NCBI GenBank assembly: GCA_949317995.1
Contig: OX439038.1
Coordinates: forward strand, 77,076,659 to 77,140,658
Length of the DNA: 64,000 bases
Reading direction: 5' to 3'
Origin: Acholoe squamosa
Taxonomy: Eukaryota; Annelida; Polychaeta; Phyllodocida; Polynoidae
In this document: piece after piece, positions 1 through 64,000 of the stretch
Numbering within the stretch: the first letter of the stretch is position 1
How the letters are laid out: each line of letters opens with the position of its first letter
The notes under the pieces: generated by a model
The model's database searches: none
Told to the model about the DNA's origin: nothing
Seen by the model: only the letters and a program-made list of their open reading frames with translations
Program-made: the position numbers and the translations under genes

Positions 1-1384
1 AAAATCCACCACCTCGCCCACCCTCTCCCTGCTGAAAATGACTGCTCCTTTATTACCTTAGCAGTACCCATAGCCCGTTAAGCCTTCCCTCTTCTCCTAG
101 TTTGGTGGTAAGAGCCGTGCCTAGATCTTGAGGTCTGCATCAACGTCCAATTAGTGCCACAGCAAGCTATACCAGCCCAGGCTAAAGAGACCAAAAGGAA
201 AAAAAAGGATAGAAGAAAATCACCATAAATAGTGAAACAAAAAAAGATTGGTGTAGCGGTAGTCTGGAAAAGGGTGAATGGAGTTTGGATGAGTGTTGGC
301 TGAGTCTTGAAGGAGCTAAGACATTGGAGACTTGTAAATCAAGTTTTACTAGAGGGAGTACATTGTGAAGCACTAATTACCATGACCATGATACCTATGA
401 AAATTCCTTTCACTGTCTTAAGTGTATGAAATCCCTGAAAAAAAAATTAAGAATGTGTAAATTAACAGCATGTCAAGTCCCATGTCTAAATGTCACTCTC
501 CATGAATTGGATGATGAGGAATGTTTAGCTCTGTTTGGTACACAGGCTAGCTACAAAGCAAGTCACCCCTAGCTGTGAAATCCTGTGGAATTCTCCATTG
601 CAAAATTTGTCTGCAGTCCACTCCTCACCAATTGGCATCACCCAAATACATGTGTCACAAACTGTCTACTATTTTATGACACTTTGTTGTCTGTCTACAA
701 TGTGAAGATGAGCTGTTCTCGACAACTGATATATAAAAAAGAGGGGTAGAGTAGTGGGTGTTCCACAAGAGCCATTATATTCCCGATATTGAAAGCAGGG
801 CAAGTCAGGAGCAAATCAGCCAAACCCCATGCCTTCTAATAAGATTAAAACTTCCAGATGTCATTGGCATCAGAAACCAACGGAAATACATCTCTAAAGT
901 CATTAGATGTCATTTACTCATCAAATCCAATCCAAAAAGACACTAAGAATTTTTTAAATAGGCTGTTGTGGAACCAAGGATATAGCTTATCCCCTTATTA
1001 TTTTTGGACTACACAATATTATTTTCCCAGATTGGATGTGTTACCTGCAGTGACCAGCGTGCATTGATTGCCTAGCTGGTTGCCGGCATTGAGTGATGGT
1101 TGCTGGCAACCCAGGCCTTACCACCATCTGTCATGGAGGGACCAGCAAAGACAACGGTCAGGTGATGAAGTATAGGCAGTGTCTGAAATGAATACAGAAT
1201 AAATGATAATAACGATGTAAAAGGAGTTGAAAGTGACTACGATCGGTGGTGAGAGATGACTACACTTTAAGACCTAAAACCTACTTAAAACACTATCCTA
1301 CACTAGGTTCATCTTTATTTTACCTTCAGCATCCACTTTACATCACAAGTTTCTGTAGTTTTGGCTTGTAAATCTCAAAAAGGT
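1..1384. repeat. Module A, copy 1 (non-coding long repeat)
   Basis: No gene is seen. Bases 1-360 match 14930-15262, 20430-20640 and 41568-41915. Bases 345-950 match 16062-16700, 20625-21600 and 41895-42470. Bases 950-1384 match 16700-17110, 33800-34290, 42470-42760 and part of 6556-6806. The match is by eye, roughly 80-90%, with small indels. The short ORFs in it are not conserved between copies, so I read them as chance. The left edge is cut by the window start. Confidence 0.8.
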
Positions 1385-2500
1385 TTTTGTCCTCAGAAGG
1401 ACTTCTGGGAAAGGGGGTGACATGCTTTAGGTTCACATTGAAACAGAAACTAAAGAAGACAAGAATCCCCCCAAAAAACAGGAAAGAAAAAAAAAGAAAG
1501 GAAAGAAATGACCTGAGGTGTATATGGGTGTGTCAGATGTGGTTAAGAATGAATGATGTCACTTCTCAGACTTTACTGGAACGTGATATTGGGCCCCCAA
1601 AAGTCATACTAACAATATCTAGCTTTCTAGATATTGCAAGTAGAGGACCAATATACGGAAGATCTATGGTTAAGCTTCCACCAGAACCAACGTGCCAGAT
1701 TTCTTTATTCATCTATTAATTTGTTATTTCATTTATTTGTCGCCACATTACCACTTTCTTAAATTCCCCTCATGTGTTTAAGGAAGACCCACAACTTGTG
1801 TACTGAGCATTGTCTGATTCCTGCTGTACCTGAAGAGTGTAATGGGGATGGAGAGTGTAGATGGTCAACTTCCTGTCCAGCTGCCATTGTCTTACAATAT
1901 TCAACACAGTGGGCAGATAGGTCACTTCACCGTCATCATCAAAGGGCCCCTCCTTATAACACAATGTATGTATACACATCATAATACACACTTGTTTACC
2001 CTTATTGTGGCCCAGTCAGTTATTGCAAATTGGAGGAGGGGTGGTTGGGGGAGGGGTATTTGTTTCATTAACCAGTGTTTCAGAATCAACCCTTTAGAGC
2101 ATTAAGGTACTACCCGGATCACTTCCCTTTGCTGTCATGATGCACCAATTCAATGCTGGAGTTTCAAAATGGACTAAAATAGTGATGTGAGCCAATTTTA
2201 CTGATATCATCAAAACTAGCCCCGAATTCATCTTTATGGCCTCTAGAAATGTGAACCTATCAAGAAAGAACCTACCTTGAGCTGGTAAACATCTCCTGTT
2301 TATAATCAGTAGTGTAGGGAATTGTTTGTTATTAGCTGGCAATCCATTGAAATTGGCAATTACTAGTCGTGTTCAACAGAAGAAAAACATCCCTTATTGC
2401 TACAGAAGTATTGTCTAGGCTCCTGGAAGTTGCTGTACAAAGGTGCTTAAGGTATGTTAAGCCATAGGGACCTTGGGTAATGAGATTTTTGAAAATCTTC
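1385..2500. repeat. Module C, copy 1
   Basis: This stretch matches 9180-12290 (which carries an insertion), 19440-20430 and 39165-41290 (also with an insertion). It starts at the shared block reading 'gggggtgacatgctttagg' (about 1411) and includes the shared 'cttacaatattcaacacag' near 1890. No coding potential is shared between copies. Module B, which separates A from C in other copies, is absent here, so this copy has lost or never had B. Confidence 0.75.
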
Positions 2501-2850
2501 TGACCTTGGCAATTTTATTGATTGATTGTTAATGGCAACAAAATATCTCAATATTTAATATAAACATTTTTTTTTACATATGATCACCCTTTCACGTTTG
2601 CTATAGATGTTGTTCTGTATGAATTTATCTATATTTTCATATTATCTATAATATTTCTATTACACTGTAAAACGGGCAAAAAAAACGGAGACCAAACATA
2701 CCTATTATACCTAATTTGAGGCTGCTGAGTCTGGAGATGAGGTTAAAAATTGCCTATTGGCTCTTAATTTTGATATATCAATTGGGTGCCATATAATTTT
2801 TTAATGCTGAAAATCACCTCCAAGGGCAATGATTTCACTAATTTCACCTA
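2500..2850. other. Unassigned AT-rich spacer
   Basis: About 350 bases of AT-rich sequence between the module C copy and the LINE relic. I see no ORF, tRNA, terminal repeat or match to the other modules. Confidence 0.4.
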
Positions 2851-2999
2851 TGTTGTTGTTGTTGGAATGATTTTTATTGGCCAAAAAAGATACACACATA
2901 CTCGTGCTATTTTCATAAGGGTCAATATACAATGATAATACAAATATCTCATACCAATAAATGAGGCAATTAGGCATGATTTGATAAATGCTAACTCTA

Positions 3000-5785
3000 T
3001 CAGCAACAAGTTTGATAATATGACAATACTATTCTATAGAAGAATTTGATAGATCCCCTAAAACCTTTGATGTCACGGGATTTTTGCTGCTCTGTGGTTA
3101 GTGCCTGCCAAAGTTGGTTGCCTCTATAAAGTGGACTATTTCTAAATAGCTCACTACGTGGAATTTCCACTTTGAGGCGAACCTTATCATGACCTCTCAA
3201 CACTCTTGGTGGTTGGGTCACATTTTCAGCCTTAGAGGAAATGCGGTACATGGCACATAGCAGATGCTTTTTGCACCTATGTGACATTTACATACTTCAT
3301 GCAACCTTGTCCTCCTGATATCTCTAGGGTCATAAATTTTCAGGCAAGTGCACAGGCAGTGGTTTTGTATGGTCTGCAATCCAGATATATCATTCAGCAG
3401 GGAACCATCAACTACCAGATCCCCATAGTCTAATATTGGGAGCACCATCTGCTTGTACAGTCTTAAGGATAAATCCTTATCCATGTACCTTCGGAGGCTT
3501 CTTAGATGTTTCAGCCTACCTCTTGCATTCACAGCCACTTTCTTGCAATGCTCAGAGAAAAACAGGAATCTGTCCAATACCACACCTAAGTAGTTGAAAG
3601 AATATACACTTTCGTGGACATTATTTCCCAGTCTGACTTCACATCCAGTCAGGTCAGGAATGTCCCTGTCTGAATAGACCCACAATACCTTGGTTTTCTC
3701 CGCATTCACCGTCAATTTAAACTTGTGGCACCACCTAGCAATTCTATCTAAATCTTCTTGTTGTTTCCTACAAATTTCCTCAGGGACTTTACCGTATGTT
3801 ACAATAGCCAAATCGTTTGCATACATAAAGGTAGTCTGAGTTTTCAATAACAACAGAAATACTATTGATATAGGCCAAGAAGAGCAACAGACCGGGCACT
3901 CCGCATCCAATAGTCCTGACCTCTGAGACATGACCATTGGCCATGGTGGTCCGTGTGCGACTTTCTAGATAGCTTTTAAACCAGTCTAGAGTATCAGCTA
4001 CACATCCCAACTTTCCCAGTATCAGTAACAGTAATGTGTGCTTTACCGTGTCAAATGCCTTCCTTAGATCCAGAAATACCACAGAAGCAATCTCTGTCCT
4101 ATTTCTAGCATTGTATAGGCATTGCACCAAACCATACACAGCATCAGTGGTCGACCTGCCAGCTCCGATTCCAAATTGTTATTGGACTCTAGGTGGTTCA
4201 TTAGCTGTGTATGTACCACCCGTTCCACTTACTTTGATACACAATTCAATTGACTCACCGGCCGCCAGTTAGTCACTTTAGATAGGTCACCAGCTTTAGG
4301 GAGGGGAACTACACATGCTTTCTTTAGTACATCAGGAAATTGGCCACTTAGTATAGAGCTATTGATCAAGTTCATAAGTATATCAGGCCTGACTGTTAGT
4401 ACATCCTTTACGATAGGCCTTACATGTTCAATGCTAGATGCCTTGTGAACCTTAATTGTCTGGACTAATCTAAGTGCAGTCGGTAAATCAATGGTTGATA
4501 AGCTAAACTCTAGGTCAGCCATTGGTAGAAAGGTATTTGGATTCATATCACCCCTACCAGGGAGAAAGGCATTTGCAAGTCTAGCCCCTATTTCTACATA
4601 ATATTTATTGATGTAGTTAGCTGTTGCACACTCATCTACATAGGAGCCATCATCTTTTTTTTTCAGTTTCACCTTGACCTTTTTTCCAGGTCCCTTCCAC
4701 AATGTATTATTTCATTCCAAAAACGTTTGGGATCATGCCTAAACTTCTCTAGGTCTGAAAGTATTTTTTTTCTGACATCGTCTATAAGGCTTTGAGCAAT
4801 TTCTTTCTCAATCCTCCTCACTTCAGACAGGTCAATATTAAAGTTACCAGCCCTACATTTTCGTGCAGTCCTAAGTGCCTTACGCTTTTTAATTGTCAAG
4901 TACTTTACATGCAGTGTGAACCTGGCTTTATTTGAAACATTAATTTGCTTTACACTGATCGGGAGATTCCTATCCAAGTATCCAACACAAGTATCATGTA
5001 TCAAATCACAGATTTTTGAGCTATCTATGTCACCTAGTTCAGGTGTTACATTATCATAGCAATAGTCCCTCAGATCAACAACATTGTATTTTGAATAGTC
5101 CCTACCGGTGATTTCCAAGGATGTTAGATGTTTCATATTCATCTGCTTTTTCACCGCAAAGATAGGGGCGTGGTCTCCGTTCATGTCATTAATTATACCA
5201 TTGGATGACACATGTTCACAATTAGTATATATATGATCTAAGGTAGACCTGCCATAAGGATGAAAATAAGTCTGTCAGGTCTGGAGATTTACCTTTCCTA
5301 ATGAACCGTAACATATGTTTATATTTGGTACAATTTTTTACCCTAGCAGTCTTCAAGAAGGTGTTTAAGGTCTCATAACATTGTAACATGTTTTCCCATG
5401 GGGGGCGATATATGCTAAACACCAGCCTAAATTTCTGATTGGGAAATTCAGTACAGACACATATGCACTCTATGTCCTTATTTACCACACAGAACTCATC
5501 AACCACATATGAGTGTTTGGCATACTGTGATTTGACATAGCAACATACCCCACCACTGCGTTTCACTGCATTCGGTCTATCAAGGCGATATAGTTTATAT
5601 CCCTGTATGTCCACTTCATAATCATGTATACTGTCATCCAACCAGGTTTCAGAAACTGACAGATAGTCAAATTCAAAATCTAGAAGTATAAACTTATTTA
5701 TTTTATCCTTCAAACTCTGAGAGTTAAGCGCTACCATTTTCAAACCTTTAACATTGCCAAGCTGATTGTAGTTTAAGTATTTCAT
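3000..5785 (-). pseudogene. LINE ORF2 relic (endonuclease + reverse transcriptase)
   Basis: Reading 5785 to 5222: the endonuclease start with 'MVALNSQSL', 'SETWLDDS', 'YKLYRLDR', 'GGVCCYVKS' and 'IYRPPWENM'. 5211-4669 is the linker. 4702-4229 carries early RT blocks ('PLPKAGDLSKVTNWRPVS'). 4139-3789 carries 'FLDLRKAFDTVKH' and a damaged 'GCGVPGLLLF' block. 3937-3218 carries the catalytic region and thumb, and 3287-3000 the C-terminal end. At least four frame changes separate the pieces. The catalytic YADD box reads YAND (about 3811-3822), so an essential aspartate is lost. The element cannot be active. Confidence 0.88.
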
Positions 5786-6054
5786 AATTAACTAGTGTTA
5801 CTGTTATATACTTCAATAGTCAGATAATACAACCTGTACAAATGAACAATTCCTCAGATGAAAGAAAAAATACAAATAATAAGTGCATGCATGTAGTGAG
5901 CTAAGTTTTTAGGGCAGTGGTTCAGAGCGACGTCTTATAGACATGTGTCCCTCTAAGAGCATGGACAGACATTCATCACATTGCCTATTAGGTCGTATGA
6001 TTCAAATGACAGACAACATTAAGAAAATTGTTACGAGTAGTTTGTAGAATTTAC

Positions 6055-6112
6055 CAATACAATTACAGACAATACAATTACAGACAATACAATTACAGAC
6101 AATACAATGATA
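6055..6112. repeat. 15-bp tandem repeat, four copies
   Basis: The unit is 'acaatacaattacag', repeated head to tail about four times in the 5' non-coding part of the LINE relic. It could be a remnant of a promoter array or a simple minisatellite. Confidence 0.8.
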
Positions 6113-6555
6113 TAAGTAACCTAGACTAACTTAAACCTACAAATTAGCTCTCTATATCTTCGGGAAGCCTCTTCATACATAAGCACCCCCTGTTTTTTAA
6201 CCAGCTGACTTTTAGTTTGGATGATCAATCCACCATTTCATAATACATATTTCATGCCATGTGTGCAAAGAGAAAATTTCTACTTAACAATTAATTACTG
6301 CTTTATCTTTTGTAGCCTTACAGAACTCACTAGGAAATCTCTATATGTAGTGTAGTCTAAACCTGTACAACAACTTTCTTATGTCATTCCTGGCATTTGT
6401 CTAGGTTATATAAATAGCTTTGACACTGCTGCAAAACATATTTCATCAAAAAGTGGCTCCTAAGCCTCTGTCATTCTGGGTGTCGGAACCAGTTTTATGG
6501 AATATTATTGTGTTTGGTCTTAGCACACTCCATATACATAGTTGTATCAGTTTGG

Positions 6556-6806
6556 GTAGTCTAGAAGCAAAGACAATGGTCAGGTGATGGAGTATAGGCA
6601 GTGTTTGAAATAAATACAGAATAAATGATGATAACGATGTAAAAGGAGTTGAAAGTGACTATGATCGGTGGTGAGAGATAACTACACTTTAAGACCTAAA
6701 ACCTACTTAAAACACTATTCTACACTAGGTTCATCTTTATTTTAACCTCAGCATCCACTTTATGTCACAAGTTTCTGTCGTTTTGGCTTGAAAATCTCAG
6801 TGGGCC
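6556..6806. repeat. Module A fragment
   Basis: It matches 1137-1375 almost base for base ('caggtgatggagtataggcag' through the 'cctacttaaaacacta' block). The fragment lies to the right of the LINE relic and 5 kb from its parallel copy. About 400 bases after it (6806-7200) hold nothing I recognise. Confidence 0.75.
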
Positions 6807-8290
6807 AGACTGAGAGTTACAGCCAGAAGTGTCAGTTTTTCTCTGGTTTATGTAGCTTTTAATCATCAATACTCTGCTGTTGATATGATATGTCTAGACC
6901 AATTGCTACAGGCCATGAATTTGACAAGTGGGTAGTTATAGGTCTGTATAGACCAATGTAGAGATTCTGGCAGCAGGGCAAATGATATACCTTCCTGAAG
7001 AGACTTACTTCGGCATAGTGACCCAATATGTAAAGATAAGACACAATTGTCAAAATGTAATAACATACAAGGGTAACAAACGCTTCCAGGTTGTTACATG
7101 TAAAATTTGAGGTTGATCAATACAGTATTAAGATCAAGGAATATAGAATCAAACCAACCTTGAATTTCCCAGAGCTGTTTCAACACTTAAAGTCTTAACC
7201 CACAACGTAGCGCTTGTGGGCATTGCAGGCTATACTATAGTATTTCTACCTCTAGAACTGCATGCAGAGGGTGGAGATTCTTAGGGGGTCACATTCAACA
7301 CATTCCCTAGCCCTTGATTGGCACCTTACCTGGAGCCCCACCCCCTGTCAAGAAGCCTGCAACTCATCCCTCAGCATATGAGTTGTGTTCGAGTTTTAAT
7401 TTTTCTTTATTGCAAATCATCCAGGTGGTCTCCTTGTTCTGCATTATATGCCATTGCAACAGCACATTCCCAAATATGATTATTCAAAGGTTGTGTTTCT
7501 TATACCTTCCAGCTATACTATTCATTCTAAACAAGAATGGCATTGTTGCCGTAATTAAGAATTTTCAAATATATAATTTTCAAATATATAAGTTGCTCAT
7601 ATATATATATATATATATGAGCAACTTCAACTGTGATCCCTTACCTCCTCTCATTCTGAGTTATTGCCATTCCATCCCAGTCTATTTCTACATCCACCTA
7701 GAAGACCTAATCCACCCTGACCCTGTGCTGAAGTGTATGATATGATCATGTCTGGTTGCTGTAGGAGTGGTGGGACAAGATGGATGCCTGCCTTACCTAC
7801 CTACAATCCCCATCACCCAACCTCACCTGCCACCACTTCTCTTTGAGGTCCACCTATACTGGGGTGCACCATGTTGGCATGATGCATCAATGCTGGTGAG
7901 CGGACTTGGCAGCACTTCAAAGGTACCCTGCCAAATGCATCAATGCAGTGCTGACAATTACCAATGCTGCATTGTGAAGGGCGAGGAACAGGAATCTATA
8001 CAGAGAAGGTCTCACCCTACTGACACCATGGCTGTCCCTGGCACACTGTCAATTGCTCTCACTAGTTGACAGCACTGACCTTTGTCTGGAATCTTTCAAC
8101 CTCCAGGGTATTTCATGTTTGACCATTTTTGATGTTTCTTTCACAAAGCCATATTTTCTTTTAAAGCTTGATATGAAAGAGGTGCTCATTTCTTTTCTAT
8201 ATCAAAGGATTCATAAAATTTTTGAATTTGAAGAGGTTTTATTTCATCATTTCATATATTTATGAAATAATTCTGTGGGGAAATGAGCAA

Positions 8291-8293
<3 letters not shown>

Positions 8294-8352
<59 letters not shown>
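8294..8352. repeat. (TA)n microsatellite
   Basis: About 29 uninterrupted TA dinucleotides inside module B. A shorter AT run at about 7600-7618 is the core of a small palindrome ('gcaactt' inverted around it). Confidence 0.95.
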
Positions 8353-8355
<3 letters not shown>

Positions 8356-8904
8356 GGCCATTAAAAAGTGCATAGGGTTCTAATTTTATCTTTATTTCAT
8401 CACAAGCTCCTTTTTTGTCAGTCCACCTAAAATGAAATGCCAGGTTTCTTTTTCAAAATGTAGTAGTTTTCACGTTTTCGTCCTTTTGACTTTGAATGAC
8501 CACAATGTCTGGTGGCTCGTACCTCTATCTGTGGTAAAACCAGAAACTGGACAATGGCTGTTCTTGAATCTATCTATATCAGCCAAAATGTCACCACTCT
8601 CCCAGTATAGATTTTCATACATTTGTATCTTGACTCTGCCTTTACCTGGAAAGTAGCCTTCTGGTCCAACCTGATCAACATGGGTATTCTATTATGTTGG
8701 TGCTGGATTATGCCCAACGAGGTTACTGATGATCAAGTAGTAGTTAGACCTGCAGCTCTATGTTGTGATTATATAGACACCAATCTGTTACCATGCACTT
8801 TCAAGGAATACCATGAATACACAACCCGATGGCTTATTTCGAAATAGGGATATGATAGAATAGGCTTCAAGAATACTCTGCCATGACATATTGGCCTACA
8901 TTAG

Positions 8905-9040
8905 GGAGTGATCATTTTTCAATGGCAAGGGGGATAGGGACTGGATTTTGCACAGATGTGCAAAGTAAATTTTGCTCCCCTTCTGAGGGTGAAAAATAGT
9001 TTTCGCCCTCAGATGCTCATGGATGATGGTCGATTGTTAG
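8905..9040. mobile_element. Decayed short C-rich MITE
   Basis: It begins with the same 'gggagtgatcatttttcaa' end as the copies at 18772-19062 and 38596-38765, followed by a G-rich run and 'gcaaagtaaattttgc'. The right terminal repeat is eroded. It is part of the family whose best copy lies at 63387-63700. Confidence 0.55.
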
Positions 9041-10002
9041 TGTGTTTTGGTATCATCAGTTATGTTGAAATAAGCTCCAGCTGTGTCCCTAGGCCCCTGT
9101 GCTTGACACTGCCATACTGAACATCTGGTACAACACACCTATTTGTCTCCAATAGGCTATAGGATGGTATTTCCATAGTTATTCACTGTCTGCTTCTAGA
9201 AAAGCAGGGGGCATGATTTAGGTTCACATTGAAAAAGAAACTAAAGAAGAAAAGAATAAAGGGAAAAACATAAGAGAAAAATAAAAAAAGACAAAGACAA
9301 ACAGAAAGAACTGATGTGTGTGGGTAAAATGATGCTTCAAATTTCCTTTATTTCACATTACTAGGGCCTAATATTGGGCCACCAAAGGCTATACTGATAA
9401 TATCTAGCTTTCTAGGTATTGCAAGTTGAGGACCAGTGTTGGCCTTGATGCCTCTACGGTTAAGATTCCACCAGAACCAACCGTATCGATCTATTTATTT
9501 CTTCTTCTATTTGTTTCTTTATTTATTAACAACTCTAATCAACCGCCAACACATTGCCCCTTTCTGGGATGTGGTGATTTTTTCTTTTAAGGAATACACA
9601 CTTGTGTACTAAGCATTGTCTGACTCCTGTGTTTACCTGGAGACTGTAATGGGGATGGAGAGTGTAGATGGTCAACCTCCGGTCCAGCCACCATTGTCTT
9701 ACAATATTCACCACAGTGGCCAGATAGGGGCCCATCCATAAATGACGTCATGCTTTTTTGGCCACTTTTTGACCCCCCTCCCCCTTGTCATGTTTCGTCA
9801 TGCCACCCTTGACCCCCCCCCCTCTATAAATGACATCATGTATTGAAGACCCCCCCCCCAAGTACATAAATGGTAAGCTATCTGTAATTTGCAGGGGCAT
9901 AGGAAAAGGGGTAGGGGCAGGGGTCCTGGGCTCCAATGAGAAATGATATGGAGCCTGAGTATGTCTGCCCCCCCAAATTTTCTTTTATCGGAAATATTTA
10001 CC

Positions 10003-10247
10003 CTTTAAGGGCCGCTGATGCATTAATGCATCATGCCCATTGGTCGTCATGATGCACCTATGAAGTGCTGGCAAGACTAATCGCCAGCACTACATTGGAG
10101 CATCATGCCGTCCCTCCAGGAGTTTATGTATGAACCTCCTATGGTCAGCATGATGTTCCAATGAAGTGCTGGCGACCAGTCTCACCAGCACTTCATTGGT
10201 GGACCATGACGACCAATGGGCATGATGCACTCCTACACCAGTGGCCT
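10003..10247. mobile_element. Palindromic GCATGATGCA-type MITE, nested
   Basis: The ends pair as 'tttaagggccgctgatg' and 'caccagtggcctttaa'. Inside, 'cccattggtcgtcatgatgc' pairs with 'ggaccatgacgaccaatggg', and a second stem joins 'ccaatgaagtgctggcga' to 'accagcacttcattgg'. Related copies lie at 13737-13905, 34880-35060, 59290-59460 and 63840-63900. It sits inside the element at 9728-11706. Confidence 0.75.
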
Positions 10248-10594
10248 TTAACTGTTCTTCTACCAAATTGTTTTAGGGTGAATTTTGGCCTCTTGGGGCT
10301 GTAATTATCTTCCAAATATTGTTTGAATTGTGTCAATATTTCTACTAGAAGTGAAGTAATGAGTGTCCAAGGTATGATTATGGGTAAAAATGTCTGGAAC
10401 CCTGGTTGTCTGTATCTATCTTGATTAGAGAGATATGATGGTGGTAACATAGCATACACCTCTTGAAAAATGACCATTTCAGAAATCTTAAAACAATGAT
10501 ATTTCAGGACTCCCTCTATCAATTTCCATGAAATAAAGAACACACTGTAGGAATTTTGGGATATTTTTAGGTAACATGGTCCCTATTCAATTTG

Positions 10595-10655
10595 ATTACC
10601 ATGGCAACCAAATCTATGTAAAACCACAATTTTCAGTGTTTGTTGCCATGGTAAC
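10595..10655. promoter_or_regulatory. Pair of RFX-type X-box palindromes
   Basis: ATTACCATGGCAAC (10595-10608) and GTTGCCATGGTAAC (10642-10655) are near-perfect X-boxes (consensus GTTRCCATGGYAAC), the form bound by RFX factors at ciliary genes. They lie 33 bp apart in a mobile element with no nearby gene. They could equally be the two arms of an inverted repeat. Confidence 0.45.
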
Positions 10656-12289
10656 CAATAATTTGGTCAGGTATACACCAAAATACATTAAAACGCTAGC
10701 ATCATCTTTTTCTTCATGAAAAACTGTTTAAAGTAGGCTTTCATTAAAGAATTGAAATCATTTTACCTTTTTCTTGATTTCTCTACCATGTTTAGAGGCT
10801 TTACACCTCGAATTAGATCAAAATTTTAATGGGATAGGGGAAATTGGGCCTGAGCCTCCAATCAAAATTCACCGAAAATTACTTTTCTATACAAATTATA
10901 TGCAGGTGTGTAAAGGGGTGATTGCGCTTGCGACGATGATTCAAGATGGTCATGGTGGTTTTTGTAGTCAACCCCTTTGTTCTATCCTAGAACAAAGAGG
11001 TTGACTTAAAACCATACAATTGTCATCCCCCAGTTGTTAAATAATGAGCACACTTCTGCAGAACCGACTAAGTTGATGGCATTGGATATTGATAAGGGTC
11101 CGGTCATTCATTACCATCAAATTTTTTTCCAACGCCTCGCCAATATGGTAGAAGATATCATGCCCCACCTCTGCTAATTTTATATGCATAGCTGAGGCCT
11201 GCAGCTCATAGAAATAGATTAATTAAGAAAATTCACTTCATTCAATGAGAAACCTTGGTGCATTACACAACTAGTACCCATCATGCTGGCTGTTATCAAT
11301 GCTTATGTCACAAGGGGTCAGATCAAGCTATGGCGTCATCACTAAAGATCCTGCTACCCAGGAATACCATGCACATTTATATATGAAAGGCGTATACTTG
11401 AGGATGGAGCCTGAGTGATGCTTATAAAATTAGCAAAAGCTGGGGATGCACCTTATAGGTGAGATTATATGCTACAGAATAGTACTAAACTACCCAAAAT
11501 TTGACTCATATGGAAATCATATGAATAGTCAGGGTGTGGTTTATATGCAGGGTGTGCCTTATATGCAAGGTATTATGGTTTTTCCTTTTTTTTTGCAAAC
11601 ATGACATCATGCAGCCTATGAACCCCCCTCCCCCCTTGTCATGCTTGGTCATACAGAGTGGTACCCCCTCCCCTCCTCCTGCATGACGTCATTTGTGGAT
11701 GGCCCCTAGGTCGCCTCACCCTCATCATCAAAGGGCTGCTCCTTATAACACATACATGTATACACATCATAGATCACACTTGTTTACCCTTATTGTGGCC
11801 CACTCATTTATAGCATATATGGGGAGCACCAATGCAATGCTGGTGATCAAGTGGAATTTCAATACGGCTTCAAAATGTGATGTGAACCATTTCTATGATG
11901 TTACTTAAACCAGTGCCAAATTCATCTTTACGGCCTCTAGGAATGTGGACGTATCGGGAAGAATCTATCTTGAGCTGTTAGACATCTCCTGCTTATAATC
12001 AGTAGTCTTGGGAATGGAATCTGTTGTTATTAGCTCGTAATCCGTTTGAATTGGCAATTACCGGTACTAGGCATGCTCAACTGGAAGAAAACACCCCTTA
12101 TTGCTACAGAAGCATTGTCTAGGCTGGTTTGATTACACCATTTTCCCAAACTTATCATTAGCGGCAGTAAATATTATCAAAGAAGAGAAAAAACAAGGAC
12201 ATTTTTTTCCTAGTTAATAATTTTCAAATTCAAATTAGGAGCCAGAACCATTCAAAATAAATGCATTGTTTCCCTTTCTCCTTTTCTTT

Positions 12290-12720
12290 GACGATTTGAC
12301 GAGGTTGAAAGGTGGTATAGTTAGCTGATAGGATGCTTGGTGCTTGGTAATGAAAGTTGTTGTACATGCTAAATAACAGGATAAGTGTTTTCAAGGCTGG
12401 TGATTGTAATTCAATCTATATGAGGCAAATGGATATAGAATTCACACACTTAAGCTTTATCTAGTCAAAGGGTCTTTTGTATCCCATGCTACATGGACAC
12501 AGTATAAAATGGACCTGTAGGTTATTGACATAGTGCATGCTGAGGAAGGAGAGCCTCAAACAATACAAGGCAAGGTAGGTAAAGGAAAGTTAAGCCAAAA
12601 GGATAGCTTTCTTGCCATGAATATGGCCTTAGCTGTGGAAATGGAATTAGAAATCTATTACTCACTCATTCACTGCTCTTAAACATGATACAGATACATT
12701 TCTGGTTTACATTATACCTT
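12290..12720. other. Unassigned spacer
   Basis: No gene or terminal repeat recognised. It is AT-rich and contains 'ggatagctttcttgccatga' resembling a phrase in the tandem-repeat element at 22445, but too short to call. Confidence 0.3.
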
Positions 12721-12722
12721 CC

Positions 12723-14503
12723 ATCCCAGTGGGCACAGCACCATTGATTAGTAGTTGATTTTGTGCTTCAAGAGGTTGCAGCCCTTTTTAACCATTCAGG
12801 CAGCACACAGTGTTCAACAGTTGTAGCCCTGGATAGCAGCTACAGCTGCAGGGCTATGACAGCAGGGCATATAAAGAGCTTATAAACTTTAGTCATTTGA
12901 ATGGATGAATAGCCCTGCAAAGGAAGTTCTTATTAGTCAGTGCACTTCTATAGGTTTATAAGGGCTGCTTTTGGAATTCCTAATAAGTGTTTCATGTAAG
13001 ACCTTCTTAGGAGGTCTGAATAAAGGGCTACAGACATAGAGCTAATTAGTAACTGATTATTTGATTAGCTGGGCCAATATCTAACCGATTGGAATTTTTG
13101 TGAATATTTCGAAAACTGTACAAACAATTTCTTTAAAAAACTACAATTATATTAATTGATGTATGCTAATCAAGATAAAATTGTAAAGTCATATGGTTTC
13201 AACGCTACTTTTTGCACAAGGTGAGTGCGCGTGTAATATTTTTTATGATACAAGATATTGTGATTATAGTGTTAATTTATCAATGAAAATTGACGCGTCT
13301 AAAATTAGCGATGATTATCAAATTGGCCAATTTTCATCATTTCTACTAATTTTTTTTGCATTTTTCCTTTTACCAAATCACAGATAGGATATTAATGAAA
13401 GCAAACATCCAAAAATGTCAAAATCACTTAAATGAGCATTTATCACCTTTTGACCTCATTATCTGTGACATGTACTGTGAAAGGGGCCCTTATTCCCCCC
13501 TGCACTAAGGGCCCTTTTCGCAGATCGTGTCAAAATTCTCTGGTGAATAAGGGCCGAGATGTGACTGATTTGGTTAGGATGCATCACAATTATAGTCCTC
13601 TTGTCTAAATACCAAAAGGTATTTGTGTTTGTGTTGTGTTCAAACACAAACACAACCTGTATCTAGGGCCTGAAAACATTGCTGTCCCTTTTCTCTGTAA
13701 TGAGTTGAGAATCTAATTTATAGTCAATTACTTAACCCTTTAAGAGCTGCTGATGCATGAGTGCATCATGCCTACAAGTTGGCATGATGCACTAATGTAG
13801 CACTGGTGAGTTACTCACTATGGCTGCATTTATTCATCATGTCAAGCAATGGGCATGATGCATTAATGCACTGGTCAGTGGCTTGGATAGAGTGAGCTGT
13901 AAGTACCCCATCATGCTCCAATCCCCCTATCTGCTAAATATTGGTCTGCTGACTGGTAGCTTGTTGGGGGACAACTGCCCATATTATGCTCCAGTCCTGT
14001 GTTTCATATTAATCTACAGGGCCAATGACATCTCCAACGACCAATGACATCTCACAGTAGTAGGTCTTTATTTGAAATATCATATTGATAGTGCTGCTTT
14101 CAACACCTGCCTCGCTAGCTCAGAAAGGAGAACAAAGGACTCACAATTAGGAGGTACCCGGTTCAAAACCCACCAAGGATCAATAAGGAGACTTAAACCA
14201 GGAATGCACAAGCTATTCAAGAATTACACAGACTGGCATAAGAAGTTGAATATTCAACTATTTGAAATCATTGAGTGTATGAAATAATGGGCTTTTGTAA
14301 TAAGGTGTCTATCTTTCTTTAAAGTGTTCATCAAGCCACTCAGCTGTAGGGCTTAATACGCCCTACAGCTGAGTAGTTTAATAAGTGCTATAAACGCAGG
14401 GCTAGATAACCATCACAATTTAAACTGTTTGTAACCCCTTTATAAGCCCTATGGTGTAGGGCTGATTAGTCACTGAATAAATGGGGCAGTGCTCACTGGG
14501 ATA
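12723..14503. mobile_element. Possible non-autonomous DNA element with CCCAGTG ends
   Basis: The left end 'tcccagtgggcacagcaccat' pairs with the right end complement 'tcccagtgagcactgcccca'. The interior repeats the words 'tagggct' and 'agccct', including a 16-bp stem at 14339-14375 ('actcagctgtagggc' with 'gccctacagctgagt'). The CAGTG/CACTG termini resemble hAT elements, but no 8-bp target duplication is visible, so the class is a guess. No coding region exceeds 72 codons. Confidence 0.5.
13737..13905. mobile_element. GCATGATGCA-type MITE fragment
   Basis: Starts 'ctttaagagctgctgatgca' like the copy at 10003, and contains three GCATGATGCA or CATCATG words in both orientations. It is nested in the CCCAGTG element. 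Confidence 0.6.
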
Positions 14504-14930
14504 TCACTCTGATGTATAAGCTGAAGACCTACTTGTGTTATCAGGTCTCACTAGATGGCAGCACTGAAGTGTCTAGTTGACAACCTCTGTGGCAGGGAGT
14601 GACATTGCCTATAATGTTCATATATCCCTGAGGGAGTGCCCATATGGTAGGAAGGGACTGTTACTTTGAGGGAATGTTGAAAAAAACATATTTTGACCCC
14701 TCTTTACAAGACAAAAGAAGAAAAAAAAGAAATGACTCCACTTCAGGGAAGGAATGCTCCTGCTTTTCTTATCAATTTCATGGTTAGAGTTTTTAAGTAT
14801 TCTCCAGCATCTTTGCGCCATATTGTCACCCTTATAAAAACCTTGATAAATCCAATCCATCTCACAGAGAGGGCAGAAAAATATTCAGAGCTCTGCCACA
14901 AGGGGCCATAATTCTTGCAACACCCATGTA
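14504..14930. other. Spacer before module A copy 2
   Basis: No gene or known repeat end recognised. The last 150 bases resemble 41440-41580 and so may be the true left edge of module A. Confidence 0.35.
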
Positions 14931-15380
14931 AAAATCCACATCCTCTCTCATCCTTTCACTGCTGAAAATGACCGCTCCTTTATTACCTTTTCAGCCCCCA
15001 CTCCCCAAGCCTTCCCCCTTTTCCTACTTTGGTGGTTAGAGCCATACCTAGATCCTGGGGTCTGCATCAATGTCCAATTAGTGCCACAGCAAGCTTTAAC
15101 AGCCCAGGCTAAAGAGACCAAAAGGAAAAAGGGTGAAAGAGAATCACCCTAAATAGTGTCAAAAAAAGTAGCGTTGCTGTAGTGGTTGTCTGGAGAAGGG
15201 TGAATAGAGTAAGGGTGAGTGTTGGGTTGGGTCTGAAACGTTCTAAGCCATTGGCTTGTATATCAGGTGTTATACCACGATTTGTGGGTTACACAGTGCT
15301 TTTTGGTGGATATTACCATCCACATATCTGTCGATATTGCACACCCTATATACTTTAGCATCAATTTTGTAAGGCGTGCT

Positions 15381-15437
15381 GTTATCCATGTAAGGCGTGC
15401 TGTTATCCAGAATAACAGCACGCCTTACATGGATAAC
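15381..15437. repeat. Perfect 26-bp hairpin
   Basis: 15381-15406 is exactly complementary to 15412-15437 around a 5-base loop. The word 'gtaaggcgtgctgttatcc' also occurs once more immediately upstream (15369-15387), so the stem arose from a direct plus an inverted copy. Confidence 0.95.
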
Positions 15438-15459
15438 ATGTCATATTTTACATGTTAAA

Positions 15460-15545
15460 ACCCATAATAGACTTGACCAGGGCAGGGCTCGAACCTGCAG
15501 CCTAAGATCCCTAGTCCAACCCCCTGAGAAACGCTCAGTTCGAAC
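15460..15545 (-). mobile_element. tRNA-derived SINE head (minus strand)
   Basis: On the minus strand a perfect T arm is visible: GCAGG, loop TTCGAGC, CCTGC, giving a full RNA polymerase III B box GGTTCGAGCCC (15485-15495). Upstream, 'CTCAGGGGGTTGGACTAGG' fits a D-arm/A-box region. No clean acceptor stem closes, so it is a SINE or tRNA relic rather than a working tRNA. Confidence 0.65.
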
Positions 15546-15671
15546 CAAATCTGGATATGATACAAAGCCGTGTGCGCTGTCGCTGTCCGCTGCGGGGCGA
15601 CGAGGTGTATACTACACAAACATAACCCCCAGTGTGCACTGTCGCTGTCCGCTGCCGGGCACAGAAGGAGG

Positions 15672-15750
15672 AGACGCGGTGGTCTAGCGGTTAGCACGTC
15701 GCGCTCAGCTGTGAGAGGTCCGCGGATCGAATCCCGGCCAGGACGCATCT
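15672..15750 (+). mobile_element. tRNA-derived SINE head (plus strand)
   Basis: An A box TGGTCTAGCGG (15680-15690) and a B box GGATCGAATCC (15724-15734) are spaced 33 bases apart, as in a tRNA. The T stem does not pair (CGCGG against CCCGG), so this is not a functional tRNA. It directly precedes the 80-bp tandem repeats and may be their promoter. Confidence 0.65.
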
Positions 15751-16361
15751 TTTTTCGCTGTGTGCGCTGTCGCTGTCCGCTGCAGGGCAACGAGGTGTAT
15801 TATACACAAACATAACCGCGAGAAGCATCTTTTTTCGCCGTGTGCGCTGTCGCTGTCCGCTGCCTGGCAACGAGGTGTATTCTACACAAACATAACAGCG
15901 AGACGCATTGAAATATTTTCGCCGTGTGTGCTGCCGCTGTCCGCTGCCGCGAGAGGAGGTGTATGTACACTATTTTTCGCCGTGTGCCTACGGCCTCGTG
16001 TCATTATCCATCACTAACACACACGCGTCATGAGTTATCCATTGATTACTTGTTCATTAATAGATTGAGTACATTGAGAAGCACTAATTAGCATGATCAT
16101 CATACTTATAAACATTTCTGAGCATATCTATTCAGTAGCTTAAGTCTATGACATCCCTGTAAATTAAGAATGTTTAAATTAACAGCATGTCAAGTCCCAT
16201 AACAACTGAACATCACTCGCCATGAATTGGATGGGAGGAATGTTTAGCTCCGTTTGGTGCACATGCTATAAAGCAGGTCCCCTCTAGCTGTGAGATCCTA
16301 CCGGGAATTCTCCATTGTCAAATTTGCAAAAGATATTCCACAATCCACTTCTTGTCCTCAC

Positions 16362-16363
<2 letters not shown>

Positions 16364-16422
<59 letters not shown>
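16364..16422. repeat. (TA)n microsatellite
   Basis: About 29 TA units inside module A copy 2. The parallel site in copy 1 (about 650) lacks it. Confidence 0.95.
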
Positions 16423-16427
<5 letters not shown>

Positions 16428-17109
16428 CTTAATTTACTGTCTATGCAGCACTTTATTGTCTCTCAACAAAATGGGACTTTAGATTGGCTATTCCTGACAT
16501 CTAATATAAAAAAAGAGTAGAGGAGCGTAGAGCGGTTGGTGTGCCACAAGAGCCAATATACTCCTGATATCAAAATGAGGGCAAGTCAGAAGCAAATCAG
16601 GAGAATTAAATCTTTTTATTTCATTGGAAGGCCACCGGAAATATGATACACCCTAAAAATCATTAATTATCATCAATTTTTACTCATCAAATCCAATTCA
16701 AATGTGCCAAACCTTTTAGAACCAAGGATAAAGCTGTTTCCCAGCCTACTTGTGGACTACACATTTTCATTTTGCTTGTTCCTCAGAGTGCTGCAAGATT
16801 GTATACATGTGTTACCTGCAGTGACCAGCGGGTGTTGATTGCCTAGTGGTTGCCAGCATTGAGCGACGGTTGCTGACAGCCCAGGCCTTATTGTCATCCG
16901 TCATGGGGGGACCAGCGAAGATAGCGGTGAGGTGATGGAGTATAGGCAGCATCTGAAATAAATACCAAATAAATGATGATAATGATGTAAAAGGACTTAA
17001 AAGTGACCATAATGAGTGGTTAGCATTGCCTACCTACACTTTAAAACCTACCTGAAATGCTATCCTACACTAAGTTCATCTTTATTTTACCCTAAGCATC
17101 ACATCATAG

Positions 17110-19440
17110 CATGTGTTTCTACCTATAGAACTACATGTAGAGGGTGCACTCTGAAAAAAAAAATTGTTGAACTCATCAGGGATCCTTGTGAACCTCCTTA
17201 ATCGTATTGCAGTAAAGCAGTGTACTTTCTACAATAAAGCCCCAGATGGCAGATGACTTTGGATCTCTGGCATCTTTGGAACAAGACTTTCACCATTATT
17301 TTGACAATATTTTTTTTACTGTGTGGAGGTTCTCAGGGGCCCAAAGTCAACATGCATCGCATCCCTTTATTGGCACCTTTCCTGGAGCCCCAGCCTCTGC
17401 CAACGTGGGGCTCCCAGTCATGGAATCCTTCATGCAGATCCTTTATTGCAAATCATACAGGTGATCTGCTTGTTCTGCATTATATGCCTTCAGAACCATG
17501 CACTCCCAAATATGACTATTCCAAGGTTGTGTTTCTTATACCTTCCAGCTATACTCTTCATCCTAAACAAGAATGGCATTGTTGCCCTTAATTCAGAATT
17601 TTCACATTCACCAAAAAAATAATATATATGAACAACCTTATACTTGCGATCCCTTACATGCACTCATTCTAAGTTATCCCCATTCCACCCCCGCCTATTT
17701 CTACATCCACCTAGAAGATCTAATCCACCCCGACCCTGTGCTGAAGTTTATGATATGGTCATGTTTGGTTGCTATTGGAGTGGCGGGACAAGATGGATGC
17801 CTGCCCTACCTACCTACAACCCCCCCCCTACCAATTCAACCCCACCATCCACCACTTCCACAGATAGAATTTTATACATGTGATAACTCACCTCATGACT
17901 TGACTGGTCATATTAGGTTTAAGTACTTAACATGTCCTCTACACATTTGGCATAATGTTTCAATCTCTTGCTCTCTTTGGAAGCCATGATGCATGCCAGT
18001 CCTCCTGAATGAGCTGCAACAGGGTTGATACCCTGTCAGGTGTAGTGCGACAGGGTTAATATCCTGTCAAGTGCACCAGTGCAGTGCTGACAATCACCAA
18101 TGCTTTATTGATGAATTGTCAAGACCTAGGAACAGGAATCTATACAGAGAAGGGCTCACCCTACTGACACCATGGCTGTCCCTGGCATACTATCAATTGC
18201 TCTCACTAGTTGACAGCACTAACCTTTGCCTGGAACCTTTCAACCTCCAGGGTATTTCATGTTTGACTATTCTTTATCACAAAGCCATATTTTCTTTTAA
18301 AGTATGATATAAAAGAGGTGCTCATTCCTTTCCAAGAATTCATAAATATTTAAAAATTGAGAAGGTTTTATTTCATCATTAAATTATATGAAATAATTCT
18401 GTGGGGGTCTGCAGTAAAACAGAAAACTGGACAATACTAGCTGTACCTACGTCTGTATCCAACAACCAGAATGTCACCACTCTCTTCTCACTCTCCCAGT
18501 ACAGATTCTCACCTGACCAAGGTGGATATTCCATTGTGTTGGTCCATGGACTGCCCCTTGAGGTCACTGATGATCAAGTAGTAGTTAGACCTGTAGCACT
18601 ATGCTGTAATTATAGAGATACCAATCACTTACCATGCACTTTCAAGGAATACCATGAATACCCCCAACCTACACACACCCCAGGGGCTGATTTCAACATA
18701 GCTGACGACAGTATAAATAGGCTTCAAGAATACTACTCTCTGCCATGACATATTGGCCTTTATTGGGGAGTGATCATTTTTCAAATGCAGGGGGAGGGGT
18801 CATGGGGTTTTGCGCAGATGCACAAAGTAAATTTTGCCCCCCTCGTAAGGGTCAAGATTGGGTTGCCCCCTTGAGAGGCCGAGAATCACCTACAAATGCA
18901 CCCTTTTTACCCCAAGTTGCGTACTTTTTTTACTGAAACAAGGTAAAATCATTTTGCCCGATGCCTCAGACAGGCTGACAAATTTTGCAAACTGCATCAA
19001 GGAGTTAAATGTTTTTTGCCCACCCTCAAACACCACCTGTTGTTACGAAATGATCACTACCCAAGATAACTGAATTGCCTGTGAATTTTCAGATCGTCAG
19101 CTATATTGAAATAAGCCCCTGGATGGTGTCAAATTGTCAGTAGACTTTTGGATCATCAGCTATGTTGAATCAAGCTCCAGCAGTGTCCCTAGGCCCCTGT
19201 CCTTGACACCACCATACTAAACATGTGGTAGAACACACCTATTCGTCTCCATTTGGTGCCAGCACGTCACCCACCTTGCGTCTCTATTGATCACAGCGAC
19301 ACCACCGGCAGACAGCAGAACCCTGTGTTATGGCCTTGGTGATCTAATGGTGTTGTGGTTGTCATTATCACAGCTCCCCTTAGAATGGATTTACCTTAAC
19401 ACAAAGGGGTTGGAACGTAGGCTATAGGATGGTATTTCCA
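17110..19440. repeat. Module B, copy 2
   Basis: The best uninterrupted B copy apart from a MITE at 18772-19062. It matches 7200-9180. Bases 17150-17300 are the intact version of the target into which the 14.9 kb element inserted at 43208/58087 (shared 'tgcagtraarcagt', then 'tacaataaag', then 'ctggcatctttggaac'). ORFs of up to 138 codons in it are not kept in the other copies. Confidence 0.8.
18772..19062. mobile_element. C-rich MITE
   Basis: Inverted ends 'ggggagtgatcatttttcaa' and 'ttacgaaatgatcactaccc'. The interior has alternating 'ttttgccccc' and 'aagggtca' words. Same family as 38596-38765 and 63387-63700. Confidence 0.75.
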
Positions 19441-20430
19441 TAATTATTCACTGTCTGCTTTTAGGAAAGGGGGTGACATGCTTTAGGTTCACAGTGAAAA
19501 AGAAACTAAAAAAGAAAAGAATAAAAAAAAGAAAAAAAGAGGAAAAAAATAAAGAGAAAGGAGAGAATCAACCTGAGGTGTATATGGATGTGTCAGCAGT
19601 GGTTTAAAATGAATGATATCACTTCTCAGACTTTAGTGGAATGTTATATTGGGCCCCAAAAGTCATACTGACAATATCTAGCTTTCTAGATTTGCAAGTA
19701 TAGGACCAATATTTACTTTGATGAAAGATCTATGATTAAGGTTCCACCATGACCAAGTGTGCCAGATATTTATCTATTAATTTGTTATTTTATTTATTTG
19801 TTTATTTATAAACAACTCTGATCAACAGCCGCCACATTACCCCTTTCTTAATTTCCCTCGATGTGTTTAAGGAAGACCCACAACTTGTGTACTGAGCATT
19901 GTCTGATTCCTGCTGTACCTGGAGAGTGTAATGGGGATGGAGGGTGTAGATCATTGGTCAACTTCCTGTCCAGCTGCCATTGTCTTACAATATTCAACAC
20001 AGTGGGCAGATAGGTGACTTCACCCTCATCATCAAAGGGCCCCTCCTTATAACACATGTATGTATACACATCATAATACACACTTGTTTACCCTTATTGG
20101 GGCCTAGTCAGTTATTGCAAATTGGAGGAGGGGTGGTTGGGGGAGGGGTATTTGTTTCATTAACCAGTGTTTCAGAATCAACCCTTTAGAGCATTAAGGT
20201 GCTACCCGAATCCCTTTCCTTTGCACTAATGCAATGCTGAAGATGACATAAAGTTTCAAAATGGACTAAAATAGTGATTTGGGCCAATTTTACTGATATC
20301 ATCAAAACTAGTGCCAAATTCATCTTTATGGCCTCTAGAAATGTGAACCTATCAAGAAAGAACCTACCTTGAGCTGGTAAACATCTCCTGTTTATAATCA
20401 GTCGTGTAGGGAATGGTCTGTTATTAGCTG
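19440..20430. repeat. Module C, copy 3
   Basis: About 90% like 1385-2350 by eye, without insertions. It ends where module A resumes ('ctaaagagaccaaaagg'). Confidence 0.85.
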
Positions 20431-20783
20431 GCCAATTAGTACCATGGTAAGCTATAGTGCAGCCAAGGCTAAAGAGACCAAAAGGAAAAAAGGAAAAAAG
20501 AAAATCACCCAAAATAGTGTAAAAAAACAGATTGGTGTAGCGGTAGTCTGGAGAAGAGTGAATGGAGTTTGGATGAGTGTTGGCTTGGTCTGGAAGGAGC
20601 TAAGACATTAGTCTCGTAAATCAAGTCTCACTAGAGGGAGTAAATTGTGAAGCACTAATTACCATGACCATGGTACTTATGAAAATTCCTTTCAGTGTCT
20701 TAAGTCTATGAAGTTCCGGAAAAAAAAACTAAGAATGTGTACATTAGCTGCACTTCAAGTCCCATAATCTCTGAATGTCCATT

Positions 20784-21175
20784 TATTCTACCTCTAGCAA
20801 CAAAGCATATGGAATAACTATATCTAAAGTATGGCATTCTGTACGCCCATGGGGGTGGCATACAATATATTGTACGCCACACCCCTTGTACGCCACACTC
20901 AGAGTGAGTAGCAGAGTAAATCCTAACCAGACTTCCTTCTCAAATTCTGCTTTAAAACAACTATTTCTCAATGGACTTTCAAAATTTAAAAACCAAAATG
21001 ATCAGAAAACAACGGGACAGATGGGGAATATACTAATTGACAGGTTTACAATCCATCATGGTGAATATTACATCAGTGCATGAAGATCATCACTCGAGTT
21101 GGCAAAAATGTATCTGATACCAAAGTTCAGTCCTGCTCAAGGAAAAATCATTGCTGTTGTTGTTAGAGGTAGAAT
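20784..21175. mobile_element. Small MITE with 19-bp inverted ends
   Basis: 'attctacctctagcaacaa' at 20784-20802 pairs with the complement of 'ttgttgttagaggtagaat' at 21157-21175, one mismatch. Absent from the parallel place in module A copy 1. No ORF worth naming. Confidence 0.7.
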
Positions 21176-21182
21176 AAAACAA

Positions 21183-21325
21183 AAACACAACTCGTGGGGC
21201 AAACAGGGGCTGTATGCCCATTCGTGGCTTGCCCTTCCTGCCCCTGATGCCCTGCGGGCACCTGGAGCAGGAAGGGCAGCCCACTCATGGGCATACAGCC
21301 CCTGTATGCCCCACTTGTTGTGTTT
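21183..21325. repeat. 59-bp arm inverted repeat (hairpin)
   Basis: 21183-21241 is complementary to 21267-21325 with a few mismatches around a 25-base GC-rich loop. It is much more GC-rich than its surroundings and adjoins the small MITE. Confidence 0.9.
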
Positions 21326-23091
21326 CTGGTTAGTATTGGATGGAGAGGAATGTTTAGCTATGTTTGGTGCAATTGCAAGCCCCCTCTAGCTGATATGCTA
21401 CCAAGAATTCTCCATTGTGAAATTTGGTAAGATTTTCCACAATCCACTCACAATCCAGTCCTCAACCAAATACATGTGCCACAAACTGTGTCTGTGACAC
21501 TTCATTGGCTGTTGACAATGTGAAGATGGGCTGTTCTTCATAACTGATATAAAAATGAGGAGTAGAGTGGTGGGTGTTCCACAAGAGCCAATATACTCCT
21601 AATTGACCACTTTCCGCTGCTTTAGCGGAAGTGGTCATATTACAACTGCATCGGCCCATAGACTTTGCCCAGAGCTCTACCCTCCACTGTAAATCAATGT
21701 ACCAATCGCACCCCGGTTCCATACCTCAACTGGTCTATAGCCCCCTCCCCTCACTCCCTCCCCCCCGTCTTTGATTGACTGCTACGCCGCTGAGGCAGTT
21801 CCCCCCCCCCCACACCCACACCCACCTCTATGAGTTCAAGCTGTCATCGGCACACGGTCGGCTTGAACCCGCCGAGCGCCTATAGCCCCCTCCCCTCACC
21901 CCCCCCGCTGAGCCAGTTTCGCGTAGAAGGCGCCCCCTCCCCACCCCCCCCCACGTCTTGCCCGCTACAGTCTACTATAGCCCCCTCCCCTCTTCCCCTT
22001 CCCCCCCCACCTCACCCCCTGCTGAGGTAGAGTGTTTAGATCGGCAGCATACCGCAGGCGACACCGGGGCCGCCGATTTTCGCGTAACTTTTGCCTGCGG
22101 GAAATCGTGAATTCCGACCTGAAAACTTGGAAAGGTGAGGGTAGTGGTCCATTTTTGGTGCTTTTCCAAACCAGTGAAAATGGCACACACATGGCCTGAG
22201 GCAGTTTCGTGTAGAAGGCGTCTTGCCCGCCGAGCAAATCTACAGCGACCGGTCTGCCGCGGTGCTGGCTCTATGAGTTCAATGTCATCGGCACACGGTC
22301 AGCTTGAACCCGCCGAGCGCCTATAGCCCCCTCCCCTCTCCCCACCCCCCCCACACCCACCTCTAAGTTCAAGCTGTCATCGGCACACAGTTGGCGTACA
22401 CCGACTGGGCTGCCGCGCTGCTGGCTCTATGGTGTAGTTATGCACTATTTGTCAGCAATTAGTCGATATGTCAGTGGGCTTCCCTAGCTCACTTAAAAGG
22501 GTCTATTTCTCCTCTTTCCTTTCCCCATGGATGTGTGTGGTGCACATATATGCGCGGGCACTGACACATTCCTCAAAAATTGTGTAATATAGTTCTCGCC
22601 ATGAATATGACCTCAGCTGTCGAAATGGCGATAAACATCTATTACTCACTCACTCACTCTCGATATGCCAGTAATTGATCATAATTTGTCAGAAATTAGT
22701 CAATATACATCAGTAATTACTCACTCTTTGTCAGAAATTAGTCAATATAATGTCAGTAATTACTCACTCTTTGTCAGCAATTAGTCAATATAATGTCAGT
22801 AATTACTCACTATTTGTCAGCAATTATTCAATATATGTCAGTATACTTACTCAATATTTCTCATCAGTTAGTCAATGTATGTCAGTACTGAGATATCATG
22901 TCAAGATTCGAAGCAATTTTTTTTTTCGGTGGGGGTTCATGATTCGGTGGACTTTCCTAGCTCACTTAAAAGGGTCTATTTCTCCTCTTTCCTTTCCCCT
23001 CGGATGTGTGTGGTGCACATAAATGCGCGGGCACTGACACATTCCTCAAAAATTGTGTAATGTAGTTCTTGCCATGAATGGTGAGGGTAAA

Positions 23092-23497
23092 AAAAACAAA
23101 TAATCTGTTTTACAACAACTTAGAGCTGTCGACGGTTTTTGGCAAATTCTACCTAGAGTAGGACACACTGTGGGACTCAGAGTATACCTGTCGTGAACAA
23201 TTAATCTCTTTTTTAGCGCACGTAAGTCTTTCTTCTCCGTGCGAGCGAAATGATCATTATTTAGGCTCCTACTTGGTCTGTGAGGAAGAATTAACTACCC
23301 TTTTAGTAATCTAGGGGTTAGATTCAGTTTATTTGGCAATTTACGGAGAGAAAAACAAATAATCTGTTTTACGACAACTTAGAGCTGTCGACGGTTTTTG
23401 GCAAATTCTACCTAGAGTAGGACACACTGTGGGACTCAGAGGATACCTGTCGTGAACAATTAATCTCAAATAATCCGTTTAATGACAACTTAGAGCC
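23092..23497 (+). promoter_or_regulatory. LINE 5' UTR with repeated monomers
   Basis: A ~118-bp monomer ('caaataatctgttttacaac' through 'cgtgaacaattaatctc') occurs at 23095-23212 and again at 23354-23467 with two or three differences. A third, 5'-only copy (23468-23497) leads into the ORF1 ATG. Repeated 5' monomers act as internal promoters in some LINEs, such as rodent L1; here the role is inferred from position. Confidence 0.75.
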
Positions 23498-25490
23498 ATG
23501 GCGGACGTTATGCAAGGCAAAGGGACTGATAATGTAAATACGAGTAACAAAAGAGGTATCAGTGAAACTGACCCTACTAGTCCTACAAGTGATAACCTTG
23601 GCTCACCTGAAGCTAAAAAATACATTGCTTCGTCCCCAAAATCGTTTGTCATGGAAAATGATGGATTGAGTAATGGGGATAAATTGGGGCAGGAAGGATT
23701 AGACGGGACCGACACTACAAACCATGATAGAGTGTTGACAGTTGGTGTAAATAAAATGATGATGCAAGATTTCAAATCTGATCTGATTGACGAATTCGCA
23801 AGAATTATGAAAGGGCACAATGATGATATCTGTAAAAGGATAAAAAATGTAGAAGATCAAAATACAACAACGATCTCAAAGCTCGAAGCTTTGGAAATAA
23901 GAACAGAAAATACAGAGGGGCGCATCACTAGTCTTGAAGATGATGTAAGGGATCACTTGGTCAAAATTGGGGAACTTGAAAACAAACATGATGTGATCCT
24001 TGGCAAAACAGGACATAATGCACGAGAAATCAAAGCTTTAGAGGGAGATTTGGATGAAAAATATGCTGAGCATATTGAAAATATGAACAGGATGGAAGAG
24101 AGATTAAAGGAAATGATAAATGAGGTGGACAGGAGAGTGACCAGTCTTGATTCAAAAGTTAACCAGAATGACAGTGTAGTACATACCTCTATAAGCAGAG
24201 CAGCGACCAATGCACACAATAAAATAGCCAGTGAGATTGGCAAAGTCAAGGCGGAGTTTACAACTCTGGGTACTGATAGGGATATCAGAATTGGTACAAA
24301 TGAAAGACAAGTCAATGAATTAGCACGGAAATTTGGAGAGGGACTTGTTATGTCTAAGAAAGCACCTAGTCATGAGGACAAAAATTATGCCAAAATAGTC
24401 TCAAACATGAGGACTGTAAGGCACTGTACTAGTGCCCCCGAAAGAAATGTAGTGGTGTATGGCATAAGTACTAGACAGGGTGAAAACTTGATGCCACATG
24501 TGGACTCCTTGATGAAAAAAATGGGAGTGAGATATAACAACTCTGATCTAATTGAAGTCATTAGAATGAAAAAAAAAAATTCAATTAGCAGAAGGGGAGG
24601 TACACAAGATGGAGAAGGTCCCATTACTACTCTGTTGCAGTAACTCGTCCTTCAAATCAGTGCTCATAAGTAGGAGGTGGACTCTGAATGAAAAAGACAA
24701 GGATGGAAATACAAAGAAAAGTGGCATTTGGTTGACGCAAGATGAGAGTCCTGAGATTAGAACCCAGAGAGATAGGGGGCGGAAAATAGTCGAAGCTGTC
24801 AGGAAAAATGGTCTAGAGGCCAAGTATGATAAAACTGGAATCATCCTAGAGGGTGAGAAATATCCCCTGACAAAACTTGACACCGTACCGGTTAAATATA
24901 AGCTAATGCTTGGAACAGAAACTCAAGCAGAAACCCCTCATGCAGCTCGCTTCGACAACAAAGGAGAGAGAATTCAAACGACGAAACAAGGCATAATATA
25001 CCAAGGGGCCACTGCGTATCTGTCAAACTGGTTTCCGAGTAGGTTCGAATTTACTTTTGAGGGTGTATTTCACCAATATAATTGCGTTGAACAAGGCTAC
25101 TTTCACTGCAAATTGATAGCGATAGGCAGGCCCGATGAGGCCACGAAGATACTCGCCATGACTGAACCACGCCGTATGAAACAGAAAGGTGATGAAAAAG
25201 GTAACAAAGTCCCCAGGGACCATCCCTTTTGGGGAATGGAAGAAAAATTAATGACTGATCTACTGTTGGCTAAGTTTGGTCAAGATGAAGAATGTAAAAA
25301 GTTGTTATTACTTTCAGCCCCAGCAACACTAGCTGAAGCCACTGGAAGTCGACGGTGGGGAACGGGATGGCCGTTTGACACGAGATCGAAAAATGTGTGG
25401 TACAACGGCGAAGAAAAATTCCCTGGAGAGAACCTGCACGGAAAATTACTCGAAAAGGTCAGGGATCACTATCTGGATTTTAATAAGTGA
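23498..25490 (+). pseudogene. LINE ORF1: coiled coil + RRM-like + NADAR domain (one frameshift)
   Basis: The first frame, 23498-24643, gives about 355 usable residues. It has a Ser/Thr/Asn-rich start, a heptad-rich coiled coil (about residues 100-260) and 'RNVVVYGIS' beginning an RRM-like fold as in other LINE ORF1 proteins. At 24569-24579 a run of 11 A shifts the frame; with 10 A the reading continues as 'IRMKKKIQLAEGEV' into the second ORF (24609-25490). That part completes the RRM/CTD ('RTQRDRGRKIVEAVRKNG') and then has a full NADAR/YbiA-like domain: 'YLSNWFP', 'VEQGYFHCK', 'WGMEEKLMTDLLLAKF', 'LAEATGSRRWGTGW', 'PGENLHGKLLEKVRDHY'. NADAR enzymes (YbiA, DarT2-linked) remove ADP-ribose from guanine in nucleic acids or act on related ribosides. 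The combined protein would be about 660 aa and would bind element RNA. The shift may be decay or slippage. Confidence 0.82.
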
Positions 25491-25565
25491 CTTATGGAAT
25501 GAGAAGCTTGAGATGACTCTATTTATGTCCTAGAACTCTCTAATTCTATTGAACTACTTGTAGCA

Positions 25566-26393
25566 ATGTCTTTATTAATTGCTGGTGATTCGAGGGCGGT
25601 TGGTATGGCGGAACTACTGAGACGAGCCTTGGGATTTAGCAATGAGTATGAGGTTAAGGAATGTGCTCACTCAGGTTGGAACATTGAAACAACTGAGAAT
25701 GAGGTACTGAAGGAATTGAACCGAAATGCTTATGATGTTGTTTACTTCATTGTTGGTATTTGCGACATAACCAAACGCAAATATGTTAGAGGTAAGAGAG
25801 TAATCTATTTCCCACACCTCGATGTACCAACCTCTAGGGCAGTGGTAGCCGTCAGATTGAGCAGAATGATTCAACGCCTAACCAGTGCACACCCTGAAAC
25901 ATTGTATTCAGTGTGTACCATATATGGTCTAGATCTTATGACCTTTAATGGGGAAGTGGTTCCTGATCCTAAACAACCAATGGTCAACATGGTCATTAAG
26001 CATCTTAAAGGCGACGTTCAATACTTGAATGCAATCAACAGTGTTGACACATGCAAATTACATAGATTATTCCATAAAAATAAATGGAACAGAGGAAAAC
26101 GAGGGAGAAAGGTTGGAAGTGGCCCTAGATTTGCTTGTAGATACGGATTGTACCGTATGAGGGACGGATGCCACCCGAACGATGTTTTCATGGTCAAGAG
26201 TGCACAAAAACTAGCTGAAACAGTCAAATCCATGTTTCCACCAAAGTATGTGCCTGAAGGGGGGATGAATGCACCAATGAATGTTGATGATCATGGAGAT
26301 GACCATGAAGTCGTAAGTGGCGATGACGATGATGAGGAGTATGAGATAGATGAGGTGGCTAACCAAATTAGACACATCATGATTGGTCAGTAA
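25566..26393 (+). CDS. LINE-encoded SGNH/GDSL-type hydrolase
   Basis: An intact 275-aa ORF, 75 bases after the NADAR ORF. It opens with 'LLIAGDSRAVGM' (block I, nucleophile Ser9), has 'HSGWNIE' near 36-42 (block II Gly), 'YFIVGICDITK' near 60-70 in the block III position with Cys where Asn is usual, and 'RDGCHPND' at 199-206 as block V (Asp200/His203). The last 40 residues are acidic and probably disordered. CR1/L2-type LINEs are known to carry an esterase domain in ORF1. Here it is its own reading frame. The likely role is a lipid or ester hydrolase aiding transposition, but the substrate is unknown. The start at 25566 is the first ATG and places the Ser motif at the very N-terminus. Confidence 0.8.
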   Translation: MSLLIAGDSRAVGMAELLRRALGFSNEYEVKECAHSGWNIETTENEVLKELNRNAYDVVYFIVGICDITKRKYVRGKRVIYFPHLDVPTSRAVVAVRLSRMIQRLTSAHPETLYSVCTIYGLDLMTFNGEVVPDPKQPMVNMVIKHLKGDVQYLNAINSVDTCKLHRLFHKNKWNRGKRGRKVGSGPRFACRYGLYRMRDGCHPNDVFMVKSAQKLAETVKSMFPPKYVPEGGMNAPMNVDDHGDDHEVVSGDDDDEEYEIDEVANQIRHIMIGQ

Positions 26394-27499
26394 CTAGTTA
26401 ACCATCAAAGAACTTGAGCAAGGGGGAAGGGTTGTAATGACTCAAACCTCCAACAAGTGACATAAGATCTTACAGCATCGTTAAATAGTCCTTCCAGGGT
26501 TATTCTAGTATGATGAGATATTGACTGATATATATATTAGACAATTCCTATAGTCCAAACCCTGAGTATCGTCATACAAAGATTAATTTCATTGGTTTAA
26601 TAAGTAATTGATATTATAATGTCGCAATTATTATAGATGTTATGCGTATAAAAATTTTGTTAAAAATGAATTATTAGCTGAAAATATAAATGTGAATATA
26701 ATTGAAACCAAATTTAACATTCCAAAAGATCTTTTCTTATCTTTTAGATACTAGATGCATCAATATAATGTTTCAGATGCCATGATCTTCATGTTTTTCA
26801 AACTATAAATGGACATGCTTTGTTTGTAGTGAGGAACGTTAACTGAACTGGTGATGGAGTTAGTTATAGCTGGTGGTGGATGCATGCTTTGATACAATGT
26901 CTGAGGAGTGTGCAGTTTAAGATGTCAAGATCACGTATAAGCAACCTGTGTTTGTTCTTGCGGGAGTGTGCATGGTGAGTACTGTACTGATTTTGGAATT
27001 TTGGAATTACATGCAATGTTATCGTAATAACAATTTAGGTAGGATTTGTATTAACAATATATAGTTAAGTTATTTGGAGAATGTGAATTATGATGACTCT
27101 GATCATGATGTAATCTTGTTCTCTTTTTTTTTTCCTTTGTACTACTTACTAATTAACTAAAGGTTATTAAATATTACATATAAGGGTTTCTAGTGTCGGT
27201 TACCAACCATTATTAAATTTTTAACTATAAATTTTATTGCTTTTGTGGGAACTATAACCTAATTAGGTAAGGGACTGGGAAATCTATAAGTTGGTATGGG
27301 GAAGGGTTGTAATGACCTTACCTCTATGTATTCTACGGGGTGTAGTTTATTTATATTTATTGCTTTAGCTCATTCTTTCTCTCTGCTTGTAACCCTCAAC
27401 GGAACATTGAGTTGGGTACTCCGTTTGGGGGGGATTGTCTTTTCCCTAGTTGCTTGTAACTAGGTTTGTATATTTGTGTATAATTCCTATCGACGAGTA
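26394..27499 (+). other. LINE inter-ORF spacer with repeated GGGTTGTAATGAC motif
   Basis: 1.1 kb AT-rich sequence without a conserved ORF. It contains two copies of a 14-bp motif (26429-26442 and 27304-27317) that recurs three times in the 3' UTR. Nothing else is recognised. Confidence 0.6.
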
Positions 27500-27772
27500 A
27501 TGTCAACTGTTAGGGTGAATGATTTCTTGGAATTGAGAGGACTTAAAATGGTACATTTAAATACTAGAAGCATGTATAAAAAAAGAGATGAAATTTTTGA
27601 TCATTTAAACGGTACTGATATTGTAACTATGAGTGAGACATGGCTCCATCCAGAGTATGATGACAGTCAAATATTATGGGAAGGTATGAAACTATATCGC
27701 TTAGACAGGGTACGCAAAAAGGGAGGTGGGGTGTGTGCCTATATACGAGATGACATAGACATGGATGTTAAA
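27500..27772 (+). pseudogene. LINE ORF2, N-terminal endonuclease part
   Basis: From ATG 27500: 'LKMVHLNTRSMYKKRDEI', 'DIVTMSETWLHPEYDD', 'MKLYRLDRVRKKGGGVCAYI', 'DDIDMDVK'. These are the first blocks of an APE-type endonuclease, including the catalytic Glu of SETWL. Coding is cut at GTTAAA (27767-27772) by the nested LINE and resumes at 29359. The fused ORF that runs on to 28345 is an accident of the insertion. Confidence 0.85.
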
Positions 27773-29358
27773 CTTAGAATAGATTTACGTTCAGAGATGA
27801 TTAAGTCCATATCTTTTAAATCCTATCTATTATACAGAATAAAATCTTATGTGCCCACTAAATACATGCTACAAATTTATAAATCCTATATTATACCAGT
27901 AATTGATTACGCAGATGTATTATATCATAGATCAAACGATACTGTCTTGAACCTGATACAAACCATACAAAACAGATGTTTAAAGTATTGCTTAAAATTG
28001 CCTGTACTATCATCAACTGATTTTATCCATCAAGAAGCTGGCCTTCCCTATATTGTAAATAGAAGATTACATCATTTAAGAATTTTAGCTTTCAAAAGAA
28101 CTAAGACAAAAGAATTTTGTAAACCACTTACGAGAAATACTAGATTACAGCAATATCCTGTACTAAAATATAATATCATAAATACAGCTGCTTACAAGAG
28201 ATCAATTGAAGTTATGACAGCACAATTATGGAATGAAATGGATATAACTTTAAAAGAAATTAAAATTTTGAAAGATTTCAAATGTAAAAGCAAACTGTTC
28301 ATGGTCAAAACTATACCAGTAAATGTAAGAAACATATATACTTAAGGGTAGACTTGTGAAGCTGCCCTTGGGGCATATGTTTCTGTACTGTCAGATCTTG
28401 GGAGATTTCAAATGTAAGAGTAAGCTGTCTATGTTTCAAAACTATACCAGTAAATGTTAGAAACTTATATATTTGGGGGTAGACTTGTGAAGCTGCCCTT
28501 AAAACATATGATTCTATGCTGTTAAATGAATGCTTGATGGTATTGATGTGAAATTTTGAAAGATCTCAAATATAAAAGCAAACTGTTCATGGTCAAAACT
28601 ATACCAGTAAATGTAAGAAACATATATACTTGAGGGTAGACTTGTGAAGCTGCCCTTGGGGCATATGTTTCTGTACTGTCAGATCTTGAAAGATTTCAAA
28701 TGTAAGAGTAAGCTATCTATGTTCAAAACTATACCAGTAAATGTTAGAAACTTATATATTTGAGGGTAGACTTGTGAAGCTGCCATTAAAACATATGATT
28801 CTATGCTGTTAAATGAATGCTTGATGGTATTGATGTGTTATTTCATTGACCAATTTGTAAAAGAAGGTACAAGTAATTCTGAAAAAGTTTCAGGGATTTT
28901 CTATATTTGAGGTCCACCCTCTGACTGTACATGTACATTTATTATATAGAGTGCGTACAACTGATAGTAATAGTCTATGATTTCCAAAAATCTTCAAATA
29001 GAAATCTCCTCTGTCTCCAAATCACATGATATCATTTGATTAATTACTAATCAATTTTGATTATATTTTATCTAAAATACTAACAAGGGGGACTCATAAC
29101 ATCAGTTCCACTGAAGTGTCCTCCTAACTTATTTGGCACAGTACAAATGTATAAAATCCTGAGATGTTTGACTTTTCTAATATTGTGATAAAATACATAC
29201 TTACAGCAATGTACTTACGTAAATACACTTTGTAAAACTGTGATACACTATTAATTAAATATTTATTGTAATTGTCATTATAAATGTATGGACCAACCCG
29301 ACAGAATGTCGAAGAGAATTTATGTAATTTCATCACATCTGAACAAATGCCAAATAAA
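27773..29358 (+). mobile_element. Nested 5'-truncated LINE of another family
   Basis: The insert is flanked by GTTAAA on both sides (27767-27772, 29359-29364), a 6-bp target duplication. It encodes only the C-terminal end of another LINE's reverse transcriptase ('YKSYIIPVIDYADVLYHRSN', 'IQNRCLKYCLKLP', 'AGLPYIVNRRLHHLRI', ending at 28345) followed by about 1 kb of 3' UTR. Its 3' end 'ccaaataaa' abuts the duplication. The 5' truncation is typical of target-primed reverse transcription. Confidence 0.8.
28263..28835. repeat. Higher-order tandem repeat in LINE 3' UTR
   Basis: The phrase 'aaaactataccagtaaatgt' occurs four times (about 28307, 28438, 28594, 28724). Alternate copies are more alike, giving a two-monomer unit of about 289 bp present twice. 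The first monomer overlaps the end of the RT-fragment coding region. Confidence 0.9.
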
Positions 29359-31969
29359 GTTAAATTGTTCCTTAAAAAAATGTATCTCTAATAAAGACAT
29401 AGAATGTCTTGTGCTTGATGTTAAGGTAAAGAACTTACAGACTATGCAGGTTGCTACCTTGTATCGACCACCGTCAGGTGCATTAGATGGCTTTTTTGAA
29501 CATTTGTTTAAACTCTTGAAAGTCAGAAATGAGGAAAATGTTGAACAGTGGCTGATGGGCGACTTAAATATAAATATTTTGAGAGAGAAATTACAAGGTA
29601 CTAAAAGACTTCATGATTTATGTAGAGAATATGGTTATCACATGTTAATACGTCAATGTACAAGGCCGTTCAAGAAAATTGTCTCTTGTTTGGATAATAT
29701 TTTGTCAAACTTCAGTGGTGAAACATGTTCAGGTGTATTAAACTACCTTGTTAGTGATCATCTTCCAGTTTTTGTTGTGAAAACTAATGATAAAATTGAA
29801 TACATAAAACAGAAGGTTTGGGTAAGACAGTATAGAAATTTTAATACTGACCAATTTTTTGATTGGCTATGTGAGGCTGATTGGGATGTTTTTTATGATT
29901 TACATGATCCAGATGCTGCATGGGAATTCATTGAAAGTCATATTATATGTTATCTTGATACAACCTGTCCCTGGGTAGAGAAATTAGTGGTAAATCGGAG
30001 AAAGAGTTGGATGACACCTGACATCTTGTCATTCGTGCACGAGCGGGAAGATAATGTGGATATGTACCTTAGGACTGGGGATAGTGTTTATTTGGATGAG
30101 GCAAGAAAGCTAAGATGTAGGATTAACAAAGCTGTACGATATGCCAAGGCCGCTCATGTGAAAAAGAGTTTGGAAGATGAAAAGGATAATCCTAAGAAGT
30201 TTTGGCGAATAATTAATGGGTTATTAAAGCCGTGTGTGGAGATTGAACCTCCAGAGATACTAGGTGACGACAACATGGTGAAGTCGAAGCAGGAGTCAGT
30301 TGATTATATAAATAAGTATTTCTCGAATATTGGAAGTGAACTAACACAAAATATAATTGATTCGGGACATCCTGTTAGACAGGTTTACCATGAGCCAGTG
30401 ATGGAAAATAGTTGTGAAATTAAAGTGGATGCAGGTCTTGTGAAATTATTCGTAAATGAAATAAATGTGAATAAAACATCAGGCATAGAGGGTATTAGGA
30501 GTGATATCCTCAAGCTAGCGCTACAGTTCCTGTTACATCAGTTTACTTGGTTAATGCAATTGTCATTCGATACTGCTATTTTTCCTGATCGCTGGAAAAT
30601 AGGGAGGGTATGTCCTATACCTAAATCCGGTAATCTAAAATTAACGAAAAACTGGAGACCAATCACCCTCTTACCTGTACCGTCCAAAATTGCTGAACAA
30701 ATAATGCATATCCATTTAACTGACATAATTGAGAGGCGCAGTCTTCTAAGTAAGCAGCAGTATGGTTACAGGAAAGGTGTTGGCACTGGTGATGCCATCT
30801 TCAGTTTTCTAAACGATATCTATGAGAGCAGAGACAGGGGTCATCTAACAGGCGCCTGTTTTTTAGATCTAAAAAAGGCGTTTGATAGTGTGCACCATGG
30901 TTACCTTATAGAGTTACTCAGCAAAATTGGCCTACATAATAAAGTATTAAACTGGCTAATGTCGTATTTAACAAGGAGAAGTCAATATACAAAAATAGGT
31001 TCATTTAAGTCAGTGGTAAATGAAGTGAATTTTGGTGTCCCACAAGGCTCTGTTTTGGGTCCACTGTTATTCATTCTATATATTGATGATGTAAAAACGA
31101 GAATAAGTCCATGTAAATTCTCCTTATATGCCGATGACCTGGTAGTTTACTTGGCAAATAACAAAATAGATCTAATAATTGACAGATTGCAAAACGCCAT
31201 CAAGGAGGTTGGCCAATGGTGTACTGAAAATTTTTTAACGGTTAATACGGACAAAACAAAAATATGTTGGTTTGGGAGTTCCGCCAAACTAAAAAAATGT
31301 AAAGATAAAATTTTTTATCTGTATGGTGATATGCTTGAAACTGTGAACAGTTATTCATATTTAGGACTTAAAATTGATTCTAGCTTAAATTTCATCCCGG
31401 CTATAAATGACTTGATCTCGAAGGTTCATGTTAAGCTTTTTATGTTCAGTAAATTGCGTAATCTGTTAACTGAGAATGCCGCTGTACAAGTTTATAAAAG
31501 CACAATTATGAGTCTTTTTGATTATGCAAGCTTTGTTCATGATGGAGGAAGTGATGTAATGCTAGAGAAACTGGAGAGAATGCAGTTGAGGGGACTCAAA
31601 ACCATATACAGGGGCAAAAATATGACAGATGACGACATGTATGTCGCGGCTGGCATTACTACATTGGCAGTCCGACACCAGAGACTTTTGTTGAGCTATA
31701 TGTATAAATTGTCCAAAAAGGATGAGTGGATTGATCACAGTGAAAGGCGAGAAGGACTGCGCTCCGAGGCTAGTATAAAGTTCAAGACCTTCAGGGCAAG
31801 GAACAATGGTTATCATAATTCACCGCTATTCAGGGGCAAAAGCCTTTGGGACAACTTGGGCTCATGGTACCAATTGAGTGCTGATAAATTCACCTTTAAG
31901 AAAAGAATAAATGCTATACTAGATTTAACTAAACAGAGTAACAACCCTGCACAGGCGGATGGCGATTAG
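29359..31969 (+). pseudogene. LINE ORF2, rest of endonuclease and reverse transcriptase
   Basis: Continues the split ORF2. The endonuclease has 'NKDIECLVLDVKV', 'VATLYRPPSG', 'WLMGDLNINIL' and 'VSDHLPVFV' (catalytic Asp/His). The linker has 'SWMTPDILSF' and 'NPKKFWRIINGLL'. The RT has 'GRVCPIPKSGNLKLTKNWRP', 'SKQQYGYRKGVGT', 'FLDLKKAFDSVHHG', 'GVPQGSVLGPLLFILYIDD' and the intact catalytic box YADD (31127-31138). A thumb and C-terminal region follow to 31969. A 7-A run at 29373-29379 must lose one base for the frame to match the 27500 part ('DVKLFLKKCISNKDIEC'). Apart from that shift and the nested insertion, the frame is open over 860 codons, so the copy is young. The ATG at 29288 lies in the nested insert and is not a real start. 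Confidence 0.88.
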
Positions 31970-32709
31970 GTAAAGAGGGATGTATGAGTCCTAGGGGATG
32001 GGTTGTAATGACTTCACCTCATTTCGGAGTCTCATCCGCTCTCTTATGGGATGATGGTTCTGCTCTGCTGGGAGGAGTTGTAATGACTCCATCTAGCTGT
32101 GCATGACCATATTATTTATTGTATTGTGAATGAAGCTCTGGATGGGTTGTAATGACTTAACTGGGCTTCTATTCATAATTGAATCCTAATGGTGACCATC
32201 CGTCCAGCTACATGGGCTCTTATTCATGTGATATCACTATCCTTAGGTGCCTTATTCTCAAATTTTCATAATTCTAGGGCCGATGATAATAGTTTTTGAT
32301 TTCTTATGTCATGTTTCTAGTGAAACATATTGCTCCAGATATGTAGAAAATAATTAAGTCTCCTTACTGATCATAATTCCGTTAAATAAATTTGTCTATT
32401 AGCTTTTTATTAAGCATTTGAATTTATGGGGGATTAATCACCTCCAACCTTTGCAATGATAATCATTCGTCGATTGTACATAATGTAACCTGTTACTTTT
32501 GTAAATACACTCCTAACTAGTTTTTAAGCTTTATATACATATTGTATGTCTCATCTTCACCTATATACATCGTATCATTATATTCATTAGAATGTGCTGG
32601 AAAACTGAAACTGTTGTATGACTAAAAGGAATCACCATATTGTCAGATTTCATCACTCATTTTAATTAGTGACTTGACAATAAAAACCTTCAACCTTTAA
32701 AAAAAAAAT
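31970..32709 (+). other. LINE 3' UTR and tail
   Basis: Three copies of the GGGTTGTAATGACT motif lie at 32000-32013, 32075-32088 (GAGTT variant) and 32144-32157, just after the ORF2 stop. The end 'gacttgacaataaaaacc' and a 10-A run define the tail. Confidence 0.75.
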
Positions 32710-33664
32710 ATGACCTCAGCTGTTGAAATGGCGATAAACATCTATTACTCACTCACTCACTCGCGATATGTCAGTAATTGCTCATAATTTGTCAGAAATT
32801 ATTCAATATACATCAGTAGTTACTCTGTCAGAAATGAGTCAATATACATCAGTAATTACTCACTCTTTGTCAGAAATTAGTCAATATAATGTCAGTAATT
32901 ACTCACTCTTTGTCAGCAATTAGTCAATATAATGTCAGTAATTACTCAATATTAAATATTTTGTCATCAGTTAGTCAATGTATATCAGTACTTAGATATC
33001 ATGTCAAGATTCATAGCAATTTCTTTTTTTCGGTGGGGGTTCATAATTCAGTGGGCTTCCCTACCTCACTTAAAAGGGTGTATTTCTCCTCTTTCCTTTC
33101 CTCACGGATGTGTGTGGTGCACATATATGCGCGGGCACTGACACATTCCTCAAAAATTGTGTAATGTAGTTCTCGCCATGAATATGACCTCAGCTGTCGA
33201 AATGGCGATAAACATCTATTACTCACTCACTCACTCGCGATATGTCAGTAATTGCTCATAATTTGTCAGAAATTAGTCAATATACATAAGTAATTACTCA
33301 CTCTTTGTCAGAAATTAGTCAATATAATGTCAGTAATTACTCACTCTTTGTCAGCAATTAGTCAATATAATGTCAGTAATTACTCACTATTTGTCAGCAA
33401 TTAGTTACTGACATTATATTGACTAATTGCTAACAAATAGTAGTCAGGGACCTGCTGAAGAGGTCTCCCTTCCACCTAGATCTAGGAGACCCACCGGGGG
33501 CAACTCAGCCTCCAATACAGCAGACCCACACTCAGTAGACCCCACTCCACCCACCCTGTCTACTCAGGGAACAACCAGTTCTCAGGGATCCAACACTTCC
33601 CTCCCAAACCCCTCATGAAAGTGGTCTTGCAGCTTTGCTGCACCCTCTCGACCCCTAGCATCCT

Positions 33665-34290
33665 CGTATTAAACTGTGGGCAAGTCAGGAGCTAATCACA
33701 AGAACCCATTGCCCGAAATTGAAATAATTGAAATTAAAACTTCTTTGGAAGGCATCGGAAATCACCAATCTTTCCTCATCAAATTCAATACAGATCTTTT
33801 TCCAATACCTCTTGCAGGACCAAGGGTATATCTTTTCCCCTTCCTACCTGTGTAAACTGCACAGTATTATTTCGCTGGTCCCTCAGTGTGCTGCTGCAAG
33901 GTTGTATGTGTTATCTACAGTGACCAACAGGTGTTGACTGCCTAGCTGGTTGCAGGTGTTGAGTGATGGTTGCTGACAAGCCAGGCCTTACCACCATCCG
34001 TTATGGGGGGACCAACGAAGACACTGGTCAGGTGATAAAGTATAGGCAGCATCTGAAATAAATACCGAATAAATGATGATAACGATGTAAAATGAGTTGA
34101 AAGTGACTATGATTGGTGGTGAGAGATGACTACCTTTTATGACCTAAAACCTACTTAAAACACTATACTTGATGCTAGCAACATAAAAGGACGTGAAGAT
34201 GACTCAGTTGATCATGATGAGTGGTTAGAGTTAGAAAAATATAAACCTACTTAAAACACTATCCAACACTAGGTTCATCATTATTTCACT
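33665..34290. repeat. Module A, copy 3, right part
   Basis: Resumes at the point lost at 21600 and matches 780-1384 and 42310-42780. Contains a second partial copy of the 'gataacgatgtaaaa' block near 34180. Confidence 0.75.
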
Positions 34291-34860
34291 CTCAGCATCA
34301 TTTTATATTATCATTGCATATATCTTTAACAACAGGGTTGCACTAAAAAGGGGTGAAATTTTCTTAACCCGCTGAGGGGTCTAAAAGTTTCTACCCCCTC
34401 CCCCCCAAAAAAGCTCACAAAGCTCAGCCCTCAGAATATAAGTTGGTTTTGAATTTTGAATAAATTTTATTGCAAATCATAAAGGTAGTATCCTTGTTCA
34501 CATAGTACACACTGGCAATTTTGGGACAAGGATTTCCCCGTTATTTTGACATTTTTTTTACAGTGTACATTTCCTAATATGACTATTCAAATGTTGTGTT
34601 TTTGAGACATCAGAATTTACATATTCACCAAAAAAGATTGATGCATAAGCAACTTCAAACTTTACTACTCTTACCCCTTAACCCCTATAATTGTCTCCCC
34701 ATTCCACCCCCGCCTATTTCTAGATCCACCTAGAAGATCTAATCCATGCCGACACTGTGGTGAAGTTGACGATATGATCGTTTCCGGTTCCTGTGGGAGT
34801 GGCGGGGCACGATGCCTACACTACCTACCTACACCTCCCTAACCCAGCCCCAACCATCTA
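34290..34860. repeat. Module B, copy 3, left part
   Basis: Matches 17110-17830 and 58087-59280. It includes a decayed C-rich MITE at about 34330-34425 ('aacaacaggg' and 'aggggtctaaaag', then C-runs). Module D follows, splitting B. Confidence 0.7.
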
Positions 34861-37800
34861 CCGATCCTCTTTGAGTGCTGCCTATGCTGGGGTGCATCAT
34901 ACCCATTGGTCATCATGAAGTGGTGGTGAAGTGGTGGTGAGTCCAATTGCCAGCACTTCATTTGTGCATCATGCTGACCCTCCTGAGCTGCATTCATGCA
35001 TCATGACAACCAATGATGCATGAAATGAAATGATGCATTTAAGCACTATCCACATTTAAAGGGTTAGACCAGCACACAGATGCTGTGGTTAGAGATCATA
35101 GGTGAGGGATTGGCGCCAGTCTGCCATATCAAGATGTAATCTTAGCTTTGCAAAGGTCACATGATGCCACCAGGTTGATCCTTTACAGAACGATGTGGTG
35201 CTGGCAAGTCTACTTACCAATACTACGTTGGAGCATCATTTATGTGGGGTTGGCATGATACATGAATGCAGCCCTGATTAATAAACTCACAGGGCTGCAT
35301 TTATGAATTATGATGAATAAAGGACATGAATCAAATGGTTCAATACCGCATTCAGCCTTTAAAAGTTAGATGATAGTTCAGAGGAATGTAAGGATGAGAA
35401 GTTTGGATCATGTTTACAAGAATGTAGTATAACTCATTATTACTGAATTAGCTTGCTGGTTTCATGCAGTACCTGTCGTGTACCATGGAGGCTGAAGATA
35501 TCAACATGTCATAGGCAATCCTCTCTCTCTTCATAAATAAACTCCCCCACACAAGTTAAAGAGAAAGACTTTAATGTTGACTGAATGCATTTCTTGACTA
35601 CAAGTAATACATTACTACTGCTAATATTGCTACTGCTGATGTTTCAGCTTTTGCTGATAATGTTGCTGCTATTGCTGTTGTTTATGTTGTTGCACTTGCT
35701 GGTCCTATAATATTATTGCTGATGTTTATTTTAATGCACTGCTGTTTCTGCTTCTATTGCTGCTAATGTTTCTGTTACTGTTCCTGCTGCTGCTTTATCT
35801 GCTGTAGTTGCTGCTGCGTGATCCTTCTGTTTCTTTTTGCTGCTTCTGTTTCTGCTTTTATTGCTACTGCTGGATCTGCTTCTAATTCGTTCTGCTGTTT
35901 CTGCGATTATTGCTACTGCTGATTCTGCTTCTAATTCCTGCTGCTGTTTCTGCTTTTAATATGTTACTGTCTCTGCTATTAAGGCTGCTGCCAAAATAGT
36001 TGCTTTAAATGCGGCTATTGCTCAAAAAATTTCAAATATACATATTTTATTACTATCTTTTTATATTTTTTCTACTCCAATTATATCAAGCTTGGATTAT
36101 CTTTCATAAGTCAGAAATAAACTGTCCATTTACCTGATTAGATGAATGCATCACTATCAAGCCTGGCAGTGTCAAATGGAGTACTTGTGCTCCCAAGGGA
36201 GAGTAAGTAACTTCTTAATACTACATTCATGCACCATGCCAACTCTACAGGCTAGATTGACTCATTATCCGTCAGCACCAACACAAGTAGACGCACCAGC
36301 ACAACATTGGTACATTGTGATGAATCATGAACTACAACTCATATAAAAGACATCTTGTGACTCTTAAAGACTTAGGTGAATGTTAAGGTTCTTGGAAGCA
36401 TGTTTTCTGAGAAATGACTTGTGGGGTATTGTCTAACAAGCTGCGACTATGCTTAGCCAGTATGCCTCAAAAGGTTCTATGACTGGACCTCCTCAAACCA
36501 CAGTGAGACTCACAATGGTAGTGACATAAGCAAGCCATAGGGAGAGGAACACTATGATCACATGACCACATTGTTTTGAATTGGAAAGTGCAATTATAAC
36601 AATTGATGGTCCTTGACTTGCTCAGCGAAGGAAAGAATATTTGCATCTATGGAGGTTTGTAAATTTATACTAGAGAAGGTAGGACCATGGTACCATGCCA
36701 TAAGCTTTAAATACTTAATTTTGAAATAAACTTATTTCAATATACTGCCATCACAGAAACATTTATTTAGATTTGAAATAGCATGAAATAGATGAAATAT
36801 TTAAGGCGCTATTCCTGCGTTGGGAGGTTCTCCCAATGTAAGTAATTTCAATCAGGAAGTAATCTATGGTACCCGCCTAAATTGGTAGTATTGAGCCCTT
36901 TTTTTATGGGGAAGTAAAAGTCGACCTCTTATTTCATCATTATTCCTAATTTCACACAATATTTGGGAACAGCTCGTGTAGTAGTGTATTAAGAAACAGA
37001 TCCCTGTGACCTTTTCGTGAGTAAGGCAAACAAAGTTCCACAACAGTCTGGGCTACAATTAGTGTCTATTTGTGCACTTTAACTATCAGAGCCCCACAGG
37101 GCCCTACCTCCACAACGCCGCCGCACCTCTTACTGACCTAACCCCCTGCTGTTCTCTCCACAACAGGTTTCACATTTCCCAGATCATTTCTGTCATGAGA
37201 GATTGGGATAATTGCTTTCTCAAATTCACATCTGGCAACGGGCAGATTTTTCATTAGAAAGCTGCACAATTATTAGTCTAAGAGTGAGAGTCCTTGTTAT
37301 ATCCTGTGTAGGGGGTTAATTTCCTGAAGTGGAGAGACAGGCCAGGTGCTGCATTGTGGGATTTTCTTTTGTTTGAGTAAAAAGATGTAGTTTGATAAGC
37401 TGCCATCAGAACAAAGTGAATCTCAGAACTTTACAATACTTCAACTGATAATTACTGCACTTATTATAATGCAACCAACATTCTGCTTCTTCAGAGCTTC
37501 CTGGGGCAATTCGCTATGGTATTGGGTAATTTCATGACAAAAGTTGTCATTATGGTATACATGATATTCGGTCATGGAGAACCTCCATGAGAAATACAAT
37601 AGAATGATTTATTGGGTCATGATTGCTTTAAGATGGATATGCTTCTAATGGTATATTGATTACAAGATACCTGCTGTGCAAGTGACCTGACGATCTATCA
37701 ATTCAAAGTGTACCCTTATCTAAAGCCTGAAATCCTTTTTTCAGTAGATCATTAAGTATGGAACAGTGATTGCATTATTATATCTGTTACCATGTGCCTA

Positions 37801-38200
37801 AAGGCTAATCCATGAACATGCGAAATGCATTCCATTTCCCCATACATATTCATGTTCCTTTGTTGTTGTGATGCACCAACATTTTGGACATGGATCGACT
37901 TATCAGCACAGCATGGTGCATCATGCCGACCTTTCGCAAGTGTCCATACATTCATTTATCGTGTTCGCCAAGGAGCACAATATATCAAAGCTGCATGTGG
38001 CCCTTAATGGGGCTAAGGAGTAGGTTACCTTTACCTTTCTCACAAATACACACCACAAAGAGAGTAAAGGAGGATGGCATTCACATACATGCGCTTATGT
38101 ACATTGTACGCTACTTGGCACAGCTTGTGGTAAAAGAAGTGTGGCACATTTGTTTTTTTCACCATAGGCCAAAATAAACTTGTGTTCAAGTTTACCTGAG
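34860..38200. repeat. Module D, copy 1
   Basis: About 3.3 kb matching 59280-62690 in the same order: GCATGATGCA palindrome (34880-35060), 'aagggttagaccagcacaca', CTG-rich tract (35600-36000), 'ttgaaataaacttatttcaa' (36722), 'gctacaattagtgtctattt' (37051), 'ttaagatggatatgcttcta' (37629). No ORF is shared by both copies, so non-coding. Identity is perhaps 80-85% by eye. Confidence 0.8.
35600..36000. repeat. CTG/TGC-rich imperfect triplet tract
   Basis: Irregular 'tgctgctgtttctgcttct' units for about 400 bases; the parallel tract is at 59945-60400. Long open frames here (poly-Leu, poly-Ala) come from composition. Confidence 0.85.
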
Positions 38201-39165
38201 CCTGTTACAAAAAGCATTGCCGACCTTGGGGTCTTCACATTTTATCAATTAAAAAAGGAACAATAATTTTTCTGCAGATCATGAGTGAATTTTGGTGTTG
38301 TATGTGACTGTAATGAAACTGACCTTCTGGTCCAGCCTGATCAAGGTGGGTATTCCATTGTGTTGGTCCATGGACTATGCCCCATGAGGTCACTGATGAT
38401 GCAGTAGTAGTTAGACCTGAAGCACTTTGCTGTGATTATATAAACACTTATCTGTTACCTTACACTTTCAAGCTATACCGCCCATACCCCCAACCTATAC
38501 AAACTTTGGTGACTTATTTCAACATAGCTGACGACTGTATAGACTTCAAGAATACTACTCTCTGCCATGACATATTGGCCTTCATTGGGGAGTAATCATT
38601 TTTCAACTGCAGGGGGAAGGGGTAATGGGGTTTTCTGCAGATGTGCAAAGTAAATTTTGCCCCCTTGCAAGGGTCAAAATTGTTTTTGTCCTCAGAGGGA
38701 CTAAAATGATTTTGCCCCCTGTCAAGGAGTTGCCCCCTCCTGTTGCTAAGAAATGATCACTACCAAAGATAACTGAATTGTAAGTGATTTCCAGATTGGC
38801 AGCTATATTGAAATAAGCCCCTTGATGATTGTCAATTGTCAGTGGGTTTTGGTATTGTCATCTATGTTGAAACAAGTTCCAGCAGTCTCCCTAGGCCCTG
38901 TCCTAGACAACATCATACTGAGCATGTGGTAGAACACACCTATTCGTCTCCATTTGGTGCCAGTACGTCACCCGCCTTGTGTCTCTATTGATCACAGCGA
39001 CACCCCCGATGGACGGGAGAACCCTGTGTAGCGGCCTCGGTGATCTAATGGTATTCTGGTTGTCATTATCACAGCTCCCCTTAGGATGGATCTACCGTAC
39101 CACAAAGGGGTTGAAACATAGGATGTTCCAACCTAAGGATGGCTTTATGATGGTATTTCCATAAT
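38200..39165. repeat. Module B, copy 3, right part
   Basis: Matches 18400-19440, including 'ccatgaggtcactgatgatgc' (38382) and 'tattcgtctccatttggtgcc' (38941). A C-rich MITE copy (38596-38765) sits at the same place as in copy 2, so it was there before the modules were duplicated. Confidence 0.8.
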
Positions 39166-41290
39166 TATTCACTGTCTGCTTCTAGACAAGGAGGTGACAT
39201 GCTTTAGGTTCACATAAAAAAGAAACTAAAGAAGAAAAGAATGAAGGGAAAAACATGACATAAAAAAAAAATAAAAACAGAAAGAACTGAGGTGTATATG
39301 TGTGTGGCTAAATGATGCTTTAAATTTCCCTTCATTTCATATTATTTGCACCTAATATTGGGTCACCAAAAGTCATACTGATTATATCTAGCCTTCTAGA
39401 TATTGCAAGTTGAGGGCCTATGTTGGCTTTGATGCCTCTATGGTTAAGAATCCACCAGAATAAGAATACCAAAAGTTTTTATCGATTTATTCATTTCTCC
39501 TTCTATTTGTTTGTTTATTGCCCCTTTATGGTATGTGGTGATCTTTTCTTTTAAGGAATAAGCACTTGTGTACTGCTTTACCTGTAGAGTGTAATGGGGA
39601 TGGAGAGTGTAGATGGTGAACTTTGTGTCCAGCCGCCACTGTCTTACAATATTCAGCACAGTAGACAGCCTCACCTTTATCATCAAAGGGCCCCTCATTA
39701 TAACACATGTATGTATACACACCATAGATCACACTTGTTTACTCTTATTGGGGCCCAGTCATTTCTAGGTTCGTGCTAGCCATTCGCCAAATCGCCAATG
39801 GCGAATCAAAGTGCATTTTGGCTAGTTATAATCATACAAAATTGGCGAGTTCTAATGACCAACAGTGGATGGAATTTAAGCAATATAGCCATGTTATATA
39901 TCATTGAAAAGGGAATTTTATGGAGAATCTAATCATCATAGAAAAAATGTATTTTCATCAGTTATACAAATTTGATTTCAATGATGATTTATAAATTTAC
40001 CAATGGGAAGGTGGCCTTAAGGTGGATTCGTATCATAGGATGAGCACAGGATGTAGAATCAATGTTGAAGATCAGTTGATCAATGCTTATTAACCAAAGG
40101 CAAAAATCTGTTCAACTTTCCATGCTCACTTGTTTGATACTCAGGCATTTTTTGTATAGGAGAATTTTGTGTACCATGTGCACATATGTCAAGGCAAATT
40201 AATGCAGTGATAGTACATACCTTAATGGTTCATTTAAGCTCAAATGACGGCCGGTCTCAAATAAAGTTCAGGGGCACAGAAAGCACTTCCCAACACTAAA
40301 ACCAGTACATGTATTCACATATGCGCCTGTCTCATATAAGGGCTGGGGTTACAGAGGTATTGAAATTAAGAAGCACACAGGCAATTAAATGGGCCACTAC
40401 AGTATGGTATATAGTGATTCTGTTTCACTTTCTAATGCTATGTTTTTGGCTCAAAATCGAAAGAAATTCACCAAACTGGCTAATAGAACAAGTGGCCTAG
40501 CGCTAACCTAGCATGATTTATTGCAAATTGGCTGAGGGGTGGCTCGAGATCATTGAGTTTCAGTAATCAGTGTTTCAGAATCAACCCTTGGAGCAAGAAA
40601 CTTCAGAACCTATACCATCCTTGCTTGGAGCATGGTGCCTCCAGGATCGTTTTCCTTTGTAGTCATGTAATGCAATATGGAGTTTGAAAACAGACTTAAA
40701 CAGTGATGTGAGCCATTTCTATTGGAATCACCAAAATTGTATTGCCCCTTGGGATGTGGACAGCTGCAGGGCAGGGAGAACAAGCTGTTACACCTCTCCT
40801 GTTTATAATCAGAAGTCTTGGGAATCTGTTATTGTTAGCTGGCAATCTATTTAAATTCACAATAACTAGTCGTGTTCAACTGGAGGAAAACACCTCTTAT
40901 TGCTACAGAAGCATTGTCTACGCTTGTTTGATTACACTATTTTCTCAAATTGTGCTATCATTAGAGGCAGTAAATATTATCAAAGAGGAGACAATTCTGG
41001 TACAGGTTTTTCCTATTTAATAGTTTTCAAATTGAATTTAGGAGCCAGAATTGTTTAAACTAATATATTGTTTCCTTTTCTTTGACGGGTTATGGAAGCT
41101 GCTGTAAATGCTAGATAACAAAGTGTGTGCTTTCAAGGTTGGTGAAATCACACCATTAATTAAGCATATGGAACTGTAGTTTACTAATATAGTGTAGGTT
41201 GAAGAAGGGAAATCGCAAACAATAAGAGGCAAAGGTGCTAAAAGAAGGCTAAGCAAAAGGATCATTGGCCAATGAAATTTTGAAAATCCT
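39165..41290. repeat. Module C, copy 4 (interrupted)
   Basis: 39165-39767 and 40511-41290 correspond to module C copies 1 and 3. The gap is the element at 39768-40510. No gene. Confidence 0.75.
39768..40510. mobile_element. Short non-autonomous element with CTAG duplication
   Basis: Starts 'GGTTCGTGCTAGCC' and ends as complement 'GGTTAGCGCTAGGCC', with CTAG at both flanks. The empty site is visible in module C copy 1 ('cccagtcagttattgcaaat'). The start contains 'cattcgccaaatcgccaatgg', a local palindrome. No ORF of note in the 743 bp. Confidence 0.65.
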
Positions 41291-42780
41291 ATGACTTTCA
41301 TGATATCTCAATAAGCAATATGAGCCTTTTTGCAAATATTACCACCGCTTCATGTATGCTATAGATATTTTGTGCATTCCTTTTGTAAAAAAATTTATTT
41401 CACTTTCATTCTAATAGTTGTCTGAAATTGGGAATCCTCCTAATTTTCCACAGCCAGGGTATAGCATCTTTGTGCTGTATAGAGTCACCCTTTTAAAGTA
41501 TTTTAAGAATTCTCACCCACCTCACAGAAGGGATGGAAAAGTTTCAGACCCCTCCCACAAGGGGACAAATCCACAACCTCTCTCATCCCCTCCCCGTTGA
41601 AAATGACCGCTTCTTTATTACCTTTGCAGTCCCCATACCCCTCAAGTTTTCCCCCTTTTCCTACTTTGGCGGTTAGAGCTGTGTCTAGATCCTGGGGTCT
41701 GCATCAACGTCCAATTAGTGCCACAGCATGCTGTGGCAGCCCAGCCTAAAGAGACCAGAAGGAAAAAAAATGTGAAAGAAAATCACCATAAAAAAAGCTT
41801 GGTGTAGTAGTAGTCTGGAGAAGGGTGAATGGAATTTGGGTGAGTGTTGGCTGAGTCTGGTGGAAGCTAAGACGTTGGAGACTTGTAAATCAAGTCTTAC
41901 TAGAGTAGTTATATTGTGAAGCACTAATTACCATGACCATCTTACTTATGAAAATTCCTTTCAGTGTCTTAAGTCTATTAAGTCCCTTAAAAAAACCAAC
42001 TAAGAATGTGTACATTAGCAGCACATGAAGTCCCATAATGTCTGAATGTCACTCTCCATGAATTGGATGGGGAGGAATATTTAGCTCTGTATGGTGCGCA
42101 TGCAAGTCGTCTCTAGCTGATCATACTACCAGGAATTCTTCATTGTCAAATTTGTAAAAAAATGGTCCACAATCCACTCTTTGTCCTCAACCAAAGACAT
42201 GTGCCACAAACTGCCTATGTGACACTTCATTGTCTGTCGCAATGTGAAGATTGTTTGTTCTTCATAACTGATATGAAAATGGAAGCAGAGTGGTAGGTAG
42301 TTCATAAGAGGCGTTATACTCCTAATATTAAAATGGGGGTAAGTCAGGAGCTAATCACAAGAACCCATTCCCCGAAATTTAACAAAAAGTGAAATTAAAA
42401 CTTCTTAGGAACGCATCGGAAATCACTGGAAATACACCCCTGGAAAATTTAGCCAATCTATCCTCATCAAATTCAAATAAAATATGCCAGATTTACTTTT
42501 CAATACCTCTCGCGGGACCAAGGATATATCTCTTCCCCTTCCTACCTGTGTAAACTATAAAGTATTATTCAGCTTGTTCCTCAGTGTTCTGCTGCAAGGT
42601 TCTACAGTGACCAATAAGCGTTGATGATGTAGTATAGGCAGCGTCTGAAATAAATACCTAATAAATGATAATAACAATGTAAAAGGACATGGAAATGACT
42701 CAGTTGATCATGATGAGTGGTTAGATTTACATTTAGAAATATAAAACCTACTTAAAACACTAGGTTCATCTTTGACTTGA
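41290..42780. repeat. Module A, copy 4
   Basis: Matches 1-1384 through its length, without the SINE cluster or the 12 kb insertion. Non-coding. Confidence 0.8.
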
Positions 42781-43208
42781 GCATCGGTTCCAATTTCAAA
42801 CAACAGGGTGGTGGTGGATTTTCACATGAAATCTTTCACACTCTCCTCTCTCTTTTGTCCTAAAATATCGCTCAGGCTTTTTGCTTAAAAGGAGTGACAT
42901 TTTTTTAATCCACTCGGAGGGGTCTGAAAAAATACAAAAAAAAGCCAAACAAACCCACCACCCTGATATAAAAATGACCACTATCTTAGGTGCCAACAGT
43001 CAACAATCACTCTGGCACCTTACCACATATAAGTTGTGCTTGATTTTTAAATAAATTTTATTACAAATCATAAAGATGGTATCCTTGTTCTGCAATATAT
43101 ATGCCTTCACAGTTGTACACTCTAAGAATTAGAGAATCTATCAGGGAATTTCATAAAACTAAACAATAATCCAATATAATTGCATTGCAGTGAAACAGTT
43201 TAGTTTTT
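42780..43208. repeat. Module B, copy 4, left part with a MITE
   Basis: Matches 17110-17220 and 34290-34500. It carries a C-rich MITE relic (about 42800-42975; 'caacagggtggtggtgg' paired with 'cccaccaccctgat'). It ends 'gtttagttttt' at the left end of the 14.9 kb element; the module continues at 58087 with 'ttttacaagcaag'. Confidence 0.75.
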
Positions 43209-43238
43209 GGTCGAAAATCATAGAAAGTTGGCAGATGA
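43209..43238 (+). repeat. Left terminal inverted repeat of the 14.9 kb element
   Basis: 'GGTCGAAAATCATAGAAAGT' and the ten bases after it match the complement of 58057-58086 at 24-25 of 30 positions. It is preceded by five T. Confidence 0.75.
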
Positions 43239-44495
43239 GGCCTCCTGGGGTTATGCGAGGGGCTGGTATTAAACCGTGGAGTATCTCAAAGATATTTTTT
43301 ATGGATAATGTATAGGTGTTGGGGTAACTACCCACGAAATATTTTCAGTTAAATATGAAATGCTTTGGTATGGCAACACCCTGAACATATATACCCTCAA
43401 ATACCTTGAAAAGGTGTCTTACCGAATGACATTAGGGGGCTGTGGTCCCTAAAGTAAAGACAAATTAATTTTTTATGATTTAGGTTAACTTTTTTGTTGA
43501 CTTTTGTTGACTACTGTATCTAAGGGTAGGATTCAGGGAGAAATAGCAACAGAATTTGGACTTTTTTCCTAAGCTTGAATCCTTTTTCTTAGTGTCTGAA
43601 ATGACATTTTCACCAGAATCCTGGAATTTTCTTGCTCAGGAAATTTCAAATCTTGCTGTTCTAGATGAAAGTGACACAGATATAGGATTTCAGTTTTAAT
43701 TACATCTCACACAATGGCCATAACGTGTACTTTCAGGTGGGATATAGTTAAAAGGGGCAAAAAATATGTGTGACCCTGTCTTTTGCCTATGGAAAACATG
43801 TGTGAAAATTGCAAATTGTCATTCGGAAAGACATTTTTTCATTAAAATACCATAACATTATCTAGGATAACTGCATGCTTTCACTTCTTCTTGATGGAGG
43901 TGCTATGAATGGAAAAGTATTTTTTTACCCTTGTTTTCATCGTCTCCTACCTGAGAGCAGGCAAAGCAGGCAGGAGCTATCTCCTCAGAGTAGCCAGATG
44001 CTATACTAAGTCATTCGCCCAGACATTTTTTTTTTTTTTTTGAGTTATACTACGAAACATGAAGCAAAGTATACTAGGCTTATTTGACATCTCAACGCAT
44101 AATTGTAAGGATTCTTTTTATTTATGTTTGACTTGAACCTAGCTCATTCTTTGACCTTGTAGGTACATATTACTAACCAGCCCTGGACTGAGGGGGGGGG
44201 GAGTGATATGATTAGGGAAGACATTTATTTAAGTATAGACTGTAGACTCCACAAGAAGCTTTCGTATGCTTCTCAAACATTAAACCAAGCACCTCAGCTT
44301 CACATCCTGAATAGTAGTATTCCTAGCCCGTGTAATAACTTTATGACCAAGACTTTTCTCATGCCAAAGATGGAACTTTGTCTTCCTATTGTTTCAATCC
44401 ATGCCTGGTTAAAGCGCGGGAAAAACTTTTAGCTCCTAACGACAACGCGCCTAGTCTTCCTCCCGACTGACATCTAGCGGCTTGAAAAGGAACTT

Positions 44496-44550
44496 CTGCT
44501 CTCTCCCTATTGGCTGGGTGGGATCATGTGACCGTGGGTTTGGTCGTACT
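44496..44550 (+). promoter_or_regulatory. Left promoter block (CCAAT box + E-box-like site)
   Basis: It aligns without gaps to the complement of 57231-57285 at about 46 of 55 bases. Both copies keep ATTGGCT (inverted CCAAT box) and GATCATGTGACCG (E-box of USF/TFE type), then GTTTGG and CGTACT. GC content is higher than the surroundings and no TATA box is seen. It lies about 740 bases before the first coding exon, whose acceptor (tttcag) is at 45286, so a non-coding first exon is expected; GTAGGA at about 44580 is a possible donor. Confidence 0.75.
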
Positions 44551-45288
44551 ATCACGGACGGAACCAAAACAAAAGCCGGTAGGAGATTTTTCCCTGTTTT
44601 TCTCATTGAAACATTGAATATATATGTCCAAAATGTGCTAGTAGAAGACATGGAGGTTATGTTTTCCTGTATGTCCCCGGGCAGGAGATAAAACAGCCTG
44701 TCTCAGCGTTTTTTCGCGTTCGCAAATTTCAGTTGAGGAGCGCTCCTTCTCAGAGAGTGTGTTAGCCTGTTGACAGTGTTGTAGGAGAGGGTTGGTCATT
44801 CGCCCAGACATACGGGTCTGACAGAAATGGGCCGTCCATAATTTACTTCACAGAGGAGAGGGTGGGTATTTTCGGGTTGTGAGAAAGTGTGACAGGGGGG
44901 TGGGGCTTGTCTTACATTTATCAAAAAATAGATGTAATTTCACACAAAAAACATTAACTATTTCTGTCTCTGAACGATTATATAACATGTACAGATATAC
45001 AAGCGAATTGTCCTATATTATTATTCGGGATGAATGCATGACAAAGTTGTAAGAAACAGCCATACATATATTAAAGGCGGGTCATTCTTCATCAGGAAAC
45101 AAAAGTTATTAAGATATAGTTCTATTGCTTGCCCAGTGGATAATGGGACGGGGGTAGGCCAGGGTCAATCGCCTAGACACTTCTTTTTAACTGTACTCTT
45201 TCCTTAATATGTATCACAAGGTTATCCTTTCAGGGGCAGTCGTCTTGACACAAAATAATAAGTCAAGGATTTTTCTTTTCTTTCAGAG

Positions 45289-48115
45289 ATGGACTCCAAG
45301 GTACACACAGATCGAACTCCTCCCTTGCGGAGGAGTCCACGTAATAAGAGTGGCCACTCAAAGTGTTATAAACCATCTGACACAAAACAAACGAGAAGGA
45401 AGAGGAGGGCAGGGAAACCTCATTCAAACACCATGAAAGCATATTCCTCACGCACACCCGACCAGAAGGCGAGGAGCTGCTTGTCCTCCAAGAAGCACAG
45501 GGATAAGTTACGTGCTAATCCGCAGTCAGAGGCCAGCCTCAGAGTTAAACAGTCAAAGAAGGTAAGCCTTATTTTTTTACTATCTTTTCAAAAGATAATA
45601 TGTATGTAATCTACTGTACCTGAAAGAAATATGTATACGTCATTCTTTTGATTCCTGGAGCAAGGCTGTAGGTTTATTGGGCTTAGGTGGAAGAGGGAAA
45701 TTACTATTTTTGTAACACTTAACGAGACCCTTTTTTTTCAATGGTAGGAATATGAGAAGAGGAACCCCCACAGAAAAAGTCGTTTCTTTATGGAGAAAAC
45801 AAAGGCTGACAGGTCAAGAGAACTAGACAAAATCAACAAGAGGCGCATTAGAGCGGAGCAGCGGGCCGCACGAGAAGTCTCACAGGCCAAGATGTATGTA
45901 GAATCCTGATATATAATATATAATTATATTTGAAGTAAGGTGTTGAACCCTATTCCACCCAAACCAAAGTAATTCTAAAGCCTATATTTATTCATTCGCC
46001 AAGATACTCTTCTGAAAACTCCACATCTTGATTCGCCAAGACACTCTCCCTTTGCTCTAGAAGGATGAGACATTAAGCTCCAGAAAAAAGTATGGACAAA
46101 GGTTCTCGAGTAGTCGGTCTGATGGAGGGTTATCTAAGAAATTTAGCCTGGTGTGGAGGGCATTATCCCACTGTCATGCCCAGTCCAGGACATGGCCAGG
46201 TCAGGCATGATAGTGGGATAATGCCTGACATATCAGTCTCAATTTTGGTTCTACCATAGCTTATTTTTAGTATACTAACTCTATGGGATGAAGATGCCCT
46301 CTCACGAGTCCTTCTCCCCTAACATGACGTTGTAAGCATGCATAGAAGTTTTTCCCCAGGGCTAAGGTTTCTGAAGGAAGAAGGACCCTGAGACGAAGAA
46401 GGTCCTCGTCCAGGATACACCCCATGCCCCGGGAGGGAGACACCACCACCCGGAACATACAGCCTCCACCAAGGATAACAGAGCCTGAGGAACAGAACAT
46501 GAAGGAGACAATCCATGCTGCTTTTCAGGAGGCATTGAGGAAAGTGTAAGTTTAATTATATGTCAAATAACACACAGACAGCAGTGTCAATCGGGAAGAC
46601 GTTTGTCAGAGTGCTTTTTATGTCATATGAAACACAGACTGCAGCGTGGATGGTGCAAACATGTGTTTCGAGTGCTTTTTATGTGATATATGTCAATCGG
46701 GAAGACATGTCTAAGTGTGGCCTTCAGTTCACGAAGTTGATGTTCTTGATTGACCCGTTAAATACTGCTAGGCTTGCTACCAAAAGAAGTCTACAATACA
46801 TTTGTTTCATATCCTTAAAGTGAAAAAAGAATTTTCGTGTACTTGATTTTGATTCATGTAACATGATATTCTATCATCCAGGTATGAGAGGAAGGAACAT
46901 CGTCCCCTCCATGGTAAGGTGGTAGAGCCTGGGCCCAACCCTGAGTCAGAGAAGATGAAGCAGATTCTCCATGCAGCTTTCGGGGAAGCGTTGAGGAAAG
47001 TGTAAGTCTAATTATATGTCAAATAACACCCATAAATACTTTTCTTTATGCGTGAAGGTGAAAAAAAAGTAACCGGGTACTTGATATTAATACATGTAAA
47101 ATAATCTTCAATCCTCCAGGTATGAGAGAGAGGAAAGTTGTGTGTGTTCTTGATTTTGATTCATGTAACATTATATTCAATCCTCCAGGTATGAGAGGAA
47201 GGAATATCATCCCCTTGAAAGTACAACCCCCAAGTAAGTTTCATTCATGTGATACCATATACCCGTACATGTGCAGCATACATGTTAACATGTTTTAAGT
47301 GTAGTTGTCCTATCATTCGAACAGACAAGTCTGCAGAACATGTATGCTTTTGTCGTAGATAACATGTGCACACGTTTTAACATGTGTGAACACCTAATGG
47401 TCCTATAATTCGACCAGACGAATCTGCAGAACAAATATGTTTTCATAACATGTTTGAACACCTAGTTGTCCTATCATTCGACCAGACAAATCCTATCTTT
47501 CAACCAGAATGTGTTAACAGCTAGTGGTCCTATGATTTGACCAGACAAACCTGCAGAACATATATGTTATTGTCGTAAAGTCCAACATGGGTGGACAGAT
47601 GTGTATATTCACATGGATATAAACATTACTTATTCTCGTTGTAGGTCATGTCAAGACCAGGAGCAGGAGGAGGACATTCTGTGCTGCCAGTTTTCCAAGC
47701 AGCTGTCCCTGACAGAGTGAGTAACTATATTATCAAAACCACAAATTTCGATAGGTTGAATGGGGCGGGACCTTTTGGATTTGATATATTTCTTGTGGCC
47801 TGTTTTGATATTTTGGCAGTTGCGAAGACTACCAGGAGAAGGCAGAAGAAGAAGAAGAGCTCCACCTACATCTCTCCTTGTCAGATTATGAGGAAGATGA
47901 TGATGATGCTGACGAAGAGGATGAGGATCATGAGGATGACGTGGAAGATGATGAAGACGATGATTATTATGAGGATGATGACGATGACGACGACGACGAC
48001 GACGATGAAGTCGATGAAGACATGGCCCTCCAGTCTGCCCTCCAGTCTTCCTTGTCTAAGTGAGTAACAAGATTTATATATATACATTCACTTTTATCCA
48101 TGTCTGGTCGAATCA

Positions 48116-48156
<41 letters not shown>

Positions 48157-49293
48157 ATAAGGGGGGATCACTCGCCAAGATATGTATACTAGGGAAGGGG
48201 GGGGGGGTCAGTAGCCAGGACATAAATATATATAGCTCTATAGAGAAAAGTAAGTCACATGTGCTTTTTTCTTGCATTCATTTCTACGCAGAAGAGGTCT
48301 GTCTCAAGGTTCTAACAATTTTTATTTATGTTACGTGCAGTAGCCCAGACCTAGAGGAGTTGCCTCAAGAAGAGCCCCAAGGAGCGCAGGGAGCCTCAGC
48401 TAACGATTTTTACAACAGCCTGAGCTGCCAGCTCGCCCTTCTGCCGTCTCTCAATAACGAAAATGCTAACGAAGATGAAGATGACGTACATCAAGGTGAA
48501 AATGGCAGCAACCAAAGGTTCCAGTCAGCCCTCCATATGTCTCACAAGCCGAAGTGAGTAACCACATTTATAAATAGGCAAAGGTTCACCAGCATTGGGT
48601 ATGATTGAGGATTATCTGAACGTTATCTCATTAGGTGGAGCTGCTATGGTAAAGAAAGCTATGGGTTGTCAGTCTCTCGGGCATATCCACATACATGTAT
48701 ACTGTTCATAAGGAGGGGCAGCTGCTGAAATAAAAGAACTTTGAATCTCACATGTGTTCACACGACTTGTCAGGAAGCTTACAAGTAATTACTTTCTCTT
48801 ATATATAAAGATCCCAAAAAGAAGGTTCCACTAGAGCTTGGGGTAAAAGGAAGAAGAGTCTGGAGGAGATTGTCATGCTTCTGAAGGTCAAGGCTGCAAC
48901 TAAAAGGTAATTGGTGCATATGAACCAAAAACTTTACTTTCTTAGCAATATTTTGTATCTTTTGATTTATAGTAAACGACCAACCTGCCCTCACTCGGAA
49001 AGACAGAGAGATGCCCTAAATCAAAAAAGGTGGTTATTAATAATCTATTGATTATAAGCTCGTACATTCAGTGCATAGCATTCACCCATAATATATATGT
49101 CATAATCTTCGCTTCTCTATCCCTCACAAGGACTTTACCATTTACCGTTTCCTTTACATGTTAATTTCATTTTTGTTACAGGGTACAGGAAAATCCAAGC
49201 GAGCTGAGGACATGGTTCCGGTGGTATCTTAAAATGAAAGGGATGATGAAAGCCAAACAGAGGAAGTCAGGTCATTCTAATGTAACAGCTTAA
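45289..49293 (+). CDS. Left transposon gene: basic/acidic protein with UIM-like repeats (11 coding exons)
   Basis: Exons joined by GT-AG with all frames open: 45289-45561, 45748-45893, 46360-46545, 46882-47001, 47189-47233, 47645-47716, 47820-48059, 48341-48553, 48811-48906, 48973-49029, 49182-49293; 519 aa. The first intron is phase 0 and the other nine are phase 2. The N-terminus is basic, with 'NPQSEASLRVKQSKK' before the first junction and 'EYEKRNPHRKSR' after it. Exons 3 and 4 end in duplicated 'HAAFQEALRKV' and 'HAAFGEALRKV'. Exon 7 is an Asp/Glu tract ending 'DMALQSALQSSLS', and exon 8 ends 'RFQSALHMSH'. Those helices fit the ubiquitin-interacting pattern (acidic, Leu-x-x-Ala-x-x-x-Ser). 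The C-terminus has 'SELRTWFRWYLKMK'. No enzyme domain is recognised. A paralogue lies at 53251-56317. An extra acceptor at 47120 may give a variant exon. Confidence 0.8.
46159..46225. repeat. 22-bp hairpin in an intron
   Basis: 'ggcattatcccactgtcatg' (46159) pairs with 46204-46225 with one mismatch around a 23-base loop. It lies in intron 2 of the left gene, apart from the 12-bp motifs. Confidence 0.85.
48119..48154. repeat. (TA)n microsatellite
   Basis: About 18 TA units in intron 7 of the left gene, next to a minus-oriented ATTCG motif. Confidence 0.9.
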
Positions 49294-49857
49294 CGTAAAA
49301 AGTTGTGTATAAGTTCATTTAAGTCATGGAAAAGGCACAGAAATGTCTTCTTTATTCTTCGTTCACATGTTTCTCTGGGATGAACGTTCATGTTTTCATA
49401 AGAAGAAAGTCCTAGATATATATACATTGTACATAGTATCACTGTGAATTCACATCTATAATTATTTATTTAACTCCTACACAGTTTACTTTGTACTCGG
49501 ACTGTGAAATCGCATCTATAATTATTAAGAGACAGAGATATTTACATTGTAGTATGACTGTGAAAACACATGTATATAATAACTCGTTTCTGTCCTGTCT
49601 ATCACTGTGAAATCATATGATGATTTATAACTTTTACTGTTTGGCAAAAAACAACTGCCGCACCGGACATAATATTTCATGAGTGTCGAGTGTCAATAAC
49701 CATTGAAAGGTATTTTCGCAGAATGTGTTAACTAAATGACACAGAGCATGACAAAGAAAATAAAAGTTGTTAAACCATGTATACATTAACAGGTTATGTC
49801 TTCTATGAACTATAAAGCTAACAAGAAATATAATATATATGGGTTGGACATGTTCAG

Positions 49858-50152
49858 GTGTAGAATACATGGACTACATGATATAAAAAAAGTGATTCGA
49901 CCAGATATGTATAGATGTTTCATACATGATGAAGTAAGAGGACAGTCATTCGACCAGACACGTTAGACCTGTGTAGAATACATGGACTACATGATATAAA
50001 AAAAGTGATTCGACCAGATATGTATAGATGTTTCATACATGATGAAGTAAGAGGACAGTCATTCGACCAGACACGTTAGACCTGTGTAGAATACATGGAC
50101 TACATGATATAAAAAAAGTGATTCGACCAGATATGTATAGATGTTTCATACA
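49858..50152. repeat. 113-bp tandem repeat, about 2.6 copies, with paired motifs
   Basis: Units start at 49858, 49971 and 50084 and are nearly identical. Each full unit has two ATTCGACCAGA copies about 53 bases apart. The array lies between the end of the left gene and the stop of the transposase, which both point towards it. Confidence 0.95.
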
Positions 50153-50168
50153 TGCAACCACAAATCTT

Positions 50169-52616
50169 TTACTTTTGACTGGTGTTTGTCGCCTTCTTCC
50201 TACGCTTGATGGTCTTGCGTACTGTTCTCCTTGTAGATCTTGATGTTGCGGTGGTAGAGTAGAACCGGGTTGACCTTTTAGGAGTTACTTCCTCTTCCTC
50301 TTCGTCGGTGTCATCGCTGTCTGGCTCCAGGACCTCATGGGGGAAGGGAATCTCTTTCAGCAGAGCTTGTTCATTTATGGTAGAGGGGATGTTGTCAGGG
50401 TCATCCTCCTCCTCGTCATCACTATATGACACACCAAGGCTCGAAACTGGTCTCCAACCAGGGCAACCTTTCAGCATCCGGCCATCGACTCGCATGCAGC
50501 ACTCACGGAAACAAGATAAGTCTCTTATGTGCAGGACACCGTCTATAACTATAGCCTGATGGGCCTTAGAGATCCCATCAACGGATGATGTCGCTCTTAT
50601 TTTACGGCATTTGCCAGACTTTCTGTTGTTGTCTATTTCCTCCTTCGTCTTGTGAATAAGCTTTATCTTTTCCGAAGTTACTTTTGAGGCAAAGTCTGCT
50701 GCGCACTGGATGTTGACCTCTTTCTTAGTTTCCCGACTGGCGATTCTTTTCACAGCCCCCCCGACACCGTCACATGGACCTTTTCCGTGACCGGCCTCAA
50801 GCCACATCCACAAGCACCTAACGTGGAAGAGGTTTCTGCTGTCTAACAGCATCTGACAAATAAATCTGTTCCTATATTGAGAACTGGGGGAATCACTCAC
50901 GAAGTGCACATACTGCAGGTTGGGGTGTTTGGCCTTCAACTTCCTGGTAATAAGCTCGTGGATAAAAGTGAATGTGGACTCAAACCCGTGGGAGTGGTCA
51001 TCAGTGACCCCCACAAAGTTGTAATGGTATAACTTTCCTTGGTCTCCCTCTTGTGGCTCCCAGTCATCGTCATCAGGGTCATTAGGGAGGACAGAGTAGT
51101 CGCGCACCTTGACTACAATGGCCTTCAATGTTACTTGTGGTTTGTTATAGTAGGCAGATTGAATTTCCCGGCCGTAGTCGGTTGACCAATTCTCTGCGTA
51201 GTCCACTTGGACTACGGCTTGGTGCATTGGAAGTCTTTCTTTCAGGACCTTGAGCTGCTCGTTCTGGTTGTTTACTCTCTCGCAATGCGCCCTAAAAGAT
51301 GGTAACTGCTTCGTGAAGAGCTGTCTGAACTCCTCCTTTGTCTCGAGCTTCTGACGTAATCTCTGCCCTGCGGTACTTTCTTTCCTTTCATCGTCCTCTT
51401 CTGCCTTCTCATTCTCTTTGTCTTTCTCCTTGTCTTTGTTGTTTGCCTTCAAACTTTCCCAGCGGTAATACTTGACATATGGCGAAGGGTTCGCTGTTAT
51501 AATGTTTTCAATCTCAGTGTCAGACATTTCAAGGAGCGAGGTGGTGGACTTGGGTAACGACTTTATGGCCTGGCACATGTATTGAATGTTCGCATGCTGC
51601 TTGCACAGGCACACCTGGTGTTTCAGGACATGAAAAAGTTTAACATCACTAGGCCGAGCGCGGCAGAAAGTGGGGAGCGACACTATGTCCTCCGGCTGGC
51701 ATTGTACCACGTATTTCTGGTGAGAATTGATCAGAGTATCCATCAGGACAACCTTCTGCAGTTCTACTGCAGGCCTTTGGTCTTCCTTTCTTTTCTTTTT
51801 GGCTCCATCCCTTTTTCCTGGGAGCATGGCTGAGTTTGCTGGATCCCTCATCCAATCCTGTATTTTCTTTCCCTTCCGATCACTCTCCATCTTTCGGGCA
51901 AGTTTCAGTTGCTTGTCCATGAAGACGCGGTTTCGGTTCATGCCGATCTCCTTCGCTAAAACCTTCTTGGTGCCTCGGGGCAATTTTTTTTTCTTTCTTA
52001 GTTCTGGATCCATGTTTATTTCTGCAAATATCCTTTGCTTCTCCTTCCTTGACAGTCTAGCGACCTGCATCTTAAGCACCATGTATGGTTTGGTTTTTCG
52101 CTCAATGCTCCCTCTAGTGCGTGGTGTTACTTTCTCATCCCTGAAAAGGTGACGAGAGGAAGTGTTAGGGGTGGCGTCAGGTCCTAGGTAATGTTGTTCA
52201 ACATTTAATGGACGCCTGTCCTTGGGAGTACAAGGATGGAGAGATGGAGAAGGGGGGGGGGTTTCCTTGCTACCCGCTTCCTTGGCCGGCCTCTCCTCCG
52301 TTGAGTAGCTGGTGTTGCTGGAGCTGTTGTGGGCACTGTTGAGGGTGGGGCAGCTGGTGTGGGTAACGCTGGTGTGAGTCCTGCTGGAGGAGGTGAAGCT
52401 GGTGTGGGTGAAGCTAGAGTGGGTGCAGCTGATACTGGTGTGATAGGGGTAAGTGTGATGTTCTGGGCGCTGGTGACTGGAGTGGAGGTGATTAACTTAT
52501 TGTGCACAAGCTTGTAATTCTTCGCCTTCTCCTGCTTGAGCTTCCTCTTCACTGCAGCCAGCTTTCTCTGGAGGGCTCTGGTAGATGTATGTTGCGACCA
52601 GCGAAGGTTTGAGTTG
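50169..52616 (-). CDS. Transposase-like DDE protein with AT-hook upstream exon
   Basis: The main exon runs from an acceptor near 52143 ('ccttttcag') to the stop at 50169; from the ATG at 52082 it gives 637 aa. Visible motifs: basic N-terminus (1-100), possible zinc knuckle 'CLCKQHANIQYMC' (158-170), Lys/Glu-rich linker (213-250), 'VVQVDYAENWS' (D294), 'GVTDDHSHGF' (361-366), 'HFVSDSPSSQYRNRF' (D397), 'WLEAGHGKGPCDGVGGAVKR' (E429, D438), and an acidic then basic tail. D294/D397/E429 would fit an RNase H-like DDE triad; I infer this, as I cannot align it. An upstream exon from 52616 encodes a coiled coil ('RALQRKLAAVKRKLKQEKAK'), a Pro/Thr/Ala spacer and an AT-hook ('RRRGRPRKRV'). The donor between them is not resolved. 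No separate promoter was found, so it may be spliced from the right gene's leader exons, whose later introns are phase 2 like this one. Confidence 0.75.
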
Positions 52617-52802
52617 CTGTGACAGAAGTGTAAACATCTACTATGAATCACCTGATTAGTAGGGAACTACAGCTATGTTGTCCTATGTACACTTTAGCGC
52701 ATGCAGCTTTGTCTGGGCGAATGACCAACGTACCCTTATAAAAGCATGTGTATAATACATAGTACATAGTGCTCTATAGCTAAGTCTTTAATCTTGTTTG
52801 TC

Positions 52803-52836
52803 ATTCGCCAAGACATGCAATGATGTCTGGGCGAAT
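52803..52836. repeat. Head-to-head pair of ATTCG motifs
   Basis: ATTCGCCAAGACAT at 52803 and its inverted partner ATGTCTGGGCGAAT ending at 52836 form a 14-bp arm hairpin. It lies between the right gene's stop and the transposase exons, about where motif orientation switches. Confidence 0.8.
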
Positions 52837-53250
52837 GATAGGCTTAGGTCCCCTCCTAAATGCCATATCTAGTTATAGTGAACATTAATTATCACTTTCA
52901 TGTCTTTTTGAAGTCATCTGAACATATACTTATACACACTTTGCTGTCTTGTTTCTTTCGTCTGACTCCCTCTCAGAATGGGCTGCAGAGGATGGTGGAG
53001 TGGCAGAAGAGGTGCTGTGAGGGAATTTTTTTTGGTTGGGATAAGTATGTGCTTTTCTCTTTCACGTAACAATGTACGACAAACCTGTCTGTTCATTAAG
53101 ATAAAAGAGAACAAGATACACATGTGTGCTTTTAACAGATAACAACTTTAATGCCTTGTATGCTTTGTTAGAATCACACGGGAATAATTTAGACATATTA
53201 ACACAATACAAGGAACGTTACTTCTTGATATATGTTACAACTTTATGGTA

Positions 53251-53937
53251 TCACTTATGGAATTTCTTGTGCATTCGATTTCTCATATCCAAATACCACG
53301 GGAACAAAACGCGAAGTTCCTCTGGCTGTTCTTCTGACCTGTACAAGCAATAAAATTAACATGAGAATAAAACTCAACCCAACAGAACACAACAAGGAGA
53401 ACCAACGTCAAAGTCGTCTTGGTTAAGCATGTTATATACACCTTTGGTAGTTGTTTAAGAAATTAATCAAAATTCTGTTTATAAGTATCAATAAAAAACA
53501 TTGAACTCAATTACCTTCCAGTGCAAGACTTCGCCTTTAGGTCCTGGACTATTTTCTCTATGCTTTTCCTACTTGTCCTTGCTGCATTGTCTTGGGAGCT
53601 GAAGGTATAAAAAGAGCTCAATTGCATAAAAGCGTTGCGAAAATCTGTATTGAAAAGAGGTCTGTAGATACTGGTAAGTCTTGGCGAATGACACCCCATA
53701 TGGAAAGTACATGGATAGAATTTTTATCATGTTACTTACTTTGACAATGACAGCTCTAGGGTGGCCTGAAGGCTAGTGTCATTGTCATCATCGTCCTCGC
53801 CATGGTGACTATCATCGGACCCTTCCCTGTAAACGTTATCCTCTGCGTCATCATGATAACGATAATCTTCATGATCATCTTCATCGTCATCGCCATCGTC
53901 ATCATAATCTGTATGATGAGACCTTTCTTCTATCTCG

Positions 53938-53971
<34 letters not shown>

Positions 53972-56317
53972 GGTCGTCATCAGTGTTATCATGATGATCC
54001 GGACTACCAGACCTTTGGTCGACGTCGTTATCAGGACAATGCTCTGTTGTTGGGTCCTTCAGCGGTACTGTAGGTGTTGTAGATGATCTATATTATAAGA
54101 AGGAGAAGAATAAATGTTTTAACTTGTTTGCACTTCGATGCATCCACCGTGTAGTACTCCCTAAATGAACTTTTATTTCCTGCAAATATGTCTGGTCGAA
54201 TGACATAACAACATGGATTGTTCTGTGTACACTTCTAGCACATGTACGAGTACATATTATAACATTAAAATTACTTTGATCTGAGAGACGCATGTATAGC
54301 TTGTTGCAGGTCAGGGTCCTCTGCCGAGCGTAGAGTTTCCTGCATGGATGGCTGTCTCTCATAGTCATTGAAAGGCAGTCGCTTCCTAGATATTCGAGGT
54401 TTCTTCATGTTTTCAAGGGGAAGGCTCTCCAGCAGCTCAATATCGTCATCTATGGTGTCTAGCCTAGCAGTACTCACTCCTGGTCGAGACATGACCGGTA
54501 ATTGCGGAGGTGTGCTTCTGGGACTGTAATTATAGATGAAACCACTAGTTAATTCTTTTTCACAAAAGTATAAAAAAAGAAAAATGTGTTGCATGTTTCA
54601 TCTTATGGTGATAAGAACAAAAATATCTTTTAAAATTATTATAATAGACTGAAAGAAAGAACTAGAGGCATGTCTACACTTACAGATGATGGATTTCTGC
54701 TGTTACTTCTACCACCTGGTGGCTCCCTCTAGTCCGTGGGGTGGGAAGGGGCTGGGCTGTGTCAGGCTTAGGCTGCAGCTCGTCCTTCTCCTCAGACCTG
54801 GAGTATAGAAGAAGATTTATTATGTTCAAATTACTTTGTTTCAACTAAATAACAAGTGTCTTCCCGAATGACCTTGCTGTCTATAGCGCCTCCTGCACAC
54901 ATGTTCTGAGGTATCTTTAAGTTTCTTAGAATAAAAATAGATTAGAATAGTATACATGTTGATGTACAAATATTGATGATGAATTAATATATTTCATATG
55001 TTTCCGTTTAGGCAAAAGAACAACAGCTCCTCGTCTTAATTTACTAACTTTTGGGAGGTGTCTGTTGTCTTGGTGAGGGGGGGGGGTGGGCCTCTTCCGG
55101 GGGACCGTGGTGTGCCTCTTCACCGGAACCATGGTGGACCTCTTCTGCAGGACAGTGGTTTGCCTCTTCTGTGGCACCGTGGTGTGCCTCTTATGCGGAA
55201 CTGTGTTGTGCCTTCTCGGGGGTGTGAGACAATTTCCTGCAGTTTTCCTAACCCTTTTTTTTTTTTATTTGGGGGGGGGGGCGAAAAACAGGCAAATGTC
55301 AGTGTCCATTGAAACCATAAAGGGAGTTGCCTTTGGGACACATAGCATTCAATGCCCTCTTTTTGTACGGGTGATATAGTACTTATCTATAATGACGTTC
55401 ACATCAGCCCCGACATACATGCATATTTGTCAATATGAATGTGTTTTCTAAAGATGACAGTCTTGGCGAATGACATGATATGAAATAGATTTAAGTTATG
55501 TGTACATACTTTCTCCTCTCCATAGTAGACATAAGCCCCGACATACATGCATATTTGTCCATATGAATGTGTTTTCTAAAGATGAGAGTCTGGGCGAATG
55601 ACATGATATAGATTTAAGTTATGCATATATGCTTTCTGAAGAGATTACTTTCTACTTACTTTTTACTTGTGGACTTTGGTTTCTTCCTATCTTACCCCGT
55701 TTTCTGTATGAAATCTATAGAAGGGCTACAGGAAATATTATATTTACCCGTCTGTGGTGGACTGAACTCGGCGTCTTTTCTCAGGGAGTTTGGGAGGGGG
55801 GGAGGGCTGTTCTCCTGTCAGACGACCAGACTTCCTGACCTGTGGGACCTGTGGCTCTGCCACCTGTGGGAATTCTTCCTTCTCCATTTTCTTTATACGT
55901 TTCTCTGCCCTGATCATCCTCTTGTATAGTTTGTCGCGCTCTCTCTCATGGGCTGCCTTGTCTGGGTCCATGAGTCCCCTCTTCTTTCTGTTTGGGTTGC
56001 GCTTTTCATATTCCTATATGAAAAAATCATAGCTTTAAATACTTCTAAAGGTGCAAACAAGGTTTTATGTATAAAGAGAATCACATCTGTAAGCTTACCT
56101 GCTTTGATCTTTTCATTCTTTTGTTTGCCTCAGAGTGTGGATCGTTGTTGAGTCTTTGGTTGTGTTTATGAGAGGTCTGTCTGCTTTTCATCTTTTTCAG
56201 GTCAAGGGCGGACAGTGGAACCGGGCTGCTAGAAAGACTGGAAGGTTTCTTCTTCTTTTTCTGTTCTTGGGAACTCTCTTGTGGAGGATTTCCTCCTGTG
56301 TCAGATTCTGCCTCCAT
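53251..56317 (-). CDS. Right transposon gene: paralogue of the left gene (7 coding exons)
   Basis: Minus-strand exons with GT-AG junctions and continuous frame: 56317-56099, 56013-55748, 54797-54684, 54523-54275, 54087-53740, 53598-53515, 53338-53251; 455 aa. First intron phase 0, the rest phase 2, as in the left gene. Matching parts: 'DPHSEANKRMKRSKQ' and 'EYEKRNPNRKKR' around intron 1; an exon ending 'DPDLQQAIHASLRS'; an Asp/His-rich exon ending 'TSLQATLELSLS'; 'RKSIEKIVQDLKAK' against the left 'KKSLEEIVMLLKVK'; and the end 'EELRVLFPWYLDMR' against 'SELRTWFRWYLKMK'. It lacks the duplicated exons 3-4 and the short exon 10 of the left gene. 'DPDLQQAIHAS' is a strong ubiquitin-interacting-motif match. 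A leader exon (57193 upwards, donor gtaagt) joins at 56320. Function unknown; possibly a host-interaction or targeting protein of the element. Confidence 0.78.
55049..55247 (-). repeat. 30-bp minisatellite or optional exon (KRxTTVPx repeat)
   Basis: Five 30-bp units on the minus strand read 'VPHKRHTTVP', 'QKRQTTVL' and so on. A donor (GTTAGT) sits at its end and an acceptor-like TAG at 55248, but the acceptor has no pyrimidine tract. Including these 199 bases would shift the next exon into a stop. I treat it as an intronic repeat of the right gene; use as a last exon in another transcript is possible. Confidence 0.5.
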
Positions 56318-56400
56318 TTTCTGAAGTGAAAAGAAAGCAGGCCTTCATTTTTTATATGTGTCTGGGCAAAGACATCCCGCCCTCCAGGGAAGCAGAGCGA

Positions 56401-56428
56401 TGTGTGTGTGTGTGTGTGTGTGTGTGTG
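56401..56428. repeat. (TG)n microsatellite
   Basis: About 14 TG units in the leader intron of the right gene. Confidence 0.9.
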
Positions 56429-56574
56429 ACATTAGGGAAGCCTAAGACATGGAGAGTGGTAGGTAGGTAGGGTTGTACCTTTAGGCCTAATATTTCCTCC
56501 AGTGGATGCTTTCATTATTCAGACTATATATAGCATGTGTTAAAAGAAGAACATCAGAGCGAAATATGAAAATG

Positions 56575-57115
56575 TGTCTGGGCGAACGAGACAAGCCCCC
56601 TCCCCCCCCTCTACCATTTGAGCCTAGGCATTGTATACCTGTTCTGGCTTAAATAGACTGACACTGAACAGAGCCGGAGAGAGGGAAGGGAAAAAAATAA
56701 AAAGGGCCGCACAGCTAAATATGATGCGTATGGGTGATGTCTGGGCGAATGACACAGTCCCCCCCCAATACCCTGTAGGGATAGTATTCCACAGTTTCGG
56801 CTTAAACAGACTGACAGCTCTAAGGAGCGTTCCCCCGCCAGCGTTAGTGAATGGGAAAAATCTGAATTAGGCCCATTCAGCACCTACAAAGGAATTAACA
56901 CGACCCCTCACCTTCATGTGTCTGGGCGTTGTCTGGGCGAATGACACAACCCCCCCCCACACCCCCAAAACCCATGTAGGGATAGCATGTTCCACAGTTT
57001 AGGGTTAAACAGGCTGACAGCTCGAAGCAGCGTTCCTTCGCCGGAGACAGTAAATGGGAAAATTTTGATTTAGTGTCATTTAGCGCCTGCCAAGAAAGAT
57101 ACAGCACTCCAAAAC
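56575..57115. repeat. About 190-bp direct repeats near the right end
   Basis: Two good copies (56730-56900 and 56920-57110) and a shorter one (56575-56690). Each starts with 'gtctgggcgaatgacaca' or a close variant, a C-run, then 'agactgac' or 'aggctgac' and, in the two good copies, 'agcgttcc..cgcc'. They lie in the right gene's leader intron. Confidence 0.8.
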
Positions 57116-57192
57116 CGCCATGCATCACATAGTAACAGTTAAGATCTTCAGAAAGAAGGAAATTTCATGAAAAAAGTGATTAGAAAACTTAC

Positions 57193-57285
57193 TTGCTGGC
57201 GTTCGACGCTGTGTTGATGTCGTCTGAGGCAGTACGGCCAAACTCGCGGTCACATGATCAGTCTCAGCCAATAAGGAGACAGCAG
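57193..57285 (-). promoter_or_regulatory. Right promoter block and leader exon
   Basis: 57231-57285 is the inverted copy of the left promoter block (CCAAT box and CATGTGACC site kept). On the minus strand the leader exon would end at 57193, before the donor gtaagt (57192-57187), and join the acceptor cttcag at 56321, three bases before the ATG at 56317. The left gene has the same arrangement (acceptor two bases before its ATG). Confidence 0.75.
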
Positions 57286-57419
57286 TGACTCTAGTTCCAG
57301 TCCGATCCCCCAGATGTCATTCGGAAAGACGCGCGTGTCGCCAGGACATAAAGTGTTTCCCGCGCTCTGCAGGAACGGAGGAGGGAGAACCAAACGCATT
57401 TTGCCATGGGTGATTAGGT

Positions 57420-58056
57420 ATCTATGGGGGGTAAATAACTGACATAGTTAATATAGTTAAATATATAATCCCTAGCCAGGAGGAGAAGGAACCTTATTTT
57501 TCGGAAAGACACCCCAGAACAGCCTGTATGGGCGAAGAATCACTCATGGCCTCCTCACAGCCAAGATAATAGAGGAATTCAATTTTTTTTTTCAGATTAC
57601 TTTAGCATGGGACGAACTCTAAATTTTAGCACAAAAAATTGACCCATATACATCATAGTTATTTTGGGGGGGGTAATATAACCTCAAATTTCCGCCCAGA
57701 CAGCCCATTTTACAAAAAGTGATTTTCTCAAAAAAAATAGAAAAAGTGCTCATAGGAAAGCAATCTTAGGTTCAAATTTTCGGGTTTCCTTCAAATTTTA
57801 GTGTACTTAAATGGACCATCCCATTCCTGGTCCCAAATTTAAAAAAAAAGAAAAAAAAAGTGGATTTTATTGATTTTTTTCTTCCAAATGGGTGATTTTG
57901 GGCCTGTTTTACCCCCCTGGAGGCCAAAATATGCATATTGGACCATTAAAACCTATATGTAACACAAATATCTCATCAAGCCTAACATTTTGAGCCCAAA
58001 AAACTAGAGGGGAAACTAAAATCCTAAGTGTAGGAGGAGGAATACATCCAAATTTG
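57420..58056. other. Right subterminal region
   Basis: Non-coding and rich in A- and T-runs, with phrases like 'aaatttt' and 'gaaaaagt'. Two motif copies only (57499 and 57690). No counterpart in the left subterminal 43239-44490 is visible beyond the TIR. That left stretch likewise holds no gene, only motifs at 43415, 43821 and 44013 and a poly-T run at about 44025. Confidence 0.5.
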
Positions 58057-58086
58057 TCATATGCAAACCTTCTATGATTTATGACC
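58057..58086 (-). repeat. Right terminal inverted repeat of the 14.9 kb element
   Basis: Complement starts GGTCATAAATCATAGAAGGT, matching 43209-43238 except at five or six positions. It is followed by TTTT and then module B sequence. Confidence 0.75.
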
Positions 58087-59280
58087 TTTTACAAGCAAGC
58101 AGCACAGTACACACTGGCAATTTCGGGACAAGGATTTTGCTGTTATTTTGACAACATTTCTTTTTACAGTGTACATTTCCTAATAAGACTATTTAAGTGA
58201 TGTGTTTTTGTAACATAGTTATTTATACCTTCAAGCTATATTGTCCATTCTATGTTTGATACGGGCTAGATGTGATTGTGATAATAGTTACCGCTGGAAT
58301 GGCACCAATTTTGAAAAAGTGCCCTTTTTGATTGGAGGAATGGTTTCTATGGCAGCTTGTACCGGGTCCTGTGATTAGTTCCTTCTCTTTGAGGAACTGG
58401 GTAGTTTCACCTGAGGAGACCTTCAGACTGCTTTGAAATAAAAAATGATTTCTCCACTTTAGGCAGGCTTAAAATTTCAGAAATAATTCTGGCGGTACCT
58501 ACACCTGTGAGGTGTAGGATGAATTGATAATGCTTTAGAATTTTGTAATCCTGGGTGAAATAAAAATTCTAAATATTTTCAAATAGAATTGACTGGCCTT
58601 TGTCTGTATATTCTATATTGAACATAGACAAATACAAGATACACATTTGCCTAGATCCTCCAACTGAAGGCGGCCTTTATTAATGAACATCAAAAGAAAA
58701 AATTGAACCGTCACAGACTGGATTTGTGGACTGAATGACCAATACACCAAACCTACTCCAGGGGGAGGAGTAGTACATTACGCCCCCTGGTGTGGAACAT
58801 GTCAATACAAATATATCCAAATATCCCGGACATGATATTTGTCTCATATTTGAATGAAAATAACTTGTAAAATATGGAATGGGTTCCATTTTTTGTATTT
58901 TTTTAACCAAAAGTTGGTTTTGGTCAGGATAAAATTTAACTGTTTAAAATTTAAAAAAAAGACAGGAGAGATAATTTCAGTAAATTGTCCTTCAAGCTAT
59001 ATTGTCCATTCTAAACAAGCATGGCATTATTGCCCTAAATCAGAATTCACATATTCACCAAAAGAAAATAAAGCATGAACAACTTCAAATTTTACTACTC
59101 TCACCCCTTACCCCCTATCAGTCTCTCCCCGTTCTGCCCCCGCCTATTTCTACATCCACCTAGATCTAATCCACGTAGACCCTGTGCCACAATATGATCG
59201 TTTCCGGTTCCTGTGGGGTTGGCGGGTAGACTACCTGCCTACACCCCGCAGACCAGCCCCCACCATCTACCAATTGAGGG
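58087..59280. repeat. Module B, copy 4, right part
   Basis: Continues the module broken at 43208. 'acacactggcaatttcgggac' matches 34506, and 59100-59280 matches 34670-34860. Confidence 0.75.
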
Positions 59281-62200
59281 CCGCCTATGCAGTGAATGCA
59301 TCATGCCAATTGTCATGATGCACTGGCCAATGAAGTGCTAGCTAGTCTGCTCACCAGCACTTCATTGGCACATCATACCAACCCTCCAGGGCTGCATTCA
59401 TGCATCATGACGACCAATAGAAATGATGCATTTAAGCATTATCCACATTAAAAGGGTTAGACCAGCACACAGATGCTGTGGATAGAGATCATAGGCTGAG
59501 GGATTGGCAGCAGTCTGCCATATCAAGATGTAATCTTAGGTCTGCAAGGGTCAAATGTTGACTCCAGGATGATCCTTTACAGAACGTGGTGCTGGCAAGT
59601 GTGGGTACCAATACTACATTGGAGCGTTATTTATGTGGGGTTAATAAACTCACAGGGCTGCATTTATGAATTATGATTAAAGGATATGAATCAAACGGTT
59701 CAATACCGTATGCAGCCTTTAAAAGTTAGATGGCGATGGGATGTTTACATGATGGTAGTATAACTAATTAGTGCTGAACTAGCTTACTGATTTCAAGCAG
59801 TACCTGTCATGTTTGGTGGAGGCTGAAGATATCAACATGTCATAGCAGACCCGCTTTCCTTCACGTTCAAATCCCCCCACCCGCACACACACAAGTTAAA
59901 GTGAAGGAATTTAGCATTAACTGAATAAATTTCACGACCAGTCAATTACTTCTGCTTCCATTGCTTCCACTGTAGCTGCTACCGATGCTGATACTTCTGC
60001 TTGTTGCTGCTGCAGTTTCCGGCTTTGTGCTGGTAGTGATAATGTTGCTGGTACTGCTCTTTCTGCTTCTACTGGAGCTGCTGTTTCTACTACTGCTTCT
60101 ACTGCTGTTCCTGCTGTTATTGCTGCTGATCCTTTTGTTTTTTTGCTGGTATTTCTGTTATAATTGCTGTTTTCTCTGTATTTCTATATTGCTCATGCTG
60201 TTTCTGCTTTTACTGCTACTGCTGGTACTGCTTCTAGCTTCTACTGCTGTCTCTGCTTTGATGCCACTGCAAAAAATATTTGTTTTCATAGCTGCCGTTG
60301 TTTCTGATATTATCACTGCTGTTCCTGTTTTTCATTGCTGGTGCTGTTTTTTTATTGCTGCTGATATTTCTGCTGCTGCTTCAGCCTCTGTTTCCTTTGC
60401 TATATATAAAAGAATCACTATAGTCTGAAACTTTACTTCAAAAATACTTATTTTACTTCAAATATCCTATCTACCTGAATTATACAAAGCTTGGGTTATG
60501 TCAGAAATAATCTGTCCATTTGCCTGATTAAAAGAATGCACAGTGCCCACTATAAAGTCTGACAGTGTCAAATGGTGCATCTGCGCCCCCAAGGGTGAGT
60601 AAGTAACTTCCTAAGGCTGTATTCGTGCATTATGTAAACCCTACATGCCCGATCGTCACAATATCTGTCAGCACCAATGCAAGTAGACTGACTACATTGG
60701 TTTATTGTGATGGACTACAAACTACAACTCAGATAAGACATCATATGGCCCTTAAAGAAGTAGGTGAATGTTAAAAGTCTTGGAAGGGGTAAAACATGTG
60801 TTCTGATAAATGACCTGTAGGGTAAAGCATGTATTCTGATAAATGACTTGTAGGGTATATCCTAACAAGCTCCAACTAAACTCAGCCAGTATGCCTCAGA
60901 CAGTCTCCATTTATACTAGAGTTTATATCAAAAGGTACAAATAATGACTAGACCTCCTAAAAGCACAGTGAGAGTCAAGATGGTAATGACATAAGCAAGC
61001 CTTAGGGAGAGGAGCACTATGATCACACAATCATATTGTTTTGAATTGGAAAATGGAATTATAACATTAATTGATGGTCCTTGACTTGCTTATGGAAGGA
61101 AAGAATATTTGCATCTATGGAGGTTCTGTAATTTTATACCTGGGAAGGTAGGTCCAGGGTACCATGCCATTAAGCTTTACTTCATTTTGAAATAAACTTA
61201 TTTCAGTATTTTGCTGTCACTGAAACGTTTATTTCAATTTGAAATAGTGTGAAATAGATGAAATATTTAAGGCACTATTCCTACATTGGGAGGCTCTCCT
61301 AATGTAAGTAATTTCAATTATGAAGTAATCTATGATACCCACCCAAATTGGTAGTATTGATCCCTTTTTTTATGGAAAAGTAAAAGTCTACTTCCTATTT
61401 CATCATTATTCCTTATTTCACTCAATTTGTTATAGAACAGCTTTTGTAGTAGTGTATTAAGAAACAGTTCCCTGTGACCCTTTCATGAGTTAGGGAAACA
61501 AAGTTCTCAACCAATCTGGGCTACAATTAGTGTCTATTTGTGCACTATAGCTATCAGACCCCTGCAGGGCCCCACCTCCACAATGCCAACACACCCATTA
61601 TGGACCTAATCCCCTGCTGCTCCCTCCACAACAGGTTTCACAGAACATTTCTGCCATAAGAGATTGGGATAATTGCTCTCTCAATCTCACTGCTGGCAAT
61701 GGGCAGATTTTCCATCAGAAAGCTGCACAATTATTAATCTAGGAGTGTTATATCCAGTGTAGGGGGTTAATTTCCTGTAGTGGAGAGTCGAGCCAGGTGC
61801 TGCATGGTGGGATCTTCTTTTGTTTTAGTAAAAGGATGTAGTTTGATAACCTGCCATTAGAACAAAGTGAAATTCAGAACTTGACAATACTTCAAGTGAT
61901 AATTACTGCATTTATTACAGTTCAACCAAAATTCTGCTTGTTCAGAGCTTGCCGGGGCAATTTTAATCCTCTATGATATTATGTTATCATATGATCAAGA
62001 TTTTTATCATTGTGGATACTTTTCAATTGCAATGGTTCCACTCCGATCGCAAATTCAGCAAGTAACTTCTGAATCCCAAGTGGATAAGAGTCCCTCCAAA
62101 CCACCTATGTAGCATCCTGATGAAGGCTTGCCATGGCAGAAACGTTAATCACCACTACATACAATGTCAACTCATATCATCCTATCTACAAAAATTGTTG

Positions 62201-62690
62201 TATTACCAAAGGTTAAATAAATGTAAACAAAAAACCAATTAATGGACTATGTTGGGTTTTGTGTGACATTAACTTCTAAGTACCTATTAATTAATTTTAA
62301 TGCCTCAGTACCTCCTGCCTTTATTGCAGATAGGCACATATTTGAATCCGGCTTAAGATTATTTTCCCTTTTTTTTACCCCTCTATACCCTTGGCACTTA
62401 TTTGAGGCCGGCACTTATTTGAGACCCCAGCACTTAAACGGGCAATTACAGTATATATGTGATTCCATATACTGCTGGACAACCTCTGTATGCAATACAC
62501 TAGGATAATTGCCTGGGTCATAATGGCTTTAAGATGGATATGTTTCTAATGGTATATTGATTACAAGTAACATGCTATGCAAGTGCCCTGTCAATCTATC
62601 AATTCAAAGTTTACCCTTATTCAAAGCCTTTTTTCATCAGTAGATCATTAAGTATGGAAAAGTTGCAAGAATCTACAAGGTGATTAGTGG
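59280..62690. repeat. Module D, copy 2
   Basis: Matches 34860-37760 in order, with an extra segment at about 61965-62510 not present in copy 1. That segment contains 'cctgatgaaggcttgccatg' and 'gcagaaacgtt', and 'gcacttaaacgggcaattac', which resembles 40375-40400 in another insertion. The CTG-rich tract is 59945-60400. Confidence 0.75.
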
Positions 62691-63225
62691 GTTAATATGA
62701 GGTCTAATAAAGGGTTCATAATACATCGTCCTAGACGAAAAACATGTTTATGGATGGTCGACACAAATCCATACAACATGTGTATATTATTATATTCTTT
62801 GACCATATCAAATGCCTCTTCGAGAAATTATTCTGTTTCGGATTATGGTTACCAAAGAATGAAAACAAAAGCCATCTCTTTTAGCTCACTCTCCTATGAA
62901 TAGCCATGTCGGGTTGACAAATAAACCTAAAATCTCAATGTAAGCATGCAGTGATCAGAAACACATTGAGGACCTACCCTGGTACATTATGTTCCCATGT
63001 ACACAGATACAATAGGAAACCCCTGCCTTCTTCATAGCAAGTCTACTTCTTCATCCCCCTTCGCTACATACACACACACACACACACAAAGATCTGCATC
63101 TCTATAATGTGTACTGAGGAGGCTGACAGGACTCTGTATGGAATAGACACATTTTTGATCCTATTAACATTAGGACAGGACATCTTTGTGGGTGTAGTGG
63201 TGGAGGTGGTGGGGGTGATGGCTGT
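62690..63225. other. Unassigned spacer
   Basis: No gene or repeat end recognised, apart from a short (CA)n at 63068-63087. Confidence 0.35.
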
Positions 63226-63840
63226 AACTTCACTCTAAGAAATAACTGTTGAATCTATCAGGGATCCTTGTAAAACTGAATAGTGAACCACCATAAGTGT
63301 ACTGTAGTGAACCAGTGCAGTTTATACAATAAAGAAGAACAGCACGTGTACACTGTGGTACAAGGAATCTGGAGCCATGAAACTAAGGAGTGGTCATTAT
63401 TTATCAACAGGGGGGGGTGGTGGGTTTTCGCGCGGACACACGAAAATTTTTTACGCCCCCCCTCGACGGCAGTCAAAATTTTTTGCGCCCCCCCCCGCCG
63501 GAGGCGCGGAGAGTTTTCGCGCCCCCTCTTTGATCTATAGTAGCGCGCTGGCTTTTTTGCTAAAAAGAGGGTGAATTTTTTTAGCCCCCCCCTCAAGAGG
63601 GGTCAAAATTTTTTAGCCCCCCCCTCGGGAGGGGTCTGAAAATTTTACGCCCCCCCCTCAAACCCACCACCCCCCCCTGTTGATAAATAATGACCACTCC
63701 CTAAAGATGGATCTCTGGCAACTTTGGAGCATGGATTTCACCATTATTTTGAAGACATTTTATTTTGCAATGTATAGTACTCACAATCTGCTCCCCCTCT
63801 TTTCCCTTCCTTCCCCTCCCCTTATTCTTAGCTCTTTAGA
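63225..63840. repeat. Module B, copy 5 (interrupted by MITE)
   Basis: 63225-63386 and 63701-63840 match 17135-17330. The MITE falls just before 'gatggatctctggcaacttt'. Confidence 0.7.
63387..63700. mobile_element. 314-bp C-rich MITE with CTAA target duplication
   Basis: The ends are perfect inverted repeats: 'GGAGTGGTCATTATTTATCA' at 63387 and its complement ending at 63700, continuing for about 40 bases with one or two mismatches. CTAA flanks both sides (63383-63386, 63701-63704). The interior is built of ~30-bp units of 'aaattttt..gccccccc' type. Older relatives: 8905, 18772, 34330, 38596 and 42800. Confidence 0.9.
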
Positions 63841-64000
63841 GGTTGCATAATGCTTTGATGCATCATGCCAATTGTTTTTTGACATGATTCATAAGTAGTA
63901 TATAGGGGTCAACTCAGCGCATAGCTACAGCTACTGAAATCTGTTTGACCTACTTATGAACCGGAAGTGACCTTTTGACCTCGATCTCTTAGCCAATCAG
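63840..64000. repeat. Fragment of GCATGATGCA palindrome family
   Basis: 'gctttgatgcatcatgccaa' and 'gacatgattcataa' recall 59290-59460. The element is cut by the window end. Confidence 0.45.

Follow-up and report, generated by a model that had tools for sequence, protein, structure and literature searches.

We lean towards reading a 14.9-kb segment of the Acholoe squamosa genome (contig OX439038.1), which occupies positions 43209 to 58086 of the window (the whole 64-kb stretch of DNA that was analysed, to which all coordinates refer), as a single transposon of the cut-and-paste type, in which a right-hand transcription unit may be spliced in two ways, a left-hand unit would be its diverged and inverted copy, and the encoded proteins would act upon copies of a short motif distributed along the element. 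As a whole this reading is an inference from structure, though a well-supported one. To the architecture described in an earlier note on this DNA, the present analysis adds what is likely a single gene with two products, a mirror copy free of a catalytic part, and a dispersed motif with a preferred orientation.

Ends and flanks of the element

The window is eukaryotic DNA with a G+C content of about 0.40. The left terminal inverted repeat (43209-43238, plus strand), which starts with GGTC, and the right terminal inverted repeat (58057-58086, minus strand) are identical at 25 of 30 positions in an imperfect, ungapped 30-bp comparison, the score of which was equalled in 1 of 300 randomised end pairs. 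When gaps were allowed, sequence just inside the claimed ends scored 40 (equalled in 7 of 1000 randomised pairs) and sequence outside them scored 38 (equalled in 85 of 1000); inside and outside taken together scored 56, which was equalled in 2 of 1000 randomised pairs but also in 3 of 168 pairs of unrelated real sequence taken from the window. Because these gapped tests were mixed, against randomised as well as real unrelated pairs, the support for the ends is considered moderate. The four bases immediately before the left end and immediately after the right end are both TTTT, and the chance of such a 4-mer match in these flanks is 0.005, although the left side is a run of T.

Two inward-pointing genes

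Gene A (45289-49293, plus strand) comprises 11 coding exons (45289-45561, 45748-45893, 46360-46545, 46882-47001, 47189-47233, 47645-47716, 47820-48059, 48341-48553, 48811-48906, 48973-49029 and 49182-49293), with introns that are all GT-AG, and encodes 519 amino acids with no catalytic domain. Its interior contains tandemly duplicated stretches of exon and intron (46484-47215, 74-92% alike), which suggest that the left gene has expanded internally. Gene B, in its short form (53251-56317, minus strand), has 7 coding exons (56317-56099, 56013-55748, 54797-54684, 54523-54275, 54087-53740, 53598-53515 and 53338-53251) and encodes 455 amino acids. The two genes have the same intron phases: phase 0 for the first coding intron, which falls at a common boundary between SK(K/Q) and EYEKRNP, and phase 2 for all later ones. 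This shared pattern of phases, together with GT-AG borders in 16 of 16 coding introns of A and B, bears out the 11-exon and 7-exon models that had been drawn from the sequence in the earlier note.

The homology of the two proteins extends over several of their parts. In comparisons with 2000 shuffles each, the N-terminal parts scored 198 (against 55.7 +/- 8.4), the C-terminal parts 82 (against 25.2 +/- 5.0) and the acidic, ‘UIM-like’ parts 60 (against 27.0 +/- 4.9). The alignment is best in the basic N-terminal parts, with 38 identities over 72 codons, and in the C-terminal parts, with 23 of 47. Over the same 72 codons the nucleotide changes are distributed as 28, 19 and 41 across the first, second and third codon positions, and this excess at third positions is expected if both copies have been read as protein. 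The UIM motifs themselves were rejected as strong evidence, as the matches fall below the Pfam cut-off. Word-based searches found no homologues of B (a search that was probably crowded by acidic repeats) and none of A, using words from residues 60-160.

Upstream of each gene lies a promoter-like block, at 44413-44578 (plus strand) on the left and at 57193-57366 (minus strand) on the right, reaching a possible leader-intron donor at 44579 and the donor GTAAGT at 57192, respectively; the putative donor is good for B and weaker for A. Within these blocks, 44413-44571 resembles the reverse complement of 57210-57366 (73% over 165 bp), with an E value of 9e-18 when the two ends of the element were compared with each other and of 1.4e-7 when the whole window was compared. 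The paralogy of the proteins, combined with the inverted match of the upstream blocks, indicates that a gene and its promoter were probably duplicated together in inverted orientation. Gene A and its promoter would then probably be diverged, inverted copies of their right-hand counterparts, without the catalytic part.

These observations sustain most of the interpretation in the earlier note: that the segment is a large transposon with terminal inverted repeats and two inward-pointing, inverted paralogous genes (from the 25/30 match of the ends, the paralogy of A and B, and the inverted upstream blocks), and that it probably arose by inverted duplication of one gene cassette followed by divergence (from the shuffle scores, intron phases and upstream-block match).

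The transposase and its relatives

An open reading frame of 775 codons on the minus strand (50169-52496) holds the catalytic block, and the catalytic exon itself (50169-52220, minus strand) encodes 683 amino acids and a stop, with a ‘DD40D’ triad. A total of 7998 candidate proteins were scored as possible relatives, and 128 of these matched with an E value of at most 0.001. Few of the matches listed (the best 120 of the 128) are named; those that are include Branchiostoma, Mytilus, Sinanodonta, three moths or butterflies and one rotifer. One listed relative comes from a Sedimenticola MAG and is taken to be host contamination, and no relatives were found in phage records, viral contigs, or bacterial and archaeal contigs. 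One distant relative, P0120, contains an Ulp1-type peptidase domain (PF02902).

Across 77 aligned sequences, four residues never vary: D294, D397, D438 and K445. The third triad residue is aspartate in all 106 relatives that were scored by pattern (of the 120 listed, 14 being unscored), and a lysine follows it seven residues later in 104 of these 106. The spacing between the second and third aspartates is 40 residues in 82 of the scored relatives, 41 in 16, 42 in five, 38 in two and 43 in one. D438 is the putative third catalytic residue, the other catalytic residues are likewise putative, and the relatives are probably transposases; the window protein is a DD40D protein of an animal family. 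The family consensus between the second aspartate and the last acidic residue (DSPSSQYRN...WxxxEAGHGKGPCDG) lacks a C/DxxH motif, and has ExxH instead.

The window protein had no match to a Pfam transposase model at E values up to 1, and neither did any of 19 of the 120 listed relatives (9 at E values up to 0.1 and 10 at up to 0.01). Among solved structures there was no sequence match to a profile of A1 and, in another search, one match at chance level; NCBIfam yielded only one chance-level match among 4 proteins.

The right-hand transcription unit

The earlier note had placed a transposase between the two genes. Its claim that the transposase exon is found on the right side alone was correct, the corresponding open reading frame lying on B's strand; that transposase, however, is probably not a third gene but the longer of two splice products of the right-hand gene, with which it shares a continuous frame. 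Upstream of the catalytic exon, two transposase-specific exons are proposed on the minus strand, at 52940-53014 (phase 2 on both sides) and at 52274-52616 (with a basic helix, a proline-rich stretch and the sequence GRPRKR, AT-hook-like by eye). Neither contains an in-frame ATG, and only 236 bp separate B's stop from the first of them. When B exons 1-6 are joined to the three transposase exons, the resulting 3750 nt are open to the final stop and would encode 1249 amino acids; 16 of 16 subsets of B exons 3-6 likewise keep the frame open through the transposase exons. A point against such joining is that the last step, to the catalytic exon, depends on an intron of 53 nt, which has a long pyrimidine tract; if this intron goes unused, the frame shifts where a run of C is located. 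The lack of an in-frame ATG, the phase-2 introns and the open 1249-residue frame that is created by skipping B's last exon argue for one gene with two products; B and the transposase are thus probably alternative products of a single right-hand gene, by way of a predicted alternative splicing event.

The relatives bear on this proposal in several ways. Within the catalytic frame the earliest methionine lies at 52082, but similarity to the relative P0003 runs upstream of it (LGPxAxPNxS...TPRTR). The exon at 52616-52274 scored 49 against the N-terminus of P0003 (shuffles 31.2 +/- 5.4), 58 against that of P0005 (32.5 +/- 5.9) and 35 against P0004 (25.1 +/- 4.1), none of these being above the shuffle maximum, and displayed no similarity to P0058 (33 against 34.5 +/- 4.6); its similarity to the relatives is weak. 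The idea that the basic N-terminus of A and B is the N-terminal domain of full-length relatives was also considered and rejected (hhalign score 10.3, against a mean of 9.6 for 60 column shuffles, with 13 relatives). Both this result and the weak similarity of the middle exon count against the single-gene proposal: with an N-terminus unlike the N-terminal domain of the family, B is not necessarily what such a transposase usually has at its N-terminus.

A dispersed and oriented 15-bp motif

The 15-bp sequence GTCATTCGnnnAGAC, allowing up to 2 mismatches, is matched 33 times in the 64-kb window, and 33 of 33 matches fall inside the element, where they span 43416 to 57330 on both strands. Five random 64-kb sequences each contained 0-5 matches at the same threshold, and none of 200 scrambled motif cores exceeded 17 matches across the window or 5 within the element. 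The motif was chosen from the element's own repeats, so the count inside the element is ‘post hoc’, whereas the absence outside it is not. The contrast weakens at 3 mismatches, where 48 matches lie inside the element and 19 outside. Five of the copies belong to a 113-bp tandem repeat (49858-50154, 2.6 copies), which lies in the gap separating the 3' end of A from that of the transposase.

The copies are mostly on the plus strand in the left half of the element and on the minus strand in the right half (17 of 19 to the left of position 51000 and 10 of 14 to the right of it, respectively; p 0.0006). This bias persists when matches in exons are removed and the tandem array is collapsed (p 0.0004), and is weaker for the 16 exact copies alone (p 0.035). 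The outermost copies, at 43416 (minus strand) and 57316 (plus strand), run opposite to the bias of their halves. Exons make up 37% of the element and are touched by only 3 of the 33 copies (p 0.0004). The copies of the motif are candidate protein-binding sites.

Alternative readings of the element

That A, B and the transposase are three independent genes, the first two encoding accessory proteins and the third being translated independently from the methionine at 52082, appears rather doubtful. For the close relatives P0001 and P0002, the predicted start coincides with that methionine or lies near it, and the failure of the A/B N-terminal part to match the N-terminal domain of the family favours an independent transposase gene as well; those predicted starts, however, look like mechanical calls on short contigs and may miss exons, the similarity to P0003 continues upstream of 52082, repeat comparisons revealed no further promoter block ahead of the catalytic part, and the catalytic frame is continuous with B. 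A different history for the left-hand gene, namely that A is a decayed second transposase gene, in which a catalytic exon once existed on both sides and was then lost from A, is unlikely. A exon 10 (48973-49029) resembles the first transposase-specific exon, with a score equalled in 6 of 2000 shuffles, a similarity that is weak and was rejected as strong evidence. Counting against such decay, the next and terminal exon of A has its homologue in the terminal exon of B, so that A ends like the short form, and the listed plus-strand open reading frames of at least 80 amino acids after A contain no catalytic motif.

It is more improbable still that the 14.9 kb represent not one mobile unit but a nested composite, in which a transposase-bearing element landed beside an older inverted pair of genes. 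The moderate support for the terminal repeats would favour a composite of this type, but the motif extends in mirrored fashion across the non-coding stretches of A, B and the transposase region and, with up to 2 mismatches allowed, has no copy in the remaining 49 kb of the window; B's frame is, moreover, continuous with the transposase exons. The preferred reading remains that of a single transposon with a two-way spliced right-hand unit and an inverted left-hand copy.

Other features in the window

Outside the element there are 10 open reading frames of at least 150 codons, of which 8 were scanned and 2 had a reverse transcriptase match, one of them under the cut-off. A frame of 904 codons (29255-31969, plus strand) has a reverse transcriptase match (PF00078, E 1.3e-37) and an endonuclease-like start by eye, and is by these features a largely intact frame of a non-LTR-type retrotransposon. 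Adjacent open reading frames lie upstream of it (23486-26393, plus strand), one of them coiled-coil-like; a NADAR domain (24570-25490, plus strand; PF08719, E 1.3e-20) is found among them, together with a weak, below cut-off match to a GDSL hydrolase (25512-26393, plus strand). A NADAR domain upstream of a retrotransposon frame seems unusual. At 3218-5791 (minus strand), overlapping short frames include one below cut-off reverse transcriptase match (E 1.1e-4), with none in two others scanned, and look like a broken second retrotransposon. A perfect inverted match of 59 bp (8293-8351 and 16366-16424) probably consists of simple repeats. No tRNA or Rfam matches were found in the 64-kb window.

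Comparison with known transposons

Members of the Sola superfamily have a DDD transposase and 4-bp target-site duplications. The element is similar in its DDD triad, its 4-bp TTTT flanks (with a T run on the left) and the animal hosts among its named relatives, and we take the triad and the presumed 4-bp TTTT duplication to point to Sola, as a lead. Paralogous inward-pointing genes and dispersed motifs, both present in the element, are not known as features of Sola. Truncated transposase acts as a self-made repressor in some transposons, the P element among them, and subterminal binding repeats are known in other transposons; in contrast to those repeats, the motif copies of this element run through its whole body.

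The layout resembles that of MuDR, which has two genes transcribed convergently from promoters in its terminal repeats, one of them the transposase, and alternative splicing (PMC3440606). The two genes of MuDR, mudrA and mudrB, are not called paralogues in the available part of that source, and its terminal inverted repeats of about 215 bp hold the promoters, whereas the promoter-like blocks of the present element are about 0.7-1.2 kb inside it (PMC3440606). MuDR belongs to the C/DxxH motif group, together with hAT, P, Kolobok and Dada (PMC9587614), and the ExxH of the family consensus argues against a place in that group.

By analogy, the two-product gene resembles that of the P element, in which one gene yields by splicing either an 87-kDa transposase or a 66-kDa truncated, DNA-binding repressor (PMC7776569). 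The P element is 2.9 kb long and uses intron retention, where the element described here would use an alternative last exon, and the available part of the same account describes no second repressor gene, whereas this element has gene A (PMC7776569). The Kolobok lineages with accessory proteins (‘KolobokP’) are animal DDD/E transposons, rich in bivalves, with an added gene; as far as the available text goes, they differ in their TTAA duplications, C/DxxH signature and long terminal direct repeats, none of which were seen here (PMC9587614). The flanks of this one copy, TTTT rather than TTAA, argue against an assignment to Kolobok. Dada elements are large (about 4.7-11 kb) and most have introns; as portrayed in the accessible part of the source, they encode a DDE transposase with a long spacing between the second D and E (D635, E811), in comparison with the DD40D of this element, have zinc fingers, and sit in small RNA genes (PMC3706591).

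The earlier note's statement that no described transposon has this plan must therefore be tempered, because convergent genes are known in MuDR and a two-product gene in the P element; for the combined plan (inverted paralogous genes plus a two-product transposase), or for this family, a literature search of open papers found no description.

A possible route to self-regulation

On the preferred reading, transcription of the right-hand unit would start in the right promoter block and its product would be spliced in two ways: use of exon 7 would give the 455-residue B, and skipping it would give the 1249-residue transposase, with an N-terminal half in common with B and the DD40D catalytic part. 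The left-hand unit, as an inverted and diverged duplicate of the promoter and non-catalytic half, would produce only a short-type protein, A. These proteins might bind the 15-bp motif copies, which are mirrored in orientation between the halves, and so pair the two ends for transposition, with the short forms perhaps limiting it. DNA binding, mobility and the regulatory part played by A and B are putative. The further proposal, that this is a self-regulating, inverted-duplication transposon with a transposase and its spliced short form, a dedicated short-form gene, and tens of oriented, body-wide sites at which these proteins would coat and pair its halves, is a tentative one.

If correct, the element would hold both a short form made by splicing and a separate, duplicated gene for a short form, and the DD40D family would be known from a complete element instead of from a protein standing alone. 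As candidate binding sites are already apparent in the sequence, the self-regulation of a large animal transposon would become open to simple binding and expression assays, and the element may show how a transposon regulates itself.
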